From positions 35,866,901-35,930,900 of the forward strand of contig CM049317.1 of NCBI GenBank assembly GCA_026874595.1: DNA of 64,000 bases. The letters are read 5' to 3'. Below are positions 1 to 64,000 of the stretch, one piece after another (the stretch's first letter is position 1; every line of letters starts with the position of its first letter). Source of the DNA: Sipunculus nudus. Taxonomy: Eukaryota > Annelida > Sipuncula > Golfingiida > Sipunculidae. The notes beneath the pieces are model-generated. The model was not told the DNA's origin. It saw nothing but the letters and a program-made list of their open reading frames with translations, and made no database searches. A program made the position numbers and the translations under genes.

Positions 1-1030
1 TTGTTAGCAAAATATAAGTGAATATCCGGGACAGGTGAGCGTGATGGACGGATATTTCTAAACAATTACCTGATATATACATTTATCAGATATTCAAACA
101 GACGGAGAATTTTTTTAAGAAGACATAGGAAAAGGTTTTGGTTTTCATTATTTTATACAATTAAACGGGATATACAATTATACGATATACAATTAAACAG
201 GACCGACTGTATATTTCTATAGCTAGAAAAAATATATTTAAAAAGGTCTGATATTTGTTAAAAGAATTAAAGTGGCCTGTAGATAATGCAGATAAATTAT
301 GTATCATGTGACTCAGTGTGCTTGTTGAAAATTCTTTTTAAACCAGCATACCAATAGAGTGTGTGGAATGAACAGGAGATCTAACAATATGAGTAATATA
401 TCCCCCGTGACCTGACCAGGCACTAAGGTATAGGATTAATTAATACGCAGCATGGAGCAGCTTGTATCTGTTGACTATTTACTGCCATAGTAATGGGAAG
501 TGGAGTGTGATGTATGGTGAATACTTGATGGATCAATATAAAAGACCTTGCTGTCCCGGCCAGCGCTTCAGGCTGCCTGCATATAGTCATCTGTCTCTCA
601 GGGACAGAGCTGGAAGCTGCCTGCTGACTATCATGTCCCTGCATGCCACAGTCTTCTCTCCCTGTATTAGCCATGGAGATGTGATCATGTACCAGTTCCT
701 TAGAGACTGTATTAACATCCTCCAAACCACTGCTATATTTGTCTTCTTTCTGGGCACGCATTATCTTAAAGTTGTGTATATTGGATGTTCTCTTTTGTTG
801 TGAAGTTTTTTTTCTCCTTGTAAGGTATGAGACCCTTAAAAATTTGTTAATGATAAGTTATTTTTGTTTAAGTGTGAACAAATTTAAAACCAATATCTTG
901 AGGTAACAAAACAGTACTAGATCAATGTCTTCTGTCAAAATGTCAGTATAATAGATATCGATGACATTTAGTTGGCTCCTTCAGAACTATGCATGATAAA
1001 AAATGCAGCTGCAAATGGAACAATTAATTA
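1..1030. other. No gene seen
   Basis: AT-rich sequence. Short open frames between 420 and 800 exist on both strands but have no recognisable domain or splice context. Confidence 0.6.
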
Positions 1031-2095
1031 TTAGCTCAGCTGACTATAAGTCATCTGAGCTGTAGTCGTGGTCCAGTGTCCGTCGTCCTTCCGTCTGTCC
1101 GTCTGTAGATCTGGCACGTTTTGAAACCGTAAGACCTAGGAATCCAAAATTCAGCATAATGTTAGATGTGCCCAAGATCTCCTACCAAGCCGAAAACTGG
1201 GTCTTTGCGACTTCGTTCCTTTGAAAAATTAAGGAAAAACCTCAATTTTTTATTAAAATCCTATTTTCACACTTCAGGACTGCCTCATATCAAAACCACT
1301 CATCTGTTTTTCCTCATATTTACCATAAATATTCCTCTATATAGTTCCTATGTACATGCCAGAAATTAAGTCTGTAAAGTATAAATTCTTTAAGTTGTGG
1401 GCCCAAACATATTGGACTTTGTAAAAAATCAGGAAAAATAATAACTCACTTAACATGAAAAATTTTGAAACTAGACTCTATTTTTTTAAGTATATAACTA
1501 TGTTTAATTAAGATTCAATTGTTTACCCAAAATTAGATCTGAATTTTGTAAATTTTTTAAGTTATTAGCATAAAAAAAAATCAGTACCTTAAATTTTGCC
1601 CAACTTTGACCATGGCACGTTTTTTTCCTGTAAGCACCATTGATTTAATTTTCACAGCATGTAAACATAAATATTTAGTTTGTCTAAATCTGAAATTTGG
1701 AAATAAAAGCTTGAAAATTAAGCTAGTTATTGATTTTTTTTCTGTAGTCACTTGCTTTGATTACAGATGCAGGGTCCCACTCCAGGTCACTGGAAGTCAG
1801 CTATGCCAGGGTTTCTGATTTGTTACAGTCACTGGGGGAGATCCCCTGCTGTGACAGGTGTACAGTTATTCTCATATCACCACCCCAATCACCCGGGGGG
1901 GGGGGGGGGGGGGGTCAGGTAACAAAATATTTTTTGCAACAATTTCTTGCTCATCAATACAAACCAAACATATAAACCAACCATGGCCTTTATTACCTCT
2001 TCCTCTTACATTTTATCTCCATTAGATATTATTTTAGATTTTCACCTTCAAGGTTAACGTCAGCTGAGCACAGTGACCCATAGGTCCCTTGTTTT
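1031..2095 (+). repeat. Hairpin-headed dispersed repeat, copy 1
   Basis: The head at 1034-1062 is a near-palindrome (AGCTCAGCTGACT, 3-bp loop, AGTCATCTGAGCT), followed by CCGT/CTGT runs and a body that closely matches 27174-27510. The tail at 2061-2095 is the common ending (AGCTGAGC..., GACCCATAGG, TCCCTTG). A poly-G tract lies at 1896-1914. This reads as a full-length member of a high-copy family. Confidence 0.7.
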
Positions 2096-3290
2096 AATTG
2101 TCAAAGGTAGTGGCAGAGAGCATTAGTATCATTTGGAAAGCCCCACATTGTCTTTTAAAATTTAAAATAGAGTGACACAGTTCCATGCAGGTTCACTTTT
2201 AACTTCAAAATTGTCAGAAAATTTGAAATTATTGAGTCATACTAATGCAGCAGAAGACAAGCTAATTAGATACATATATGCATATGTATGTATTGTGTAA
2301 TTATAGGGTATCAAAATTACCTCCAAAGGTGATTCATTGGATCACACCAATATTTTATCACAACTTATTTTGCATCACAATTTATTTTGCATCTGTTGTT
2401 AGAATCATCACACACATACACATTGAGTAGTGGAATAAGATGATTCTGATGTTGTTTTATTGTTAGACATTTATTCATCACAAGATGATGAAGGTCTGCT
2501 TCAGCTGATGAGGTTTCCCAGATTAAAGTGACTTGATGGAGAGAGTGGGCCATCATGGTAATTAGTCCACACACTTACTTGATGATTGATATGGATCAAG
2601 GGTGGACTCTACTGGTAATGCTATGGAGATGCAGATGCAAAGAATCTTCCGGATCAATTGATTTCTGAACAAACCTACAGCTATAAGTTAATTCTTATTG
2701 TGAAAAGATATGTATATACAATACAATTATAAGTCCTTCTGAAGTACAGGGATAATTTTTAAATAGTTGGGTGAAAATATCCCATCCCACATTTCTGAGA
2801 AAAATTCTAAAATATATGTATGTAGTCAGCAATGAAGAGTTCTGGGGCACCTTGGTTCTAAAGTGAATTGGTATAAAGAATTTCCACCCCTGCACTGACA
2901 TATCATAATCTTTAAAAGGCTTTAAACCACCTAAAATGCCCCAGCTGGGACTGCATGTGTCTCTGTATTCTCACAACAGTCACATTAAAAAACTCACTTT
3001 CACACTATCCTGAACATCTTAGTACTGTACTGCACACATTTCTAAATATGTGTCTAATGATTTTAACTGCTGATAAACTTTGGTGTGAATGACCTATCAT
3101 TATATACCCATGGTGACAAACTTGGAGTGGCCGTTACTCTGGTTTTAGCATGGTCCAGCCACCACCACCGCTGAAAATATTTTCTAAGTGAAATAAAAAA
3201 AAATATATCATAAATATGTAACAAACTTTACATTTGCTTAGATATGGGTGAGACGACATAGCTTCTTTAAAAAAGGTCATAACCGTTACA
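2096..3290. other. No gene seen
   Basis: AT-rich unique-looking sequence without splice-bounded coding potential or recognised repeats. Confidence 0.5.
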
Positions 3291-3850
3291 GGAGTGTAAC
3301 CTTGGCCTTGAATAGGTCCATGTTCAAAACCAGTGACCTTGACTTTGGTTTTCAAGATCATATTTGTCAAAAAATATAATTTTGTAAAAGTACTGCAACT
3401 TTTTTCTTCAAATTTGACACATCAGTTGTTTCCAGCAAGATCTCTGTCCTGTTTGAATATTGGTGACCTTGATCTTGGACTTCAAGGTGAAACCTGCAGA
3501 GACATAGGACTTTTATGAACCCTGTAACATTTTAAGAACTCGTACTGCACATATTTTCCTCACAGTTGTCACACAAATTGTTTTCAACAAGATCTCACAC
3601 ATGTTTGTAATTCGTTACAAAAATTGTGTTTATCAAGATCTTGGACATGTTTGAGAACTGATGACCTTTATCTTAGACTTCAAGGAGAAAACAGCAAAAT
3701 ATAGGAAGCTAGTATACCCATATGCAAGTACTGCATATTCTTAATCAATTTTGATACACACATTGTTTCAACCAAGTTGTAGAACAAGTTAAAGATTTAG
3801 TGACCTTGACTCTGGTGACATTGATTTTGGGCTTGTAATATATGCTTCTA
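3290..3850. repeat. Diverged tandem repeat, units of roughly 150-170 bp
   Basis: Recurring phrases (gtgaccttgactttgg, tcaagatc, gtactgca, cacacattgttt) appear about four times with drift. Related phrases recur at 52480-52620 and 55000-55150, so this is a dispersed family with internal tandem structure. Confidence 0.5.
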
Positions 3851-6800
3851 AAGAAGGCAGCCTATTTTAAAGGGGGGTATGCTTAATGTCTTGGGATACT
3901 ACAGTATCTTTATTGCCAGATATTTCTAGATTGTAAAGAAAAAATAGGAATCTCTGACAGGATTCATACATAAATTATATATATCCAAAGTAACCAGTTT
4001 TAAACTGAGAGCAGTGCAAAAACAAATATTTTTGCATTGATTTAGCCTTCCAGTTAAGCATTTTTTTTCACAGTCTTTCTACAATCAACTAAGGAGAAAG
4101 CATTTCTCTCCAATTTGTCAAAACAAACCCCCAACTCCAACACCCCCCCCCCCCACAGCATGTACAGCCCTGGACTGCTAGAGTTGCTGCTGCACTCAGA
4201 CAGAGGATGATAAACCTGAGCATTGAGGTTTAGAGTGCATCAGGGTGATCTGCTGGACCCCGTGCCTCCCTCCCTCCACAATCTGACAGCGTCTCACAGT
4301 TTTCACACATCCATGAGCAGCGGCTTTATTGCCCGTTTCTACTGCTGGTCTATTGATTTGCCTGAAGCCTTTTCATGTTTCTGCAGTGTATGTTGCTTGT
4401 GCTGTATATTGCCAGCCATATTATATTTACAACATATTATTAAAGGTTGATACTATGAAAGCAGCTTTATTTGTTTAAAGGTCACAGATACATGCGTACA
4501 TCCTGGCAGTTTTAAGGTCTTTCTATACAAGAAAAAAGAACAACAACAACAAAAATGCAAAGCTTACTTCCAGACTGGCAAGTTTGTGAGCAGAACAAGT
4601 GCTGTATGTATTTGTATTAATCAGTATGCAGCAGATGGATTGAGAATGATCACACACCTGTTTCATGTGTCTGTGGTTTGTGTTCTGGGTGACCTCACAC
4701 TTGGGCCATTGGACATTTTATGGTAGTTTAATTACTGTCAGTGTCATTACATAAAACACTCCTAGTTGGATTAAATTTTACCAACCAACGATAAATTTTG
4801 AGGACATAAAATAAAAAAAAATGTAGTTCCAGCATACTGGATTACAGAATAGTGTAATGATTAATTAATATAATCAGAAAAAAATACTAATATAGGAATT
4901 ATCACAATTTATCTGCTATTACATGCACATATAGTGTGATATTCAATCACACTGTTACAGGATTCATCTTTCACAAAGTAACTAAATCTCTCTCAAGTAT
5001 GGTTCATGATAGGATATATTTTATAAGGGTGTGTCTGTTAAAGATGGCATATTTTGAAAAAGAATGCATAAAGGTGTATATATGATAAGGGTGAGAATGA
5101 ACATCATGTGTTCTGTGTGAATTTCCTGTCTTAATTCTTCCACAAAATTTTATAACTTGCATGTAGATAAAATTCAATTAATGGCTGAGGTTCCTACTTT
5201 GAATCGGTACATGACTCTGTAGGGTTGTAACTAAGAACCTCGCGCCATTGAATTAACAACCAGGCCTTGTCATATACATGTGCCAAGTATTGTAATTAGC
5301 TTCATATTCAGGGGGTTAAATTTTCAACTGGGATTTTAATTTTTTCAGTGTTTTACAAGGGTTCCATTTTCAAGATCTCACAATACAAAAGACCTATAAA
5401 CAGAGTATAAACATTATTATAAGAATTAATTATATCAAACATTATGTGCACAAAATCTTATTAACCAAAAAATTGGAAATTGGGAAGATATGATATCATT
5501 TGAAGTATCAGTCTTTGAACTTACATGATCTATATTTAGTCATAATGTCAGCCTTTTCAACTTTGCCTTCGACAAAGGGACCTCTCATTCATGAATGTTT
5601 TATTTTTGTGATAATTCCTCTTTCATGAATTTTGTGCATTTGAAACCCTCACAAACAAAATGGCATTCACAGTTTATGTTAATTGTACCAGTTAAAGCTG
5701 GAAAATGATAAGCATAGTAACTAGATGAAGGTATCTGCTTCCAGTTCTCCTAGAATATAATTTATGTACATAAATGGCAACATTTAGGTTAAATACCATA
5801 ATATTCTCATCAGATCAAATGGTATTTGCCAGTTAGGTGTAAATAAGCAAATCCTCTATGTTTAAAATACATGGCAATCTCATGTACATGCTCACATTGT
5901 TATTTGTGTTAGCTGATATTACAAGTGCCTAGTTTACAAGTGTACTATGCTGCTACATGCATAATTACATTTCTCTGTCTGGTTTGGTACAGATGATTAG
6001 TATTGTGGTTCTGTGATTATTGGTTATTATTTCTTTATTGTTGTGTATTTTAAATTGTAATTTTCTTAAATGAGTTAGGATCAAGCTGATTAGCCATAAT
6101 ACATACATACATGATTATAGGATATACCACAAAATTTTGTCAACCAATGTTTCTAAATACTAATAGAGACTAACTGATTATACACTGGACAATGTAAAAC
6201 TGAGGTCAGTATTTTAACTGTTTTGTTTGTGTAATAGTAAAGATATCCATATTTTTTTACATGTAATAGGCACGTTGAATTTTATAGTCTAGCTACAAGT
6301 GCCCATGTTAATTTTGGATGAACTGCTGTTGTATTTTAAAAATTCTTCGAAATTATGATTTTCAGACAGTTGTTTATATCTAGAAATGTCACCAGATCAG
6401 TTACTTTAAGAGTTTGTATGGCCAGACCAATCATAAAACATTTTCTAGATGTCTCCAGTGGATTCACCGCAGCTTGAAAATGTAACTCATGTATACTCTG
6501 AGACAGATTGTCAAGTGGATGACATCCCAGAGGGCACAAAATAACATGATGGATTACCTGGCTAAAGTTTACATGGCCACAAGAAATGGGTAGTTTTTCC
6601 CTTGTGATAAGAATGGCCATGCCTTTGATAAAAATTGAAATTTTTCTTATTGGTATTTTTCAGATTTATAAAAAGGGATGGGCGTGTGTTTGTAATACTG
6701 ACGTTGTGTTTGATAAGAAACAGGGTACCAGGGGGTACCAGGCAAAAATAATGAAAAAAAAACAAAACAAAGGTAGAAATGCCATATATCCCTGACATTT

Positions 6801-7290
6801 TCACCCCTGACATTCTTATCCCTGGCATGTCTACCCCTGTATGGCATTTTTACAGCAAGCCTTTCAGGGTGGGAGTTTGATTGAGGTTGTACAGCATATT
6901 GACTTAATTGTTATTATTATACCTTGGTCATAATGTCCTATTGTCACTGTTACATGACTCGGAATAACCTAAACAAAAAAAAAATAAAACAAATTATATA
7001 TGGAATATATGATGAAAATTACCATGACTGCCCTCATTAAAACATTTCCTTTATAGCTTATCATATTATAATAGTAACAGCATCCAGCTATTATATTCAG
7101 TTAAATTACAAAACTTTGATGTTCAGCATAATTTTTGGCACTGGTAAAATCTTTGTGATACTAATACTAAGGTTGTTTTCTATATGTTTTGACATCCTAG
7201 TGAATATCAGTTTGTGTGATGACTGTGTGTGTATGTTATTATGCACAACACAACTTTGATGTGATGATACAATGACTTTCTTTGTTGCAG
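3851..7290. other. 5' region or first intron of TBC1D5; no coding exon recognised
   Basis: The region ends at the acceptor of exon 1. It contains poly-C at 4142-4155 and a repeat segment near 5550-5700 that resembles 18620-18750. A noncoding first exon could lie here or beyond the window. A 31-codon open frame at 6449-6544 follows a ttttctag but has no known match. Confidence 0.4.
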
Positions 7291-7453
7291 GTGTTTTGAC
7301 AACACTGGTGAGCCTGTGTAACATGAGGTCTTCAGTAACTGAGAACATATAAGATGATGTACCGGCCACACAGCACAGCCCCTGCCAGAACACAGCGGCA
7401 GCCAGTCAAAGCTGTACCCTCCTCATCATCACAGTCCCGCTCTAATGGCTCAG
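7291..7453 (+). CDS. TBC1D5: TBC1D5 exon 1 (5' UTR end plus start codon)
   Basis: The exon follows an acceptor ending ttgttgcag at 7290 and ends before GTAAAT. Coding starts at ATG 7354, with a second ATG directly after it and an in-frame TAA at 7336-7338 upstream. It encodes residues 1-33, a basic and Ser-rich leader (MMYRPHSTAPARTQRQ...). It ends with one base of the next codon. The N-terminus is poorly conserved in the family, so the start rests on the upstream stop and on phase agreement with exon 2. Confidence 0.75.
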
Positions 7454-10400
7454 GTAAATCCACTCTAATGTAATCTGTTAGCTGAATGATCAGAATCATT
7501 GAATGCTAAAAGCTAAGTTAGCCAAAATAACACAAAATCAATATTAAAGAACTTAAATTGCATAGAGGTGAATAAAACAAATTACATATAAATTTAACAT
7601 AAGTTTAACAACTTTGTTCTGTGCTCACAAGTTTCATGAATGATCTGATCTTATTTAAAAGCTGATGTCATTGGTACCCAACATGAAAATTTCTGCAAAT
7701 TTACACTGACATGCGCAGACAGAAGTTGGTAGCTCTGTTCCCATAGATTTGTAACTTGGAAAAGGATACTACTGGTATATGCAGGACAGACTTGTTAATG
7801 ATATTGCCTAAATGGCTGTAGCATTAGGATTTATAAGTGCAACAGTATAAAAGAACACTGTTAATGTTCTGTATGTCAGGATTTGATAAATTCATGTCAG
7901 AGGCAATTTCAGCTGACTGCTGTGACCCATGGGTCCCTTGTTTCATTGATAAGTCGGAGATAAAAGTAATATTCAAATATAATATGCTTTCATATTCTGA
8001 TAAGCAGTTATGCAGAGCAAGTAAATTAGGCACAGAGAGTAAGAATTGAATTTAATTATTTTCAAAATTCTGACTCTATGGAAATTTAAATCTTGTTATT
8101 CCTTTGATTCCATAAATAAAGTAATGACTGTTGCCATATCCCAGGAATAGCTGCAATTATTGATTGTGGTAACAGGTAAGCTGATGTAAGCCATAGCTGG
8201 TGCCACCTGTCTTGGACTACTGCTGAAATGGTATTTTTTCAGTTTCAGTGATTTATTTCTTGATCATCTATTACCATGGACAGAACAGCACGGAATGAAC
8301 CTAGCCCAGAGTTTCATGTGTAGATTTATTGAGAACAGATGTACAGTAACAAGTGAAATCAAGACATGTACCTCTTCAGTCATGGTTGATAATGCTCATT
8401 GTATAACATTTTGTCACAGTGGATTGCGGACCAGTAAGTCCACCCTCTGCAGCTCCCAGTGATGAATATGTTGATGTGGAAGACGACCTCCAGGGGGCGG
8501 CATCAGCACCAAACACACCTGATGACCTCGAAAGTACCAGCATTTCCAACTCTTACAGGTACAACTTAATTTGGTTTTTGAATTCAGGCTCCTATTACCA
8601 ATACGGGACCATATAGGTTGTAAGATATACACAGTACACATAGTTAGGCCATAGCCCTAAAAATCCTTTGAATATCATGAAATTTGCAAGTGAAATTTAA
8701 GTACTTAAAAACTAACGAAAATGCTCAAGTGTTGAAATATTCATCAAATTTGGACCATTTGAAAATATCCTATCAGTTATCTGTTTCACCACAGTTAATA
8801 TGTATTAAGAGGACTGACATGCAAAACAGTACATCATACAACAATAAACATAAATATAACTGCAGTGTACTTAAAGTTTAATGTTTTAGATGCTCTAACA
8901 AAGGTTTTTAGATTAGTTTCTGTATATCCACTTATACTAGGTCATGGTTTCAATATAAAAAAAATTTTCTGTCATCTTGACTTGAACCACAAATTTTGTC
9001 ATTATAGGATTCATTTATGATTTTAGTTGTATTAATGTGATTTGTATAAGTCCTATAATATTGCTGCCAGATATATTCAGACTTAAAGCTGGTCCGCTTT
9101 GAGGTACTTGACTAGTACATCTAAAGCTGTGCTCATGAAAATCCACCTCTGTCTGTCAGTTTGTCCACATGATACCGTAGATCCGCGTTTTGCCGCCGCG
9201 GCCATAAAATAAGACTTACAGCCGAAAATCCCAACTAATATTTCTCGACAAGGGATGCGGCTATAAAACGCAGGTTAGGCTGAATTCAAACATGTACAAG
9301 AGACTCGACGGTCCGCAGAGGGGCAATGGTCGATAATAGGCTGAAGAAGAAGTGAATACTGGGAACGTATATTTAATGATACTGCATATTTGTATATTAA
9401 TTTTATTCATTATTAATTTTATAAAATGTAAAATTGATATTTTAAACAGGCTTATATGTATTATAAAACTTTTCTGAGTCAGTCATAAACCACGGCAATT
9501 TTCACGCAATGATTGATAAAAGATCGATATTCACTCGCCAAATTATGCATTCTCTCCAGACTTAACGGTTGTACCTATATTTCAGTATGGCTGCAATATC
9601 GGTAAAACATTATTTTAAGATATTTCTTGAACATATCATTTCTTTTAAAATAAACTGTAAAACAAAAGATAACCAAAGACCATACGTTCTTCGGCAATTA
9701 AACCTGCGTTCACGTTCAGTTACTTCTTCGTTCATCAAATTTTCAATAGATGGCGCTCAAAGGTCATAACCTCACCAGCTAGTTCCGTAATCTTTAAATA
9801 TGGCACGTTTTGCTAGCAGACGGTTCGGGCACAAGTGTGCATATATTATGATCAGCAGGACCCTGGGTGTACGCGTAAAGGCTCGACGCGGGATTCGCTT
9901 ATTCAACGGTTTTGTCAAGGTTGTTAATTGACCGATGTTGTATAGAGTGTAAATAAAAGCCATCACAAAGAGTACCGTTGGCTTTGATGTCCCATTGAAG
10001 TTTAATTAGACAGGGTAAAGGCGCAAGGTACACCAAGGCCCGGAAGTTCCGTAATCATTTTATGTTGCATCTTTTGCCGGTTGATCGTTCGGACACCATT
10101 TTGCATATATTATGATCAGCACAACCCGAGATCTTCTGGAAATATGATCACCGACGCGGGTGTCGTTTATTTAAATGTTTTTTGTTAAATGACCGACGAT
10201 GTATTATGTCTAAATAATGTTTAAATTAAAGTCGTCCCATACAATGCTTTGATGGCCCATTGAACTTTAATTAGTCAAGTTAAAGGCGCAAGATTCTCCG
10301 GCATTCAGTGATGTGTCAAATTAATTTCGTGGCCCTACTAGGATTCGTCTTGGATGAGTCGTCATAAACCGAACAAATTGTCATCTTTTCTAATCAGGTA

Positions 10401-13400
10401 GATCAGGCGGTTTAACAAATTAATTAAATTAATTAATTAGCAAAGACAAGCAACATACACAGTTGCAACTGTTTCCAAAAACTGTTATGCCTGACCGCAT
10501 ATCAGCATACCGCAGCATTCCTAGCTGCAGCCTAGCGTTTAAGAAAAGAACCTTTTATCGTTGTGTTCCCATACCCCGCCCGGCAATGGAACGTGGTTAG
10601 AATGTGGTGCGGCCATTAAGTAAGGTTTTGGGAATTTTTTACTCCAGTGAAGGAGCCTTCCAGATATTTTACGAACATGGGGTGCGGCCATTAGACGACG
10701 TGCGGCGGCAAAACGCGGATCTACGGTATACCAAAAAGCTATCAGTAAATTTCAATGACACATGGAGATATCTTCAGGGGAAAATAAAAGCTTAAACATT
10801 TTGTGAAGGCAAAAGAGGGACAACAAGAGGCGGAAGTGGGGGACATAAATCCCACGAATTTGCTTGTTTTATTTGATCTGTGTGAAAATATTAGGATGTA
10901 CATTATGATTCTCTATTATGAATTAGCTGTACAGTGACTGGGAAAGCTGGTGGTGCTGTGTAGATGCACAATACAAATCAATGAATGTTGGTATCAGTGT
11001 TTAACATGCAGAGAGTTCTTGAACCTGATTCCTTATCCCGTGGTCAGCAGTTTGGTCAAACAAGGAAGCTGAGGGCAGACAAGTGTGAGTGGGGTCAGAC
11101 AGAACAAATTACATTGGTACAGGGGGTGGTAATTCTCCTAGCCCGGGTGTCATCACAGACCAGTGTCTATAATTGATTATCAGGCAAATCATGGGTGCTC
11201 AAGAATAATCTGTAAAAGATAGATAGTCCAGAGTAAATTTATTTGATTTATCTTACCAGTGGCCTCATTGATATCAAACCACCAACTGATAGAAACAATT
11301 ATTTGGCAATATGCTAATTGCTTAGTTCATTTCTAGAGTAAATTAGTTTGTATAATAAAATTTGCTTCATTAAATTAAAGGTCTAAAAAAGACTAAATAA
11401 GCAATTGCATTGATGATTACATATATGTTAAATGTTCAAAATTATCAGATACTCAGAATTTAAGTTTTGTGTATTATTCAAGTGTTGGACTTAGGACACC
11501 TTTCATTGAAGCTTCCAGTTCCAGTGCAGAAATCTTAACAGATACTCCTGCAGGTTTCTTCTAATGTCTCAGTGGAGGTCATGATTTTTGGAATTTTCCT
11601 AGCATCATGCATAGATAACTGAAAATCAAGACAGATCCTTAGTATGGTGCCATATGAGAGATTGTACACTTAAATGCATATTAATTCATTATTACAGTGG
11701 AGAATGGACTCGTCTCTTTACCAAACCTAACTACATGTCAGTGCTCCGCAGCTATGGGATCAGCGGCAAGCTACGCAGCTCCCGTTTCAGGAGCGTGTGT
11801 TGGAAGGTAGAGTCTTCCTTAAAATAAATTTTACAACTTGTATCAACATAGCCCATATTAATATATTGATTTCTTGAATTTTTCTTATTTAATTACATAA
11901 TATTGGAAATTTTAATAAAGTACACTTTAAACAAAATATTATTTGATCTAATAATTCAGTTTAATTTGAGTTTTTAGGAACAATTTTTAAGATCAGAAAG
12001 TGGCTTTACACTGAACCCAGATTTATAAGATAAGATAAGATCAGATCAGGTAAGATAAGATAAGGTTAACCAAACATAAAGTAACATATAAGTAGCCCTA
12101 TGATTAATTCAGCTGTTTGTTGTGTTTACAGTTATACTTAGAAGTGATACCAGAGGACAGAAGCCAATGGCTTGAGAAAACAAGAATCTGGAGGAACAAA
12201 TATGAGGAACTCAAAAATCAAGTGAGACATTAATTAAAATCATCTCTGTTACCATGTGAGAAAGTAATCAAGCATGCAATTAGAGCATATATCAGTAACA
12301 TGTTAAACATTCATGCTAATGAACTAGTTCTCTAGGAAAGAATTTTGGTCAAAATTGCTGCAAGAAGATAGAAAATTGTTTTTTTTTACTACTAATCTGC
12401 AGTCTCCCTGCAGTCCATGTGGTCCCAGCTAGAATTGTTATACCTCATGATGCCTTGTCTGTAGGTGGTCATTCATATCTGGTCAAGCCCTTTTTGGTAA
12501 TTAATTGGTCTTTGGCTTCCATTTTGGAAAGGAAACTGTCAGCTTATTTGATGGAAGTAACTTCGGCCTCATCATAGTACAGCTTTAAAAGTAATGATGG
12601 AGTAAATACTAATAGTCAATAAGTATTATTATTTACTTATTAACTATTAGTATTACAGTAACAACATGTAAATAATAAAAACAACAATAGTTTGACCATC
12701 ATTTCAGTGCTCACAATCACAAGTGGGGCTGTACATTACATTACATTACAACTTTCAGTATTTGCACATCCATTATTCAACTGGTTTAAATAATGATAAT
12801 TCTGATCAAGGATATATTTATATATGACACAGCCGGTGATTAGACATGGGCTTTCATCCTGTCCTTCTTTGAGTTCTGACTTACTAAGACTGTTTCCCTG
12901 ATTTATAACATGTATTGATTACAGGGACTTGACCGTTCTCATGTTACATGTTTTTTGTTATTTGTTGACAGCTGGTGGTAAATCCACGACGGGAGACTGA
13001 GATGGGATCTGACCTCTCCCTCAACAACCCATTGTCTCAAGAAGTAGAGGTATGTCATCTGTTATGATTGTCAGGAATTTTTCAGTTTTAAAAAAATCTG
13101 AAACCTTTCCCTGCAACCCTTGTAGAAACAAATTTTGCAGAAAATATTTGATGCTGATTTCCTCATTCTGGATATAAGCATGAGGCCGATTATTTCTTTT
13201 ATTTCTTTTATTATTTACCAAATGAATCATTCCTGTGTTTTATCTTATTATTTTCTCTATAAGGTTAAGTACAGTGCACTTAACTTCAGGAAATCTTTTG
13301 AATTTTCCTCAATGAAAGTTACATGACATTTTACACAAGTTGGCATAACCTTTTCATGGACTTATTTCCGAAACAGATGTACATCTATATAATGAATACA

Positions 13401-16400
13401 CAGTTGTTTTTATTCTAGACAATGGTTTACCTGCTTCTGCTCTGATTTGACTCTCAAAATTCTACACACATATAGTCGGTGTGCTCTCCTAGGACAATTT
13501 TGTTTTCTTTTGTGGGATTATTTCCTATTAAGCTGCATAATTAATTATTTTGATATAACCCCCATAGCTGCCCCTATTTCTTTTGTGATTTAAGAGCTCC
13601 ATGAATGTCACACTCTTTCAGGAGGCGTCCCGGGGATTTTTCTTGCATTTCAAGCTCACTCGCCTATAGCAAGAGAGCATGCTATGCTTAAGCCTGGAGT
13701 TTTCATGCAATACGCAGTCTTGCAGATCGACACTATAATCCCCAATGACCACCATATCCAATACAACACCTCTAAAGGAATTTTACTCTCTCAAAATGAA
13801 GTAGTTGGTTTTCATTCAAATGCTAAAAAGACCAAATGAATCCACCTTTAATGCGAGGGCTTTTCAGTTGGGTCAACAGAATGGAGACATGTTGTACAAC
13901 TACCGTTCAACATTATTGGTTTGTTGCACACATATAGGATCCACAACCTCCACGGACATTGAAAAAATATAACCAGTACATCTTTACACTGGCAGGCATT
14001 CTGTTAACAAACAGGTACTGCAATCAGATCCTACAAACCTCCGCCAGAATCTTCTTATCAGTCATGTATTCATGTGTACACTTTTCATGTATGAACAGTG
14101 TCACGCTTCAGTAACTAGTTTCACCTGGCATGTGGAAGAAAAACATACACATGAACATGCAGCTTCTACAATGGGACAAAGAAATCATCCCTTTTTCATA
14201 ATAGTATTAAGAAAAAATATATTATGATGATTCTGATTGCCTCAAACTTAATGGTTTGTTCATACAGTTTTACTCTATCCCTCTACCTGCCTATTCTAGG
14301 TCATTCAACAAAGATCAGGACAAATATTTAACCCTGTTGGAATCTATTTACCTGAGCCTGTCTTTTCACTTTGGCAGCTATACCTGGCATTTTTCACATG
14401 CAAGAACCTGCACCAACATACATGTGTCTGTTATCATGCCTAAGAATATCACCAAATGACAACTTAAACATTTCCTGTGATATTCTCTGAACTTCAATTT
14501 TTACAAATTATCATTCTTAATTTCACTTTGCTATAGTCATATAATTCCTTCATATTATTTTCACAGAAGATGGTTTCTATATGCAATTGTTATATATCTT
14601 TATACTTTACTTGACTAATATATATGAAGCTGAAGAACATATTGCAAAAAAGAATAGCAAGATTTCAAGCTATTGAAATAAATTAAAATTATTGACAGAA
14701 AAACTAAATATAATTGAAGAATTAAAGTTTAATACCTATTTTGTTCTATATCTGCAGTATATTAGATCATCTTACATTTTATCTTTGTTTGTTGTTGATG
14801 ACATTTTGCTTAAAATGTATTCTGTCCATGTTTTGTATTACTGTAATATGTAATACATGTTTTATATTATGGGTTCTTTGCATGAATAAAAAAAAACATA
14901 TATATTGTCATCACTCCTGCAATAACTGTGTGGTACTCATGTTGTTTATCATAAAAAAATCTCACTCATAATTCATAGACCCTATATATGCCTCACGTCT
15001 TTTTTCCAAAATGTATTTCTATGTGTGATTTGTTGAACAGCATGATTTGGCACTCTTTGCTGACTGTTTATAGGGAAAGGGGTTTCTTCAAGAAAACAAG
15101 AAATCTTTATATCATTTAGTTAACCACATTAAACCACATTAAAAAGTGTATTAAAATATGTGACATTCAATTCCCACCAACTTATTACAAAACTATTTAT
15201 CTTATTGAACTGTTGATTTTCCACGGGTGCATCTAATAAGAATTAATGATCAGCAACCTGCCTGTGTAATTAGTGATGGAATAAAATGCAGATAAATATC
15301 TGTTCCTGCTGGTGCTTGCGTAAAAAGCAATATCACATAGAATGCCAGGGAGGTCTTAGTTTTACTTTTCTTGTTTTTCAGAGTCCTTGGAATCAGTTCT
15401 TCTTGGACAATGAGCTGAGGCTGACCATCAAACAAGATGTCATCAGGACGTGAGTTGTGCCGCATTCTCTCTGTAATTAAAAAATCAAGATGGTCCAGAA
15501 TGTATCATTATCATCAAAATTTGTGTTAACCTACTTTTTATCAACAAAATCAGATTTTGTGTCTCTTAGAATTTTGTTGGTACTTCTTTGAGAGTTGAAA
15601 TCACTTGGGCACCAGTAAATTTTTTAATATTGATAACAAATATTTGAATAAAAATCTTCATTTTCAAATCCACCATCAGCTTTTTTACAAGTTCTTTGAG
15701 AATATGATCAGATCCTTGTTAAATAAATGTGACATGGTGTCTGATTAACTTTTGAGAACTATCAAACTTTCAACTATCTGTTTTTAAGTCAACATAATAC
15801 ATAAAGAGTATGAATATATTTAAGTCATACATGTAAGTACTATATATGTGACTTTTATATTGTTGAGTTCAGCATCAGGGCTTAAGTAGTGTTCATTTGA
15901 TGATCCTTCCAAAAGAGTGCATCAAACGTGGCCTTTTCTGTTTATGAATATTTGTTTGTCAAATATCTGCAGTTGCAAAGCATTATGGTCAAATTTTCAC
16001 AGACAATGGGCCAATCTAGGTATAAATTCCCTCAATTTTACACAGTCACAGCTCAAGCCCTGATCACCAAGGTTTATTTCATGCTAACCATTGTATATTG
16101 TTGTGTACCCTTTTTCTCAGGTACCCCAAGTTTGAATTCTTCCATCGTGATCACATCAGGGCTTTGTTGGTTGATATACTGTTTATATATGCAAAACTGA
16201 ACCCAGATGTATCATACCGCCAGGTTAGCTATGGTGTTGTGCCCTCTCCGTGTATACAGATGCCCCTTGAATGTTGTGTCCTCACCTGTGTTGTCATGGA
16301 TACATGTGGATGGCAAACAATTATCAGAATCAAATAGAAAGCAGACATAATCAGTCAAGAATTGAAATGGTTAGGAATTAAAATAAAAACAATTCCAAAG

Positions 16401-19400
16401 TTCTCTGATCCTTTTGTAATAGGACCTCCAAAGCAAATTAGAGAGATATCAACTTAATGGAATTAATGGATACAGAGCCTGAGGATGGTATGGCTGCTGG
16501 TTTTGTCTTATTTTGGTTTATAAAAGTCTTCATTTGCATTAACTTTAACTAGCTTATCCTAACGGTTCATTATTTTCACTGGAAGATCAGTTGAGTTTCA
16601 TCCCAAATACAAAAGACTGATAATGAAGACTGACTAACCTATTTCAATATCAGTACATAACACAACAACACACCTGTGACAAGTTAATATTTTGTTGCAC
16701 AGACTAAGAAATAAATAGGAATGACATGCCCAAGGATAGTGTGTAAATGGATAAGTATTAGATAAAACAGCAGTTTAATTCAGACACTACTTATCACATA
16801 TTTCATCAATATAATAAAAAGTTGTGTGTTTTGATGCTCTCAGAAGAACTGATAGATTTGTTTTGTTGGACTGTATGAGAGGGCCTTAGGCCCCAATTCA
16901 GAGTAACAAACTGCTCTCAGTCATGATACACATTCTTAATCACTGTCAGAGGGAGCTGCAATCGCCTCTTGAAAAATAAAGTGATAAATCTCAGGATTTA
17001 CATGAAAATATAAGAAATGACTCCCTTAGGACACACTTTCCATCATTCACCTCACAGTTTGCATCATAGCTAAAGACCAAAAACGTGGATATCCTTGGCA
17101 TGGAGATACAGAGGAGATGTGTGATCACCGTCAAGTATATAGACATGTCTGCTTCTTATCTTGTGATAACCTTCATTCTCATATAGGAGCCAGAGTTAGC
17201 CACAGGGTATAGCCCTACCTTAAAAAAATTATGTATAAAGATAAAACAAAGTTGGGTGTTTCTGAATTTTTATCTTAATTGAAAAGTAGATGATATGGAT
17301 AAAAGAGGGAAGTGACCTTCGAGGTTACTTTGAAATTAAATCTATTATAGTGGATAAGTATATGTTAAAAAGTTTAAAATAAAAGGTAATGGTCCTTGTT
17401 AATTGATCATGTGGAACAGTACTTGCTCCATGGTATAACCAACTCTGTATACCCACAAATGATAAGTTTCAGGTAGCAGCCATATGATATTTATAAATCA
17501 GTAGGAAATTTTGCCAGTGGCATCATGCTTATCCAATAGAAGTGAGTCCACACAGGATCTGATTCCCTGAGATATGCATATTTTGTAAATTAGTATACAC
17601 ACCCTCATATATGGAGAGACAGGTATTGGGAAATGGATAATGGTTTGCAGCAGCAATACCAGCAATGTTCCATGCTGAACTGTAGAACTTTTAGAAGATG
17701 TTTATTTCTTAGAATCAGTCAGTACCCATGTGTTTTAAGCATCATAGACATTCTTATCTGTAGCTCCTGGTTCCGTATGAGAGACATTAACTTGTGTTTT
17801 AATGCTGTTGTTGTTATGTAGCCACTAACCTGTGTTCACCTCAGCTAACCAGTGTAAGCTGGGTTTTCTTTTGTTTGATTATAATGTGCTGTGCTATAGT
17901 GACTGTTGTTGGTTTCTTTCAGTTTCCCTGAAATTGAGTTCTTCCAAGATTCCAATCTGCATGAGAAAATGGTTGACATTTTATTTTGTTTCGCCAAGTC
18001 CAATGATAGCGTAGCATACAAACAGGTTTGATTGTTCTTCAGTAATTAACATTATTCCTGTGGCACAAATGTTATTGTAATTGATTTTGTTTATTTAATT
18101 ATTAATGGAACACCTGCCACTTTGCTCCTACTAAACTGAGTTTGTTGTAAAAATAATTTTCCTCACTAGCACCTGCTGTAAAAACATTGCTTGAGCAAAA
18201 TAATGAATAATAATTCTGTTAATGTTATGGAAATTGTACTTTACACAGCTACATATATCATATGTGATATAACCATTTCTGTTATAGACAAGTCTCCAGC
18301 AAAGATACTGTGGTTGAATTGGTATTCACTGGGTTAATATTTTATGATATTTGACTGTGTCACTGTGTTTTGAAGGTTTTTTTTATCATGAGCACTACAT
18401 ATAGAAAGCCTCACAGAGTATATCCAAATTATAAGAATTCATCATTTAAAATTATATATAATCAAATCATTTTAACAATTAGACTCAAGAGACATTGAAC
18501 AAGTGGTAATTATCATTTATTAATTGTAGATTATTTGAAAGCTTTAATTTCATTTTTAAAAGCAATCTTTAATTAATATACAGGTAAAATACACAATTTT
18601 TTATTATTTATAACATCTATCTTTTGCGTTTTGACTTCCCTTCAACGATAGACCTCTAATTCATGATGGTTTTATATTTGTGAAAGTTTTCCTGTAGCAA
18701 ATATCACAAATTTGAATACCTCACAAACAAAAAGACATTCACAGTATCTACTTGAATACGTTATCTCTGAGACCAGAATGTGACAGAATTTCAAAAGGAA
18801 AGAAAGGGATACCAGTTAAAAATTTGATTACTGGGATAATATTTAGTAAACAAGAGCTGCAAACAGAAAAAAATATGAATGTTTCAGATGTAAGGTTGCA
18901 TTGGAAATATTATATAATTAATTAGGCAACAATCTAAACTACTCCTTGTTATGGCATGTTCTGTGAATGAAAGTTAAAACATTAACATAATTTTAAAATA
19001 TGCAGTAGTATAGTATTTTTTCTGCATCTTATATTTAAATAATTCAATATTTCATTGTCTCTGTTCAATTAATGTTATGTCATATACAACATCAATTTGA
19101 TTTATATGACCTTGTATTGAGGAAAGGTGTTTGCTTTAAAAGTAAGATAATATAAATGTCATATCCATTTTTTTGGTAAATCACAGTTTCATCATGATGA
19201 TCAAGTAACAAATGCATCAGACTTCACATACATGTGTGTTATATTAGCTCTTCTGTTTTTAATCCATTGGCGGTATCTTCTCTTATTGTTCTATAATTGA
19301 GAAAAGTTTTCAGAAATGATAAAAATCTCATTCATGATTTTCAGGGTATGCATGAGTTACTGGCACCATTGATATTTGTTCTACACTGTGATCACCAAGC

Positions 19401-22400
19401 ATTCCTACATGCCAGCGAGATGGAGAGACTTGAGTGAGTTTCCACTTCCTTAGTTCAGATTATTCATATTTATTTAATAAGGACTGTAGATATAGCCAGT
19501 GTGTCTGGTATTTTGCTAGTACTATATTATCTCAGGTGAAAGAAAAATGAAGAAGAGAATGTGATATCTAATACACAAAATGGAACAACATGTACACAAA
19601 ACATATCGGCACAACCCCTTTTCATTTATCTGATCACATGTACAGGGATGTGAAATCAAGTATTTTTGATATTTTGGGAAAATATGAAGAATGCCAAATT
19701 TAAAGCAAAAATCAGTATAGGGTGGCATTAAGTGCATGTGGAATATAGTACATGCATGTAGTTACAAATGATAACATATTCAGCTGACAGAGGTCTGCTT
19801 TGATCAAATATACATGTTTACTTAAGAAAAGTGCAAATACCAGAAAACCGAGTTATTTATATGAGCATGAAGATGTGTAAATCAAACTGATTTTTTTCTG
19901 TTATCTTGCAACCAAGAGGTGCACCCTGGAATAACTGCACTTAGTGAAACTGCATTGTTTTGGTGTAAAAAATGCAAATTTGAAATTTGTCGTGTGTTCA
20001 GTTTGTTCCTCATGTATCATATTCCTAACTTGTGTTATGTTGTACAAACCATACACTTGGAACAATTTCTTGTTTGTTATTTACACTATGAAAAATAATG
20101 TAGTGTATAATTTGTCTCAGTGTTCAGTTAACTCACACTTGCTGTTGTTTGTGGACCAGTGCAAATGTGTGAAGTGTCTGCCTGAGGACTTTCTTTTATT
20201 CATACAGTCCCACAGTACTGGTCATGGCAGTCAAATCACTTTGTGATAAAGGTTAGTGAAATTCTCAACTCAGGGACTTACATTGTACATAGCTGTAGCT
20301 TTCGACTGTATCACACGGTCATCATCAGCAGACTGGTATGCTTGACAATGACTCAGGTGTAGTCACATGACCACAGGGCCGGATCATGTGACAACAGGTG
20401 GTTGTAAACCTGTGGAAGTTCCAAGCCCAGGTCGCGGTTTGGTGCAGGTTGTTGGCGTTGGGGAAACTGAGTTCCTCCTTAACCTTTCTCTTGACATTGA
20501 CTGAATCTGACTCTTGGATCTTAGCACAGTCCTACTGCATCCAGTGTCTGGCGTCCCTCTGGTGTTCATAACCAGCGGTCAAGCACATCCTCAAGCATGC
20601 AACTATGACTTTGATATGGTCAAAAGCTGCAGCTACGTACAATGTAACTCCCTGAGTTGAGAATTTTACTAATCTTTATGGAACCTCCAGGGACAGGATC
20701 AAACATATATAGATTTACTTTGTGATGTTTTTTTTGTGTGTTTATGTTGGTGTGAATGTGATCCTGTTGTGTTGATTTCTTTCCAGTGGTTTATGTTCAC
20801 ATGAAAGGCAAGTTTTAATTGAGCATGTAGGCATGCTTTGTTTTCAGTTACAGTTTTCTTGAATTTTTTACAGTATTCAGGCATCTCTGTATTTTGGTCA
20901 TGTCGTTGTTATGTACACCTCATTACAAAAAGCACCTTTCTATTACAAATACTGGATTCTTGAGATTTGTAACCTCTGTGTTACATAAAAAAACAGGTGT
21001 TACCTGTGTCCTTGGTTAGGATTTTTAAGTACTTTTTGGGTAATTCTATTTAAATAATTGGGAATTACTGTACTATCATTTTCCTTTTCTGGACAAAATT
21101 GCACACAAGAAAATTCTTTATTGTTTCCCCTCTGATCAGACAGGTAATATGTAAAATCCTTCTTCACATTCTTTTGGAAAAATTATATATAAATTTTCTT
21201 CCTTTTGTCAATATGACTATATAACAATTTCTACGTTATCCCCTGTAAGATTTGATCATGATGTGCTTTACACTAATAACACTAACATTGCTTCTGCATT
21301 CTGACAGATATTGTCCTCACATAGGATATCTGTATTGGATATACAGATATTTCTGAAACAATTAATTCTCAAAACTCTAGGAAAATTAATTTAGCCAATA
21401 GTTCTCTAAAAATAAATGATGATAAAACTTGAAAAAATTGTCAAGCAGATTCATAATTCTTTATGTTACTTCCAGTACAGCAGTTGTATAATTCTACCAA
21501 TATGAAACTTGACTTTCAGAATTCTAAATCTGAATGTCAAGTGGTTTATCTCTAGGTATTTAAGCTTGTCTTTAGAAATTTGCAAGAAGTTTTCAAAATT
21601 CCTTTTTTTATGTGCAGAAATCTTAAATAAATTACATCCATATACAAAGATGTAGAAACCTATTACCCACGTACTTGTTCTTATTTCCAAACAGAACAGC
21701 TTAATGAAAGAGTGTGTATAACTACTGTTGTTTTGATTGAATTGGGTTCATGTTCTTTTGTTGAGTAACACACTAACCATGAGTAAAACTGATGGACCAC
21801 ATGTTAAGATTTTTTGTTTGTTTGCATATAATTAATCTTTCACTATATGACACCCCATCGTTCAGTATTTTTGCATGGTTAAATGCAGCATTCTATCTAA
21901 AACGTGTCATTCCTTTGTACAGTGGCTCATCATTTATCTGAACATATTCATGTGTAGCCAAGCATCCCTTGTTCATATACTCCTGAAGTAAACCTGTGTA
22001 TATTTATGGGTTCTAAATTATATGTTCGTGACCTAAGTGAAAAAAATTCATATCTCATTTTTAAAATATGGAACACTGCATGTGTCACTGTTTTAAATTT
22101 TGGTTATGTTGACCCAGTAAAATATAATCTTCAGACACGATGTGGAACAGAAAACATTTGCTGACACTTAATACATTCAGATAAACAAACTTCCACTGTA
22201 TATGTTTTTGTCCTGCAATAAAGGTTATATATGTGAGAGCAGCCGGTGCTTCTTTTGCATTTGAAGCTGTATATTTATCATTTTACTTGACAGCATTTGG
22301 ACAGGGGTTCCAAAATCATAAGGTTGTCTGCTTGTTTAGCTATTGCTTCCATATTGCTTCCATAGAGCAATGTTCGGTGGAGGTGAAGTAGCGCCATATC

Positions 22401-25400
22401 GGCCCTCTGACAGTACACTGTCACTTGACATAAACCAGACTTATCTTAAGCATTTTAAGTATTCCCTTGTGTTTATTCAACATTTGTAGCATATTGTTAA
22501 GATAATGGGCTGTTTACCACAATGTGAATGCAACATGATTGAAGACTACTGCAATGCATTCCTCAATAATGCCTGTATCATGACTCAAGTGGGGTTACCA
22601 GCCCAATTATCATTGCCTACAGAGTCGGACTGTCATGGCCAGAGGTGGGGGTGAACTTCTAGACATATCTTTTGAAGAAACAGCTCAAAGAGGCATACTT
22701 AGCAGAACCATACTAATACAGCATGTTGTCGCAGAGTATTTGCACTTCATGTGTTCAGGAGCATTGGTGAATTGTTTAGTTTCTCCCATGTTTTATATAA
22801 TTAGATTCACTAGATGGTGAAACACATCAAGCAAATCCATTCTGCATGTTCACAACAATCATTCTCATCCCATTTAAAAGTATTTAGTATAGCTGATTAC
22901 TTTATGCCCTCCGCAAAGTACAATGGATTTTGCCATTAAATAAAAATATTTATTCATATGTATAATATCTGGTCTGAACTCTCTTCCACCCAAACATATT
23001 GGACTTTATTTTCACCTTACATAGCTAGATAATTATCACTTCGCTAAAAATTCTAGGTGATAGAATATCATTATAACATTTAAGAGTATTTAGGATTGCT
23101 TTAAATTATAGCTGGTACTAAATTCTGTTCATGCTTGAGGAACTGAAATGCTAAATATTGTTGTGCACTGGTAGGTGTGCAATGTAAGAAAACAAGCACT
23201 GTATGTAAATTTGCAGGATAGATAGCTGAAATTGCATATGTCTAAGACCTGTCCTTGGTGGATAGTGTCACAAGTCATTGTCTTCATTTGTAAATTATTT
23301 ACCTGTTAAATTTCCAGCTTGAGGGAAATTTTGTTGAAACCTGGTCTGGTGTCAAGTCTTTCAAAGAAATTTACAGTATTCTCTGACATCATTTGACTGC
23401 TTTTGGCAGAGGTAACAATGAAAGCATTTCCTTCATAAGCAGCAGCAAATGTCTGTATGCCACCTATAACCTGTAGCTCTGGGTATACATCCAGAGTATA
23501 TCCAAAAATAATTATTGGTAAGATCATTTCCACCTAAGATGGTGTTTTTTTTTGGTTGGGGGGTGGGGGGTCTTAGGGAAGGGGTAGGGGTTTATTAGTT
23601 ATAAAAGCTTATGTGTATTTGCTGTGGTATAAGATTTGATACAGGTGCATTGTGTATTCTCAAGATGGTTCAGTACCATTTACTGTCTGTGTCACTTGTT
23701 ATGCATTTGAAAAGAGAGAGAGGTGTATATGCTGTCCTGCTCACACAGAATACATTGCAATCAAATCACTCTTTGTTCAGAACAGAAAGCCTATAGCTAG
23801 TTTGTTTACAAACCAGGAATGTTAGGAATAATTGAAATGAAGAAGCTAGACATTTGATGTACCAGCACTGTAACAGAACCATTAAGCATTGACCTGGGTC
23901 AGTGTGATTTCACTTGGTGTGTACTGTATGATTATTAAGTTAAAACTCTAATTATTCTTGTTTTATGTTTCAGGGACTCTGTAAAGGAGATGCTTAATCC
24001 TGAGTTCATAGAACATGATGCATTGTGAGTAAACCTTTTTGTGTAGATGTAACAAAGCCATTGTCATTCTGTTAATTATTGTTCATGATTGTTTGATTGA
24101 TATAAGGTTAGTCACGCTTTAATTCATAAAATTGGATTCCTAAAATTTGAAATACATGCGATATCTTAGTATATATTAAGTCATGGATTTTTTAAAAGAT
24201 ATTTTATTCATCACTGTTTATCTTGCATTTTGAAAACAATTGTCACTTTTATGTTAAACTGAGAAGTGCCTGGACTTAGTACTTAAGTACAAAGCAAAAT
24301 ATATAAAACAAATTAAATTTGTCACCCAATAGAGAATGATCAGAGTGATAATTTAAAGTCATGACAAAGCCATGAAAGTTTTATCTATCGGAAGTACAGT
24401 GGAACCCTGCCTTGGGACCATCCCACATTTGCAACCAATCCACAATTACAACTACTTTTCTTGGTCCTTAATATATGATCCAGGTAACTTAGAATTTCAC
24501 AAATATGACCACCCCAAAATTACAACTTTGGTCAGTCCCCAAGGTGGTTGTAATTGTGGGGTCCACTGTACCAATATATGAACTGTATGACAGTATGTAC
24601 TCTTGGAAATGAAGCTGTTAATAAAGCATGCACCAGGCATCAGGAATCATACTGAAAAATGTTGATGAAAAATATTATTTTGGATAATAACTCTCAGATA
24701 TGTAATGATTGTTGTATCAAAATCTGAGTGTAGAACCTTTGAAGCTCAGGGTTTAGAATGTCACAAGTATGATGATAAATTAGATACTAAAGATGAATTG
24801 ATAAAAAAGGCTGTTGTTACCACAAATGCAATTTAATAAGTGATTTATATTTTTTCTTTATTGTCAAATCTTACCATATACTATGGTTGTCTTCCTATTT
24901 GCGGTGGCTTCAAAATTGCAATATTCACAGTTGCTCTGTGACCACAAAATTGAAACCAGGCAGTTTTGAATGCATACCAGATCATGAGCATTAATTTCAG
25001 CAGCTGCCAGTAGATGGTGACAGTTATGATTTATGCAACATAAAGAAAGAGGATCCCACCTGCCACTTCGTTAACTGGGATTTTTTCAAAATCAACTTTG
25101 TTATATTAGGAGTTAATGTACACTTTTTCTGTGTTTGTACTTATGTATACAAATATTTTTTAATAGTCAGAATACTCTCATCTTAGTGGTTGTATTCCCT
25201 GCAATTTTGTTTGGAATTAAGTTGGTGAGGTCAGTCTGATCTTTTGCTGCTCGGCAGATCTGTGCACTCTCAATTGATGTACACTCATGTTGGTCAGGCA
25301 GTGCTTTGGTCCGGGGTCTCTTCTTCAGCCACTTAGTGAAGTCCATCAAGGCTGGCTCACTTTAAGTGATTCAGGGCGAATAACTGGGCCCATTTATATG

Positions 25401-28400
25401 AGTATCGGTTGGCTTTGATGCGAGAACCATGAACCTTCGATCCTGCAATAAGGGGGCTACATCCAGCATTACATATGTCCATTGTTGTTTGAGCAGGTGA
25501 TTACAACTCATTTTTTAATTAAAAGGAGTAAGATACCCTTATCAAGACAGTTTCTCTAAACAAACTTATTACATGGTTATGTAGTCACAGGTTGGTTCTC
25601 ACACCTTCACTGACATGCAATGTTTTGATTGAGCCTCGGCCCTGAACTAAGTACAGCCAGTGGGGTCAACGCTTCCCACAGGCGTTTGCTCAGCCATCGA
25701 GTAGGGGCCGGGCCGAAGTGCTACCCCGTCCTGTATTGGTACATTTGTACTTCTACAGGACAGTGGGCTGTACCAGTACAGGCCACTGTGCTACCCCTTA
25801 TCTGGCCAATCATGGGACCTTGTGCCTCACTGGGGGCATAGAAGCAGGGCTACAAGGGCAATTAGTTGGTTCCAGACCTCAAATGATGAGTACACAGTGG
25901 TCAGCTGATTATCTGCTTTGTTATTCAGAAATGTTTATTATATTATAATGATACATTATATTGTATTCTATCATATGATCAAGGATTATATAATTTAATA
26001 TCAAATAAGATCGCCATATATATATCGTCATAACATTATTTAACACACTGTGTATACATATTATCATACCTGTTATGTAATTATATTTTGCATCTGAAGT
26101 TTATGTGTTTGTTTAATAAAAAAATTATGGAGTGTCAAAAACATACTATTTTGTATAAAAGTGATCTTTATAAAAAAAATAATAACAATCTACATAATTA
26201 ATTGCTTTGTCATTTGTTATTATAGTATTCTATATGATGTATTGTATTTGTAAAAAAAAGCTTTTCATGTTTGGTCTTATAATATTAATTTATATAAGTT
26301 CTTATGGTTTAACTTTACATTAAGAAACAATAGACTAATTAACAAAGGAAAACTACAATTAAGTTTATATTACTTTCATTGAAACTACACAGGACAGTTT
26401 AAAGTTTAATTTGTTTGGTAACCGAAACAAAAGACCCTCATTCTCAGGAAATAAATGAAAACAAAATATAATCTAAAACTGAACATGGTTATATTTAAAT
26501 AGGGTCTCACTTTTCTGGAAACATTTAGAAAATATCTGAACTGTATGATTTGTAAGTTGTAATTAGGCATCTTTCTGAAAGGTGCATGCAGACGACAGTG
26601 TCGATAAAACAATGTCATCTATGTATGATCAGCATTCATTGTCATTTGCACAATATCCAAAATATTATCTTAAATGTCACATCATTATTCATAACTGTTT
26701 CATTAAATTGGTTCTTAAATTTAAGGAAACAATATACATACGTAAACAAAATATAATATAAAAAATAATATTTTGTGGGCGCCTAAATGAAGGGCACATG
26801 GGCCCCGCCTAGCATATGATGGTGATATATACGATGGACGTCCATCTTTGTTCACACGTTATACACACGTAAAGAAAATATAATACAAAACAAAATATGG
26901 CTATATGGCTTGTATTTAGGCATCTTAATGAAGCGTGCACGGGCCTGCTCAACATAAGATGGCGTCTATAATATGATGCCGTCTATATGATCAGTGTCCA
27001 TTTTCATAGCGTACAAATGAACAGCATCCAGTTAATACAATTTGGCATCTTTCTGAACAACATCCATCTATATCATACAGCAGATTTTCTATCACTAAAA
27101 TGTAACATATAAAAATTTTAAGGTACTTTGTACTGTAATAACAAAAAATGAGTTAAAATATAATAAAAATGTGTTTTTAGCTCAGCTGACTATAAGTCAT
27201 CTGAGCTATAGTCGTGGTCCATTGTCCGTCGTCCGTCCGTCTGTCCGTCCGTCCGTCCGTAGATGTGGCACGTTTTGAAACCGTAAGACCTAGGAATCCA
27301 AAATTCGGCATAATGTTAGATGTCCCCAAGATCTCTTACCAAGCCGAAAACTGGGTCTTTGCCACTTCGTTCCTTTGAGAAATTAAGGAAAAACCTCAAT
27401 TTTTTATTAAAAACCTATTTTCACACTTCAGGACTGCCTAATATCAAAACAACTCATCTGTTTTACCTCATATTTACCATAAGTATTCCTCTATATAGTT
27501 CCTATGTACATGCCAGAAATTATGTCTGTATTATATAATTTAAAAAAGTTATGGGCCCAAACATAATGCATTTTGTAAAAATTCAGGAAAGATATTTGAT
27601 CACTTAACACAAAACATGTTAAAGCTATGGACTTTTTTTCCAGTAATATAACTTTAATTAATTAAAATTAAATTGTATACCCAAAATTAGATCAAAATCT
27701 TTTAAATTTTTTAAAAAATTAACAAAAATAAAAAATTGGTACCTTAAATTTAGCCCAACTTTGACCATGGCACGTTTTTTTTCTGTAAGTACTGTGGATT
27801 TAATTTTCACAGCATGTTTTTGGTAGCACTTTGTCTGTTAACACCAAAAATTTGAAACCATTTGATCAAAAACTGTAGATTTTATTTAAGTTTTCAAACA
27901 CCATGTAACATATTGTTTACATCAAGCTAGTGTTATGCAGTTTGCAAGAGCTCAGCTCCCCAGCTTCAGCTCTCAGTTCCTAAAATTTGGCATACATTTA
28001 GATGTCTCCAAAATCCCCTACCATGCCAAGAATTTGGTCACTAGGACTCAATACCTTCGAGATATTAATGAAAAACTTCATTTTTCCATTAAAAATCCAT
28101 TTTTACAGTTCAAGACTGCCTAATATCAAAACAACTGATCTGACTTAAATCATATATAATATACATATTTTTCTATACATTCTCTATGCACATGCCAGAA
28201 ATGATGTCAGTATTGCGTAATTGTTTTAAGTTATGGGCCCAAACATAATGCACTTTGTAAAAAATCAAGAAATATATTTACTCCCTTAACAAGGAGATTG
28301 CTGAAGCTAGAGATTTTTTTGTCAGGGATGTAACATTATTTAATCAAGATTCAATTAAATACCTAAAATTAGTCGCGAATTTTTCAAATTTTATAAGTTA

Positions 28401-29988
28401 TTAGTATAAATATAAAATTAGTACCTTAAATTTTGCTCAACTTTCACCATGGCACGTTTGTTTCCTGTGAGCACTGTTGATATAATTTTCATATCATGCA
28501 CACATAAGGATTTCAGCTTTTTAGTTTAGAAAGCTGAAAGAAATTTGCCAAAAATTGTAGCTTTTGTTAATGTTTCTATGAGACCATGTCAGACCTTTGC
28601 CCTCTCCAGCCCCTCCTGAGTCACCTGTATGTTGACCTTGTTGAACTTTCAGCAAATTATGCATGCTTGAGGCGAGGCATAAACTTGGGCTCCAGGCAGC
28701 TTATTATATAATGGCCAGCCACAGTGGATGCAGGTGTCCAACCCAACTCATCTAGTAGTTTTAACCAACAACATAACAATAAACAATAAATTAATAATTT
28801 TTTATTGGTTTTTAATAACAAATTAAAGAAAAGTAGAGGAGGAATTTGTTAGTTTATAATAACAGGAAATTAACTTGCAGTTACTGATGATATAAGAATC
28901 TTGTATCAATGGATAGAATGTCATGTATTCCAAATAACACCATGCAGTCACCTATGGTATTTTTCAGTTCAATTTTAATTATAAAAAAGTAAATCATATT
29001 ATTCGTTACTAATGATTTGGGATCATATGAAGGAAAGTAATGATGGACAAAGATGCAGTTGATAATATTAATCTAGATTCCTACTGTGTCGAGTGTGTAC
29101 ATTGATGTGAAATAAGTCCAAAATGAATATATTACATTTATTTTTTTAAATATAAATAAAAGCCATAAAACCAGGTACTTATGATCATTATTTAAATGTG
29201 TTAATTTTGTATATTCTGGATACTCAACATCATTGTTCGTTGAAAACTGAATAAATACCCGACATGGTGCGAATAATTTGCAATTGTATTTAAATACGAA
29301 TATGAATATGTACTCCATTATAAAATTTCTTGCATACAGAACGGGAATTCAGGTAAAAATCAAAGTATATGAATACCAGTGCAAATACTTTCAAAATGTA
29401 TTCATGAATGCATTCATGAATATATTCTTTAATATTATTTTAATAATCATTTCAGTTATATTTCATTTAAAAAATTCATAAGATTCTCTTATTATTTTTA
29501 ATAAAAATTATATTTGGGACAATATTTGTAATTTTTTTAATTAATAGTTAAACTCTTATATTATATGTTCTGCTTATAAGTTATATGGCCAAGTCAAAAT
29601 CTGTGTGACAATAGTACTCCATTTGTTAATAAAATAAATGAAATCAATCCTCTTCCCTGTCTCCAAAGATACTATCAAAATCATACATAAGCTAAACAAC
29701 AACAACTCATAATACAGCATATTTATTACCACACAAAACCAGCACGTGAATCATATCTAAATCATATTTTTTTATCATATATAACAGCTGAGCGCCGTGA
29801 CCCATAGGTCCCTTGTTTAATAATAAGATATACATAGTTAAAAGATATAAAAAGATCAAATTACAATTTTAGTACTAAATTCCAGTTCAACATTTTCATT
29901 ATGTATGACAAGTATCATATAAGAATCTCTTGTAAATGTTCAAATAAGGAAAGCAATAACCTCTTTAATTATACAACCATTAATGTAT

Positions 29989-30041
<53 letters not shown>

Positions 30042-31821
30042 GGGACGCAATGATTGTATTTTTTTTTTTGCACAGATCATGTATGACATTATGCATAAAG
30101 TGTAGCATCACATTTTGTATCTATTTAAAGAATTCACAATCAGTTTGGAAAAAAAACACTCCATTATTCTGCATATCAATCAAGTTTACATGTCACCATA
30201 ACACAGACAAGCACATTACACTTCACTAAACATTTCAGTGTTTGATATGTACACTTAGCTACAAAGACAATAAATACATAATAAAACATGTAGGTCTGTA
30301 TTTCCACAGATATATTTACATGTTTTAGATATATTCATTCTGTATATACATATTACAGGTATATGTATGTATTAATATGGATATCTGAGCACAATAGATA
30401 TAATCTACATACCGTATTACAGTTGTATGTATCTATTAATATAGCTATAGGAGCACTATTAAAAAAAGAGAAGAGAAAAAGAAAGAGTGAGAAATAGAGG
30501 AAGAGAGAAAGAGTGAGAGAAAGGTGAGAAAAAGAGAACCATAGATGGGGAGAGAGAGGTAGAGAGAATGGGCAAGAAAGAAAGTGAAGAAGGGAGAGAG
30601 AATGAGAGGCAGAAATAGAGAGGGAGAGAAATAACCATTGTTGCTGTTATCTCAATACTTCAATTATAACAAAGCAGATAATCAGCTGACCACTGTGTAC
30701 TCATCATTTGAGGTCTGGCCCCTGCCCCAGACACACTAATTGCCCTGGTAGCCCTGCTCCAATGCCCCCAGTCAGGCATGAAGCCCCATGATTGGCCAGA
30801 TAAAAGGGTAGCACAGTGGCCTGTACTGGTACAACCCAGTGTCCTGTAGTAGTACAAATGTACCACTACAGGACAGGGTAGCACTTTGGGTACTGTGACT
30901 GTTCAAACATGCTATGTCCAGGCACAGAAAAAGTAGGCCTAGATCATGGTGAAATCAGCAGTTTATGAAATAATTAAGTCACTACATTTTATAGTTTCAT
31001 ATTTGATCAATAAAATATATGACTACACTTACATCAAAGTGCAAAAAGAAACCCCGTGAACCTTAAAAAAAAGCGTGAAAATTCAACCTCGCTGATATAA
31101 ATGCAACCACAGTATATAAAATAAAATGTTACTTATGTAAAAGTTTAATTGAATATAGACATATTTATTCAAAAGTATGTATGCATATATTCCAGTACCT
31201 GTGTTTATATATGTACTGGTATGTCTCATTTCTTAAATCATATTATCTGGTTGTTGACATTCAAGAAATGTATATGATAGTTGAGACATGATGATATTTC
31301 ATTGTTCAGTTCATCAACATTTGGAACTAAAAACATTTTGTAATATACATTGGAAGAACATATACATTCTTTGACAGTGATTTTTAAATCTAGTATATTG
31401 TGCTTTTACTCTTGCTTAATCCATAAATAGACAGGAAGAGTGACAAGAAAGGTCAAAAGAAGATATAAATCTACATATTGTCATATTGATGTGTTTTCTG
31501 TTCCAGTTCTATGTTCTGTCAGATCATGGAGACAGTTGTGCCATGGTACATGTCCAGAGAGAGGAGCCCAATTTTAAAAGTAAGCACATCCAGATAAACC
31601 AGATCATGAAACAGCCATTTGTGCACAAATGTTTATATTGATATTTGATGAACTGATGTGATCATGGAAGAGTTATTTACCTACAGATACAGGTTATGAC
31701 TTTGGAGAGATAAGCATATTACTTATAATACTTGACAATAGTTGATATTATAAAACCTGTCATTGAGTGGATCTAAAGTCTGTTTATGAGTGATAAATTA
31801 ACAGGAGATAATATTGAATCA

Positions 31822-31884
<63 letters not shown>

Positions 31885-34800
31885 TTATATATATACCATA
31901 TGTGACATAATGAGTGTCCACCCTGTTATAAGAAGCAGTACTTACAGTCACTGTTATTATGCCACCTCACTGGATGATTTTGAAGGCATGGAAGTATGTC
32001 TGAGTATCCCAAGGCCAAAAATATTGGCTAAGGAAATCAAATTTTCCCTAAATTAGCGACTAAAAGTTTCCCCTGAACCCCCAAAAAGGTCATATCTTAG
32101 CTGAGAACAGCATGTTGGGATGGACCTTTCGGGATACAAAAACTAAATGATAAAATTCAATTTTGAAAGCACCTCAGTTGCTCATTATGTCAAATACGGT
32201 ATAGATATATAAATATATATTTATTTATATATATAAAATACACACACAGAGCAGATGCACTCTCTTTGCATAAAAATAATTTTTATTTACCATTACTGAC
32301 TTGCTGAATACCAGTGCCAATGTAGCTTTAATGTTCTGGTATTTATCTGTTGATCAGCCACCGTCACATGTTAACCAACCCTTCGCCAAACTGCCTGACT
32401 TCCAGCCAACCAATGTGATCATGACCAAATTGACAAGAATCCATGATTATCTGCTGAAAAAATATGACTTGGATCTTCATGCTCAGCTGGAGAGGATGGA
32501 GATTGCTCCACAGATTTATGGAATGTAAGGATTTACCTTTAGTCTGGGTCACATAGTTTATTAACCATATCATATATCAAGCACAGGCTGCTTGATCTTA
32601 TGTTGAATAAATTTCTTCTCTTAATGTTGTGTCTGTGACATGCAGTTATGATCTGATCTCGTCTCTGAGAGATCTAACTGGAAATACAAGTATGTTAGAG
32701 TTGATATTTTGATTGACTATTAATGTAAGTTTAGGCCTCCTGTTAATACATTTATTCACAAATCTTTTGAAAAAAGACTGAGAGACTCACAGAGTTCACC
32801 GCACTGCATATATCACTGGCTTATTGAAGACATGCTGGACTGCTGTTTCTTATTATTGCACATGCAAAGTGACTAGAAGTCAGGTTGCTGTTCTAACTGG
32901 AGCTTTGTCTCATACCACACCATGTCTTTCATTGGACTGTAGCTTGGATTAAATAAACCCTGGCTCACACTATCTGTCATATCCGAGGACATCTGTAGCT
33001 GTCATACATACCGCCTTACGCTCTGCCCCTGCAGCCAAGTAAACTTGGCTAAATCAATCACCCTGGTGACCTAATTCTGTTACAGGGCTCTGATGATTAA
33101 AAGCTGTCAAGCTTGTGGTATTGTTTATACATGTTATATATATGATCTTAAGGAGTTCTTGCTGCAAAATCATGCATGGACTGTTATACTTTTGTCAGCT
33201 GTAAAAAATTGTCCAAATGTAAATTTAAAAATATAGTTTCACAGTACTGATTTTCCGATTTCTTATATATTAGAATGATAATTTGCCTTGTATTTCAGCC
33301 GCTGGGTTCGATTATTGTTTGGAAGGGAGTTTCCAATGCAAGACTTGTTGGTGCTATGGGATGCCATCTTTGGGGATGGTATAAGCTTTGACCTGGTGGA
33401 TTATATCTTTTTGGCCATGTTGTTATATCTCAGAGAATACAGTAAGTGCACCAACCACAATCAGTCTGGCTGTTATAGACCTGTTTAGACTGTAGATCTT
33501 GTTCATCATGGCTTTAAGGCTTTAAACACTTTATGAAATGATAAAAGGTAGTGGTAGCCATTAATTGAAATGATAATATCCCCCCTTCAACTGCCCAAAT
33601 TTTTGTGCTCAAAGTTTACGGCTAAGAGAGAAGGAAGCTAGCACACTCAAGAACTTTTTAGTGTCACTGAACACGTTTTGCTGATAAACACAATTCATAA
33701 AAAGCTTGATAAGGTGAATGGAATGCTTTCAGTACTGGTTATTCTGCCCCATACAAGATGACAGCTTTCTTTTCATGTTTTTCATGTGCATATTAATAAG
33801 AACAGAGGTCACTAGTTTTAATACGCCTGTCATATGAAGGGAATATTTAGGTATACCCACCATCTGTCCCTCTATCAACTTTTAGTATCGCCATGTTAAC
33901 TGACCAGGGCTATGATGGATTTTCATCAAACTCACCATAGCTACTAACCAACAGATTTTCTTGTCTGAGTTTGATTACAGGCTAAATCCACGCATATTTA
34001 ATAAGGTCACAGGTCACTAGGCTACTTTGTGGTGTTTCTGGGATAACTTATGAAGAATATGAAGGATTTTGATAAAACTCATCAGAAATGTTAATCTGTA
34101 AAGTATCTGACCAAGTTTAATTTCCAGCAAAATCCACACATATTTAATGAGGTCAGAGGTCACTGCACCTTGGAGGCATTGTGGTGACTTAACAAAAATC
34201 CTATGAAATTTCATGAAACTCATTGTACATATTTACCAATAGAGTTTCTCACCTCATTTAAGTTTTCAGCATATTTCATGCATATTAAATGAGGTCAGAG
34301 GTCACAAGACCTACGACCAGCATATTATGCACATTGCGGTGCTCTTGTCAGTGTTGTTGTGATAACTTACCATGACTTTGATTAAACTCACCAAAAGATT
34401 CAAAACAGGCTTATCATGTAATCTTGCAGTCCTCTTGTTTTAAGATATTGTACATGTAAGGCTAAATTGAACATTTATTGCCATAAGCAAACTTCTCCCG
34501 TTGTCTTAGCATATTTAAAATTTTTCATTTAAACTATACCCAGGTGATCCACTCTACTGATATCACAGTTCGAGCCCTTCATTGTACTCATTCAATGAAT
34601 TATTGGTCAAAGGAACTTTTTTGTATATTTCATGTATGATTGTATATCACAGTTGTTGAATTAACATTAAATTACCATTTTTTTAATTTAAAGGAAATTA
34701 TTCTTATGTAACCATCATAAGCAACAGTTGTAAATTTTACATGAAAGATATTCTATGAAAAGCATTTTTTTCTGTATTTCCTAATGGGCTGATTAATAAA

Positions 34801-37800
34801 TATGTTTACATATCATGTCTTTATACAGTGCTAACCAGTGACTATGCCAGTTGCCTCAAGTGTCTGATGAGATATCCTCCTGTTGGGGACATACACTTTA
34901 TTGTACAGAAGGCTTTATACCTCAGAGAACCTAGTGTAAGTAACATCCGTTGTATTATTGTAAGTCTGTATTAAAACATTGTTTTGAACAAAGCTGAATG
35001 AAAGTCATCTGAGGAATTGCTATAGTCCTTTGACATTTGATATATTCTCCGAGTAAACATGACATGTAATACAAGTGCTGAGAGGCCAGAGGTCAGATCT
35101 GTTACCTTGCCTACATCTTTCCCATCAAACATATATCATTTCAACTGTTTAGCAAGGCCAGAAACCACCTTATTACATGCATAATATTGTGATACCGCTG
35201 ATACTGTACTGGCATGTAGAGAGTTTATATCTGCTTGGTTTTAGCAACATCAGAGACCTCCAAATTACATGTACCAGGCAAACATGTCATCAACAGGAAT
35301 GGAGTCTGCTGCTCGAGTACGAGGTAGGTGTCTTGTACTGGTAGCAGAATGTTTTCAGTGTTGGTGTTTTGTCTTGATAAGACCATGAAAGTAACAACAA
35401 GAATCTGGGGGTTGAGAGTATATGTTAAATTGTCAGTAGGTAATGTTTTATAGATATATGATGTTTAGAGTATATTGTGAGGGTTTTAATTACGTGATAT
35501 TTGCAAATAGGAATTAATCATGTATATGAAACTATTGCTGGGAATAAATTGTCCTATCATCTAAATAAGCAGGAGAGAAAGATGCATGTGGACAATTTGA
35601 TTATTTATAATACCTCTGAAAACGTGGTTTGTTAATCGGAAACTGGCCCATTAGTTTATTACTGTAAAATGCGGGGATACTTCTGGCAATATATCAAATG
35701 TGACACAAGTAATGATATCATGACTGTAAAAGAAATTTGTGAAGTACTGTGGAATTATTAATATTCTAATTTGTAATAACTACAAATACTGTTGCACCTG
35801 TAAACCTAGATTTTATTGGTTCTGTTGCAGTTGTGAAAATAAAACCTTCATGAAAAGTTCAAAATAAAGAAATCACAAAATTTCAGCCTGACAAATATAA
35901 TATGCGGGGATACTTCTGGCAATATATCAAATGTGACACAAGTAATGATATCATGACTGTAAAAGAAATTTGTGAAGTACTGTGGAATTATTAATATTCT
36001 AATTTGTAATAACTACAAATACTGTTGCACCTGTAAACCTAGATTTTATTGGTTCTGTTGCAGTTGTGAAAATAAAACCTTCATGAAAAGTTCAAAATAA
36101 AGAAATCACAAAATTTCAGCCTGACAAATATAATATGCGGGGATACTTCTGGCAATATATCAAATGTGACACAAGTAATGATATCATGACTGTAAAAGAA
36201 ATTTGTGAAGTACTGTGGAATTATTAATACTTGTAGTTATTACAAATTAGAATAATGATATCATGACTGTAAAAGAAATTTGTGAAGTACTGTGGAATTA
36301 TTAATATTCTAATTTGTAATAACTACAAATACTGTTGCACCTGTAAACCTAGATTTTATTGGTTCTGTTGCAGTTGTGAAAATAAAACCTTCATGAAAAG
36401 TTCAAAATAAAGAAATCACAAAATTTCAGCCTGACAAATATAAAGCCAACTACAGTATGTTAAATTTTCAGTAGGAAACATTTGACTATGATTTAAAGGA
36501 TGAGGAGGTTGAATGTATATGTTAATTCTTCAGTAGGTAATGTTTGACTATGATTTAAAGAATGAGGATTTAAATGTAATGTTTAAATGTACATGTTAAA
36601 TCTTCAGTATGTAACACTTGACTATGATTTAAAGAATGGGGATGCTGAAGACATGTATATGTAAAATCTTCAGATGGTAACGTTTGACTATTATTTGCTC
36701 TCAGTTCATCACACTAAGTACCAGGAGAAGCCTGGATCACTGATGTCTGGTCTGTCTAGTCTGACACGACGCTTCAACACGGGGCGCCCCGGGAGTCTCA
36801 GCATCCTTGGCAGTAAGCGGATGGCCAAGTCTGAGAGCGAACCAATGAATCTACAAACTGAGCAGTCCCCAGGAGGATCAGGTCTGGTCACACATCACAT
36901 TGTAATATTGTTAACACACTGTCACACTCAAATCAGTCTCAAAATGGTTGTAATATTGTTAACACACTGTCACACTCAAATCAGTCTCAAAATGGCTGTA
37001 ATATTGTTAACACACTGTCACACTCAAATCAGTCTCAAAATGGCTGTAATATTGTTAACACACTGTCACACTCAAATCAGTCTTAAAATGGCGCTAATAT
37101 TGTTAACACACTGTCACACTCAAATCAGTCTCAAAATGGCTGTAATATTGTTAACACACTGTCACACTCACATCAGTCTCAGAATGGCTATAATATTGTT
37201 AACAAACTGTCACACTCTAATCAGTCTCAAAATGGTTGTAATATTGTTAACACAGTCACATTCAAATCAGTCTCAAATGGCTGTAATATTGTTAACACAA
37301 CTTCACACTCAAATTGTCTAAAAATGGCTGTAATATTGTTAACACACTGTCACACTTAAATCAGTCTTAAAATGGCGCTAATATTGTTAACACACTGTCA
37401 CACTCAAATCAGTCTCAAAATGGCTGTAATATTGTTAACACACTGTCACACTCACATCAGTCTCAGAATGGCTATAATATTGTTAACAAACTGTCACACT
37501 CTAATCAGTCTCAAAATGGTTGTAATATTGTTAACACAGTCACATTCAAATCAGTCTCAAATGGCTGTAATATTGTTAACACAACTTCACACTCAAATTG
37601 TCTAAAAATGGCTGTAATATTGTTAACACACTGTCACACTTAAATCAGTCTAAAAATGACTGAAATATTGTTAACACACTGTCACACTCAAATTAGTCTC
37701 AAAATGGTTGTAATATTGTTAACACACAGTCACACTCAAATCAGTCTCAAAATGGCTGTAATATTGTTAACACACTGTCACACTCAAATGAGTCTCAAAA

Positions 37801-40800
37801 TGGCTGTAATATTGTTAACACACTGTCACACTCAAATCAGTCTCAAAATGGCTGTAATATTGTTAACACACTGTCACACTCAAATCAGTCTCAAAATGGC
37901 TGTAATATTGTTAAAACACCGTCACACCCATATCAGTCTCAAAATGGCTGTAATATTGTTAACACACTGTCACACTCAAATCAGTCTCAAAATGGCTGTA
38001 ATATTGTTAACACACTGTCACACTCAAATCAGTCTCAAAATGGTTGTAATATTGTTAACACAGTCACATTCAAATCAGTCTCAAATGGCTGTAATATTGT
38101 TGACACACTGTCACACTCATATCAGTCTCAAAATGGCTGTAATATTGTTAACACACCGTCACACCCACATCAGTCTCAAAATCACTGTAATATTGTTAAC
38201 ACACTGTCCCACTCAAATCAGTCTCAAAATGGCTGTATTTTCATTAAAACACCGTCACACTCAAATCAGTCTCAAAATGGCTGTAATATTGTTACTGGAC
38301 TGTCGTATTCAAATTAGTCTCAAAATGGCTGTAATATTGTTAACACACTGTCACACTCAAATCAGTCTCAAAATGGCTGTAATATTGTTAACACACTGTC
38401 ACACATAAATCAGTCTCAAAATGGTTGTAATATTGTTAACACAGACACATTCAAATCAGTCTCAAAATGGTTGTAATATTGTTAACACACTGTCACACTC
38501 AAATAAGTCTTAAAATGGCTTTAACACTGTTAACACACCGTCACACTCAAATCAGTCTCAAAACGGCTGTAATATTGTTAACACACTGTCACACTCAAAT
38601 CAGTCTCAAAATGGTTGTAATATTGTTAAAACACTGTTACACTCAAATCAGTCTCAAAATGGTTGTAATATTGTTAAAACACTGTTACACTCAAATCAGT
38701 CTCAAAATGGCTGTAATATTGTTAAAACACTGTCACACTCCAATCAGTCTCAAAAGGCTGTAATATTGTTAAAACACTGTCACACTCAAATCAGTCTCAA
38801 AATGGCTGTAATATTGTTAAAACACTGTAACACTCAAATCAGTCTCAAAATGGCTGTAATATTGTTAACACACTGTCACACTCAAATAAGCTTCAAAATG
38901 GCTGTTATATTGCAAATACTGTCACACTCAAATCAGTCTCAAAATGGCTTTAATACTGTTCATACACCGTCACACTCAAATCAGTCTCAAAATGGCTGTA
39001 ATATTGTTAACACACTGTCACACTCAAATCAGTCTCAAAATGGTTGTAATATTGTTAACACAGTCACATTCAAATCAGTCTCAAATGGCTGTAATATTGT
39101 TAACACACTGTCACACTCAACTCAGTCTCAAAATGGTTGTAATATTGTTAACACACTGTCACACTCAAATCAGTCTCAAAATGGCTGTAATATTGTTAAC
39201 ACACTGTCACACTCAAATCAGTCTCAAAATGGCTGTAATATTGTTAACACACTGTCACACTCAAATCAGTCTCAAAATGGTTGTAATATTGTTAAAACAC
39301 TGTTACACTCAAATCAGTCTCAAAATGGTTGTAATATTGTTAAAACACTGTTACACTCAAATCAGTCTCAAAATGGCTGTAATATTGTTAAAACACTGTC
39401 ACACTCCAATCAGTCTCAAAAGGCTGTAATATTGTTAAAACACTGTCACACTCAAATCAGTCTCAAAATGGCTGTAATATTGTTAAACACTGTAACACTC
39501 AAATCAGTCTCAAAATGGCTGTAATATTGTTAAAACACCGTCACACTCAAATCAGTCTCAAAATGGCTGTAATATTGTTACTGGACTGTCGTATTCAAAT
39601 GAGTCTCAAAATGGCTGTAATATTGTTAACACACTGTCACACTCAAATGAGTCTCAAAATGGCTGTAATATTGTTAACACACTGTCACACTCAAATCAGT
39701 CTCAAAATGGTTGTAATATTGTTAACACAGTCACATTCAAATCAGTCTCAAATGGCTGTAATATTGTTAACACACTGTCACACTCAAATAAGTCTTAAAA
39801 TGGTTTTAACACTGTTAACACACCGTCACACTCAAATCAGTCTCAAAATGGTTGTAATATTGTTATCACACTGTCACACTCAAATAAGCTTCAAAATGGC
39901 TGTTATATTGCAAATACTGTCACACTCAAATCAGTCTCAAAATGGCTTTAATACTGTTAATACACCGTCACACTCAAATCAGTCTCAAAATGGCTGTAAT
40001 ATTGTTAACACACTGTCACACTCAAATTAGCTTCAAAATGGCTGTTATATTGCAAATACTGGCACACTCAAATCAGTCTCAAAATGGCTGTAATATTGTT
40101 AATACAAAGTCACACTCAAATCAGTCTCAAAACGGCTGTAATATTGTTAACCCACTGTCACACTCAAATAAGCTTCAAAATGGCTGTTATATTGCAAATA
40201 CTGTCACACTAAAATCAGTCTCAAAATGGCTTTAATACTGTTCATACACCGTCACACTAAAATCAGTCTCAAAATGGCTGTAATATTGTTAACACACTGT
40301 CACACTCAAATCAGTCTCAAAATGGCTGTAATATTGTTAACACACTGTCACACTCTAATCAGTCTCAAAATGGCTGTAATATTGTTAACACACTGTCACA
40401 CTCCAATCAGTCTCAAAATGGCTGTAATATTGTTAACACACTGTCACACTCAAATCAGTCTCAAAATGGTTGTAATATTGTTAACACACTGTCACTCTCA
40501 AATCAGTCTCAAAATGGTTGTAATATTGTTAAAACACTGTCACACTCAAATCAGTCTCAAAATGGCTGTAATATTGTTAAAACACTGTCACACTCAAATC
40601 AGTCTCAAAATGGTTGTAATATTGTTAAAACACTGTCACACTCAAATCAGTCTCAAAATGGTTGTAATATTGTTAAAACACTGTCACACTCAAATCAGTC
40701 TCAAAATGGCTGTAATATTGTTAAAACACTGTCACACTCAAATCAGTCTCAAAATGGCTGTAATATTGTTAAAACACTGTCACACTTCTTCTCTGTGTGA

Positions 40801-43206
40801 ATCTGTGAAATCTGTGGGAATGAAACTGATGCCAAAAACAGCAGCAGCATTCACCAACTTAAGTTTATGTAACTCTTCCATATCTAGAGGCCTCTGTGAT
40901 TTAGGGTAACAGCACCTGACTCAAAAGCCCTATTGAATCTCAACTGAGGAGGGGTGAGATTTTTCACTGTAGACCCCCAATCAGAGTGGAAGCTCTGCTG
41001 ACTTAACGGGAAGACTGTGCCCCACAATCATGTTTCACTCACAAAAGAGTGCACCTTTTGGAGTTCATTGGTGTTAATGACCCAGTGATGGGGAATAATT
41101 CACACTCAGGACCTGCATTTGTGATACCCCTGGCCTGGTTGATGACGGGATTATTGTGTTGTCCCCTGTCCAGTCTGAAACCAGAACAGAAGTCTACAGA
41201 TGTGCATTAGAAAAAAAAAGCCCATTAAAATCTTGAATTCTTGTCTCTGATGCACTTGTTCCATAATTTCACTGCTACAAGCTATCATCCAAGGTGTATC
41301 ACACAGTAAGAAGGACCTCAGGGTCTCCTTGTCGTTTCAGTGGATCCATGGGAATACAGAGTGAGACCAAAGAGAGGCTCTGCTTCAAGTTTGCCGGCAC
41401 TTGGTGAGACTGAAGTCGTTAGTATGATCCACCCAACTATCTCCTCGCAGAGCCTGGCTCGACTAGAGACGTCTGGTGCCAAATCTGCGAGTTCTGCCGC
41501 AAGCATGAATGGTGACATGAGTCCTTATGATGGGAATGCCTCACCCAGCACTAAGTATGCAACGATGCCACTCCGGGGCAAGAAGAGCGGCAGGAAACAA
41601 GCAAAACTTGTGAGTTAATACACAAAAAAACACTTCCCTGATATTATCCTGTTATGTTTCTTCATTAGTATTGGTCTGTCTACAGCCTAACTAACTGTCT
41701 TTGTAACTGTCCTTGTCATTACTTAAGACATCATGCCCATTTACCTTGAATCATTTGTCTTTTCTGTGTATAATGCACCATCCCTTTCTATTTGTATGAT
41801 GTATGAACCCTCTGTCTTGTGTTTACAGGAAGCAGCCCTTGAACATCAGATATCTTATTTACAAGGTCGCTTGAATGAGTTCGAACATATGTGTCATTAC
41901 TGTGCTGGGAAGATGGATACTCAGATAAGTAAGAAAATATATAATTATACTCAAATATTAAATAAATAATACCATTATAATAATGTCATTGTCATATTAT
42001 CATATAGCTGTTCATTTTGCTGAAGTGATCTATATGCACATACATATTTTTCTGTTCACAGAAGTGTGCTGTGTGATTTGAGTCTACATAAAAGTCTAAT
42101 AAACAGTTTTAATATAATTAGTTATTTCATTATCTTCTGCCCTTTTTCATTGCCCGGAAATCATTGGTTGTCATACGCGTGATCAGTTATTATAATTTAA
42201 TTACCATTGAAATAAATATTCTGTTTGAATATTGTTACAGTAAATAATAGAAGCAAATATATTTCCAGTCATATTAAGTGTTAGTTAGGTTGAATCATGT
42301 TGAAATATGGCACTGTTTTATTTACAGAAAAACTTCAAACGGAGATCTTGAGACAGGAGGTAGAAAATGAGGATGAGCTACTGCTGGCACTGGCAGGTCT
42401 CAAACAGGTAAATATGGTCATCTTATGTATACCTGTGGATCTATATCTCTATGTATATTTGTATATAACTCTAAAAATTACAGAACACTACAATACTTTC
42501 TGATTATTTGGAAACAGGCTTACAAGCAGATAAACAAAAATCCTGCACCTGAATCAAAACTGAACAACTCACTGATCATCTGTTCCATTCCCCAAGATCT
42601 ACAACTCTGTTTTAACTTGCATTATCAAGCTGCAGGCAATCCACCTCTGGTCACAAAGTCTCAGCTTTGCCAGGTATCTGATTTGTAATGGGTCACTGGT
42701 TGAGATTCCCTGCTGTCTGCGACAGTCACAGGTGTACAGTTATTCTCATACCCCCCCATACTCACCACCCACTTAGTGTTATGCAGTAATTCTTATTGTT
42801 TGAACTGTATTTTCTTAATTGTATCTCTGTTTCCACTCTAATTTACAAAGCTTTTCTTGAAACAGTAATTCTAGGAGTAATCCAGAAGAGGCAATGTTGT
42901 GGTAATGTAGCATTTCTAAAGAAATCAATTTCTTTTAAATGATTTTAACAAATTAAAATATCATTAAACCCATCAGTATGCATAAATTGAAAATATATGA
43001 GTCATATTATGGATAAATGAAGGTGCAATTTAAAATAATGAATACTGAATCAAGTTTATTTTTCTGATATTTATTGTTTTGCAAATTTATAAGATATATT
43101 TTTATGGTAAATAATAAATACATTTGTATGCATAATGTGGTGTTATCTAACAAAATTAGGGATATATGATGATGCAATTTAGAATTTTGAATCAACTTAT
43201 ATATTC

Positions 43207-43265
<59 letters not shown>

Positions 43266-44778
43266 ATAATGTAAATGTATAAAAATTATAAACTTGAAAA
43301 AATTTGATGTAATAAAAATAATGAAGATCTAATACAAACATTTGTTTATTATTTTCCTGCCTCAGCAGAATGTGCAATAAGCCATTGGCTTTGTTTGTCC
43401 TGTATGTATATACAGAGGTGTTATTATTCCGACCACTCCCCCCCCCCCCCCCCCCCCCCACCATTGTTTCCTTGCACTATGCACTGGGGACATTAGTTTT
43501 ATTGCAAATGTATAAAATGTTTTAAATTAAAAAAAAATTAGTATACTATCAGAAAAAAAAATTAAGAACTAACTGAAACATATTCTTGTCTCAGGAGAAT
43601 GTAACATCAAGTGGTCAGCTCTGCCTGTCCATCATCTCTCTGTTTATCATTAAGTATGTATTAATTATGATTTTTTTTTCCTATAAGCACTGTTGAAATA
43701 ACTTCCATAGGCAGTATGTATATGGATTTAAGCTATTATAGTCTAAAATTTGAAAGCAACCTATACATTCAGATATGTAATATTGCAAATGTGTACAATT
43801 TATAAACCTGAACTTGAAAACAAAATTTTGATATAATAAAAAATTGAGGATCTGATGCAATCATTTGATCGTTATTTTCCTGCCCAGCAGAATGGGAGAT
43901 AAAGTGATCAGCTTTGTTGGTCTACCAGTCAGCCTGTACATTTTTAAATATTCAGCACTTGTGAATCAACTTTTTTATTTGTAAGCACTGTTAAATTAAA
44001 TTTCATGTCCTGTATGCATGTGCAGAGATGCTGCAACTCCCACCATCCCCCCCCCCCCCACCCACCAAGTCCTTGCACCTGTACAGTGATGACATTTAGT
44101 TATTATTGCAACTGTATACATTTTATAAAATTAAAAAAAAAACATTCCTTACTCATCAATACAAACTTAGCATATCAACTAACCATGGCCTATATTACCT
44201 TTTCCTCTCAGACATTATCTCCATTTATTATTAATTTAGATTTTTACCTTCAAAGTCAACTTCTGCTGAGCACCGTGACCCATGGGTCCCTTCTTTCATT
44301 AAAATATATCACTGGTATCAACTTTTATTTTCAATAACTTGATGATTATGAATAAAATGACAGGAAGTTCTCAGCTCATATTTCACTTTTGTTGCAGGTG
44401 AGAGATGTCCTCAAAGGTACATTAAAGTTTACAACCAACATGTTGGACAAGGATGAGATCACTATAAAAGACAACTACTACAGGGACGACATGGCGTCCT
44501 CGCAGGCCAGCAGTGCAGCCAGCAGTCAACAGAGCTCTCCAGCAAAGCTGCGACCACACGACTACATAGCAAAGAACCGAGGGCTGTTTTACATGGATAG
44601 CGGGGAGACGTCCAGCGATCTGGACAGCCCCGAAAATGTACACATTCCAGAAGGTGCAGCAGCTGATTATAAATACAGGGACGAACGGCGGGAGATAGAG
44701 CTGGCAGAACTGGAGAACAAGAAAAGGCAGAACGGAGCAAACCATGTGGCTGGTGGCCAGTCTCCCATGCATCAGTAA
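7354..44778 (+). CDS. TBC1D5: TBC1D5-like Rab GTPase-activating protein, complete, 19 coding exons
   Basis: Joining the exons listed separately gives an uninterrupted 800-aa protein with consistent phases. Human TBC1D5 is about 795 aa. Visible landmarks are an LIR-type core W83-x-x-L86, the start of the TBC domain near GKLRSSRFRS (about residue 103), an NNPLSQ turn (164-169), the Arg-finger motif I188-x-x-D191-x-x-R194, the Gln finger YxQ ending at Q229 followed by GMHELLAP, then RWVRLLFGREFP and DYIFLAMLLY late in the domain. The C-terminal region has a conserved helical segment (ISYLQGRLNEFE, then LALAGLKQVRDVLKGTLKF). In known TBC1D5 the protein inactivates Rab7, binds VPS29 through the NPL leucine and LC3 through LIR motifs, and acts on endosomes and autophagosomes. 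The function here is inferred from that family. An upstream noncoding exon must exist, because exon 1 begins at a splice acceptor, but I could not place it. Exon 7 has two alternative versions. Confidence 0.93.
7901..7946 (+). repeat. Tail fragment of the hairpin-headed repeat family
   Basis: AGCTGACTGCTGTGACCCAT followed by GGGTCCCTTGTTT is the family ending without its head, in TBC1D5 intron 1. Confidence 0.5.
8420..8558 (+). CDS. TBC1D5: TBC1D5 exon 2
   Basis: The acceptor is ttgtcacag and the donor GTACAA. It encodes residues 34-79, an acidic, Pro/Ser-rich disordered linker (DEYVDVEDDLQGAASAP...). It enters in phase 1 and leaves in phase 2, which fits both neighbours. Confidence 0.85.
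9172..10729. mobile_element. TA-flanked DNA transposon remnant with 28-bp perfect terminal inverted repeats
   Basis: The left end (9172-9199) and right end (10702-10729) are exact reverse complements over 28 bp (ATACCGTAGATCCGCG..., then TTTTGCCGCCGC), with TA at both outer edges. The interior has more CpG than its surroundings and contains two diverged direct copies of about 250 bp, 9778-10032 and 10043-10300, sharing TTCCGTAATC, CATATATTATGATCAGCA and TTAAAGGCGCAAG-type phrases. No transposase frame is present, so it is non-autonomous. It sits in intron 2. Confidence 0.75.
11698..11806 (+). CDS. TBC1D5: TBC1D5 exon 3: LIR-type motif and start of TBC domain
   Basis: The acceptor is attacag and the donor GTAGAG. 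It encodes residues 80-116. SGEWTRLFTKPNYMSVLRSY carries the W83-x-x-L86 core, aligned with the EWEELF LC3-interacting motif of human TBC1D5. GKLRSSRFRSVCWK opens the TBC domain and is nearly identical to the vertebrate sequence. Confidence 0.95.
12025..12065 (+). repeat. Short AGATA-rich pentamer array
   Basis: Repeats of AAGAT/CAGAT give several AGATAAG (GATA-factor-like) words, about 70 bp before exon 4. It is a microsatellite; a regulatory role is speculative. Confidence 0.6.
12132..12221 (+). CDS. TBC1D5: TBC1D5 exon 4
   Basis: The acceptor is gtgtttacag and the donor GTGAGA. It is 90 nt, phase 0 to 0, residues 117-146 (LYLEVIPEDRSQWLEKTRIW...). It aligns with the human segment containing LPQDKSQW. 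Confidence 0.92.
12605..12654 (+). repeat. 21-bp inverted repeat (hairpin) in intron 4
   Basis: The arms 12605-12625 and 12634-12654 are complementary at 20 of 21 positions, with an 8-base loop. Confidence 0.75.
12972..13049 (+). CDS. TBC1D5: TBC1D5 exon 5: retromer (VPS29) binding turn
   Basis: The acceptor is tttgttgacag and the donor GTATGT. It encodes residues 147-172, phase 0 to 0. It contains LNNPLSQ. The leucine of NPL (L167 here, L142 in human) is the known anchor in the VPS29 hydrophobic pocket, so retromer binding is probably conserved. Confidence 0.93.
13050..15381. other. Intron 5; nothing recognised
   Basis: This is a 2.3-kb intron. The stretch 13620-14060 is less AT-rich than the rest and might be an old insertion, but I see no ends, frame or family. 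Confidence 0.4.
15382..15449 (+). CDS. TBC1D5: TBC1D5 exon 6: Arg finger
   Basis: The acceptor is tgtttttcag and the donor GTGAGT. It encodes residues 173-194 and the first two bases of codon 195. It begins SPWNQFFLDNELR and ends IKQDVIR, the IxxDxxR Arg-finger motif of TBC domains, with catalytic R194. It leaves in phase 2, which both exon 7 versions accept. Confidence 0.94.
16121..16223 (+). CDS. TBC1D5: TBC1D5 alternative exon 7a (mutually exclusive with 7b)
   Basis: The acceptor is tttttctcag and the donor GTTAGC. It is 103 nt, phase 2 to 0, residues 195-229. The peptide begins TYPKFEFFHRDHIRALL and ends DVSYRQ, supplying the Gln finger as its last codon. It shares 16 of 35 residues with exon 7b by my count (T, P, E, FF, VDILF, A, K, N, V, Y, Q) and is somewhat less like the vertebrate exon than 7b. 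If followed by 7b, translation reads TTT CCC TGA and stops. Confidence 0.82.
17923..18025 (+). CDS. TBC1D5: TBC1D5 alternative exon 7b (mutually exclusive with 7a)
   Basis: The acceptor is ggtttctttcag and the donor GTTTGA. It is 103 nt, phase 2 to 0. The peptide begins TFPEIEFFQDSNLHEK and ends SVAYKQ. It is the closer match to the vertebrate segment (TFPE, FFQ, LFC, YKQ). It also ends exactly at the Gln-finger glutamine. It lies 1.7 kb downstream of 7a within the same interval between exons 6 and 8. Confidence 0.9.
18026..19344. other. Intron after exon 7b; an old dispersed repeat only
   Basis: Segment 18620-18750 resembles 5560-5690 (shared CCTCACAAACAAAA, GACATTCACAGT and related phrases). 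Nothing else was recognised. Confidence 0.4.
19345..19433 (+). CDS. TBC1D5: TBC1D5 exon 8
   Basis: The acceptor is gattttcag and the donor GTGAGT. It encodes residues 230-258. GMHELLAP, then FVLHCDHQAFLHASE, are almost identical to human TBC1D5, directly after the Gln finger. It enters in phase 0 and leaves in phase 2. Confidence 0.95.
20249..20685 (-). mobile_element. Penelope-like retroelement 3' fragment with inverted flanks
   Basis: Both edges carry the same roughly 50-bp sequence in opposite orientation (GTGAAATTCTCAACTCAGGG on the left, its near complement on the right). Read on the minus strand, the middle encodes CAKIQESDSVNVKRKVKEEL. This resembles the end of the GIY-YIG endonuclease region of Penelope-like elements, where a KILE-S/D stretch precedes KRRxKEA. 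The family assignment is from memory of that motif and is tentative. The inverted flanks are directly visible. Confidence 0.5.
20686..23973. other. Rest of intron 8; no gene seen
   Basis: AT-rich intron sequence. Apart from the G-rich tract at 23558-23590, no repeat ends or coding exons were recognised. Confidence 0.4.
23558..23590 (+). promoter_or_regulatory. Potential G-quadruplex tract in intron 8
   Basis: Five G-runs of three or more separated by 1-5 bases (GGGGGGTGGGGGG, TCTTA, GGG, AA, GGGG, TA, GGGG) satisfy the usual G3+N1-7 rule on the transcribed-RNA sense strand. Confidence 0.6.
23974..24024 (+). CDS. TBC1D5: TBC1D5 exon 9 (51 nt)
   Basis: The acceptor is tatgtttcag and the donor GTGAGT. 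It encodes residues 259-275. The peptide DSVKEMLNPEFIEHDA matches human VLNPEYLEHDA. It is very small and sits between introns of 4.5 and 7.5 kb. Confidence 0.92.
24397..24568. mobile_element. 172-bp pogo/mariner-type MITE
   Basis: It begins CAGTGGAACCC and ends GGGTCCACTG, imperfect terminal inverted repeats, and is flanked by TA at 24395-24396 and 24569-24570. The CAGTGGAACC end is typical of Tc1/mariner (pogo/Tigger-like) elements. It has no coding capacity. Confidence 0.7.
25167..25367 (-). pseudogene. Unrecognised coding-like fragment on the minus strand
   Basis: The minus strand is open for about 66 codons with a protein-like composition (SEPALMDFTKWLKKRPRTKA, then a Cys/His-containing stretch and DLTNLIPNK). 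There is a stop just upstream and no splice-consistent partner. It is probably a relic of a retroelement gag or similar. I do not recognise the family. Confidence 0.25.
25718..25925 (+). repeat. Inverted repeat pair, left copy
   Basis: This roughly 210-bp segment reappears as its reverse complement at 30665-30885. It contains a near-palindrome (CCTGTA...GGTACATTTGTAC...TACAGG). It could be one end of a long element or one of two short interspersed copies. Confidence 0.7.
25926..27173. other. Intron 9, no gene seen
   Basis: Very AT-rich sequence. A loose duplication around 26740-27000 shares CGTAAACAAAATATAATA-type phrases and GGGCCTGC/GGGCCCCGC words. No exon. Confidence 0.4.
27174..29818 (+). 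repeat. Hairpin-headed dispersed repeat, copy 2
   Basis: The head at 27180-27208 is almost identical to copy 1, with a run of CCGT units after it. The body matches copy 1 closely up to about 27840. A related body segment is then repeated at about 27930-28510 (both include a TTTGACCATGG or TTTCACCATGG word followed by CACGTTT). The tail lies at 29785-29818. The internal duplication makes it longer than copy 1. Confidence 0.6.
29992..30041. repeat. (AT)n microsatellite
   Basis: An almost pure TA dinucleotide run with one G interruption. Confidence 0.95.
30464..30632 (+). repeat. Purine (GA)-rich tract
   Basis: About 170 bases made almost only of A and G on the + strand, with few interruptions. 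It is a candidate for triplex (H-DNA) formation. Confidence 0.8.
30665..30885 (-). repeat. Inverted repeat pair, right copy
   Basis: Reverse complement of 25718-25925, with substitutions and small indels. The distance between copies is 4.7 kb, all within intron 9. Confidence 0.7.
31507..31579 (+). CDS. TBC1D5: TBC1D5 exon 10
   Basis: The acceptor is ctgttccag and the donor GTAAGC. It encodes residues 276-300, MFCQIMETVVPWYMSRE..., aligned with human FSQLMETAEPWF. It enters in phase 2 and leaves in phase 0. Confidence 0.92.
31823..31894. repeat. (AT)n microsatellite beside a MITE
   Basis: An AT run with G and TTT interruptions ends directly at the left TA of the element at 31896. Confidence 0.95.
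31896..32199. mobile_element. 304-bp TA-flanked MITE
   Basis: The ends CCATATGTGACATAATGAG and CTCATTATGTCAAATACGG are inverted repeats with few mismatches. TA lies on both sides (31894-31895, 32200-32201). This is Tc1/mariner-like by target site; the family is not recognised. It lies in intron 10, about 160 bp before exon 11. Confidence 0.7.
32358..32524 (+). CDS. TBC1D5: TBC1D5 exon 11
   Basis: The acceptor is tgttgatcag and the donor GTAAGG. It encodes residues 301-355. It includes TKLTRIHDYLLKKYDLDLH and RMEIAPQIYG, both strongly conserved in the family. Phase 0 to 2. Confidence 0.95.
33299..33441 (+). CDS. TBC1D5: TBC1D5 exon 12
   Basis: The acceptor is tgtatttcag and the donor GTAAGT. 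It encodes residues 356-403: RWVRLLFGREFPMQDLLVLW and VDYIFLAMLLYLRE, the C-terminal lobe of the TBC domain. Phase 2 to 1. Confidence 0.96.
33930..34440 (+). repeat. Diverged tandem repeat in intron 12
   Basis: Three units of roughly 130-150 bp share CATATTTAATGAGGTCAGAG or close variants, then GTCAC and a GTGATAACTTA-like phrase followed by AAACTCA. Each carries an AGGTCA half-site. Confidence 0.6.
34829..34935 (+). CDS. TBC1D5: TBC1D5 exon 13
   Basis: The acceptor is ctttatacag and the donor GTAAGT. It encodes residues 404-439 (LTSDYASCLKCLMRYPPVGD and KALYLREPS), the end of the conserved TBC region. Phase 1 to 0. Confidence 0.93.
35245..35323 (+). CDS. TBC1D5: TBC1D5 exon 14
   Basis: The acceptor is ttggttttag and the donor GTAGGT. 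It encodes residues 440-465 (QHQRPPNYMYQANMSS...). It lies just after the TBC domain and is less conserved. Phase 0 to 1. Confidence 0.85.
35669..36446 (+). repeat. 233-bp tandem triplication with an inverted microsegment
   Basis: Nearly identical copies start at 35669, 35902 and 36135. The third is broken at about 36230: a 23-base stretch (36231-36253) is the reverse complement of the matching part of the unit, after which the unit restarts at about 36254 and continues to about 36446. High identity implies a recent event. It lies in intron 14. Confidence 0.85.
36705..36881 (+). CDS. TBC1D5: TBC1D5 exon 15
   Basis: The acceptor is tgctctcag and the donor is GTCTGG, weak at +3. It encodes residues 466-524, a basic Ser-rich linker (SGLSSLTRRFNTGRPGSLS). 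The frame stays open across the donor to a stop at 37319-37321, so an unspliced transcript would read into the 48-bp minisatellite. Phase 1 to 1. Confidence 0.82.
36893..40785 (+). repeat. 48-bp minisatellite, about 80 units
   Basis: The consensus unit is TGTAATATTGTTAACACACT then GTCACACTCAAATCAGTCTC and AAAATGGC. As 48 is a multiple of three and one frame has no stop, it produces long artefactual open frames (MAVILLTHCHTQISLK per unit). Variants include AAAACACTG, a shortened unit with CACAGTCACATTC, and a GTTACTGGACTGTCGTATTC unit. Blocks of several units are themselves repeated (for example 37081 onwards at 37365 onwards, and 38610-38765 at 39285-39430). It begins 11 bp after exon 15 and fills most of intron 15. 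Confidence 0.95.
40884..41200 (+). repeat. Degenerate tRNA-derived SINE-like sequence
   Basis: The first about 60 bases resemble a decayed tRNA: an A-box-like TGATTTAGGGTAACAGC, then CACCTGACTCAAAAGCC and a B-box-like ATTGAATCTC. An unrelated tail follows. It is not a functional tRNA. Confidence 0.35.
41341..41609 (+). CDS. TBC1D5: TBC1D5 exon 16
   Basis: The acceptor is tgtcgtttcag and the donor GTGAGT. It encodes residues 525-614, a low-complexity Ser/Ala-rich linker (PKRGSASSLPALGETE..., SSAASMNGDMSPYDG) ending in the basic stretch RGKKSGRKQAKL. Phase 1 to 0. Confidence 0.88.
41829..41928 (+). CDS. TBC1D5: TBC1D5 exon 17: C-terminal helical region
   Basis: The acceptor is gtgtttacag and the donor GTAAGA. 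It encodes residues 615-647. LEHQISYLQGRLNEFEHMC matches human LEAQISFLQGQLNDLDAMC, and CAGKMDT follows. A short coiled coil is likely. Phase 0 to 1. Confidence 0.95.
42328..42407 (+). CDS. TBC1D5: TBC1D5 exon 18
   Basis: The acceptor is ttatttacag and the donor GTAAAT. It encodes residues 648-674, EILRQEVENEDELLLALAGL then KQ, aligned with human ILQENLEKEDQILVSLAGLKQ. Phase 1 to 0. Confidence 0.95.
42600..44300 (+). repeat. 5'-truncated copy of the hairpin-headed family, with internal duplication
   Basis: The start (about 42630-42770) matches 1769-1900 of copy 1. The end (about 44150-44300) matches 1948-2095, including the common tail. In between, a segment of about 150 bp at 43262-43410 recurs diverged at 43785-43940. 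It also holds (AT)n at 43208-43262 and poly-C at 43438-43459. It fills most of intron 18. Confidence 0.6.
44398..44778 (+). CDS. TBC1D5: TBC1D5 exon 19 (last coding exon, stop)
   Basis: The acceptor is cttttgttgcag. It encodes residues 675-800 and ends at TAA 44776-44778. VRDVLKGTLKF and DEITIKDNYY match the family, followed by a disordered acidic/Ser-rich tail. The C-terminal LIR known in human TBC1D5 (FTIV, a few residues from the end) is not visible. The tail instead ends in a charged stretch (RREIELAELENKKRQ) and SPMHQ. Confidence 0.93.
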   Translation: MRDVLKGTLKFTTNMLDKDEITIKDNYYRDDMASSQASSAASSQQSSPAKLRPHDYIAKNRGLFYMDSGETSSDLDSPENVHIPEGAAADYKYRDERREIELAELENKKRQNGANHVAGGQSPMHQ

Positions 44779-45572
44779 TGTTAACTAGTCACTGCTGAGG
44801 CTGCAGTTAATGTGTGTGCTGTCATGTGCTGTCATAATTGTGATTAATGCTGTGCTGAATGATTGAGTTGTTCTTACTAAGTGGACAAGTGCAATTTAGA
44901 TGTAATCAAAATGGAAATGCTGACATAAAAAAGAAGCAAAACTGTTATAAACTGTAGAGTGTTGCAGCAGTTTTATATCTTACCGGTATACTAGTTAATC
45001 TATGTTTAAATAGATACTGATACTGGTACAGCAACAACATGGCATTTTACATGCAGTCTCCTTTGCTTTTTCCAGATTTTTATGTCACAGGGACACTGAT
45101 ATAGTGACTGGTATAAGAAGTATTCTGGTTATGATATAGGACCCTCAGTAGTTAGAATCCCCATCGGGCAACATGTATCAGTTTATACACAGCATGATTA
45201 CAATAATCATATCCTTTGTGTCCAACACAAGTTAGATAATTAGTCTTCCTTACTTTGAAGTAGATGCCTGTCCATGCCAATGGCATTCATCCTTAATGCA
45301 TCCAGTAATATGCCCTTTTGAAATATAATACTTTATAAGGTAATAAAGTATTATAATTAAAAAGTCTCACAGAAATTTGCAAAAATCACCCACTTGAATG
45401 TACAAGTAGCTCACACATCAGATGACTTACTGTTTTCTGTGTCTGGACACTAAAGCTTTAAACCCTGAATCACATGTTGTCTTTGTCAATATCCATGTGT
45501 ATATCAACACAGCTTGAAATGTTTGGTGCATGCATTTAAGATATCTTTAAAGTCCATTGTGCTGTCAGCCCA
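44779..45572 (+). other. TBC1D5: Probable TBC1D5 3' UTR
   Basis: Sequence after the stop codon up to the first repeat copy. It has no open frame of note and includes an AATAAA at 45342. Confidence 0.4.
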
Positions 45573-46047
45573 TTTTTAGCCTAGCTGACTGAAAGTGAGC
45601 TTAGCCATAAGGACTGTTTTTTGTCCAATGGTCGAGCTAGTGAGCATTTACAGGGCACATTTTGTAGCCATTACAGCCAGAGTGTTTTGATATGAAATCA
45701 AGACTAAACTTTTTAGAATTTGAGGACCAAAAATTAGGTCATTATAAACTCATTCCTGTGATATAAAGACCAAAAAGTATATTGTCACCATTGCAAAAAG
45801 TGAAATGTAAATATTGTTATCTTTACTATTAACAGCAAACTGATTGGGTTCACTGCAAGTTTTTATGAAGCTGATTCAGGGCTTTAACTTCAAGTGTATG
45901 GATTTGAGTAGTAGTCCCACACTGCATATACAGCCAGGCTAATCAGATGAGTATCATGACCCATGGGTCACTTTTGTTTGTGGGTCACCTGTACCTATTC
46001 AGATTCTGAATTTATGAGAATCTAATTTCTTGTAAGCTTAAAATAAA
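45342..46047 (+). promoter_or_regulatory. TBC1D5: Candidate polyadenylation signals of TBC1D5
   Basis: AATAAA hexamers occur at 45342-45347 and 46042-46047, the first ones I noticed after the stop codon. The first lies before the repeat copy at 45573-45979 and so is the more likely end of a short 3' UTR. Transcript data would decide. Confidence 0.3.
45573..45979 (+). repeat. Hairpin-headed repeat, copy 3 (short)
   Basis: Head TTTTTAGCCTAGCTGACTG, tail ending ATGACCCATGGGTCACTTTT. About 400 bp and more diverged than copies 1 and 2. Confidence 0.6.
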
Positions 46048-48928
46048 TGAATATTCATGTGAGAAATGTCTATTTTAAGCTTTGCCATTTCCAGTTTGTT
46101 CAGTGAACATATGTAATGTGTCTTTCACCAAAGACTTTTTCATCAACAGGGATTTCTGTGGTGATTAATGTTATTTTTGTATATATACATGTACAGATCT
46201 CTCAGAACATTGTTAGGTCATGCTTTTCACAGTGCAGTAGTTATTAGTGGTATATATTGTATGTGGTATAGTGTTATAGGTGAACACAAGTCTGGTGTTG
46301 TGGCACCTTGCATTATTTCCTGAAGCTGTGTTAGTCTAGATGATCAGTAGTAACTTTGTAGTGCAAGGCTGAAGACATACCTTCACAGCAAGAGACCTTG
46401 GTACAGAGAGAGGTTATCTATTTGATGAACTTAGGCATCAGCTTAAGAAAGGTATAGTGATAGTTTACTGTCAGCACAAAGGTAAAACTGAACTCATACA
46501 ACTAGTGGTGAACAGGCTTGCTTGGTGTAATGCTGCTGTCTGAATAGCTGTAGTGTAGTGATAGTAATCCTTAGTGTAGTGTAATGTGTAAACAAAAAAT
46601 TGGGGTAATCTTACATGTACTGCTGCTGCTGTAATGATGTGGTATAGAGAATGGAGCAGGCATGTCTAGAGGTTATGTGTACATACCGGTATACATGTAT
46701 TACAAGCTTTCCTCAAGAGTCATAATGAGTGCCATAATGTGTATAAGTATACCTAACACAACATGATACACTGAATGTTGTAATAGTATGCTTGTGTGAA
46801 ATGTCAAAAGATCTTCACAAATTGATTGCTTTCACTGATAGATTGTTTGGAAATATGTAAATATTTTAGTCAGTGATACCATCTGAAATGTACAAATGGT
46901 GATTACTTTTTTTTCTTAGGTGTTATATGTTGTTTCCATGACGTAAAGTATACCATGGCTTGTATGTAAAGTTCCTTTGGCTCAGTCAAAATCTGTCACC
47001 TCGTGCTGCTCATGAATATTTTATTTGTCCCCAGTGGGTGAGTTTTAAGAACAGGTCACCAATACATTTGCTGAAAAAGTAAATTTTGATTTACTTGAAA
47101 ACTTTGTATTCTCAATACATAATCGCCCAGATAGTGGCACTACCTGTTGTTAGTCTCGAAAACAAAGAAACCATCAAAGCTATGGTACATTTTCTAGGTT
47201 GGCTGTAGAAGGTTGTCAGTTCATTCTGCATGCATAGTTGGTTTGCCTTTTATTTGAAAAAAAATAATTTTTTTTGCATCAGCTGACTTTCTGTCATGCA
47301 GAGCTACAGTGATTGATTTTTCCCTGCCATCCTTTTCTCTTGGCCTCTTACTGCACTGGCCAGTAATCATAGACAATACATAATTCATGACAGTCATTAT
47401 TATTAGATAGTTTCATTTGATATTGATGGCATCAGCTTAGTACCTTAGTCACTTGTTTTTCTGTTTGCTACCAATTCAGATTTAGAGCAAAGAACCATAT
47501 GAAAGATCAGCTGCCACATAATTTGTTTATACTGAAAAAATGTGAGTAATCTTTAGGCCCATGCTAAAGATTTAGCAAAAGAAAAGAATAATACCTTCAA
47601 ATTCTCAGGGTTGATGGTGGTGGGTTCCTCGTTGTTTTATTGAAGATTTAAATTCTTTGTTATATTATGCAGACATTACTGTTTACTTACAACATTCCTT
47701 TTGTAATATCAAATGGTGATTCAAATGGTAATAATGCTATTTTAAAGCTCTTAGGTATTGAGTAGAATCTTTATGGCAGCATACTTTATGTCATGGCACA
47801 TTGGGTGCCAGTGGTAACTCTTGATTCTGGCTCATGACTGGTTGATCTGATGGTAAATTAGAATGACTGTGATACATCTTAAACCTTACCTTTATTTTGA
47901 ATAGTGTCTTTCTAAAGCAGAATGACAGAACAATAGCTGCTGGCCTGCAGACTGATGACACCCCTGCTGTTAAAGATCATTATGTGTAGTTCATAACAGT
48001 TAGGCGAGAAAAGTATATAAGTTCTACTAAAAAAAGGAACTTGCATGGGAGACTAACTCTAGATTTTGATTAGTTTTAGCTCTTATTTACAACTCGAATC
48101 TCTCTTTTGTTGCTTAAGGAACATGTAAACATAGCTATAAATTCAGACAGGTATTACCAATGAAAAATATTTTAGTACAACAACTGCTTGAAGGTTTCTC
48201 AGGGACCATTTTTTTACTTTTCTTCATTTCAGATTTTGTTATTATCTCAGTTTTGTGTAGAGTAAGTCCATAAAATCACAGAATCATGGTATTTTCTGTA
48301 TATAATCTGTGGATTGGCTTTGTCTGGGTATAAAATAAAAAATATGGTCATCAGTATGTTGGATGAGCCAAGAGAAGGGAGTTACAGAACCAGAACATTA
48401 AATACACTACTCTTTGTTGTTACCTTTATAAGATAAATTACTGTTAATATAAATATCCATGACCACAAATATCAACTGGGAATCTGCCTGGGCATTCAAT
48501 ATTATTTATTTTCACTATATTTAGGTTGTTGCTCAGCAGGGTAAATGCACCTACACATAAACAAACTTGGCTTTATTGGAGTGCTTACTGACATGCTCAC
48601 CTTTGCATCACTCAGCTTTCTTAACTTAAAAAAATGTGTTTTATGCAAAACAAAGGACTACCTAGACCCATAAAAAGGTCACAAACAGTAGTACAGTTGA
48701 ACTCACAGTGCAATTTTACGCAGAACACTTCATTGAGTACTTTGCAGATAAATGATATTGCATACCATTGAACTTCTGCTGATTGCTCAAAGAGAATTAT
48801 ACATCCATGCTAATACATCAGATCAGTCATTAGGGAGGCTGTGTCAAACATTTTCGTCAAAATCCTGGTAGAGACCATTAAAATTGATATCATAACAAAG
48901 TTATGAGGTTGTTATGAGGCAGAGTTAG

Positions 48929-48929
<1 letters not shown>
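45980..48929. other. No gene seen; possible extended 3' UTR
   Basis: AT-rich and largely non-repetitive. It contains isolated TGTAAATA and TGTATATA words (Pumilio-type) and AATAAA at 46042 and 48334. Whether it is transcribed cannot be told from sequence. Confidence 0.35.

Positions 48930-49008
<79 letters not shown>
48930..49008. repeat. (AT)n microsatellite, 79 bp
   Basis: An uninterrupted AT dinucleotide run, the longest pure one in the window. Confidence 0.97.
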
Positions 49009-49010
<2 letters not shown>

Positions 49011-51446
49011 CACTTCCAAATTCCCATTCATTATTATTTTAAGCCCTCAGTGTTGGTCCAGTGGACCTACCCATGTCCTTAACACTACTATTTTCATTAT
49101 TTGCTGGATTTGCACATTTTTTGTACAGACCTACACATGTACAGCATGTCGTTGACCAGTCCTGGATGTCCGGTGGTTTGCTGTTTTACTTTTGAATTCA
49201 ACTAGTGCTGATTTGCACATAAACACTGGTTTGCACAAGAGAATGTATATAGTTATCTTGTTGGTGGGGTGCTGTACATATTGTTCAACATTGCCTGTAT
49301 TGCGTAGCAAAAATATTAGTTGGCTATTATTTACTTTGTTATAAATCATAAACACATGCACACATATACACATGTATGGGGGCAAGATAACACTAATACT
49401 ATATACACTATATCTTATATATGGCAGAATATATCTTAAATCATTGGTCGCCTTTCTTGATGTAGGAGAGTAGCTCAGTTAATAACGAGTCCATGTTTTA
49501 GGTACAGTACCTGGTTTAATGACACACTCTGCATCCCCCCCCCCCCCGCAAAAAAAAAAAAAGTACCAGACACATACTCCCTCTCATATTTCAGTACACA
49601 AAGACTGGCCTGCTTGGAGGTTTACTGACAAATGGAGGACAGTTTGCGACATAGAATACATAAAGGGTACCATGATGGGTGTGGTATAGCGGCATGGTCG
49701 TGTAAGACAATTCTGACGTCATTGTCAGTTCCACCGTTGCCACAAGTGGTTGGCATGGTTTTAGATGGTCATCGTAGCATGCTTGTCATGGCAACTGATG
49801 GTCGTGGTTTGAAGTGGTATTTGCGGGATGGTCATGACAATCGACGGGCATGGTTTTGAGGTGGTTGTTTTAGCGGGATTGGCAGGTAGTGGGTGGTCGT
49901 AGTAGTTGCTGGTCGCGGTACAAGGTTAGCCGTATTTGACATTTCTGTCAGTGTGTTATCTGCCCTTGTGGTGCCACCAGTGGTGTTCCTGATACTGGGG
50001 CGACTATATTAACAGTGCCACTTGAAGTGCTCTTTACATTGCCTTCCTGACACGTTGCTTTGTAATACAGAGGGGTCCGCTTTGAATGACTATGCAATCT
50101 ATAATTGGAATGCATAAGAACAAAAGTGTGATCTTCCGTGTTTAGTTGTCTGATTATTTATCATAATCATTTCATTGTAGCATGGATAGCATATGCCGTT
50201 CGACTCTTGTCTTGCTTGCAGTATCGCGTATTATGTAGATTATCCGTGAGTACAGCGAACAATTTGCAGAGTACGTTATACGTTCATAGTCCGGAACAAA
50301 GTGTATAGGTTGCGCCTAATACAATGGGCAAGGCATGAGACAGCAGCCATTGGTGCACAGATGAAAAGCGCACAGATCATTTAACCATTTGTTCTTGCCT
50401 TAACCATGTTAAGCTTATACTCTTTGCATGACCGGTGTATAGCTTTTTTCTGCTAAAAATTGCAGGAATTGCACAGGTAATTTGTGAACATGAACATTTA
50501 GTCAATTCACTCTGCGATTAAAAGTTGTGAAAATTAATTTCCCCATAAAATGAAGAGCCTCATAGACTATGTCAGTGTATTACTAGGTGACAGTAAATTA
50601 TCTTGGGGGGGGGGGGGGGGGTGATTTTGTGTTTTTGAACCTTGTGTTTAGTGCTTCGTAAACCGGGGTCTGTTTTTTAGATTGGTGCCTGGATGTTCGG
50701 ATCATCTATCTTCAGATCCTAGCCTTCTCGGGTACTACCGTAATTCTTGTATTTATTTTGTATGATGCTGCCATTTGGTAAATCATAAAATGTGAATTTG
50801 TCATTTTATAAACATTCATGATCGGGCACAACTGCCTATGTACAACACATGTATACACTTATATACGTGAGACTCGTACACGCCGTCATATACCACCACA
50901 CGTGTCCGTACTCCGGGAGATAATGATTTAGTGCAAATACTTTATTCTTATATGCCTTTGTGTCTCCTATCCCAAAGATACTACACACTGGATACAGACT
51001 GGTATGTCATGGTTGTATATTTAAGCGTTAACGTGCAATAGAATGTCCTAGGCTTGGTATATATGTAAGCGTCACCTGACCGTAATATAGAGGTAGACCA
51101 AAAAAACTTCCATTGAGCTTATATGGTTCGTGAACGTTTGTAATGACTGTGTTAAGTTGGGTTTATGTGGTCAGTGTAAATGCGTGTCTGCTTTATCAGC
51201 TCATGTCATACTCATTAAACAGAATAAACATGATGTATTATATGACTGCTTTATCATATTTTACTGACATACCACAAAAAAAAGGACCTGTTAAGTTCAT
51301 GGTGAGCATGATAAAGTAAAGCCAATTACGTTTTGGTTGTTTCATAAAATCCTTCCCTCTCACAGAATTTTCGATAATACAATACCATGTAAGCCATTTA
51401 ATCTTTGTCGATGGAACGGGAAAATGATTGTAATTGGAATAAAACA
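49009..51446. other. No gene seen; higher-CpG intergenic stretch
   Basis: From about 49650 to 51100 CpG dinucleotides are more frequent than elsewhere. A degenerate G/T-rich stretch (49670-49925) repeats ATGGTCGTGG-like words. Poly-C and poly-A lie at 49535-49562 and poly-G at 50606-50621. No splice-bounded coding exon was found. Confidence 0.35.
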
Positions 51447-52313
51447 TTTTAGCTTGGCTGACTTTAAGTCGCTATAGCGATGGGCCTTTGTCTGTTGTCC
51501 GCCGTGCCGGCCGGACGTCCGTTAACAAGGCACGTTTTGAAACAGTTTGACCTCGTATTCAAATTTCTACATACAGTTAGTTGTCCCTTAATTATCAGGT
51601 CAAACCGAAAACTTGGTCCCTGCGACTTCGTTCGTTCGATCAATTAAGGAAGAATCTCAATTTCCCATTGAAAAGCTATTGTTACACATTAAGACTGCCT
51701 TATCTCAAAAACCAGCTGTGTTGTTTTGTTCGTATTTGACATAACTAATCCTATAAACCTCCCATAAATTAGGCCTAAATTGCGTAATAATAGGGGTTAT
51801 GGGCCCGAGCATAATGTATATTGTCAAAAATCAGGAAAGATATTTACCCTTTTTACATGGTAACAGTTGAAGCTAGAGTGCCCTTTTTCAAGCCTGTAGC
51901 TTTATTTACTGAACATTTAACTGTATGCCGGAGATCAGAATTTTGTAATTTATGTAAATTATTAGCATGAATGTAAAACCAATACCTTAGATTTCGCCCA
52001 ACTTTGTCCATGGCACATTGTTTCCTTGTACACACTATTGATTTAATTTTCACAGCATATATACATAAGGACTTAATCTTTTAAAATCTGAAATTTCATA
52101 CGAATTGATCAAATGGGAAGCTTTTATTCAAGACTCCATGTAAAGTATTGATTACATCAATCCATCTCAATACATGGTGCTCCCTTGGACCAGCTTAGCT
52201 GGGCTTCCCCTTTCAAATTCTGATATTTAAAAAACAGAAATAAGTACATTTTCCATTTACTTAAATTTTTACAAAAAATCAGCTGAGCACTGTGACCCAT
52301 GGGTCTCTTGTTA
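51447..52313 (+). repeat. Hairpin-headed repeat, copy 4
   Basis: Head TTTTAGCTTGGCTGACTTTA, body parallel to copies 1 and 2 (GGGCCC, TTTGTCCATGGCAC), tail at 52280-52313. Diverged, with a disturbed head palindrome. Confidence 0.65.
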
Positions 52314-52621
52314 ACAAATAGAGTACTCTTATTAAATAATAGGCCACCATAGCTTCACCTTGTGTCTTGAAATCTATATTTATAACAAGTTTTTCCTCTA
52401 ATTTTGAGTCTGCCAAATTATAACGTCAAGGGTAAAAGTTCCTTAATTGTGGTTTCATCTAGTGTCGCAAAACTTGGTGTGTTTTTTCTTGAAATTTGAA
52501 ATACCCGTTTTCACCATGTTCTCCGAGTTCTAAAACTGATGACATTGACTTTGATCTTCGAGAATCAGCTCTGCAGAAATACGATTATTATGAAACCTAC
52601 TTCTCCTGAAGTACTGCATAG

Positions 52622-54991
52622 TTTTTAGCTCAGCTGACTTTCAGTCATGCTGGGCTATAGCGATGGGTCTTTGTCCGGCGTCCTTCCGTCTGTCCGTCCG
52701 GCCGTCCGGCCGGCCGGCCGTCCGTCCGTTAGCAGGGCACAAATCGTAACCGTAGGGTCTAGGGCCATGAACCCTATGCAGTCTTACAGGTTATAAAAAG
52801 ATCTCCTTGCAAACCTGAAATTAGGTCACTGCGACCTATATTCTCGAAGTTATGGGGTGTGTTTGCACCCCCCAGAAATAACTCTTTGAGACAAAATTTT
52901 CATCCCAAACCTTCCTTCTTTCACATACAGCTCACCTACCAACAGGGGAAGAACCATAATTTTTTTAGGTCCAAAGGTAAAGGTCACAGGAGCCTCTTCT
53001 TTGAAAAGCCTGTGGATGCATTTTAAGCCAACCCTTTCATCCCAATTCTTTGATCTTTCACATATAGCTCACCTACTAAGTTGGAGAAGAATCCTATAGA
53101 TTTTGAGGACACAAGGTCAAAGGTCAGGGTCACAGGATCCACTTCTTTGAAAAGGTAGTGGACACATTTCAAGCTAGACTTTTCATTCCAAACCTTCCAG
53201 CACTGATATCGCTTCTCTGCCAACAGGGAAAAGACCTGTTGATTTTGAGGTCAAAGGTCAAGTTCACAGCACCCACTTCTTGCGTGGAGTCATTTTCAGG
53301 GAAACTTTTCAATCTGTACCTTCCATCTGTCATATATGGCTTACCTACCAATAAGGGAAGAAGCCTATTGATGTTGAGGTCAAAAAGTCAAAGGTCAAGG
53401 TCACAATATTTAATTGTTCTTAATGCTTGTGAGCATATTTCAAGTGTAACTGTTCAACCCAAACCTTCAGTCTTTCACATATGCCACATCTATGCATCAC
53501 TCAGTTTGACTCAAACTTCATATTTATGGGTCTTTTTGCTTGAATAGATAACTTATTGATTTAGGGGTCAGCTGGTCAGCAGGTTAAAGGTTGCAGGTCA
53601 AAGTTATTCACCCATTGGTTGCCAAGTAATTACACCAGATTTAAGTGGTCAGTAGTTACCCATCATTTAGAAAGAATCCAGTTGATATATGGGCAAAAGG
53701 CCAAGGTCATAGGTCAGGGATGTTCACAATTACTTATTTTATAGACCATCTCTATTTTTCTTGTATATATAACCATCCCACTCCAGCTGGTACATCTCCC
53801 TGTGTGGCTGTTATTGTGAGTGACACTGGTGACATATAACTCCCTTTTGTATCAGCATATTAAGTGATAAGGCTAAGTGATAAGTACCTCGTTACTTCAT
53901 AACAAAAACACTGTTGTCAGAATGCTTCATCCAGGCATTAAGACTATGAGAGTATAGTATTAAGGTTTAGTTACTAATTTATAAGATGATGGGAACATTT
54001 TGTAGTTTATTTTATGGAATCCTAGCAATAAACTTAGTTTCCTAGATATCTGAATATTTTAATATATATCACCACATATAAAAGCAAGTGTTTGATCTCA
54101 TAATATGTGGATGTGTACCTTGATTTAGGATTGCTTTTTTTATTCAAGACTCTTAGTCATGCTTTCTGCATTTCTTTTCTTTCAGGTTTGGCAGTTTACC
54201 TACCCTGCTGACCCCATTGAAAAGCAGAGTGATAATAAAAAATATTGTACTTACACTTTTTACAATTGCATATCTATAAATCTGATATGAGGGCCTGGAC
54301 ATGCCTTTTGAATTATTTTGGGCATTTATTACTGGATAATTTGCCCCAAGTTTGGTCTCTTATTGGAGAATGTGGGATATCAAATGTCATACTTGTCAGA
54401 AATCCATTATGTCTGCCAGTTAGCCACCTTAGAAATTCTTTCTTCAGGGCAGTTTCAGTAATTTTTCTTTAATGTTTGGTCCGATTTAGAGAATGTTTGT
54501 TGTCTGATTTCAGACTTGTCAGAAGTCCAATATGGCCACCAGGCAACCATCTTTTAATTCCTTTTGATCATATTATTTCAAGAACAGTTAAAGTGAATGC
54601 AGTATAAAAGTACAGTACAGTTGGCTTGTATTTAATAAAAATTCATACAGAAGCACCTGTTTCTCAATGATTCTTGCATGTATTTCCTTGTTTTTTGCTA
54701 TATATTTTGATCTTATATTTGCCCTTTGTGGTGTTCCTTTTGAGACTGACAGGTTTCAAATAAGCTGTTGGAATAGTTCCTGATAGCTTAACAATCATGC
54801 ATTTTCCTCAGACCATCAATTCACTGTGTTTTAACCAGACATGGGTGATATATATTTCTGTTGTCATATAAAATTTTCAACAAATTGGCAAATTGGTTCT
54901 TCAAAATTTGACTGGAAGTTGTGAATCTCAGTCCATGATGTCACAGGTCATGCTTGGCAGCTGAGCGTCATGACCCATGGGTCACTTGTTT
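52622..54991 (+). repeat. Hairpin-headed repeat, copy 5, with AGGTCA-rich tandem body
   Basis: The head is TTTTTAGCTCAGCTGAC and a CCGT/CCGG run at 52680-52730. The body is a diverged tandem array of about 120-140 bp units (52950-53480), each with a GAAGAAxCCTATTGATTTTGAGG-type phrase and AGGTCA half-sites. The tail ends near 54991. Its body differs from copies 1-4, so head and tail may belong to a modular family. Confidence 0.55.
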
Positions 54992-55650
54992 AAAAGTTGG
55001 CACACCAGTTGTTACACAATGTCCTCGGTGTTCGAAAACTGGTGACATTGACCTTGATCATCAGTCAAATCTGCAGAAATATATGGTTATTATGACCCCT
55101 ATAACTTTTGAAGTAGTGCTTCATATTTGACACACAGTTGTTTCTGCTGTTTTCTTGGAGGGGTTTGAAAATTAAAAAAAAAAAACTTTACCTTGTTCTT
55201 CGATTTGACATACATGATTATTTTATTAATGAATAATAAAATAATGATATCTTTGAAGAAACAAAAGAAAAAAAATAATAATCCATAATCATAGGAGCCG
55301 TGATGTGTGGAGCAGATATTTTTTTTTATTGTGACATTAAGATTTATTCAGTAAAGCAAAGGAGATTACACAGTAAATTAAGAAAGCCGTAAAATGTCTT
55401 GATACATGGCGTTTGATGTATTAGACTGTATTCGATATACAAATGTTCATTTCTTAGCTTACAATTAAGCCTCTGTATGGCGGGGACCGTAACACACTCG
55501 TATCTCTGTGTGTAATGTTTTTTCTTGCTAGGCTGTACAGGAAATCATTATACAATATGATACAGGCTCAAAATACAACAGGCCTAAAGAAATTAAATAT
55601 AGCTAAATTTTTGTACCAGTATTAAAGCTGGGAGAAGTGTTAATATATAG

Positions 55651-56475
55651 TGTTACAGGTGTCTTTTTTTATTGTGCGCAGGAGTCTTGCATGTGTTTGT
55701 GTAGCGCAAGCATAGTTCGTTGCTATGGGAGACTCGCGAGCCGGGGCTGGCCCACGTGTGAGGTCTGATGTGTAGAGACACAGCGCTCGGTGTAATCCGT
55801 ACTGGGAACCCTGGCGTGTAAAGACACAGCGCTCGTGCTAATCTTGAATTTTCTGGGCTGTTCGCTATCTATAAACGCGTGTCTTGTATTGTTCTTTGAG
55901 ATGATCGTGAAATAGAAGTTTCTAGGCTTTGGGGTGAGAAGCTATAAATCAGGGGCCAATGGGGAACAGAGAGAGATATTCCAGCGAACACGAAAGATCG
56001 TTAGTCAGTTTTGGACCTATCCGATAACTACAGTAGTGTCAGGGATTCTACGCACTCTATGCAGATTTAGTGCGGACTGTCCTCAGTTTGCCTTTGGGAC
56101 TATTACCATAACTTCACTTTTGGATTACAACAGATTGATTTCGGGATTGAATTGGACTATTATTCTCTGAGAAGATCTACGTGAACTGTTCATCTGGATT
56201 ATACGTTTTAAAGGACTTGTTGAACTGTGACAGTGGTGGTATCAGGAAAAGCCTAGGAACCGGACACTCTGGTACTGTACACTTTATTTATTTGTTATAC
56301 TGTGTTATTGTATTGATTTACTGTTATTCTGTTGTTATAATGTGTAATTTTATTAATTTATTGTATAGTAATGTTTGGATTGTTTTAAGAATAAATTATA
56401 ATTATTTGTTAACAAAAAAAAAACCCTGACTTCTTTATTCATTTCCCTAGACATTTCACGCTGCCTAGTGTTACA
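55651..56475 (+). mobile_element. Possible solo LTR
   Basis: The segment starts TGTTACAGG and ends CTAGTGTTACA (TG...CA), with TAGTGTTACAG present at both ends. It has a TATAAA-like word near 55870, a tandem pair of GACACAGCGCTCG motifs 44 bp apart in the would-be U3, and an AATAAA near 56390. It is CpG-richer than its flanks. No matching second LTR, primer-binding site or coding region was seen, so the call is tentative. Confidence 0.35.
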
Positions 56476-57672
56476 GAATCTGATTTTTATTTATCTACAT
56501 AACAAAATTTATGCTCGTCACGACTACGTGATCTGTTGTTATTAGGTTCCGTAACATATAGGCATTAATATGTTTAATAAATTCTGGTATCTTATAAAAA
56601 AAAAATTTAGGTATATTTCATAATCATGTATGATTAATATATGATAAGAGTAGGGTTGCACCTCTCATCAGTATTTCACTGAAATTCGGCGATAATTTTA
56701 GATTATTTTTTTTTTCACAACCAGGGACACAGTCAGGCCTAGCGTAAGTGAAAGCTGCCCATGTCAGGGTCTTATAAAAATGAAACTAAATCAACCTTTT
56801 AGGTTCTTGTATCCAAGGTTGTTATTTACAGTACAACATTATATTTCTTATTTTCTTTTCATTAAATAAATGAGCCTTCCAATATAGGACAAGGATTAAA
56901 AAAGTTACTGTTATACAGTGTTGATCTAAGGCCTTGGCCTCCATGTAAAAATGTATTGATAACAGTTATACAACCCTGGACCTCTGTGTGAAAAAGGTGT
57001 TTATAAGATGATGTTTATGTTCACTCTTATTTGTCTATGTTTAATCCACCAAGGAGCTTCAAAATTTCCCAATGACCCTGTACACAGTTTCAGAAACAAC
57101 AAAACCTACATACAGAAAGCAATGGATACATTGGTACAAATATTTCCTATGACCAACCTTCCGGGATTTGAATCACCTTGTGCTATAGCCATTCGTACTG
57201 CTGTATATTTAAGATGGCTTCTGCACTGAGAGCTTTGAGACAGAAATATGAGGATTGGTCACGTAACCAGAACATTCTGTAACAACTTAGTCAATCGGAC
57301 TCTTTCCGTTTTTCTTATGAATTATTTTGATCGCTCGGAGATACAATAATGCTTGTCTGGCATATACCCTCAGAATCAATCCAGCCTTTTATTCTTGATG
57401 CAGCCGGTACGTGTACTTTGTCAGTAATAGTTTGAGCGATAGAAATCTTTCTTCAAAACTGATTTACATAATAAGTAAACGCCAAGTACAGGAAAAGGGT
57501 TTCTATGTATATTTTAACATTAGATTCTGGAAAATGGTGTTCTTTACTACTTGACAACCTAATAAACATATCGGTCAATATTAATTATCTCGAGCGTTCT
57601 TTTTCCAGGCTTACCGCTAAACGCCTGATTAAATTCAAACCTGTTTAGTACTGACCATATGGTGACAGCGAT
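56476..57672 (+). other. Upstream region of the lectin gene; one unrecognised open frame
   Basis: An open frame at 57008-57229 encodes 73 aa with a hydrophobic start (MMFMFTLICLCLIHQGASK) and no known domain. No splice sites tie it to the lectin exons. It may be chance or a relic. Confidence 0.25.
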
Positions 57673-57709
57673 ATGCTGCCGATTATTCTTGCTTGGCTGT
57701 GCACAATAT
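57673..57709 (+). CDS. C-type lectin exon 1: signal peptide
   Basis: ATG CTG CCG ATT ATT CTT ... ends one base before a consensus GTAAGT donor at 57710. Twelve codons plus one base give MLPIILAWLCTI, and the spare T joins GT of the next exon to make Cys. The phase match with the CTLD exon 1.5 kb downstream is the main support. Confidence 0.6.
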
Positions 57710-59470
57710 GTAAGTACAAATCCGACATCTATGTTTAATTTTTATGGACTGTTAATATGATTGATTTGTAGAATAAAAGAAATGTTTCAGAAATATGTAA
57801 ACGATTTGTTTCAGTACATGCATAATGCATAGAAAAAGGGTTAAACACAATGAACATAACTCAGTTTCTCACGAGGTTTAACAGAAATTCCCAAAGGCCA
57901 CTTCGAATAAACACATTTTCAAACTTAAAGAAAAACTCTCCTTTTTGTCAAAGCCTCAAATTGTATAAATAAATTTTGGCGGTAATTTTGATGTTTTCAT
58001 GAATTCATGCATACGTCTGATATTTGGTCACATTTCATAAGGTGGTCCATTTCAAATAATACCAGGCTTTTATGTTTTTAATTATTTATTTACCACTTTC
58101 GTTTATGTTGTTTGAGGAAAATACGTATCCACAAACAGTGACTCTCATACCTATGAAAATTTCGATGTAGCATGACTAAAGTGAAAGAGCTTAAATTTAA
58201 CTTAAGTATCTAAACTAGTTCTTGAAATACAGCACTTTATTGTAAAAAAAAATAGAATTAGGAGAAAATGCAGTTTGAAGTTGCAGCTTTATATGATATT
58301 ATTTGGTATTTAAATATGGTTTTTAAGCCATATTTGGTTAATAATTGGGTTTTAACCTTGGACATTACATTTTCAGTAGACCTCAGGTAAAGTTTGATCA
58401 TATCAAATTTTTTCATAAAATTTTCATTTTGACTGATGTCACACTTTTTGGACCACCTTGTGAAATGTGACCATTTACTGAAGTCAGAGGTTTACTCACA
58501 TTTACACAAAACAAATATATCTTAATATTTAAAGTAAACGTGTCTGGCTTTTTCCAAGTACACCTTTATGATGGCAACATCAGTGACTGGCAAATACGTG
58601 AGGTCTGCTGTGTACAGGACCTAAAGTTAATTTGTAAGCCTCAACTATTCTGTTGGAGAAAAGATTTATATTTTTAAAACAAACCCCTTCAAAATACAGT
58701 CGACAGTCGAGAGGTAAAACCGTTCACCATCGTTGTCTTGGCTCTATCGAACGTATATCACATGGTAAGAGAATGACATATGCTAAATTCATCGCCAAGT
58801 CTAGGATACCTGCAGATTTGCAATCTTAGAGCAGAAGAGACATTGCTAAATGGCCATGTGAAAGCTGGTAGATGATCACTTCAAAAATGGTGTGATGTAC
58901 GGGAGACCACCGGAACATACGGGTGAAGCGAAGGAAGGTCTGTAATACGTGCGTGTAGACATTAAGCTTTGACATGAGCACCTGACAACAAAGACGTTAC
59001 CAGTTACAGAAGTAAGTTTACAAACGTAAACAGCTCCAGGACAGCGTTAACAAAGACGTGCTAATAATGCAAACTTGTAGGTTACACACTGACAAAGATC
59101 GATTACCCAAGCACTACCAAAAATCACATTATTTTAAAATCTGAAATCAATACCTTTGAAAAAAAAAAGCTACAGACTGTTTGATGAACTCAAATATTTT
59201 TGCCATTATAGTTTTAACAAACATATTCAAAACCTGGAGTTTTTTATTTTTATGCAGGTACGTCATTATGTCCTGCTGATTGGACAGAGATAAGTGGACG
59301 TTGCTATAGATACCTTCCCGACAAGGTCTCATGGGAAGAAGCAAAAGTGGCATGTGAGGACGAGGGGAGTAACCTGACTGCAGTAAGAAGTATCAGTCAA
59401 AGTGAACAACTCGCACAGGAACTCAATATACTCTCCAGAACATGGCTCGGGGGAAATGACATTATTGCTG
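57673..59470 (+). CDS. Secreted C-type lectin domain protein, 5' part (two exons, 3' incomplete)
   Basis: Exon 1 (57673-57709) and exon 2 (59258-59470) join in phase 1 to give 83 residues plus one base. A short hydrophobic signal peptide (MLPIILAWLCTIC) is followed by the N-terminal half of a C-type lectin-like domain. The CTLD features are C17-P-A-D-W21, C28-Y at the first disulphide, W38-x-x-A41-x-x-x-C45, SNLTAV (50-55) and WLGGND (75-80). The half carrying the Ca2+/sugar-binding loop and the last cysteines was not found in the window, so sugar specificity cannot be stated. Family knowledge: such secreted lectins often serve in immune recognition in molluscs. The gene may continue past 64000 or be broken by the repeat that begins at 59528. 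Confidence 0.7.
57710..59257 (+). other. Lectin intron 1
   Basis: AT-rich sequence between the signal-peptide exon and the CTLD exon. I saw no further exon or repeat in it. Confidence 0.45.
59258..59470 (+). CDS. C-type lectin exon 2: N-terminal half of CTLD
   Basis: The acceptor is atttttatgcag and the donor GTTTGT. It is 213 nt, phase 1 to 1. It contains CPADWTEISGRCYRY, SWEEAKVACEDEGSNLTAV and TWLGGND, in the order and spacing usual for a CTLD up to the end of the long-loop approach. Confidence 0.85.
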
Positions 59471-59493
59471 GTTTGTTTATCTTGAACATGAAT

Positions 59494-59496
<3 letters not shown>

Positions 59497-59527
<31 letters not shown>
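59497..59527. repeat. (AT)n microsatellite
   Basis: A short AT run immediately left of the inverted-repeat end at 59528. Confidence 0.95.
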
Positions 59528-59530
<3 letters not shown>

Positions 59531-61421
59531 TGGCGGATCCAGAGGGGTAGCTTTGGGGGCTGAAGCCCCCCCCCCCCCCCCCCCCCCCAAGACTGAAACA
59601 TTGTTATCATTTTTTATCAGAGAAGATTATCTTTACATTATTTCCAGTTGCCGTCATACAATTATCACCCTTTCAACTGAAAAACAAAAGTTGAAAACCC
59701 AAGGAATCGTTAGGAGAAACGCATGTCGACACCAGTATCAGGCATCTTTTTTATTCCCCCGCCGTTAGGAGAGAGGACTACTAAAATGGTCCGCGTCTGT
59801 CAGTCCTTCAATCCGTTCGTCCGTCCCGCATCATCACTGATGCCACACTTTCACAGTTAAACATATGGCCGGGGACCATTGTGGCCCAAGGTCCTTGTTG
59901 TATTTTTAAATTATTAGTTGGGCATTTTCCAACATTGGTTATAGACGTTAAAAATTTCGATCTGCATGATCTATCAACCGTGACTCCCTCAAGCATTTCT
60001 CATGGGATATGCCAGCTGTCTTTGGGCTTGGACATCTTGCTTGTGAACATGATTAAGCGTTAAAATAAAAAGCAAGTCTTATTCACCCGTCTTTATCCTA
60101 GGAATAAAGTAATGCATTTTAAATTTCAGACGTATATATAAAAGAGATCTGACGTTTGAACGCATTAAAGCAAAAATTAAAGACTAATGAAGCAACTGCA
60201 CACATGGAAAAGTAGTTCAAGCTATACCAGTTACTCAAAATAAACGCTGTTGAGTAATGCCATAAATAAGTAGTCAGAAAATAATATTCAATCATGAGTT
60301 ATTCGTTTGCCTTTTGCAATGATGTTTAATGCAACTAAAATGTTTATATGTATAGTTGTGTCTTTGTTTTATGACTGATCAATTATTTGAGATTAAATAA
60401 TGAACAAAATGTTTACATCGTTGGGCACTTGTGCTCACACCTCATGTTCATCTCTATACGATACCTAAATAAGATATGATTAATACATGTATACCCGAGA
60501 CTTGTTTTTATTTGTAAATCGGTTGATAGAAAAAAATAATGTTCAGATCATTTATTCTTTTACTGTGAATTCCCCATTCATACTGCTTGCTCCAGTGAAG
60601 TTTTTATTTGCTTTTTTTATTTGAGTTAATTATTCCTCTTCGAAGCAAGGTTTTCATGTAATTATCGACGTTGGTTGATTCGTCTGTTAGCAGCTGTACT
60701 CAACAGTCATAGACGGACTTATGAGGAGAGCCAGAAAAAAAAATCAATGTTTACCTGGATCACAATAATATCTCACAAATTTATTTATAAAAAGACCGTC
60801 TTTATTTTTGGTTTTAGGGGAACCTTTAATTGGATATAAATTTGTGAAAGGGGCGAGCAGACCGGTTATGCAAAATCGAGTTATATAATTGTCGCTATAA
60901 ACTGTAAATTCACAAAATATAAAATACACATAATATGAATTGTCTGACTTTAAAGTCTGCATTTACGTTTAGTGTCAACTTAGTTAATGAGTTTCCAGTT
61001 GTAAACTATGTCTCCGGAAAATATTACGTTGCACATCTGTTCCCATTTACAACTATTTCACAATTTACAAATTGTCAGATCGTATATGAAGTGGGAAAAT
61101 GCAAAAGGTATATTTTTATATATATATATATAGCCTAGGAATTATGTTTTGCTAGTTTCCAGTCTGCAACTTATTTAATGTTAGACCGAAACTACGACTA
61201 CATGTTTACGAGAGATTGAATGCGGCACTGGCCATTCGGTACCCCTTTCTCTCATCCATTAATAACATTTGATTTTTTTTAAAATAATTTTTCTGAAGTT
61301 TATGAACAGAAAAAGGGCAGTTTTTTGTTTTTAAAACGGCAAAGAATTAAGTTTTTTCATAGGTACAAAGTGACTTAAATTCAAATAACGTATCCAACGA
61401 TTGACCAACTATAATCTTTTG

Positions 61422-61463
<42 letters not shown>

Positions 61464-61566
61464 AATTAAATGTCTATGGCATGTACCTGCGCCAATATAT
61501 ATATATATATTATGCAAAGTATCTGCTAGCCCCCCCCCCACTTGCAAGATCCTGGATCCGCCCCTG
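59528..61566. mobile_element. 2-kb region bounded by hAT-type inverted ends
   Basis: The left end CAGTGGCGGATCCAGAGGGG and the right end, read inversely, CAGGGGCGGATCCAGGATC agree at 14 of the first 16 positions. Both are followed by long C/G runs. The CAGxGGCGGATCCAG end is common in hAT-like elements. The interior has no transposase and holds AT runs at 61424-61462 and 61498-61510. No exact 8-bp target duplication is visible, because the left flank is AT repeat, so two separate elements facing each other remain possible. Confidence 0.5.
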
Positions 61567-64000
61567 ATACATGTTCCCGCCGGCTAAAACATTTCGTGTT
61601 GAGGCCCACAATCGGATCTCTGGTCACGCGGCCTTGTTATGGTAAACAGACACACGTGTACTGTGTTCATAAACACGCAGAGGCAAATAAAGTGTCAAAC
61701 AGCCTTGTGTAAAGTGCTGGGATGGTTTTGCTGGGAAACATTTGCATAAAGCAAAACTGAACTGATAGTTCGAGAGAAAACGCATTATAATGCTCTGATA
61801 ATGTCCTTTTAAATAAGGAACAGTAATCTCAGCAGTAAAACTAATACACATGTAAAAAAATACCTCAAGGATTAGAACACCCAATAAATTATACAAAGAG
61901 CAAACTGGAGAAGAGGAAAAAAAAGGGAGCTTTTATATAAATTTTGATTATTTACATAATATCATTTGACATCTGTTAAAGTCATGACTCTTGAAAGCAA
62001 AAGTCAAAAAGAATGACATATGTAATGAGTATTAATCTGGGTAAAATTTTTAATTTTTTTTTAGATATTTTATTTTTTTCGAATTTTTGAAAATAATGTA
62101 AATTAACAAACTGAAACACTTTGAAAATACCTGTAAATTTAGATTAATTTTTAGATGATCAACTGCAGCCTTGTCTGTCATTGATTTGCTTCATATCCTC
62201 CCTAAACGTATAAATCAATTTTATTCAATTATTTTTCATTATTAAGTTTGAAATGAAAAATACCCAAAGGTGACTACATGGTGTCCTATGGAATGCACTT
62301 AGGGCCATTCATACAAGTTCCATACCACATCAGTAATTGCAGGGTAATTGCTTGTTACTCATGAACTATTAATTTCCTTTTTCATTTACTTTTTAAGTTG
62401 TTATTATAAACCAATAAAAATCATAATTATTTATCGATATGTTGTTGACAGAACAACTACTAGAGGAGGGGGGTTGTGCACCTGTGATGTGACCTGCCAA
62501 GAGCGAGCTAGCTGCCCAGTATTCCCTGTTGGAAGCGTGTATAATTAGCCTGAAAGGTCACGAAGGGTCACATGCAGGCGACTGAATAGGGCTGGAGAAA
62601 AAAAAATATTCAAAGGTTTTACTGTTCTGATGTAAGGAAATCCTCATCTTATAAACATCCACAATTTAGTAGCAATTCATCACTTTGTGGACATAATTAA
62701 ATGTTCTCTTTAATCATTTTAACACCTTGTGATACAATTCATTATCCAATATGTAGCAAAAGTATGGAACAAGAATGAATCAAATATAGAAAATTACAAT
62801 ATTCATCTAGTTGACACATCATGCGGGGAGGGGGGGGGGGGGTTTGGGCAGAGTGGAAGCCCATCCAAGTTGAGCTAGGGCAGATGCCTGGATCGGGTGT
62901 TACATAACACAGGGCTGTTTAATCAATGTACTGGATGAGGTTGATTAAAAAAAAAAAACAGTTGACATTGTCTGTGTAAATTGAAATAAAAATATACTTT
63001 TCTTCATCAATCTTTGAAAGTTTAAATCAATTCCTTTGATATTTCAGATATTAAAAGATTCAATCTTCATGTGTATATGCTGAAATTATCAATATTGCTC
63101 ATGTCATCATCCTCTGTCTCATTTTCCTCATGAAACAGGTTATCCGGAACTCGCTCTCCATCAAACAATTTAGGGATGAAATTTCCTCCTTCATCCAACC
63201 ATGTTTCAGGGGTCCAATTCATTTACATGAGCCTTGTGCGCATTTGCCGAGATATGGTTATAAAGTTTGACCCTGGAGATTTTCTGCTCAAGGACATAGA
63301 GGCGGGGGGGGGGGGCGAGGTCAAAGGAACTGAGCTTGGACAGGGTTTGCTTTTCTCTGCGGAATCTTGTTGGAAAAAAGTGTGTGCCAGAAACGGTTCA
63401 TATCTTGGCACTTACTCCTAGTCCCAAAAAGGGCGCAAAAGTACTCGTTCATTGTCTTCAAAACTGAAGCTGGTACTGTTTGAGAAGCCCGAGAATAAGA
63501 AGAATTAAATTATATTTTGAAACTGGTTTCGAATATTTAAAGTGTATGCACATTCCGCAAGTGAATAAGAGTATCATCTCTTAATTTTTCAGATAGGTGT
63601 ACTCAAACTCGTCTGTATTACCATACAACGGATCAACCTAACCCTATTTGTTTCGTGTAACTGACGAACTTGACCTTGAAATAAGTTACCATACTTTGAG
63701 AACTACTTTATCGGAACCTTAATGAATCAATCTTCCACTGATATCAATGAAACTGTGAGATTGTGTCAAAATAATAACATATGTAAAGATTTCGTGGAAA
63801 AATAGAATATCATCTGCTTTTAGGGCCTCAAAGTGACCTTGACCTTGACCTTTGGCCTTGATTTTGACCTCAGGTGGCCATAGAATCATGCTTATCATGT
63901 CGGCCATGCTTGAAAACATACAACTTGATACCAAGATTATCCAAATCTGCCAAGGCATTTCAGAAATATTGAGATCCTAAGGTTGCATGGCATGATTGTG
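61567..64000. other. No supported gene
   Basis: Contains poly-G at 62829-62842 and 63306-63315. Near 63820-63880 is a minus-strand array of AGGTCA half-sites resembling the repeat at 53110. A phase-1 acceptor at 63591-63592 opens a 22-codon frame to TAA at 63658-63660, which could be a lectin end but lacks CTLD landmarks. Confidence 0.35.

Follow-up and report, generated by a model that had tools for sequence, protein, structure and literature searches.

TBC1D5 of the peanut worm Sipunculus nudus contains a probable mutually exclusive exon pair between its two catalytic fingers

The protein TBC1D5 turns off endosomal Rab GTPases. We analysed a window of 64,000 nucleotides from Sipunculus nudus (contig CM049317.1), where tblastn with a working version of the human TBC1D5 sequence gave matches collinear with the human protein over 11.7-44.6 kb. 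These ordered matches along its length, together with the presence of the Ins1 motif as NNPLSQ, identify the gene as a TBC1D5 orthologue, as judged with this working query (Table 1). Searches of the animal's own genome found no second TBC1D5 locus, and none of the 5 candidates scored there was a retrocopy of a spliced form. The RabGAP-TBC profile (PF00566) gave 34 matches among the best candidates in this genome, a search in which the exons of TBC1D5 itself missed the E value of 0.001. We also compared by eye the profile ranges of neighbouring PF00566 matches for a similar exon pair in another TBC gene; the single long overlap, on C4 (L017 and L031), corresponded to consecutive exons plus intron read-through when 12 loci were translated, of which the minus-strand L009, L016, L029 and L036 were unreadable in the frame used and were dropped. 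Pfam families of haemocyanin and egg lysin, looked for as signs of a mollusc, gave no match in searches whose controls were likewise empty. No match to NCBIfam profiles was found, no entry named TBC1D5 appeared among the PDB matches (the best being TBC1D14, 15, 17 and 22B), and Rfam gave 0 matches in the window at the gathering threshold.

Table 1. Exons assigned to TBC1D5, with positions counted along the window
Feature	Positions	Strand	Remarks	Basis
Exon YSGEW...CWK	11693..11806	+	5' boundary approximate	tblastn, sequence
Exon LYLEVIPEDRSQW...KNQ	12132..12221	+		tblastn, sequence
Exon with NNPLSQ	12972..13049	+	matches NPL of human VPS29-binding Ins1	tblastn, sequence; motif from PMC5105194, excerpt
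Exon 6	15382..15449	+	ends past Arg finger (IKQDVIR) in a split Thr codon; donor GAC/GTGAGT	sequence
Exon 7A	16121..16223	+	alternative between-finger segment YPKFEFFHRDHIRALLVDILFIYAKLNPDVSYRQ	sequence, Pfam on spliced isoform
Exon 7B	17923..18025	+	alternative between-finger segment FPEIEFFQDSNLHEKMVDILFCFAKSNDSVAYKQ	sequence, Pfam on spliced isoform
Exon 8	19345..19433	+	first residues directly past Gln finger, GMHELLAPLIFVLHCDHQAFLHASEMERL	sequence
Exon DSVKEMLNPEFIEHDA	23974..24024	+		tblastn, sequence
Exon SMFCQIMETVVPWY...	31508..31579	+	boundaries approximate	tblastn, sequence
Exon PFAKLPDFQPTN...PQIYGM	32379..32525	+	boundaries approximate	tblastn, sequence
Exon RWVRLLFGREFP...LLYLREY	33300..33440	+	boundaries approximate	tblastn, sequence
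Exon LTSDYASCLKCLMRYPPVGD...	34831..34938	+	boundaries approximate	tblastn
Exon EAALEHQISYLQGRLNEFEHMCHYC...	41829..41927	+	region matching human coiled coil	tblastn, sequence
Exon LQTEILRQEVENEDELLLALAGLKQV	42333..42410	+	boundaries approximate	tblastn, sequence
Coding stretch VRDVLKGTLKF...	44398..44622	+	3' boundary approximate	tblastn, sequence

Exons 7A and 7B are both 103 nt long, run from phase 2 to phase 0 and are bounded by GT-AG sites. Their peptides are identical at 15 of 34 residues (16 of 35 counting the junction Thr) and their DNA at 52 of 102 positions. The dual-finger motifs of RabGAP TBC domains have been described as IxxDxxR and YxQ (PMC13090580, excerpt); IKQDVIR in exon 6 fits the first of them, and the Gln finger is the final codon of each copy, as YRQ in 7A and YKQ in 7B. 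The first-pass annotation had reported the coordinates, lengths, phases, splice sites and 16/35 identity of the pair, as well as this placement of the Arg and Gln fingers, and all of them agree with what we re-derived from the sequence. We take the swapped segment to correspond to residues 170-204 of human TBC1D5, in the numbering of our working human sequence.

The resemblance between 7A and 7B is beyond chance. The plus strand of the window holds 194 candidates with the AG-103-GT arrangement, 28 of which have an open frame in the required phase, 7A and 7B being two of them; these two exons score 85 against each other (BLOSUM62), while the next best of the 28 reach -8 (against 7B) and -11 (against 7A), with no third copy of the exon among them. 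On the minus strand, 22 of 213 candidates were open and the best scores were -14 and -7, and 100,000 residue shuffles gave a top score of 35. When the 15 exon peptides of the gene were compared with the window, only those of 7A and 7B matched elsewhere at E<0.01, and they did so mutually at 7e-8. Scored with a crude matrix, the acceptors of 7A and 7B fall at percentiles 99.8 and 97.6 of all AG in the window and the donors at 98.2 and 91.0 of all GT; by this measure the splice sites of 7B are weaker than those of 7A, yet both rank high.

Joining both exons gives TTT CCC TGA at the A-B junction, with the stop 94 nt ahead of the next junction, and skipping both leads to a TGA eight codons past the junction Thr, 61 nt ahead of the next junction. 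Both outcomes had been anticipated in the first-pass annotation and were reproduced on the joined sequence, and the mutual exclusivity that it proposed is well supported at the sequence level, the frame being broken by double inclusion and by skipping alike. In adjacency, homology, phase, length and non-productive double inclusion, the pair has the attributes of mutually exclusive tandem-duplicated exons. On this reading, at least the frame enforces mutual exclusion, and probably also nonsense-mediated decay (NMD), which would clear transcripts carrying both exons or neither. Since only one exon would be usable at a time, the animal is probably able to make two versions of the TBC1D5 enzyme: exon 6, with the Arg finger, would be spliced to one of the two copies, 7A or 7B, which in turn would be joined to exon 8. 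The two proteins would have in common both fingers and everything encoded beyond the pair, including the parts that bind retromer, and would differ between the fingers. We consider it very likely that 7A and 7B are a functional mutually exclusive pair, which would have arisen by an old tandem duplication inside TBC1D5 and been retained in both copies.

Within the finger-joining segment, 19 of 35 residues differ between 7A and 7B, and the net charge goes from +1 in 7A to -3 in 7B, a change of 4 that falls within the first 17 residues. Because of this shift in charge, the swap may alter how the GAP meets its Rab, and it could plausibly tune GAP activity or the preference for particular Rabs. TBC1D5 has been described as a GAP for Rab7 that is bound to retromer (PMC5105194, PMC6031384, excerpts); it acts on Rab7 and retromer, and orthologues of it occur widely in eukaryotes (PMC5105194, excerpt). 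The human protein contacts retromer through Ins1 (peptide 132-158, VPS29) and Ins2 (with I283-P284-F285, VPS35), according to the same excerpt; as these contacts lie outside the swapped segment, the tuned response to retromer that the first-pass annotation had also considered is less likely. Within our reading of a functional pair, and compatible with it, the two isoforms could still be equivalent, with a choice between them that is neutral or matters for expression only; this would agree with the catalytic residues and conserved core (FF, VDILF, AK, YxQ) common to 7A and 7B, but we regard it as rather unlikely given the number of differing residues, the change in charge and the long retention of both copies, which argues for distinct roles.

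Comparison of codon positions 1, 2 and 3 showed identity between 7A and 7B at 18, 22 and 12 of 34, respectively, against 8.5, 11.2 and 8.8 expected by composition (P = 4e-4, 2e-4 and 0.14). Direct tests, whose power is limited with 34 codons, gave P = 0.014 (one-sided) for position 2 versus 3 and P = 0.035 for positions 1+2 versus 3. Because position 3 is near random and positions 1 and 2 are conserved, silent sites are, as judged from these codons, near saturation while amino acids have been kept in both copies. In simulations of neutral drift to 52/102 identity, at least 15 residues were kept in 2 of 20,000 runs started from 7A and in 1 of 20,000 started from 7B, and 12% of the drifted copies were free of stops. 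With the same flanks, both spliced isoforms match PF00566 above the cut-off (53.0 bits with 7A and 49.2 bits with 7B). The proposal that both copies are functional is likewise well supported, by the Pfam, codon-position, drift and scoring evidence.

The same data make it very unlikely that one copy alone makes protein and the other is a decaying duplicate, spliced little or never. Such decay could be read into the weaker acceptor and donor of 7B by the crude score, or into the lower likeness of 7A to the working human sequence (13/34 against 16/34 for 7B), but 7A and 7B have each retained their residues, frame, length, phase and splice sites with silent sites near saturation, drift reproduces this retention at most in the two runs mentioned, and both isoforms score as TBC segments. 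Lower still is the probability that one copy acts mainly as a poison exon, setting the level of TBC1D5 through joint inclusion and NMD: the stop at the A-B junction would suit this role, but a TBC-like peptide is needless for a poison exon, and both copies are constrained in their amino acids and each completes the domain alone. An assembly artefact, either a collapsed paralogue or a false duplication, has nothing for it beyond the general possibility and is practically negligible, with DNA identity of only 52/102, no second locus in the own-genome searches and no repeat flanking 7A and 7B at matching distances.

The divergence between 7A and 7B resembles their divergence from human TBC1D5 (working sequence), and the duplication is therefore probably old. 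A search of genome contigs provided two outside relatives, L038 and L039, each with one exon copy in the stretch examined, while none was found in the viral contigs scanned. L039 is closer to 7A (16/32 against 12/32 for 7B), with which it shares TYP and LFIYAKLNP, and L038 is closer to 7B (15/35 against 12/35 for 7A), as is the working human sequence (17/35 against 14/35). That each copy keeps residues found in outside relatives counts in favour of a functional pair; the single copy in both L038 and L039 counts against it. In a tree of 5 sequences and 35 residues, L038 leaned towards 7B and L039 towards 7A, with four topologies within 2.5 log units and none rejected. A bolder scenario, which we hold as possible but doubtful, is that a switch in the TBC1D5 core arose long ago in invertebrates, perhaps already in bilaterians, and was lost in vertebrates, with 7B vertebrate-like, 7A keeping the TYP and LFIYAKLNP of a probable protist relative, and the swap altering Rab target or rate by tissue.

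Regarding how 7A or 7B would be selected, steric exclusion does not fit an intron of 1699 nt (16224-17922), nor does U2/U12 incompatibility fit the donors GTGAGT, GTTAGC and GTTTGA with their pyrimidine-rich acceptors, judged against the U12 donor consensus. A 23-bp helix (16811-16833/18585-18607; about -26.9 kcal/mol) could loop out 7B and a 15-bp helix (15548-15562/17550-17564; about -23.0 kcal/mol) could loop out 7A, both energies coming from an approximate stacking table. The 7B helix (I2-I3) beat 60 of 60 shuffles, the 7A helix 56 of 60 and the best outer-intron pairing 47 of 60. Natural placements in the window reached the same strength in 19% (n=150), 23% (n=150) and 45% (n=100) of cases, respectively, and because of this we do not count these helices as evidence. 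No helix stands out, and this test, limited by being made on a single species, gives no support to an RNA structure of the docker-selector type. As in the docker-selector system of Dscam (PMC6071210, excerpt), one exon of a tandem array would be chosen to the exclusion of the rest, but the TBC1D5 pair has only two exons and lacks helices above the natural background.

The gene described here and human TBC1D5 are alike in being the same gene by tblastn and in their TBC domain, the NPL motif of Ins1 and the Arg and Gln fingers (human R169 and Q204; PMC5105194, PMC6031384, excerpts), but differ in the two interchangeable segments, no such pair being in print for human by our literature search. 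The first-pass annotation knew of no such switch in vertebrate TBC1D5, and our search gave no report of a pair in TBC1D5, which agrees with this view as weak evidence. No literature precedent was found for a duplicated exon in Rab6A, and TBC1D5 was absent among the matches listed for molluscs. The exon pair of Ca-alpha1T has been described across protostomes, molluscs included, and as gone before chordates (PMC9741552, PMC5740500, excerpts); the TBC1D5 pair resembles exons of this type in its neighbouring homologues of equal length and phase, in the frame broken by double inclusion and in a probably old origin. In contrast, the tandem duplicated exon substitution events of human are reported in these excerpts to be enriched in ion channels, and TBC1D has 0 occurrences in the main text of both papers; the TBC1D5 pair is described here at the sequence level. 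If our reading is true, a membrane-traffic regulator would join this class of splice switches, and the exchange of only the piece between the fingers would offer a natural test of its share in Rab choice and rate.

The window, at C12:35866901-35930900 in an assembly of 1.43 Gb and 153 contigs, holds a TBC1D5 gene on the + strand: tblastn matches of a human TBC1D5 query are collinear with the human protein from 11.7 to 44.6 kb. They include NNPLSQ, which corresponds to the loop through which human TBC1D5 binds VPS29 (PMC5105194). Protein searches of the same genome found no second TBC1D5 locus among the best candidates scored, where the lone match elsewhere, on contig C1 with 35% identity, belongs to another TBC gene.

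The first-pass annotation had described twin 103-nt exons (7A and 7B, hereafter A and B) in this gene, and their coordinates, YRQ and YKQ ends and phase 0 continuation into exon 8 were all borne out, with a Thr codon split between exon 6 and either copy (see table). The reading frame is open in both exon 6+A+8 and exon 6+B+8. Spliced translation likewise reproduced the TTT CCC TGA expected where A is joined to B and the stop within about nine codons expected when both are skipped (VCMSYWHH after the Thr); the reversed order, B then A, used as a control, gave a stop as well. NMD of both aberrant transcripts is plausible, because the stops precede the next junction by 94 nt after double inclusion and by 61 nt after skipping. 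The predicted mutual exclusivity of A and B is well supported at the sequence level.

Exons of the pair and its neighbours, complementary arms and outside TBC1D5-like genes
Feature	Position	Strand	Remarks
Exon 6	15382-15449	+	ends past IKQDVIR with split codon AC
Exon 7A	16121-16223	+	first base completes Thr, then 34 codons, last = Gln finger in YRQ
Exon 7B	17923-18025	+	first base completes Thr, then 34 codons, last = Gln finger in YKQ
Exon 8	19345-19433	+	continues in phase 0 past either copy
Complementary arms, 23 bp	16811-16833 and 18585-18607		flank exon 7B
TBC1D5-like gene	L038:5001-5225		record carries one of the two MAG labels, Phycisphaerales and Verrucomicrobiaceae
TBC1D5-like gene	L039:3444-3778		record carries one of the two MAG labels, Phycisphaerales and Verrucomicrobiaceae

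The + strand has 194 AG-103-GT candidates, of which 28 are open, A and B among them; the minus strand has 213, of which 22 are open. A and B score 85 against each other, and no other candidate on either strand exceeds -7. When 15 exon peptides of the gene were matched to the window, a second place at E < 0.01 turned up for A and B alone. Identity between the copies at codon positions 1, 2 and 3 is 18/34, 22/34 and 12/34 (expected 8.5, 11.2 and 8.8), with a weaker signal when positions are compared directly (2 vs 3, Fisher P = 0.014 one-sided; 1+2 vs 3, P = 0.035). Neutral drift to equal identity left 15 or more residues unchanged in 2 of 20,000 runs starting with A and in 1 of 20,000 starting with B, and with the same flanks the RabGAP-TBC score is 53.0 bits for A and 49.2 bits for B (cut-off 25.2). 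By these measures the resemblance is neither chance nor decay, and the earlier proposal that both copies are functional is well supported at the sequence level by the codon-position constraint, the drift runs and both RabGAP-TBC scores.

Over 35 residues A and B share 16, and the human protein matches A at 14 and B at 17; if rates were similar, the duplication would date to roughly the time of the split from vertebrates. A genome contig scan matched 49 stretches, 2 of them encoding relatives, L038 and L039, whose records carry labels of bacterial MAGs and which, judged by content, are likely eukaryotic contaminants. Intron-like interruptions break up the L039 gene, one of them directly past the Gln finger in phase 1. 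With TYPDMHFF and LFIYAKLNP, L039 is near A (16/32 vs 12/32 for B); L038 is nearer B (15/35 vs 12/35 for A), and each holds a single copy within the stretch examined. In the best tree B, L038 and human group together to the exclusion of A, none of the four topologies tested being rejected. Since each copy has its outgroup likeness (L039 to A; L038 and human to B), neither looks like debris.

As to what enforces the choice, frame and NMD alone could impose exclusivity in the mRNA pool. PMC5740500 reports exons whose length is no multiple of three in 60% of human clusters, and joining reads in 22% of that subset. Competing intronic helices exist, yet they are no better than the natural background of the window, and the 23-bp helix flanking 7B outdid 60/60 shuffles but not that background. 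Steric exclusion is disfavoured because the A-B intron spans 1699 nt; the splice sites of the pair look U2-type. B may need an activator, since A has the stronger sites by a crude score.

The same kind of event is treated in papers on tandem duplicated exons (PMC9741552, PMC5740500, PMC6071210), in whose main text the word TBC1D occurs 0 times. Skipped or cassette exons of human TBC1D5 have been reported (PMC10615768, PMC4878813, PMC8370746) but are not described as homologous twins in the passages covered. The pair is unreported among the matches listed for TBC1D5 or RabGAP with mutually exclusive exons or alternative splicing, in a collection that covers a minority of subscription journals.

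Elsewhere in the window, a 48-nt tandem repeat (36901-40786, about 82 copies, 90% match) lies between TBC1D5 exons and, with a period divisible by three, makes long open frames; the three frames tested gave no Pfam match above the cut-off. A 233-nt unit present 2.4 times in a TBC1D5 intron (35665-36229) is probably a recent tandem duplication, as its units match at 99%. The open frame at 59218-59547 (+) may belong to a downstream gene as one of its exons; its C-type-lectin-like matches stay below threshold (Lectin_C E = 0.0015, UL45 2e-5).

In TBC1D17, PMC13090580 places IxxDxxR and YxQ in the domain's most conserved stretches, adjoined by a dimer surface to which the loop past helix H7 belongs; from alignments to TBC1D15 and TBC1D17 we infer a loop of this kind, and the helix after it, for the swapped segment. 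A and B have in common the core pattern FF, VDILF, AK and YxQ, and differ in charge in the first half (HRDHIR in A vs QDSNLH in B), with a net charge over 35 residues, counted by hand, of +1 for A and -3 for B. The retromer contacts of human TBC1D5, located in the insertions Ins1 and Ins2 (PMC5105194), fall outside this segment. Human TBC1D5 R169A/Q204A, called catalytically inactive, is without the wild type's dominant-negative effect (PMC6031384), and the matching Arg and Gln are retained in both isoforms. The swap would probably alter how the GAP meets Rab7 or another Rab, and may affect GAP activity.
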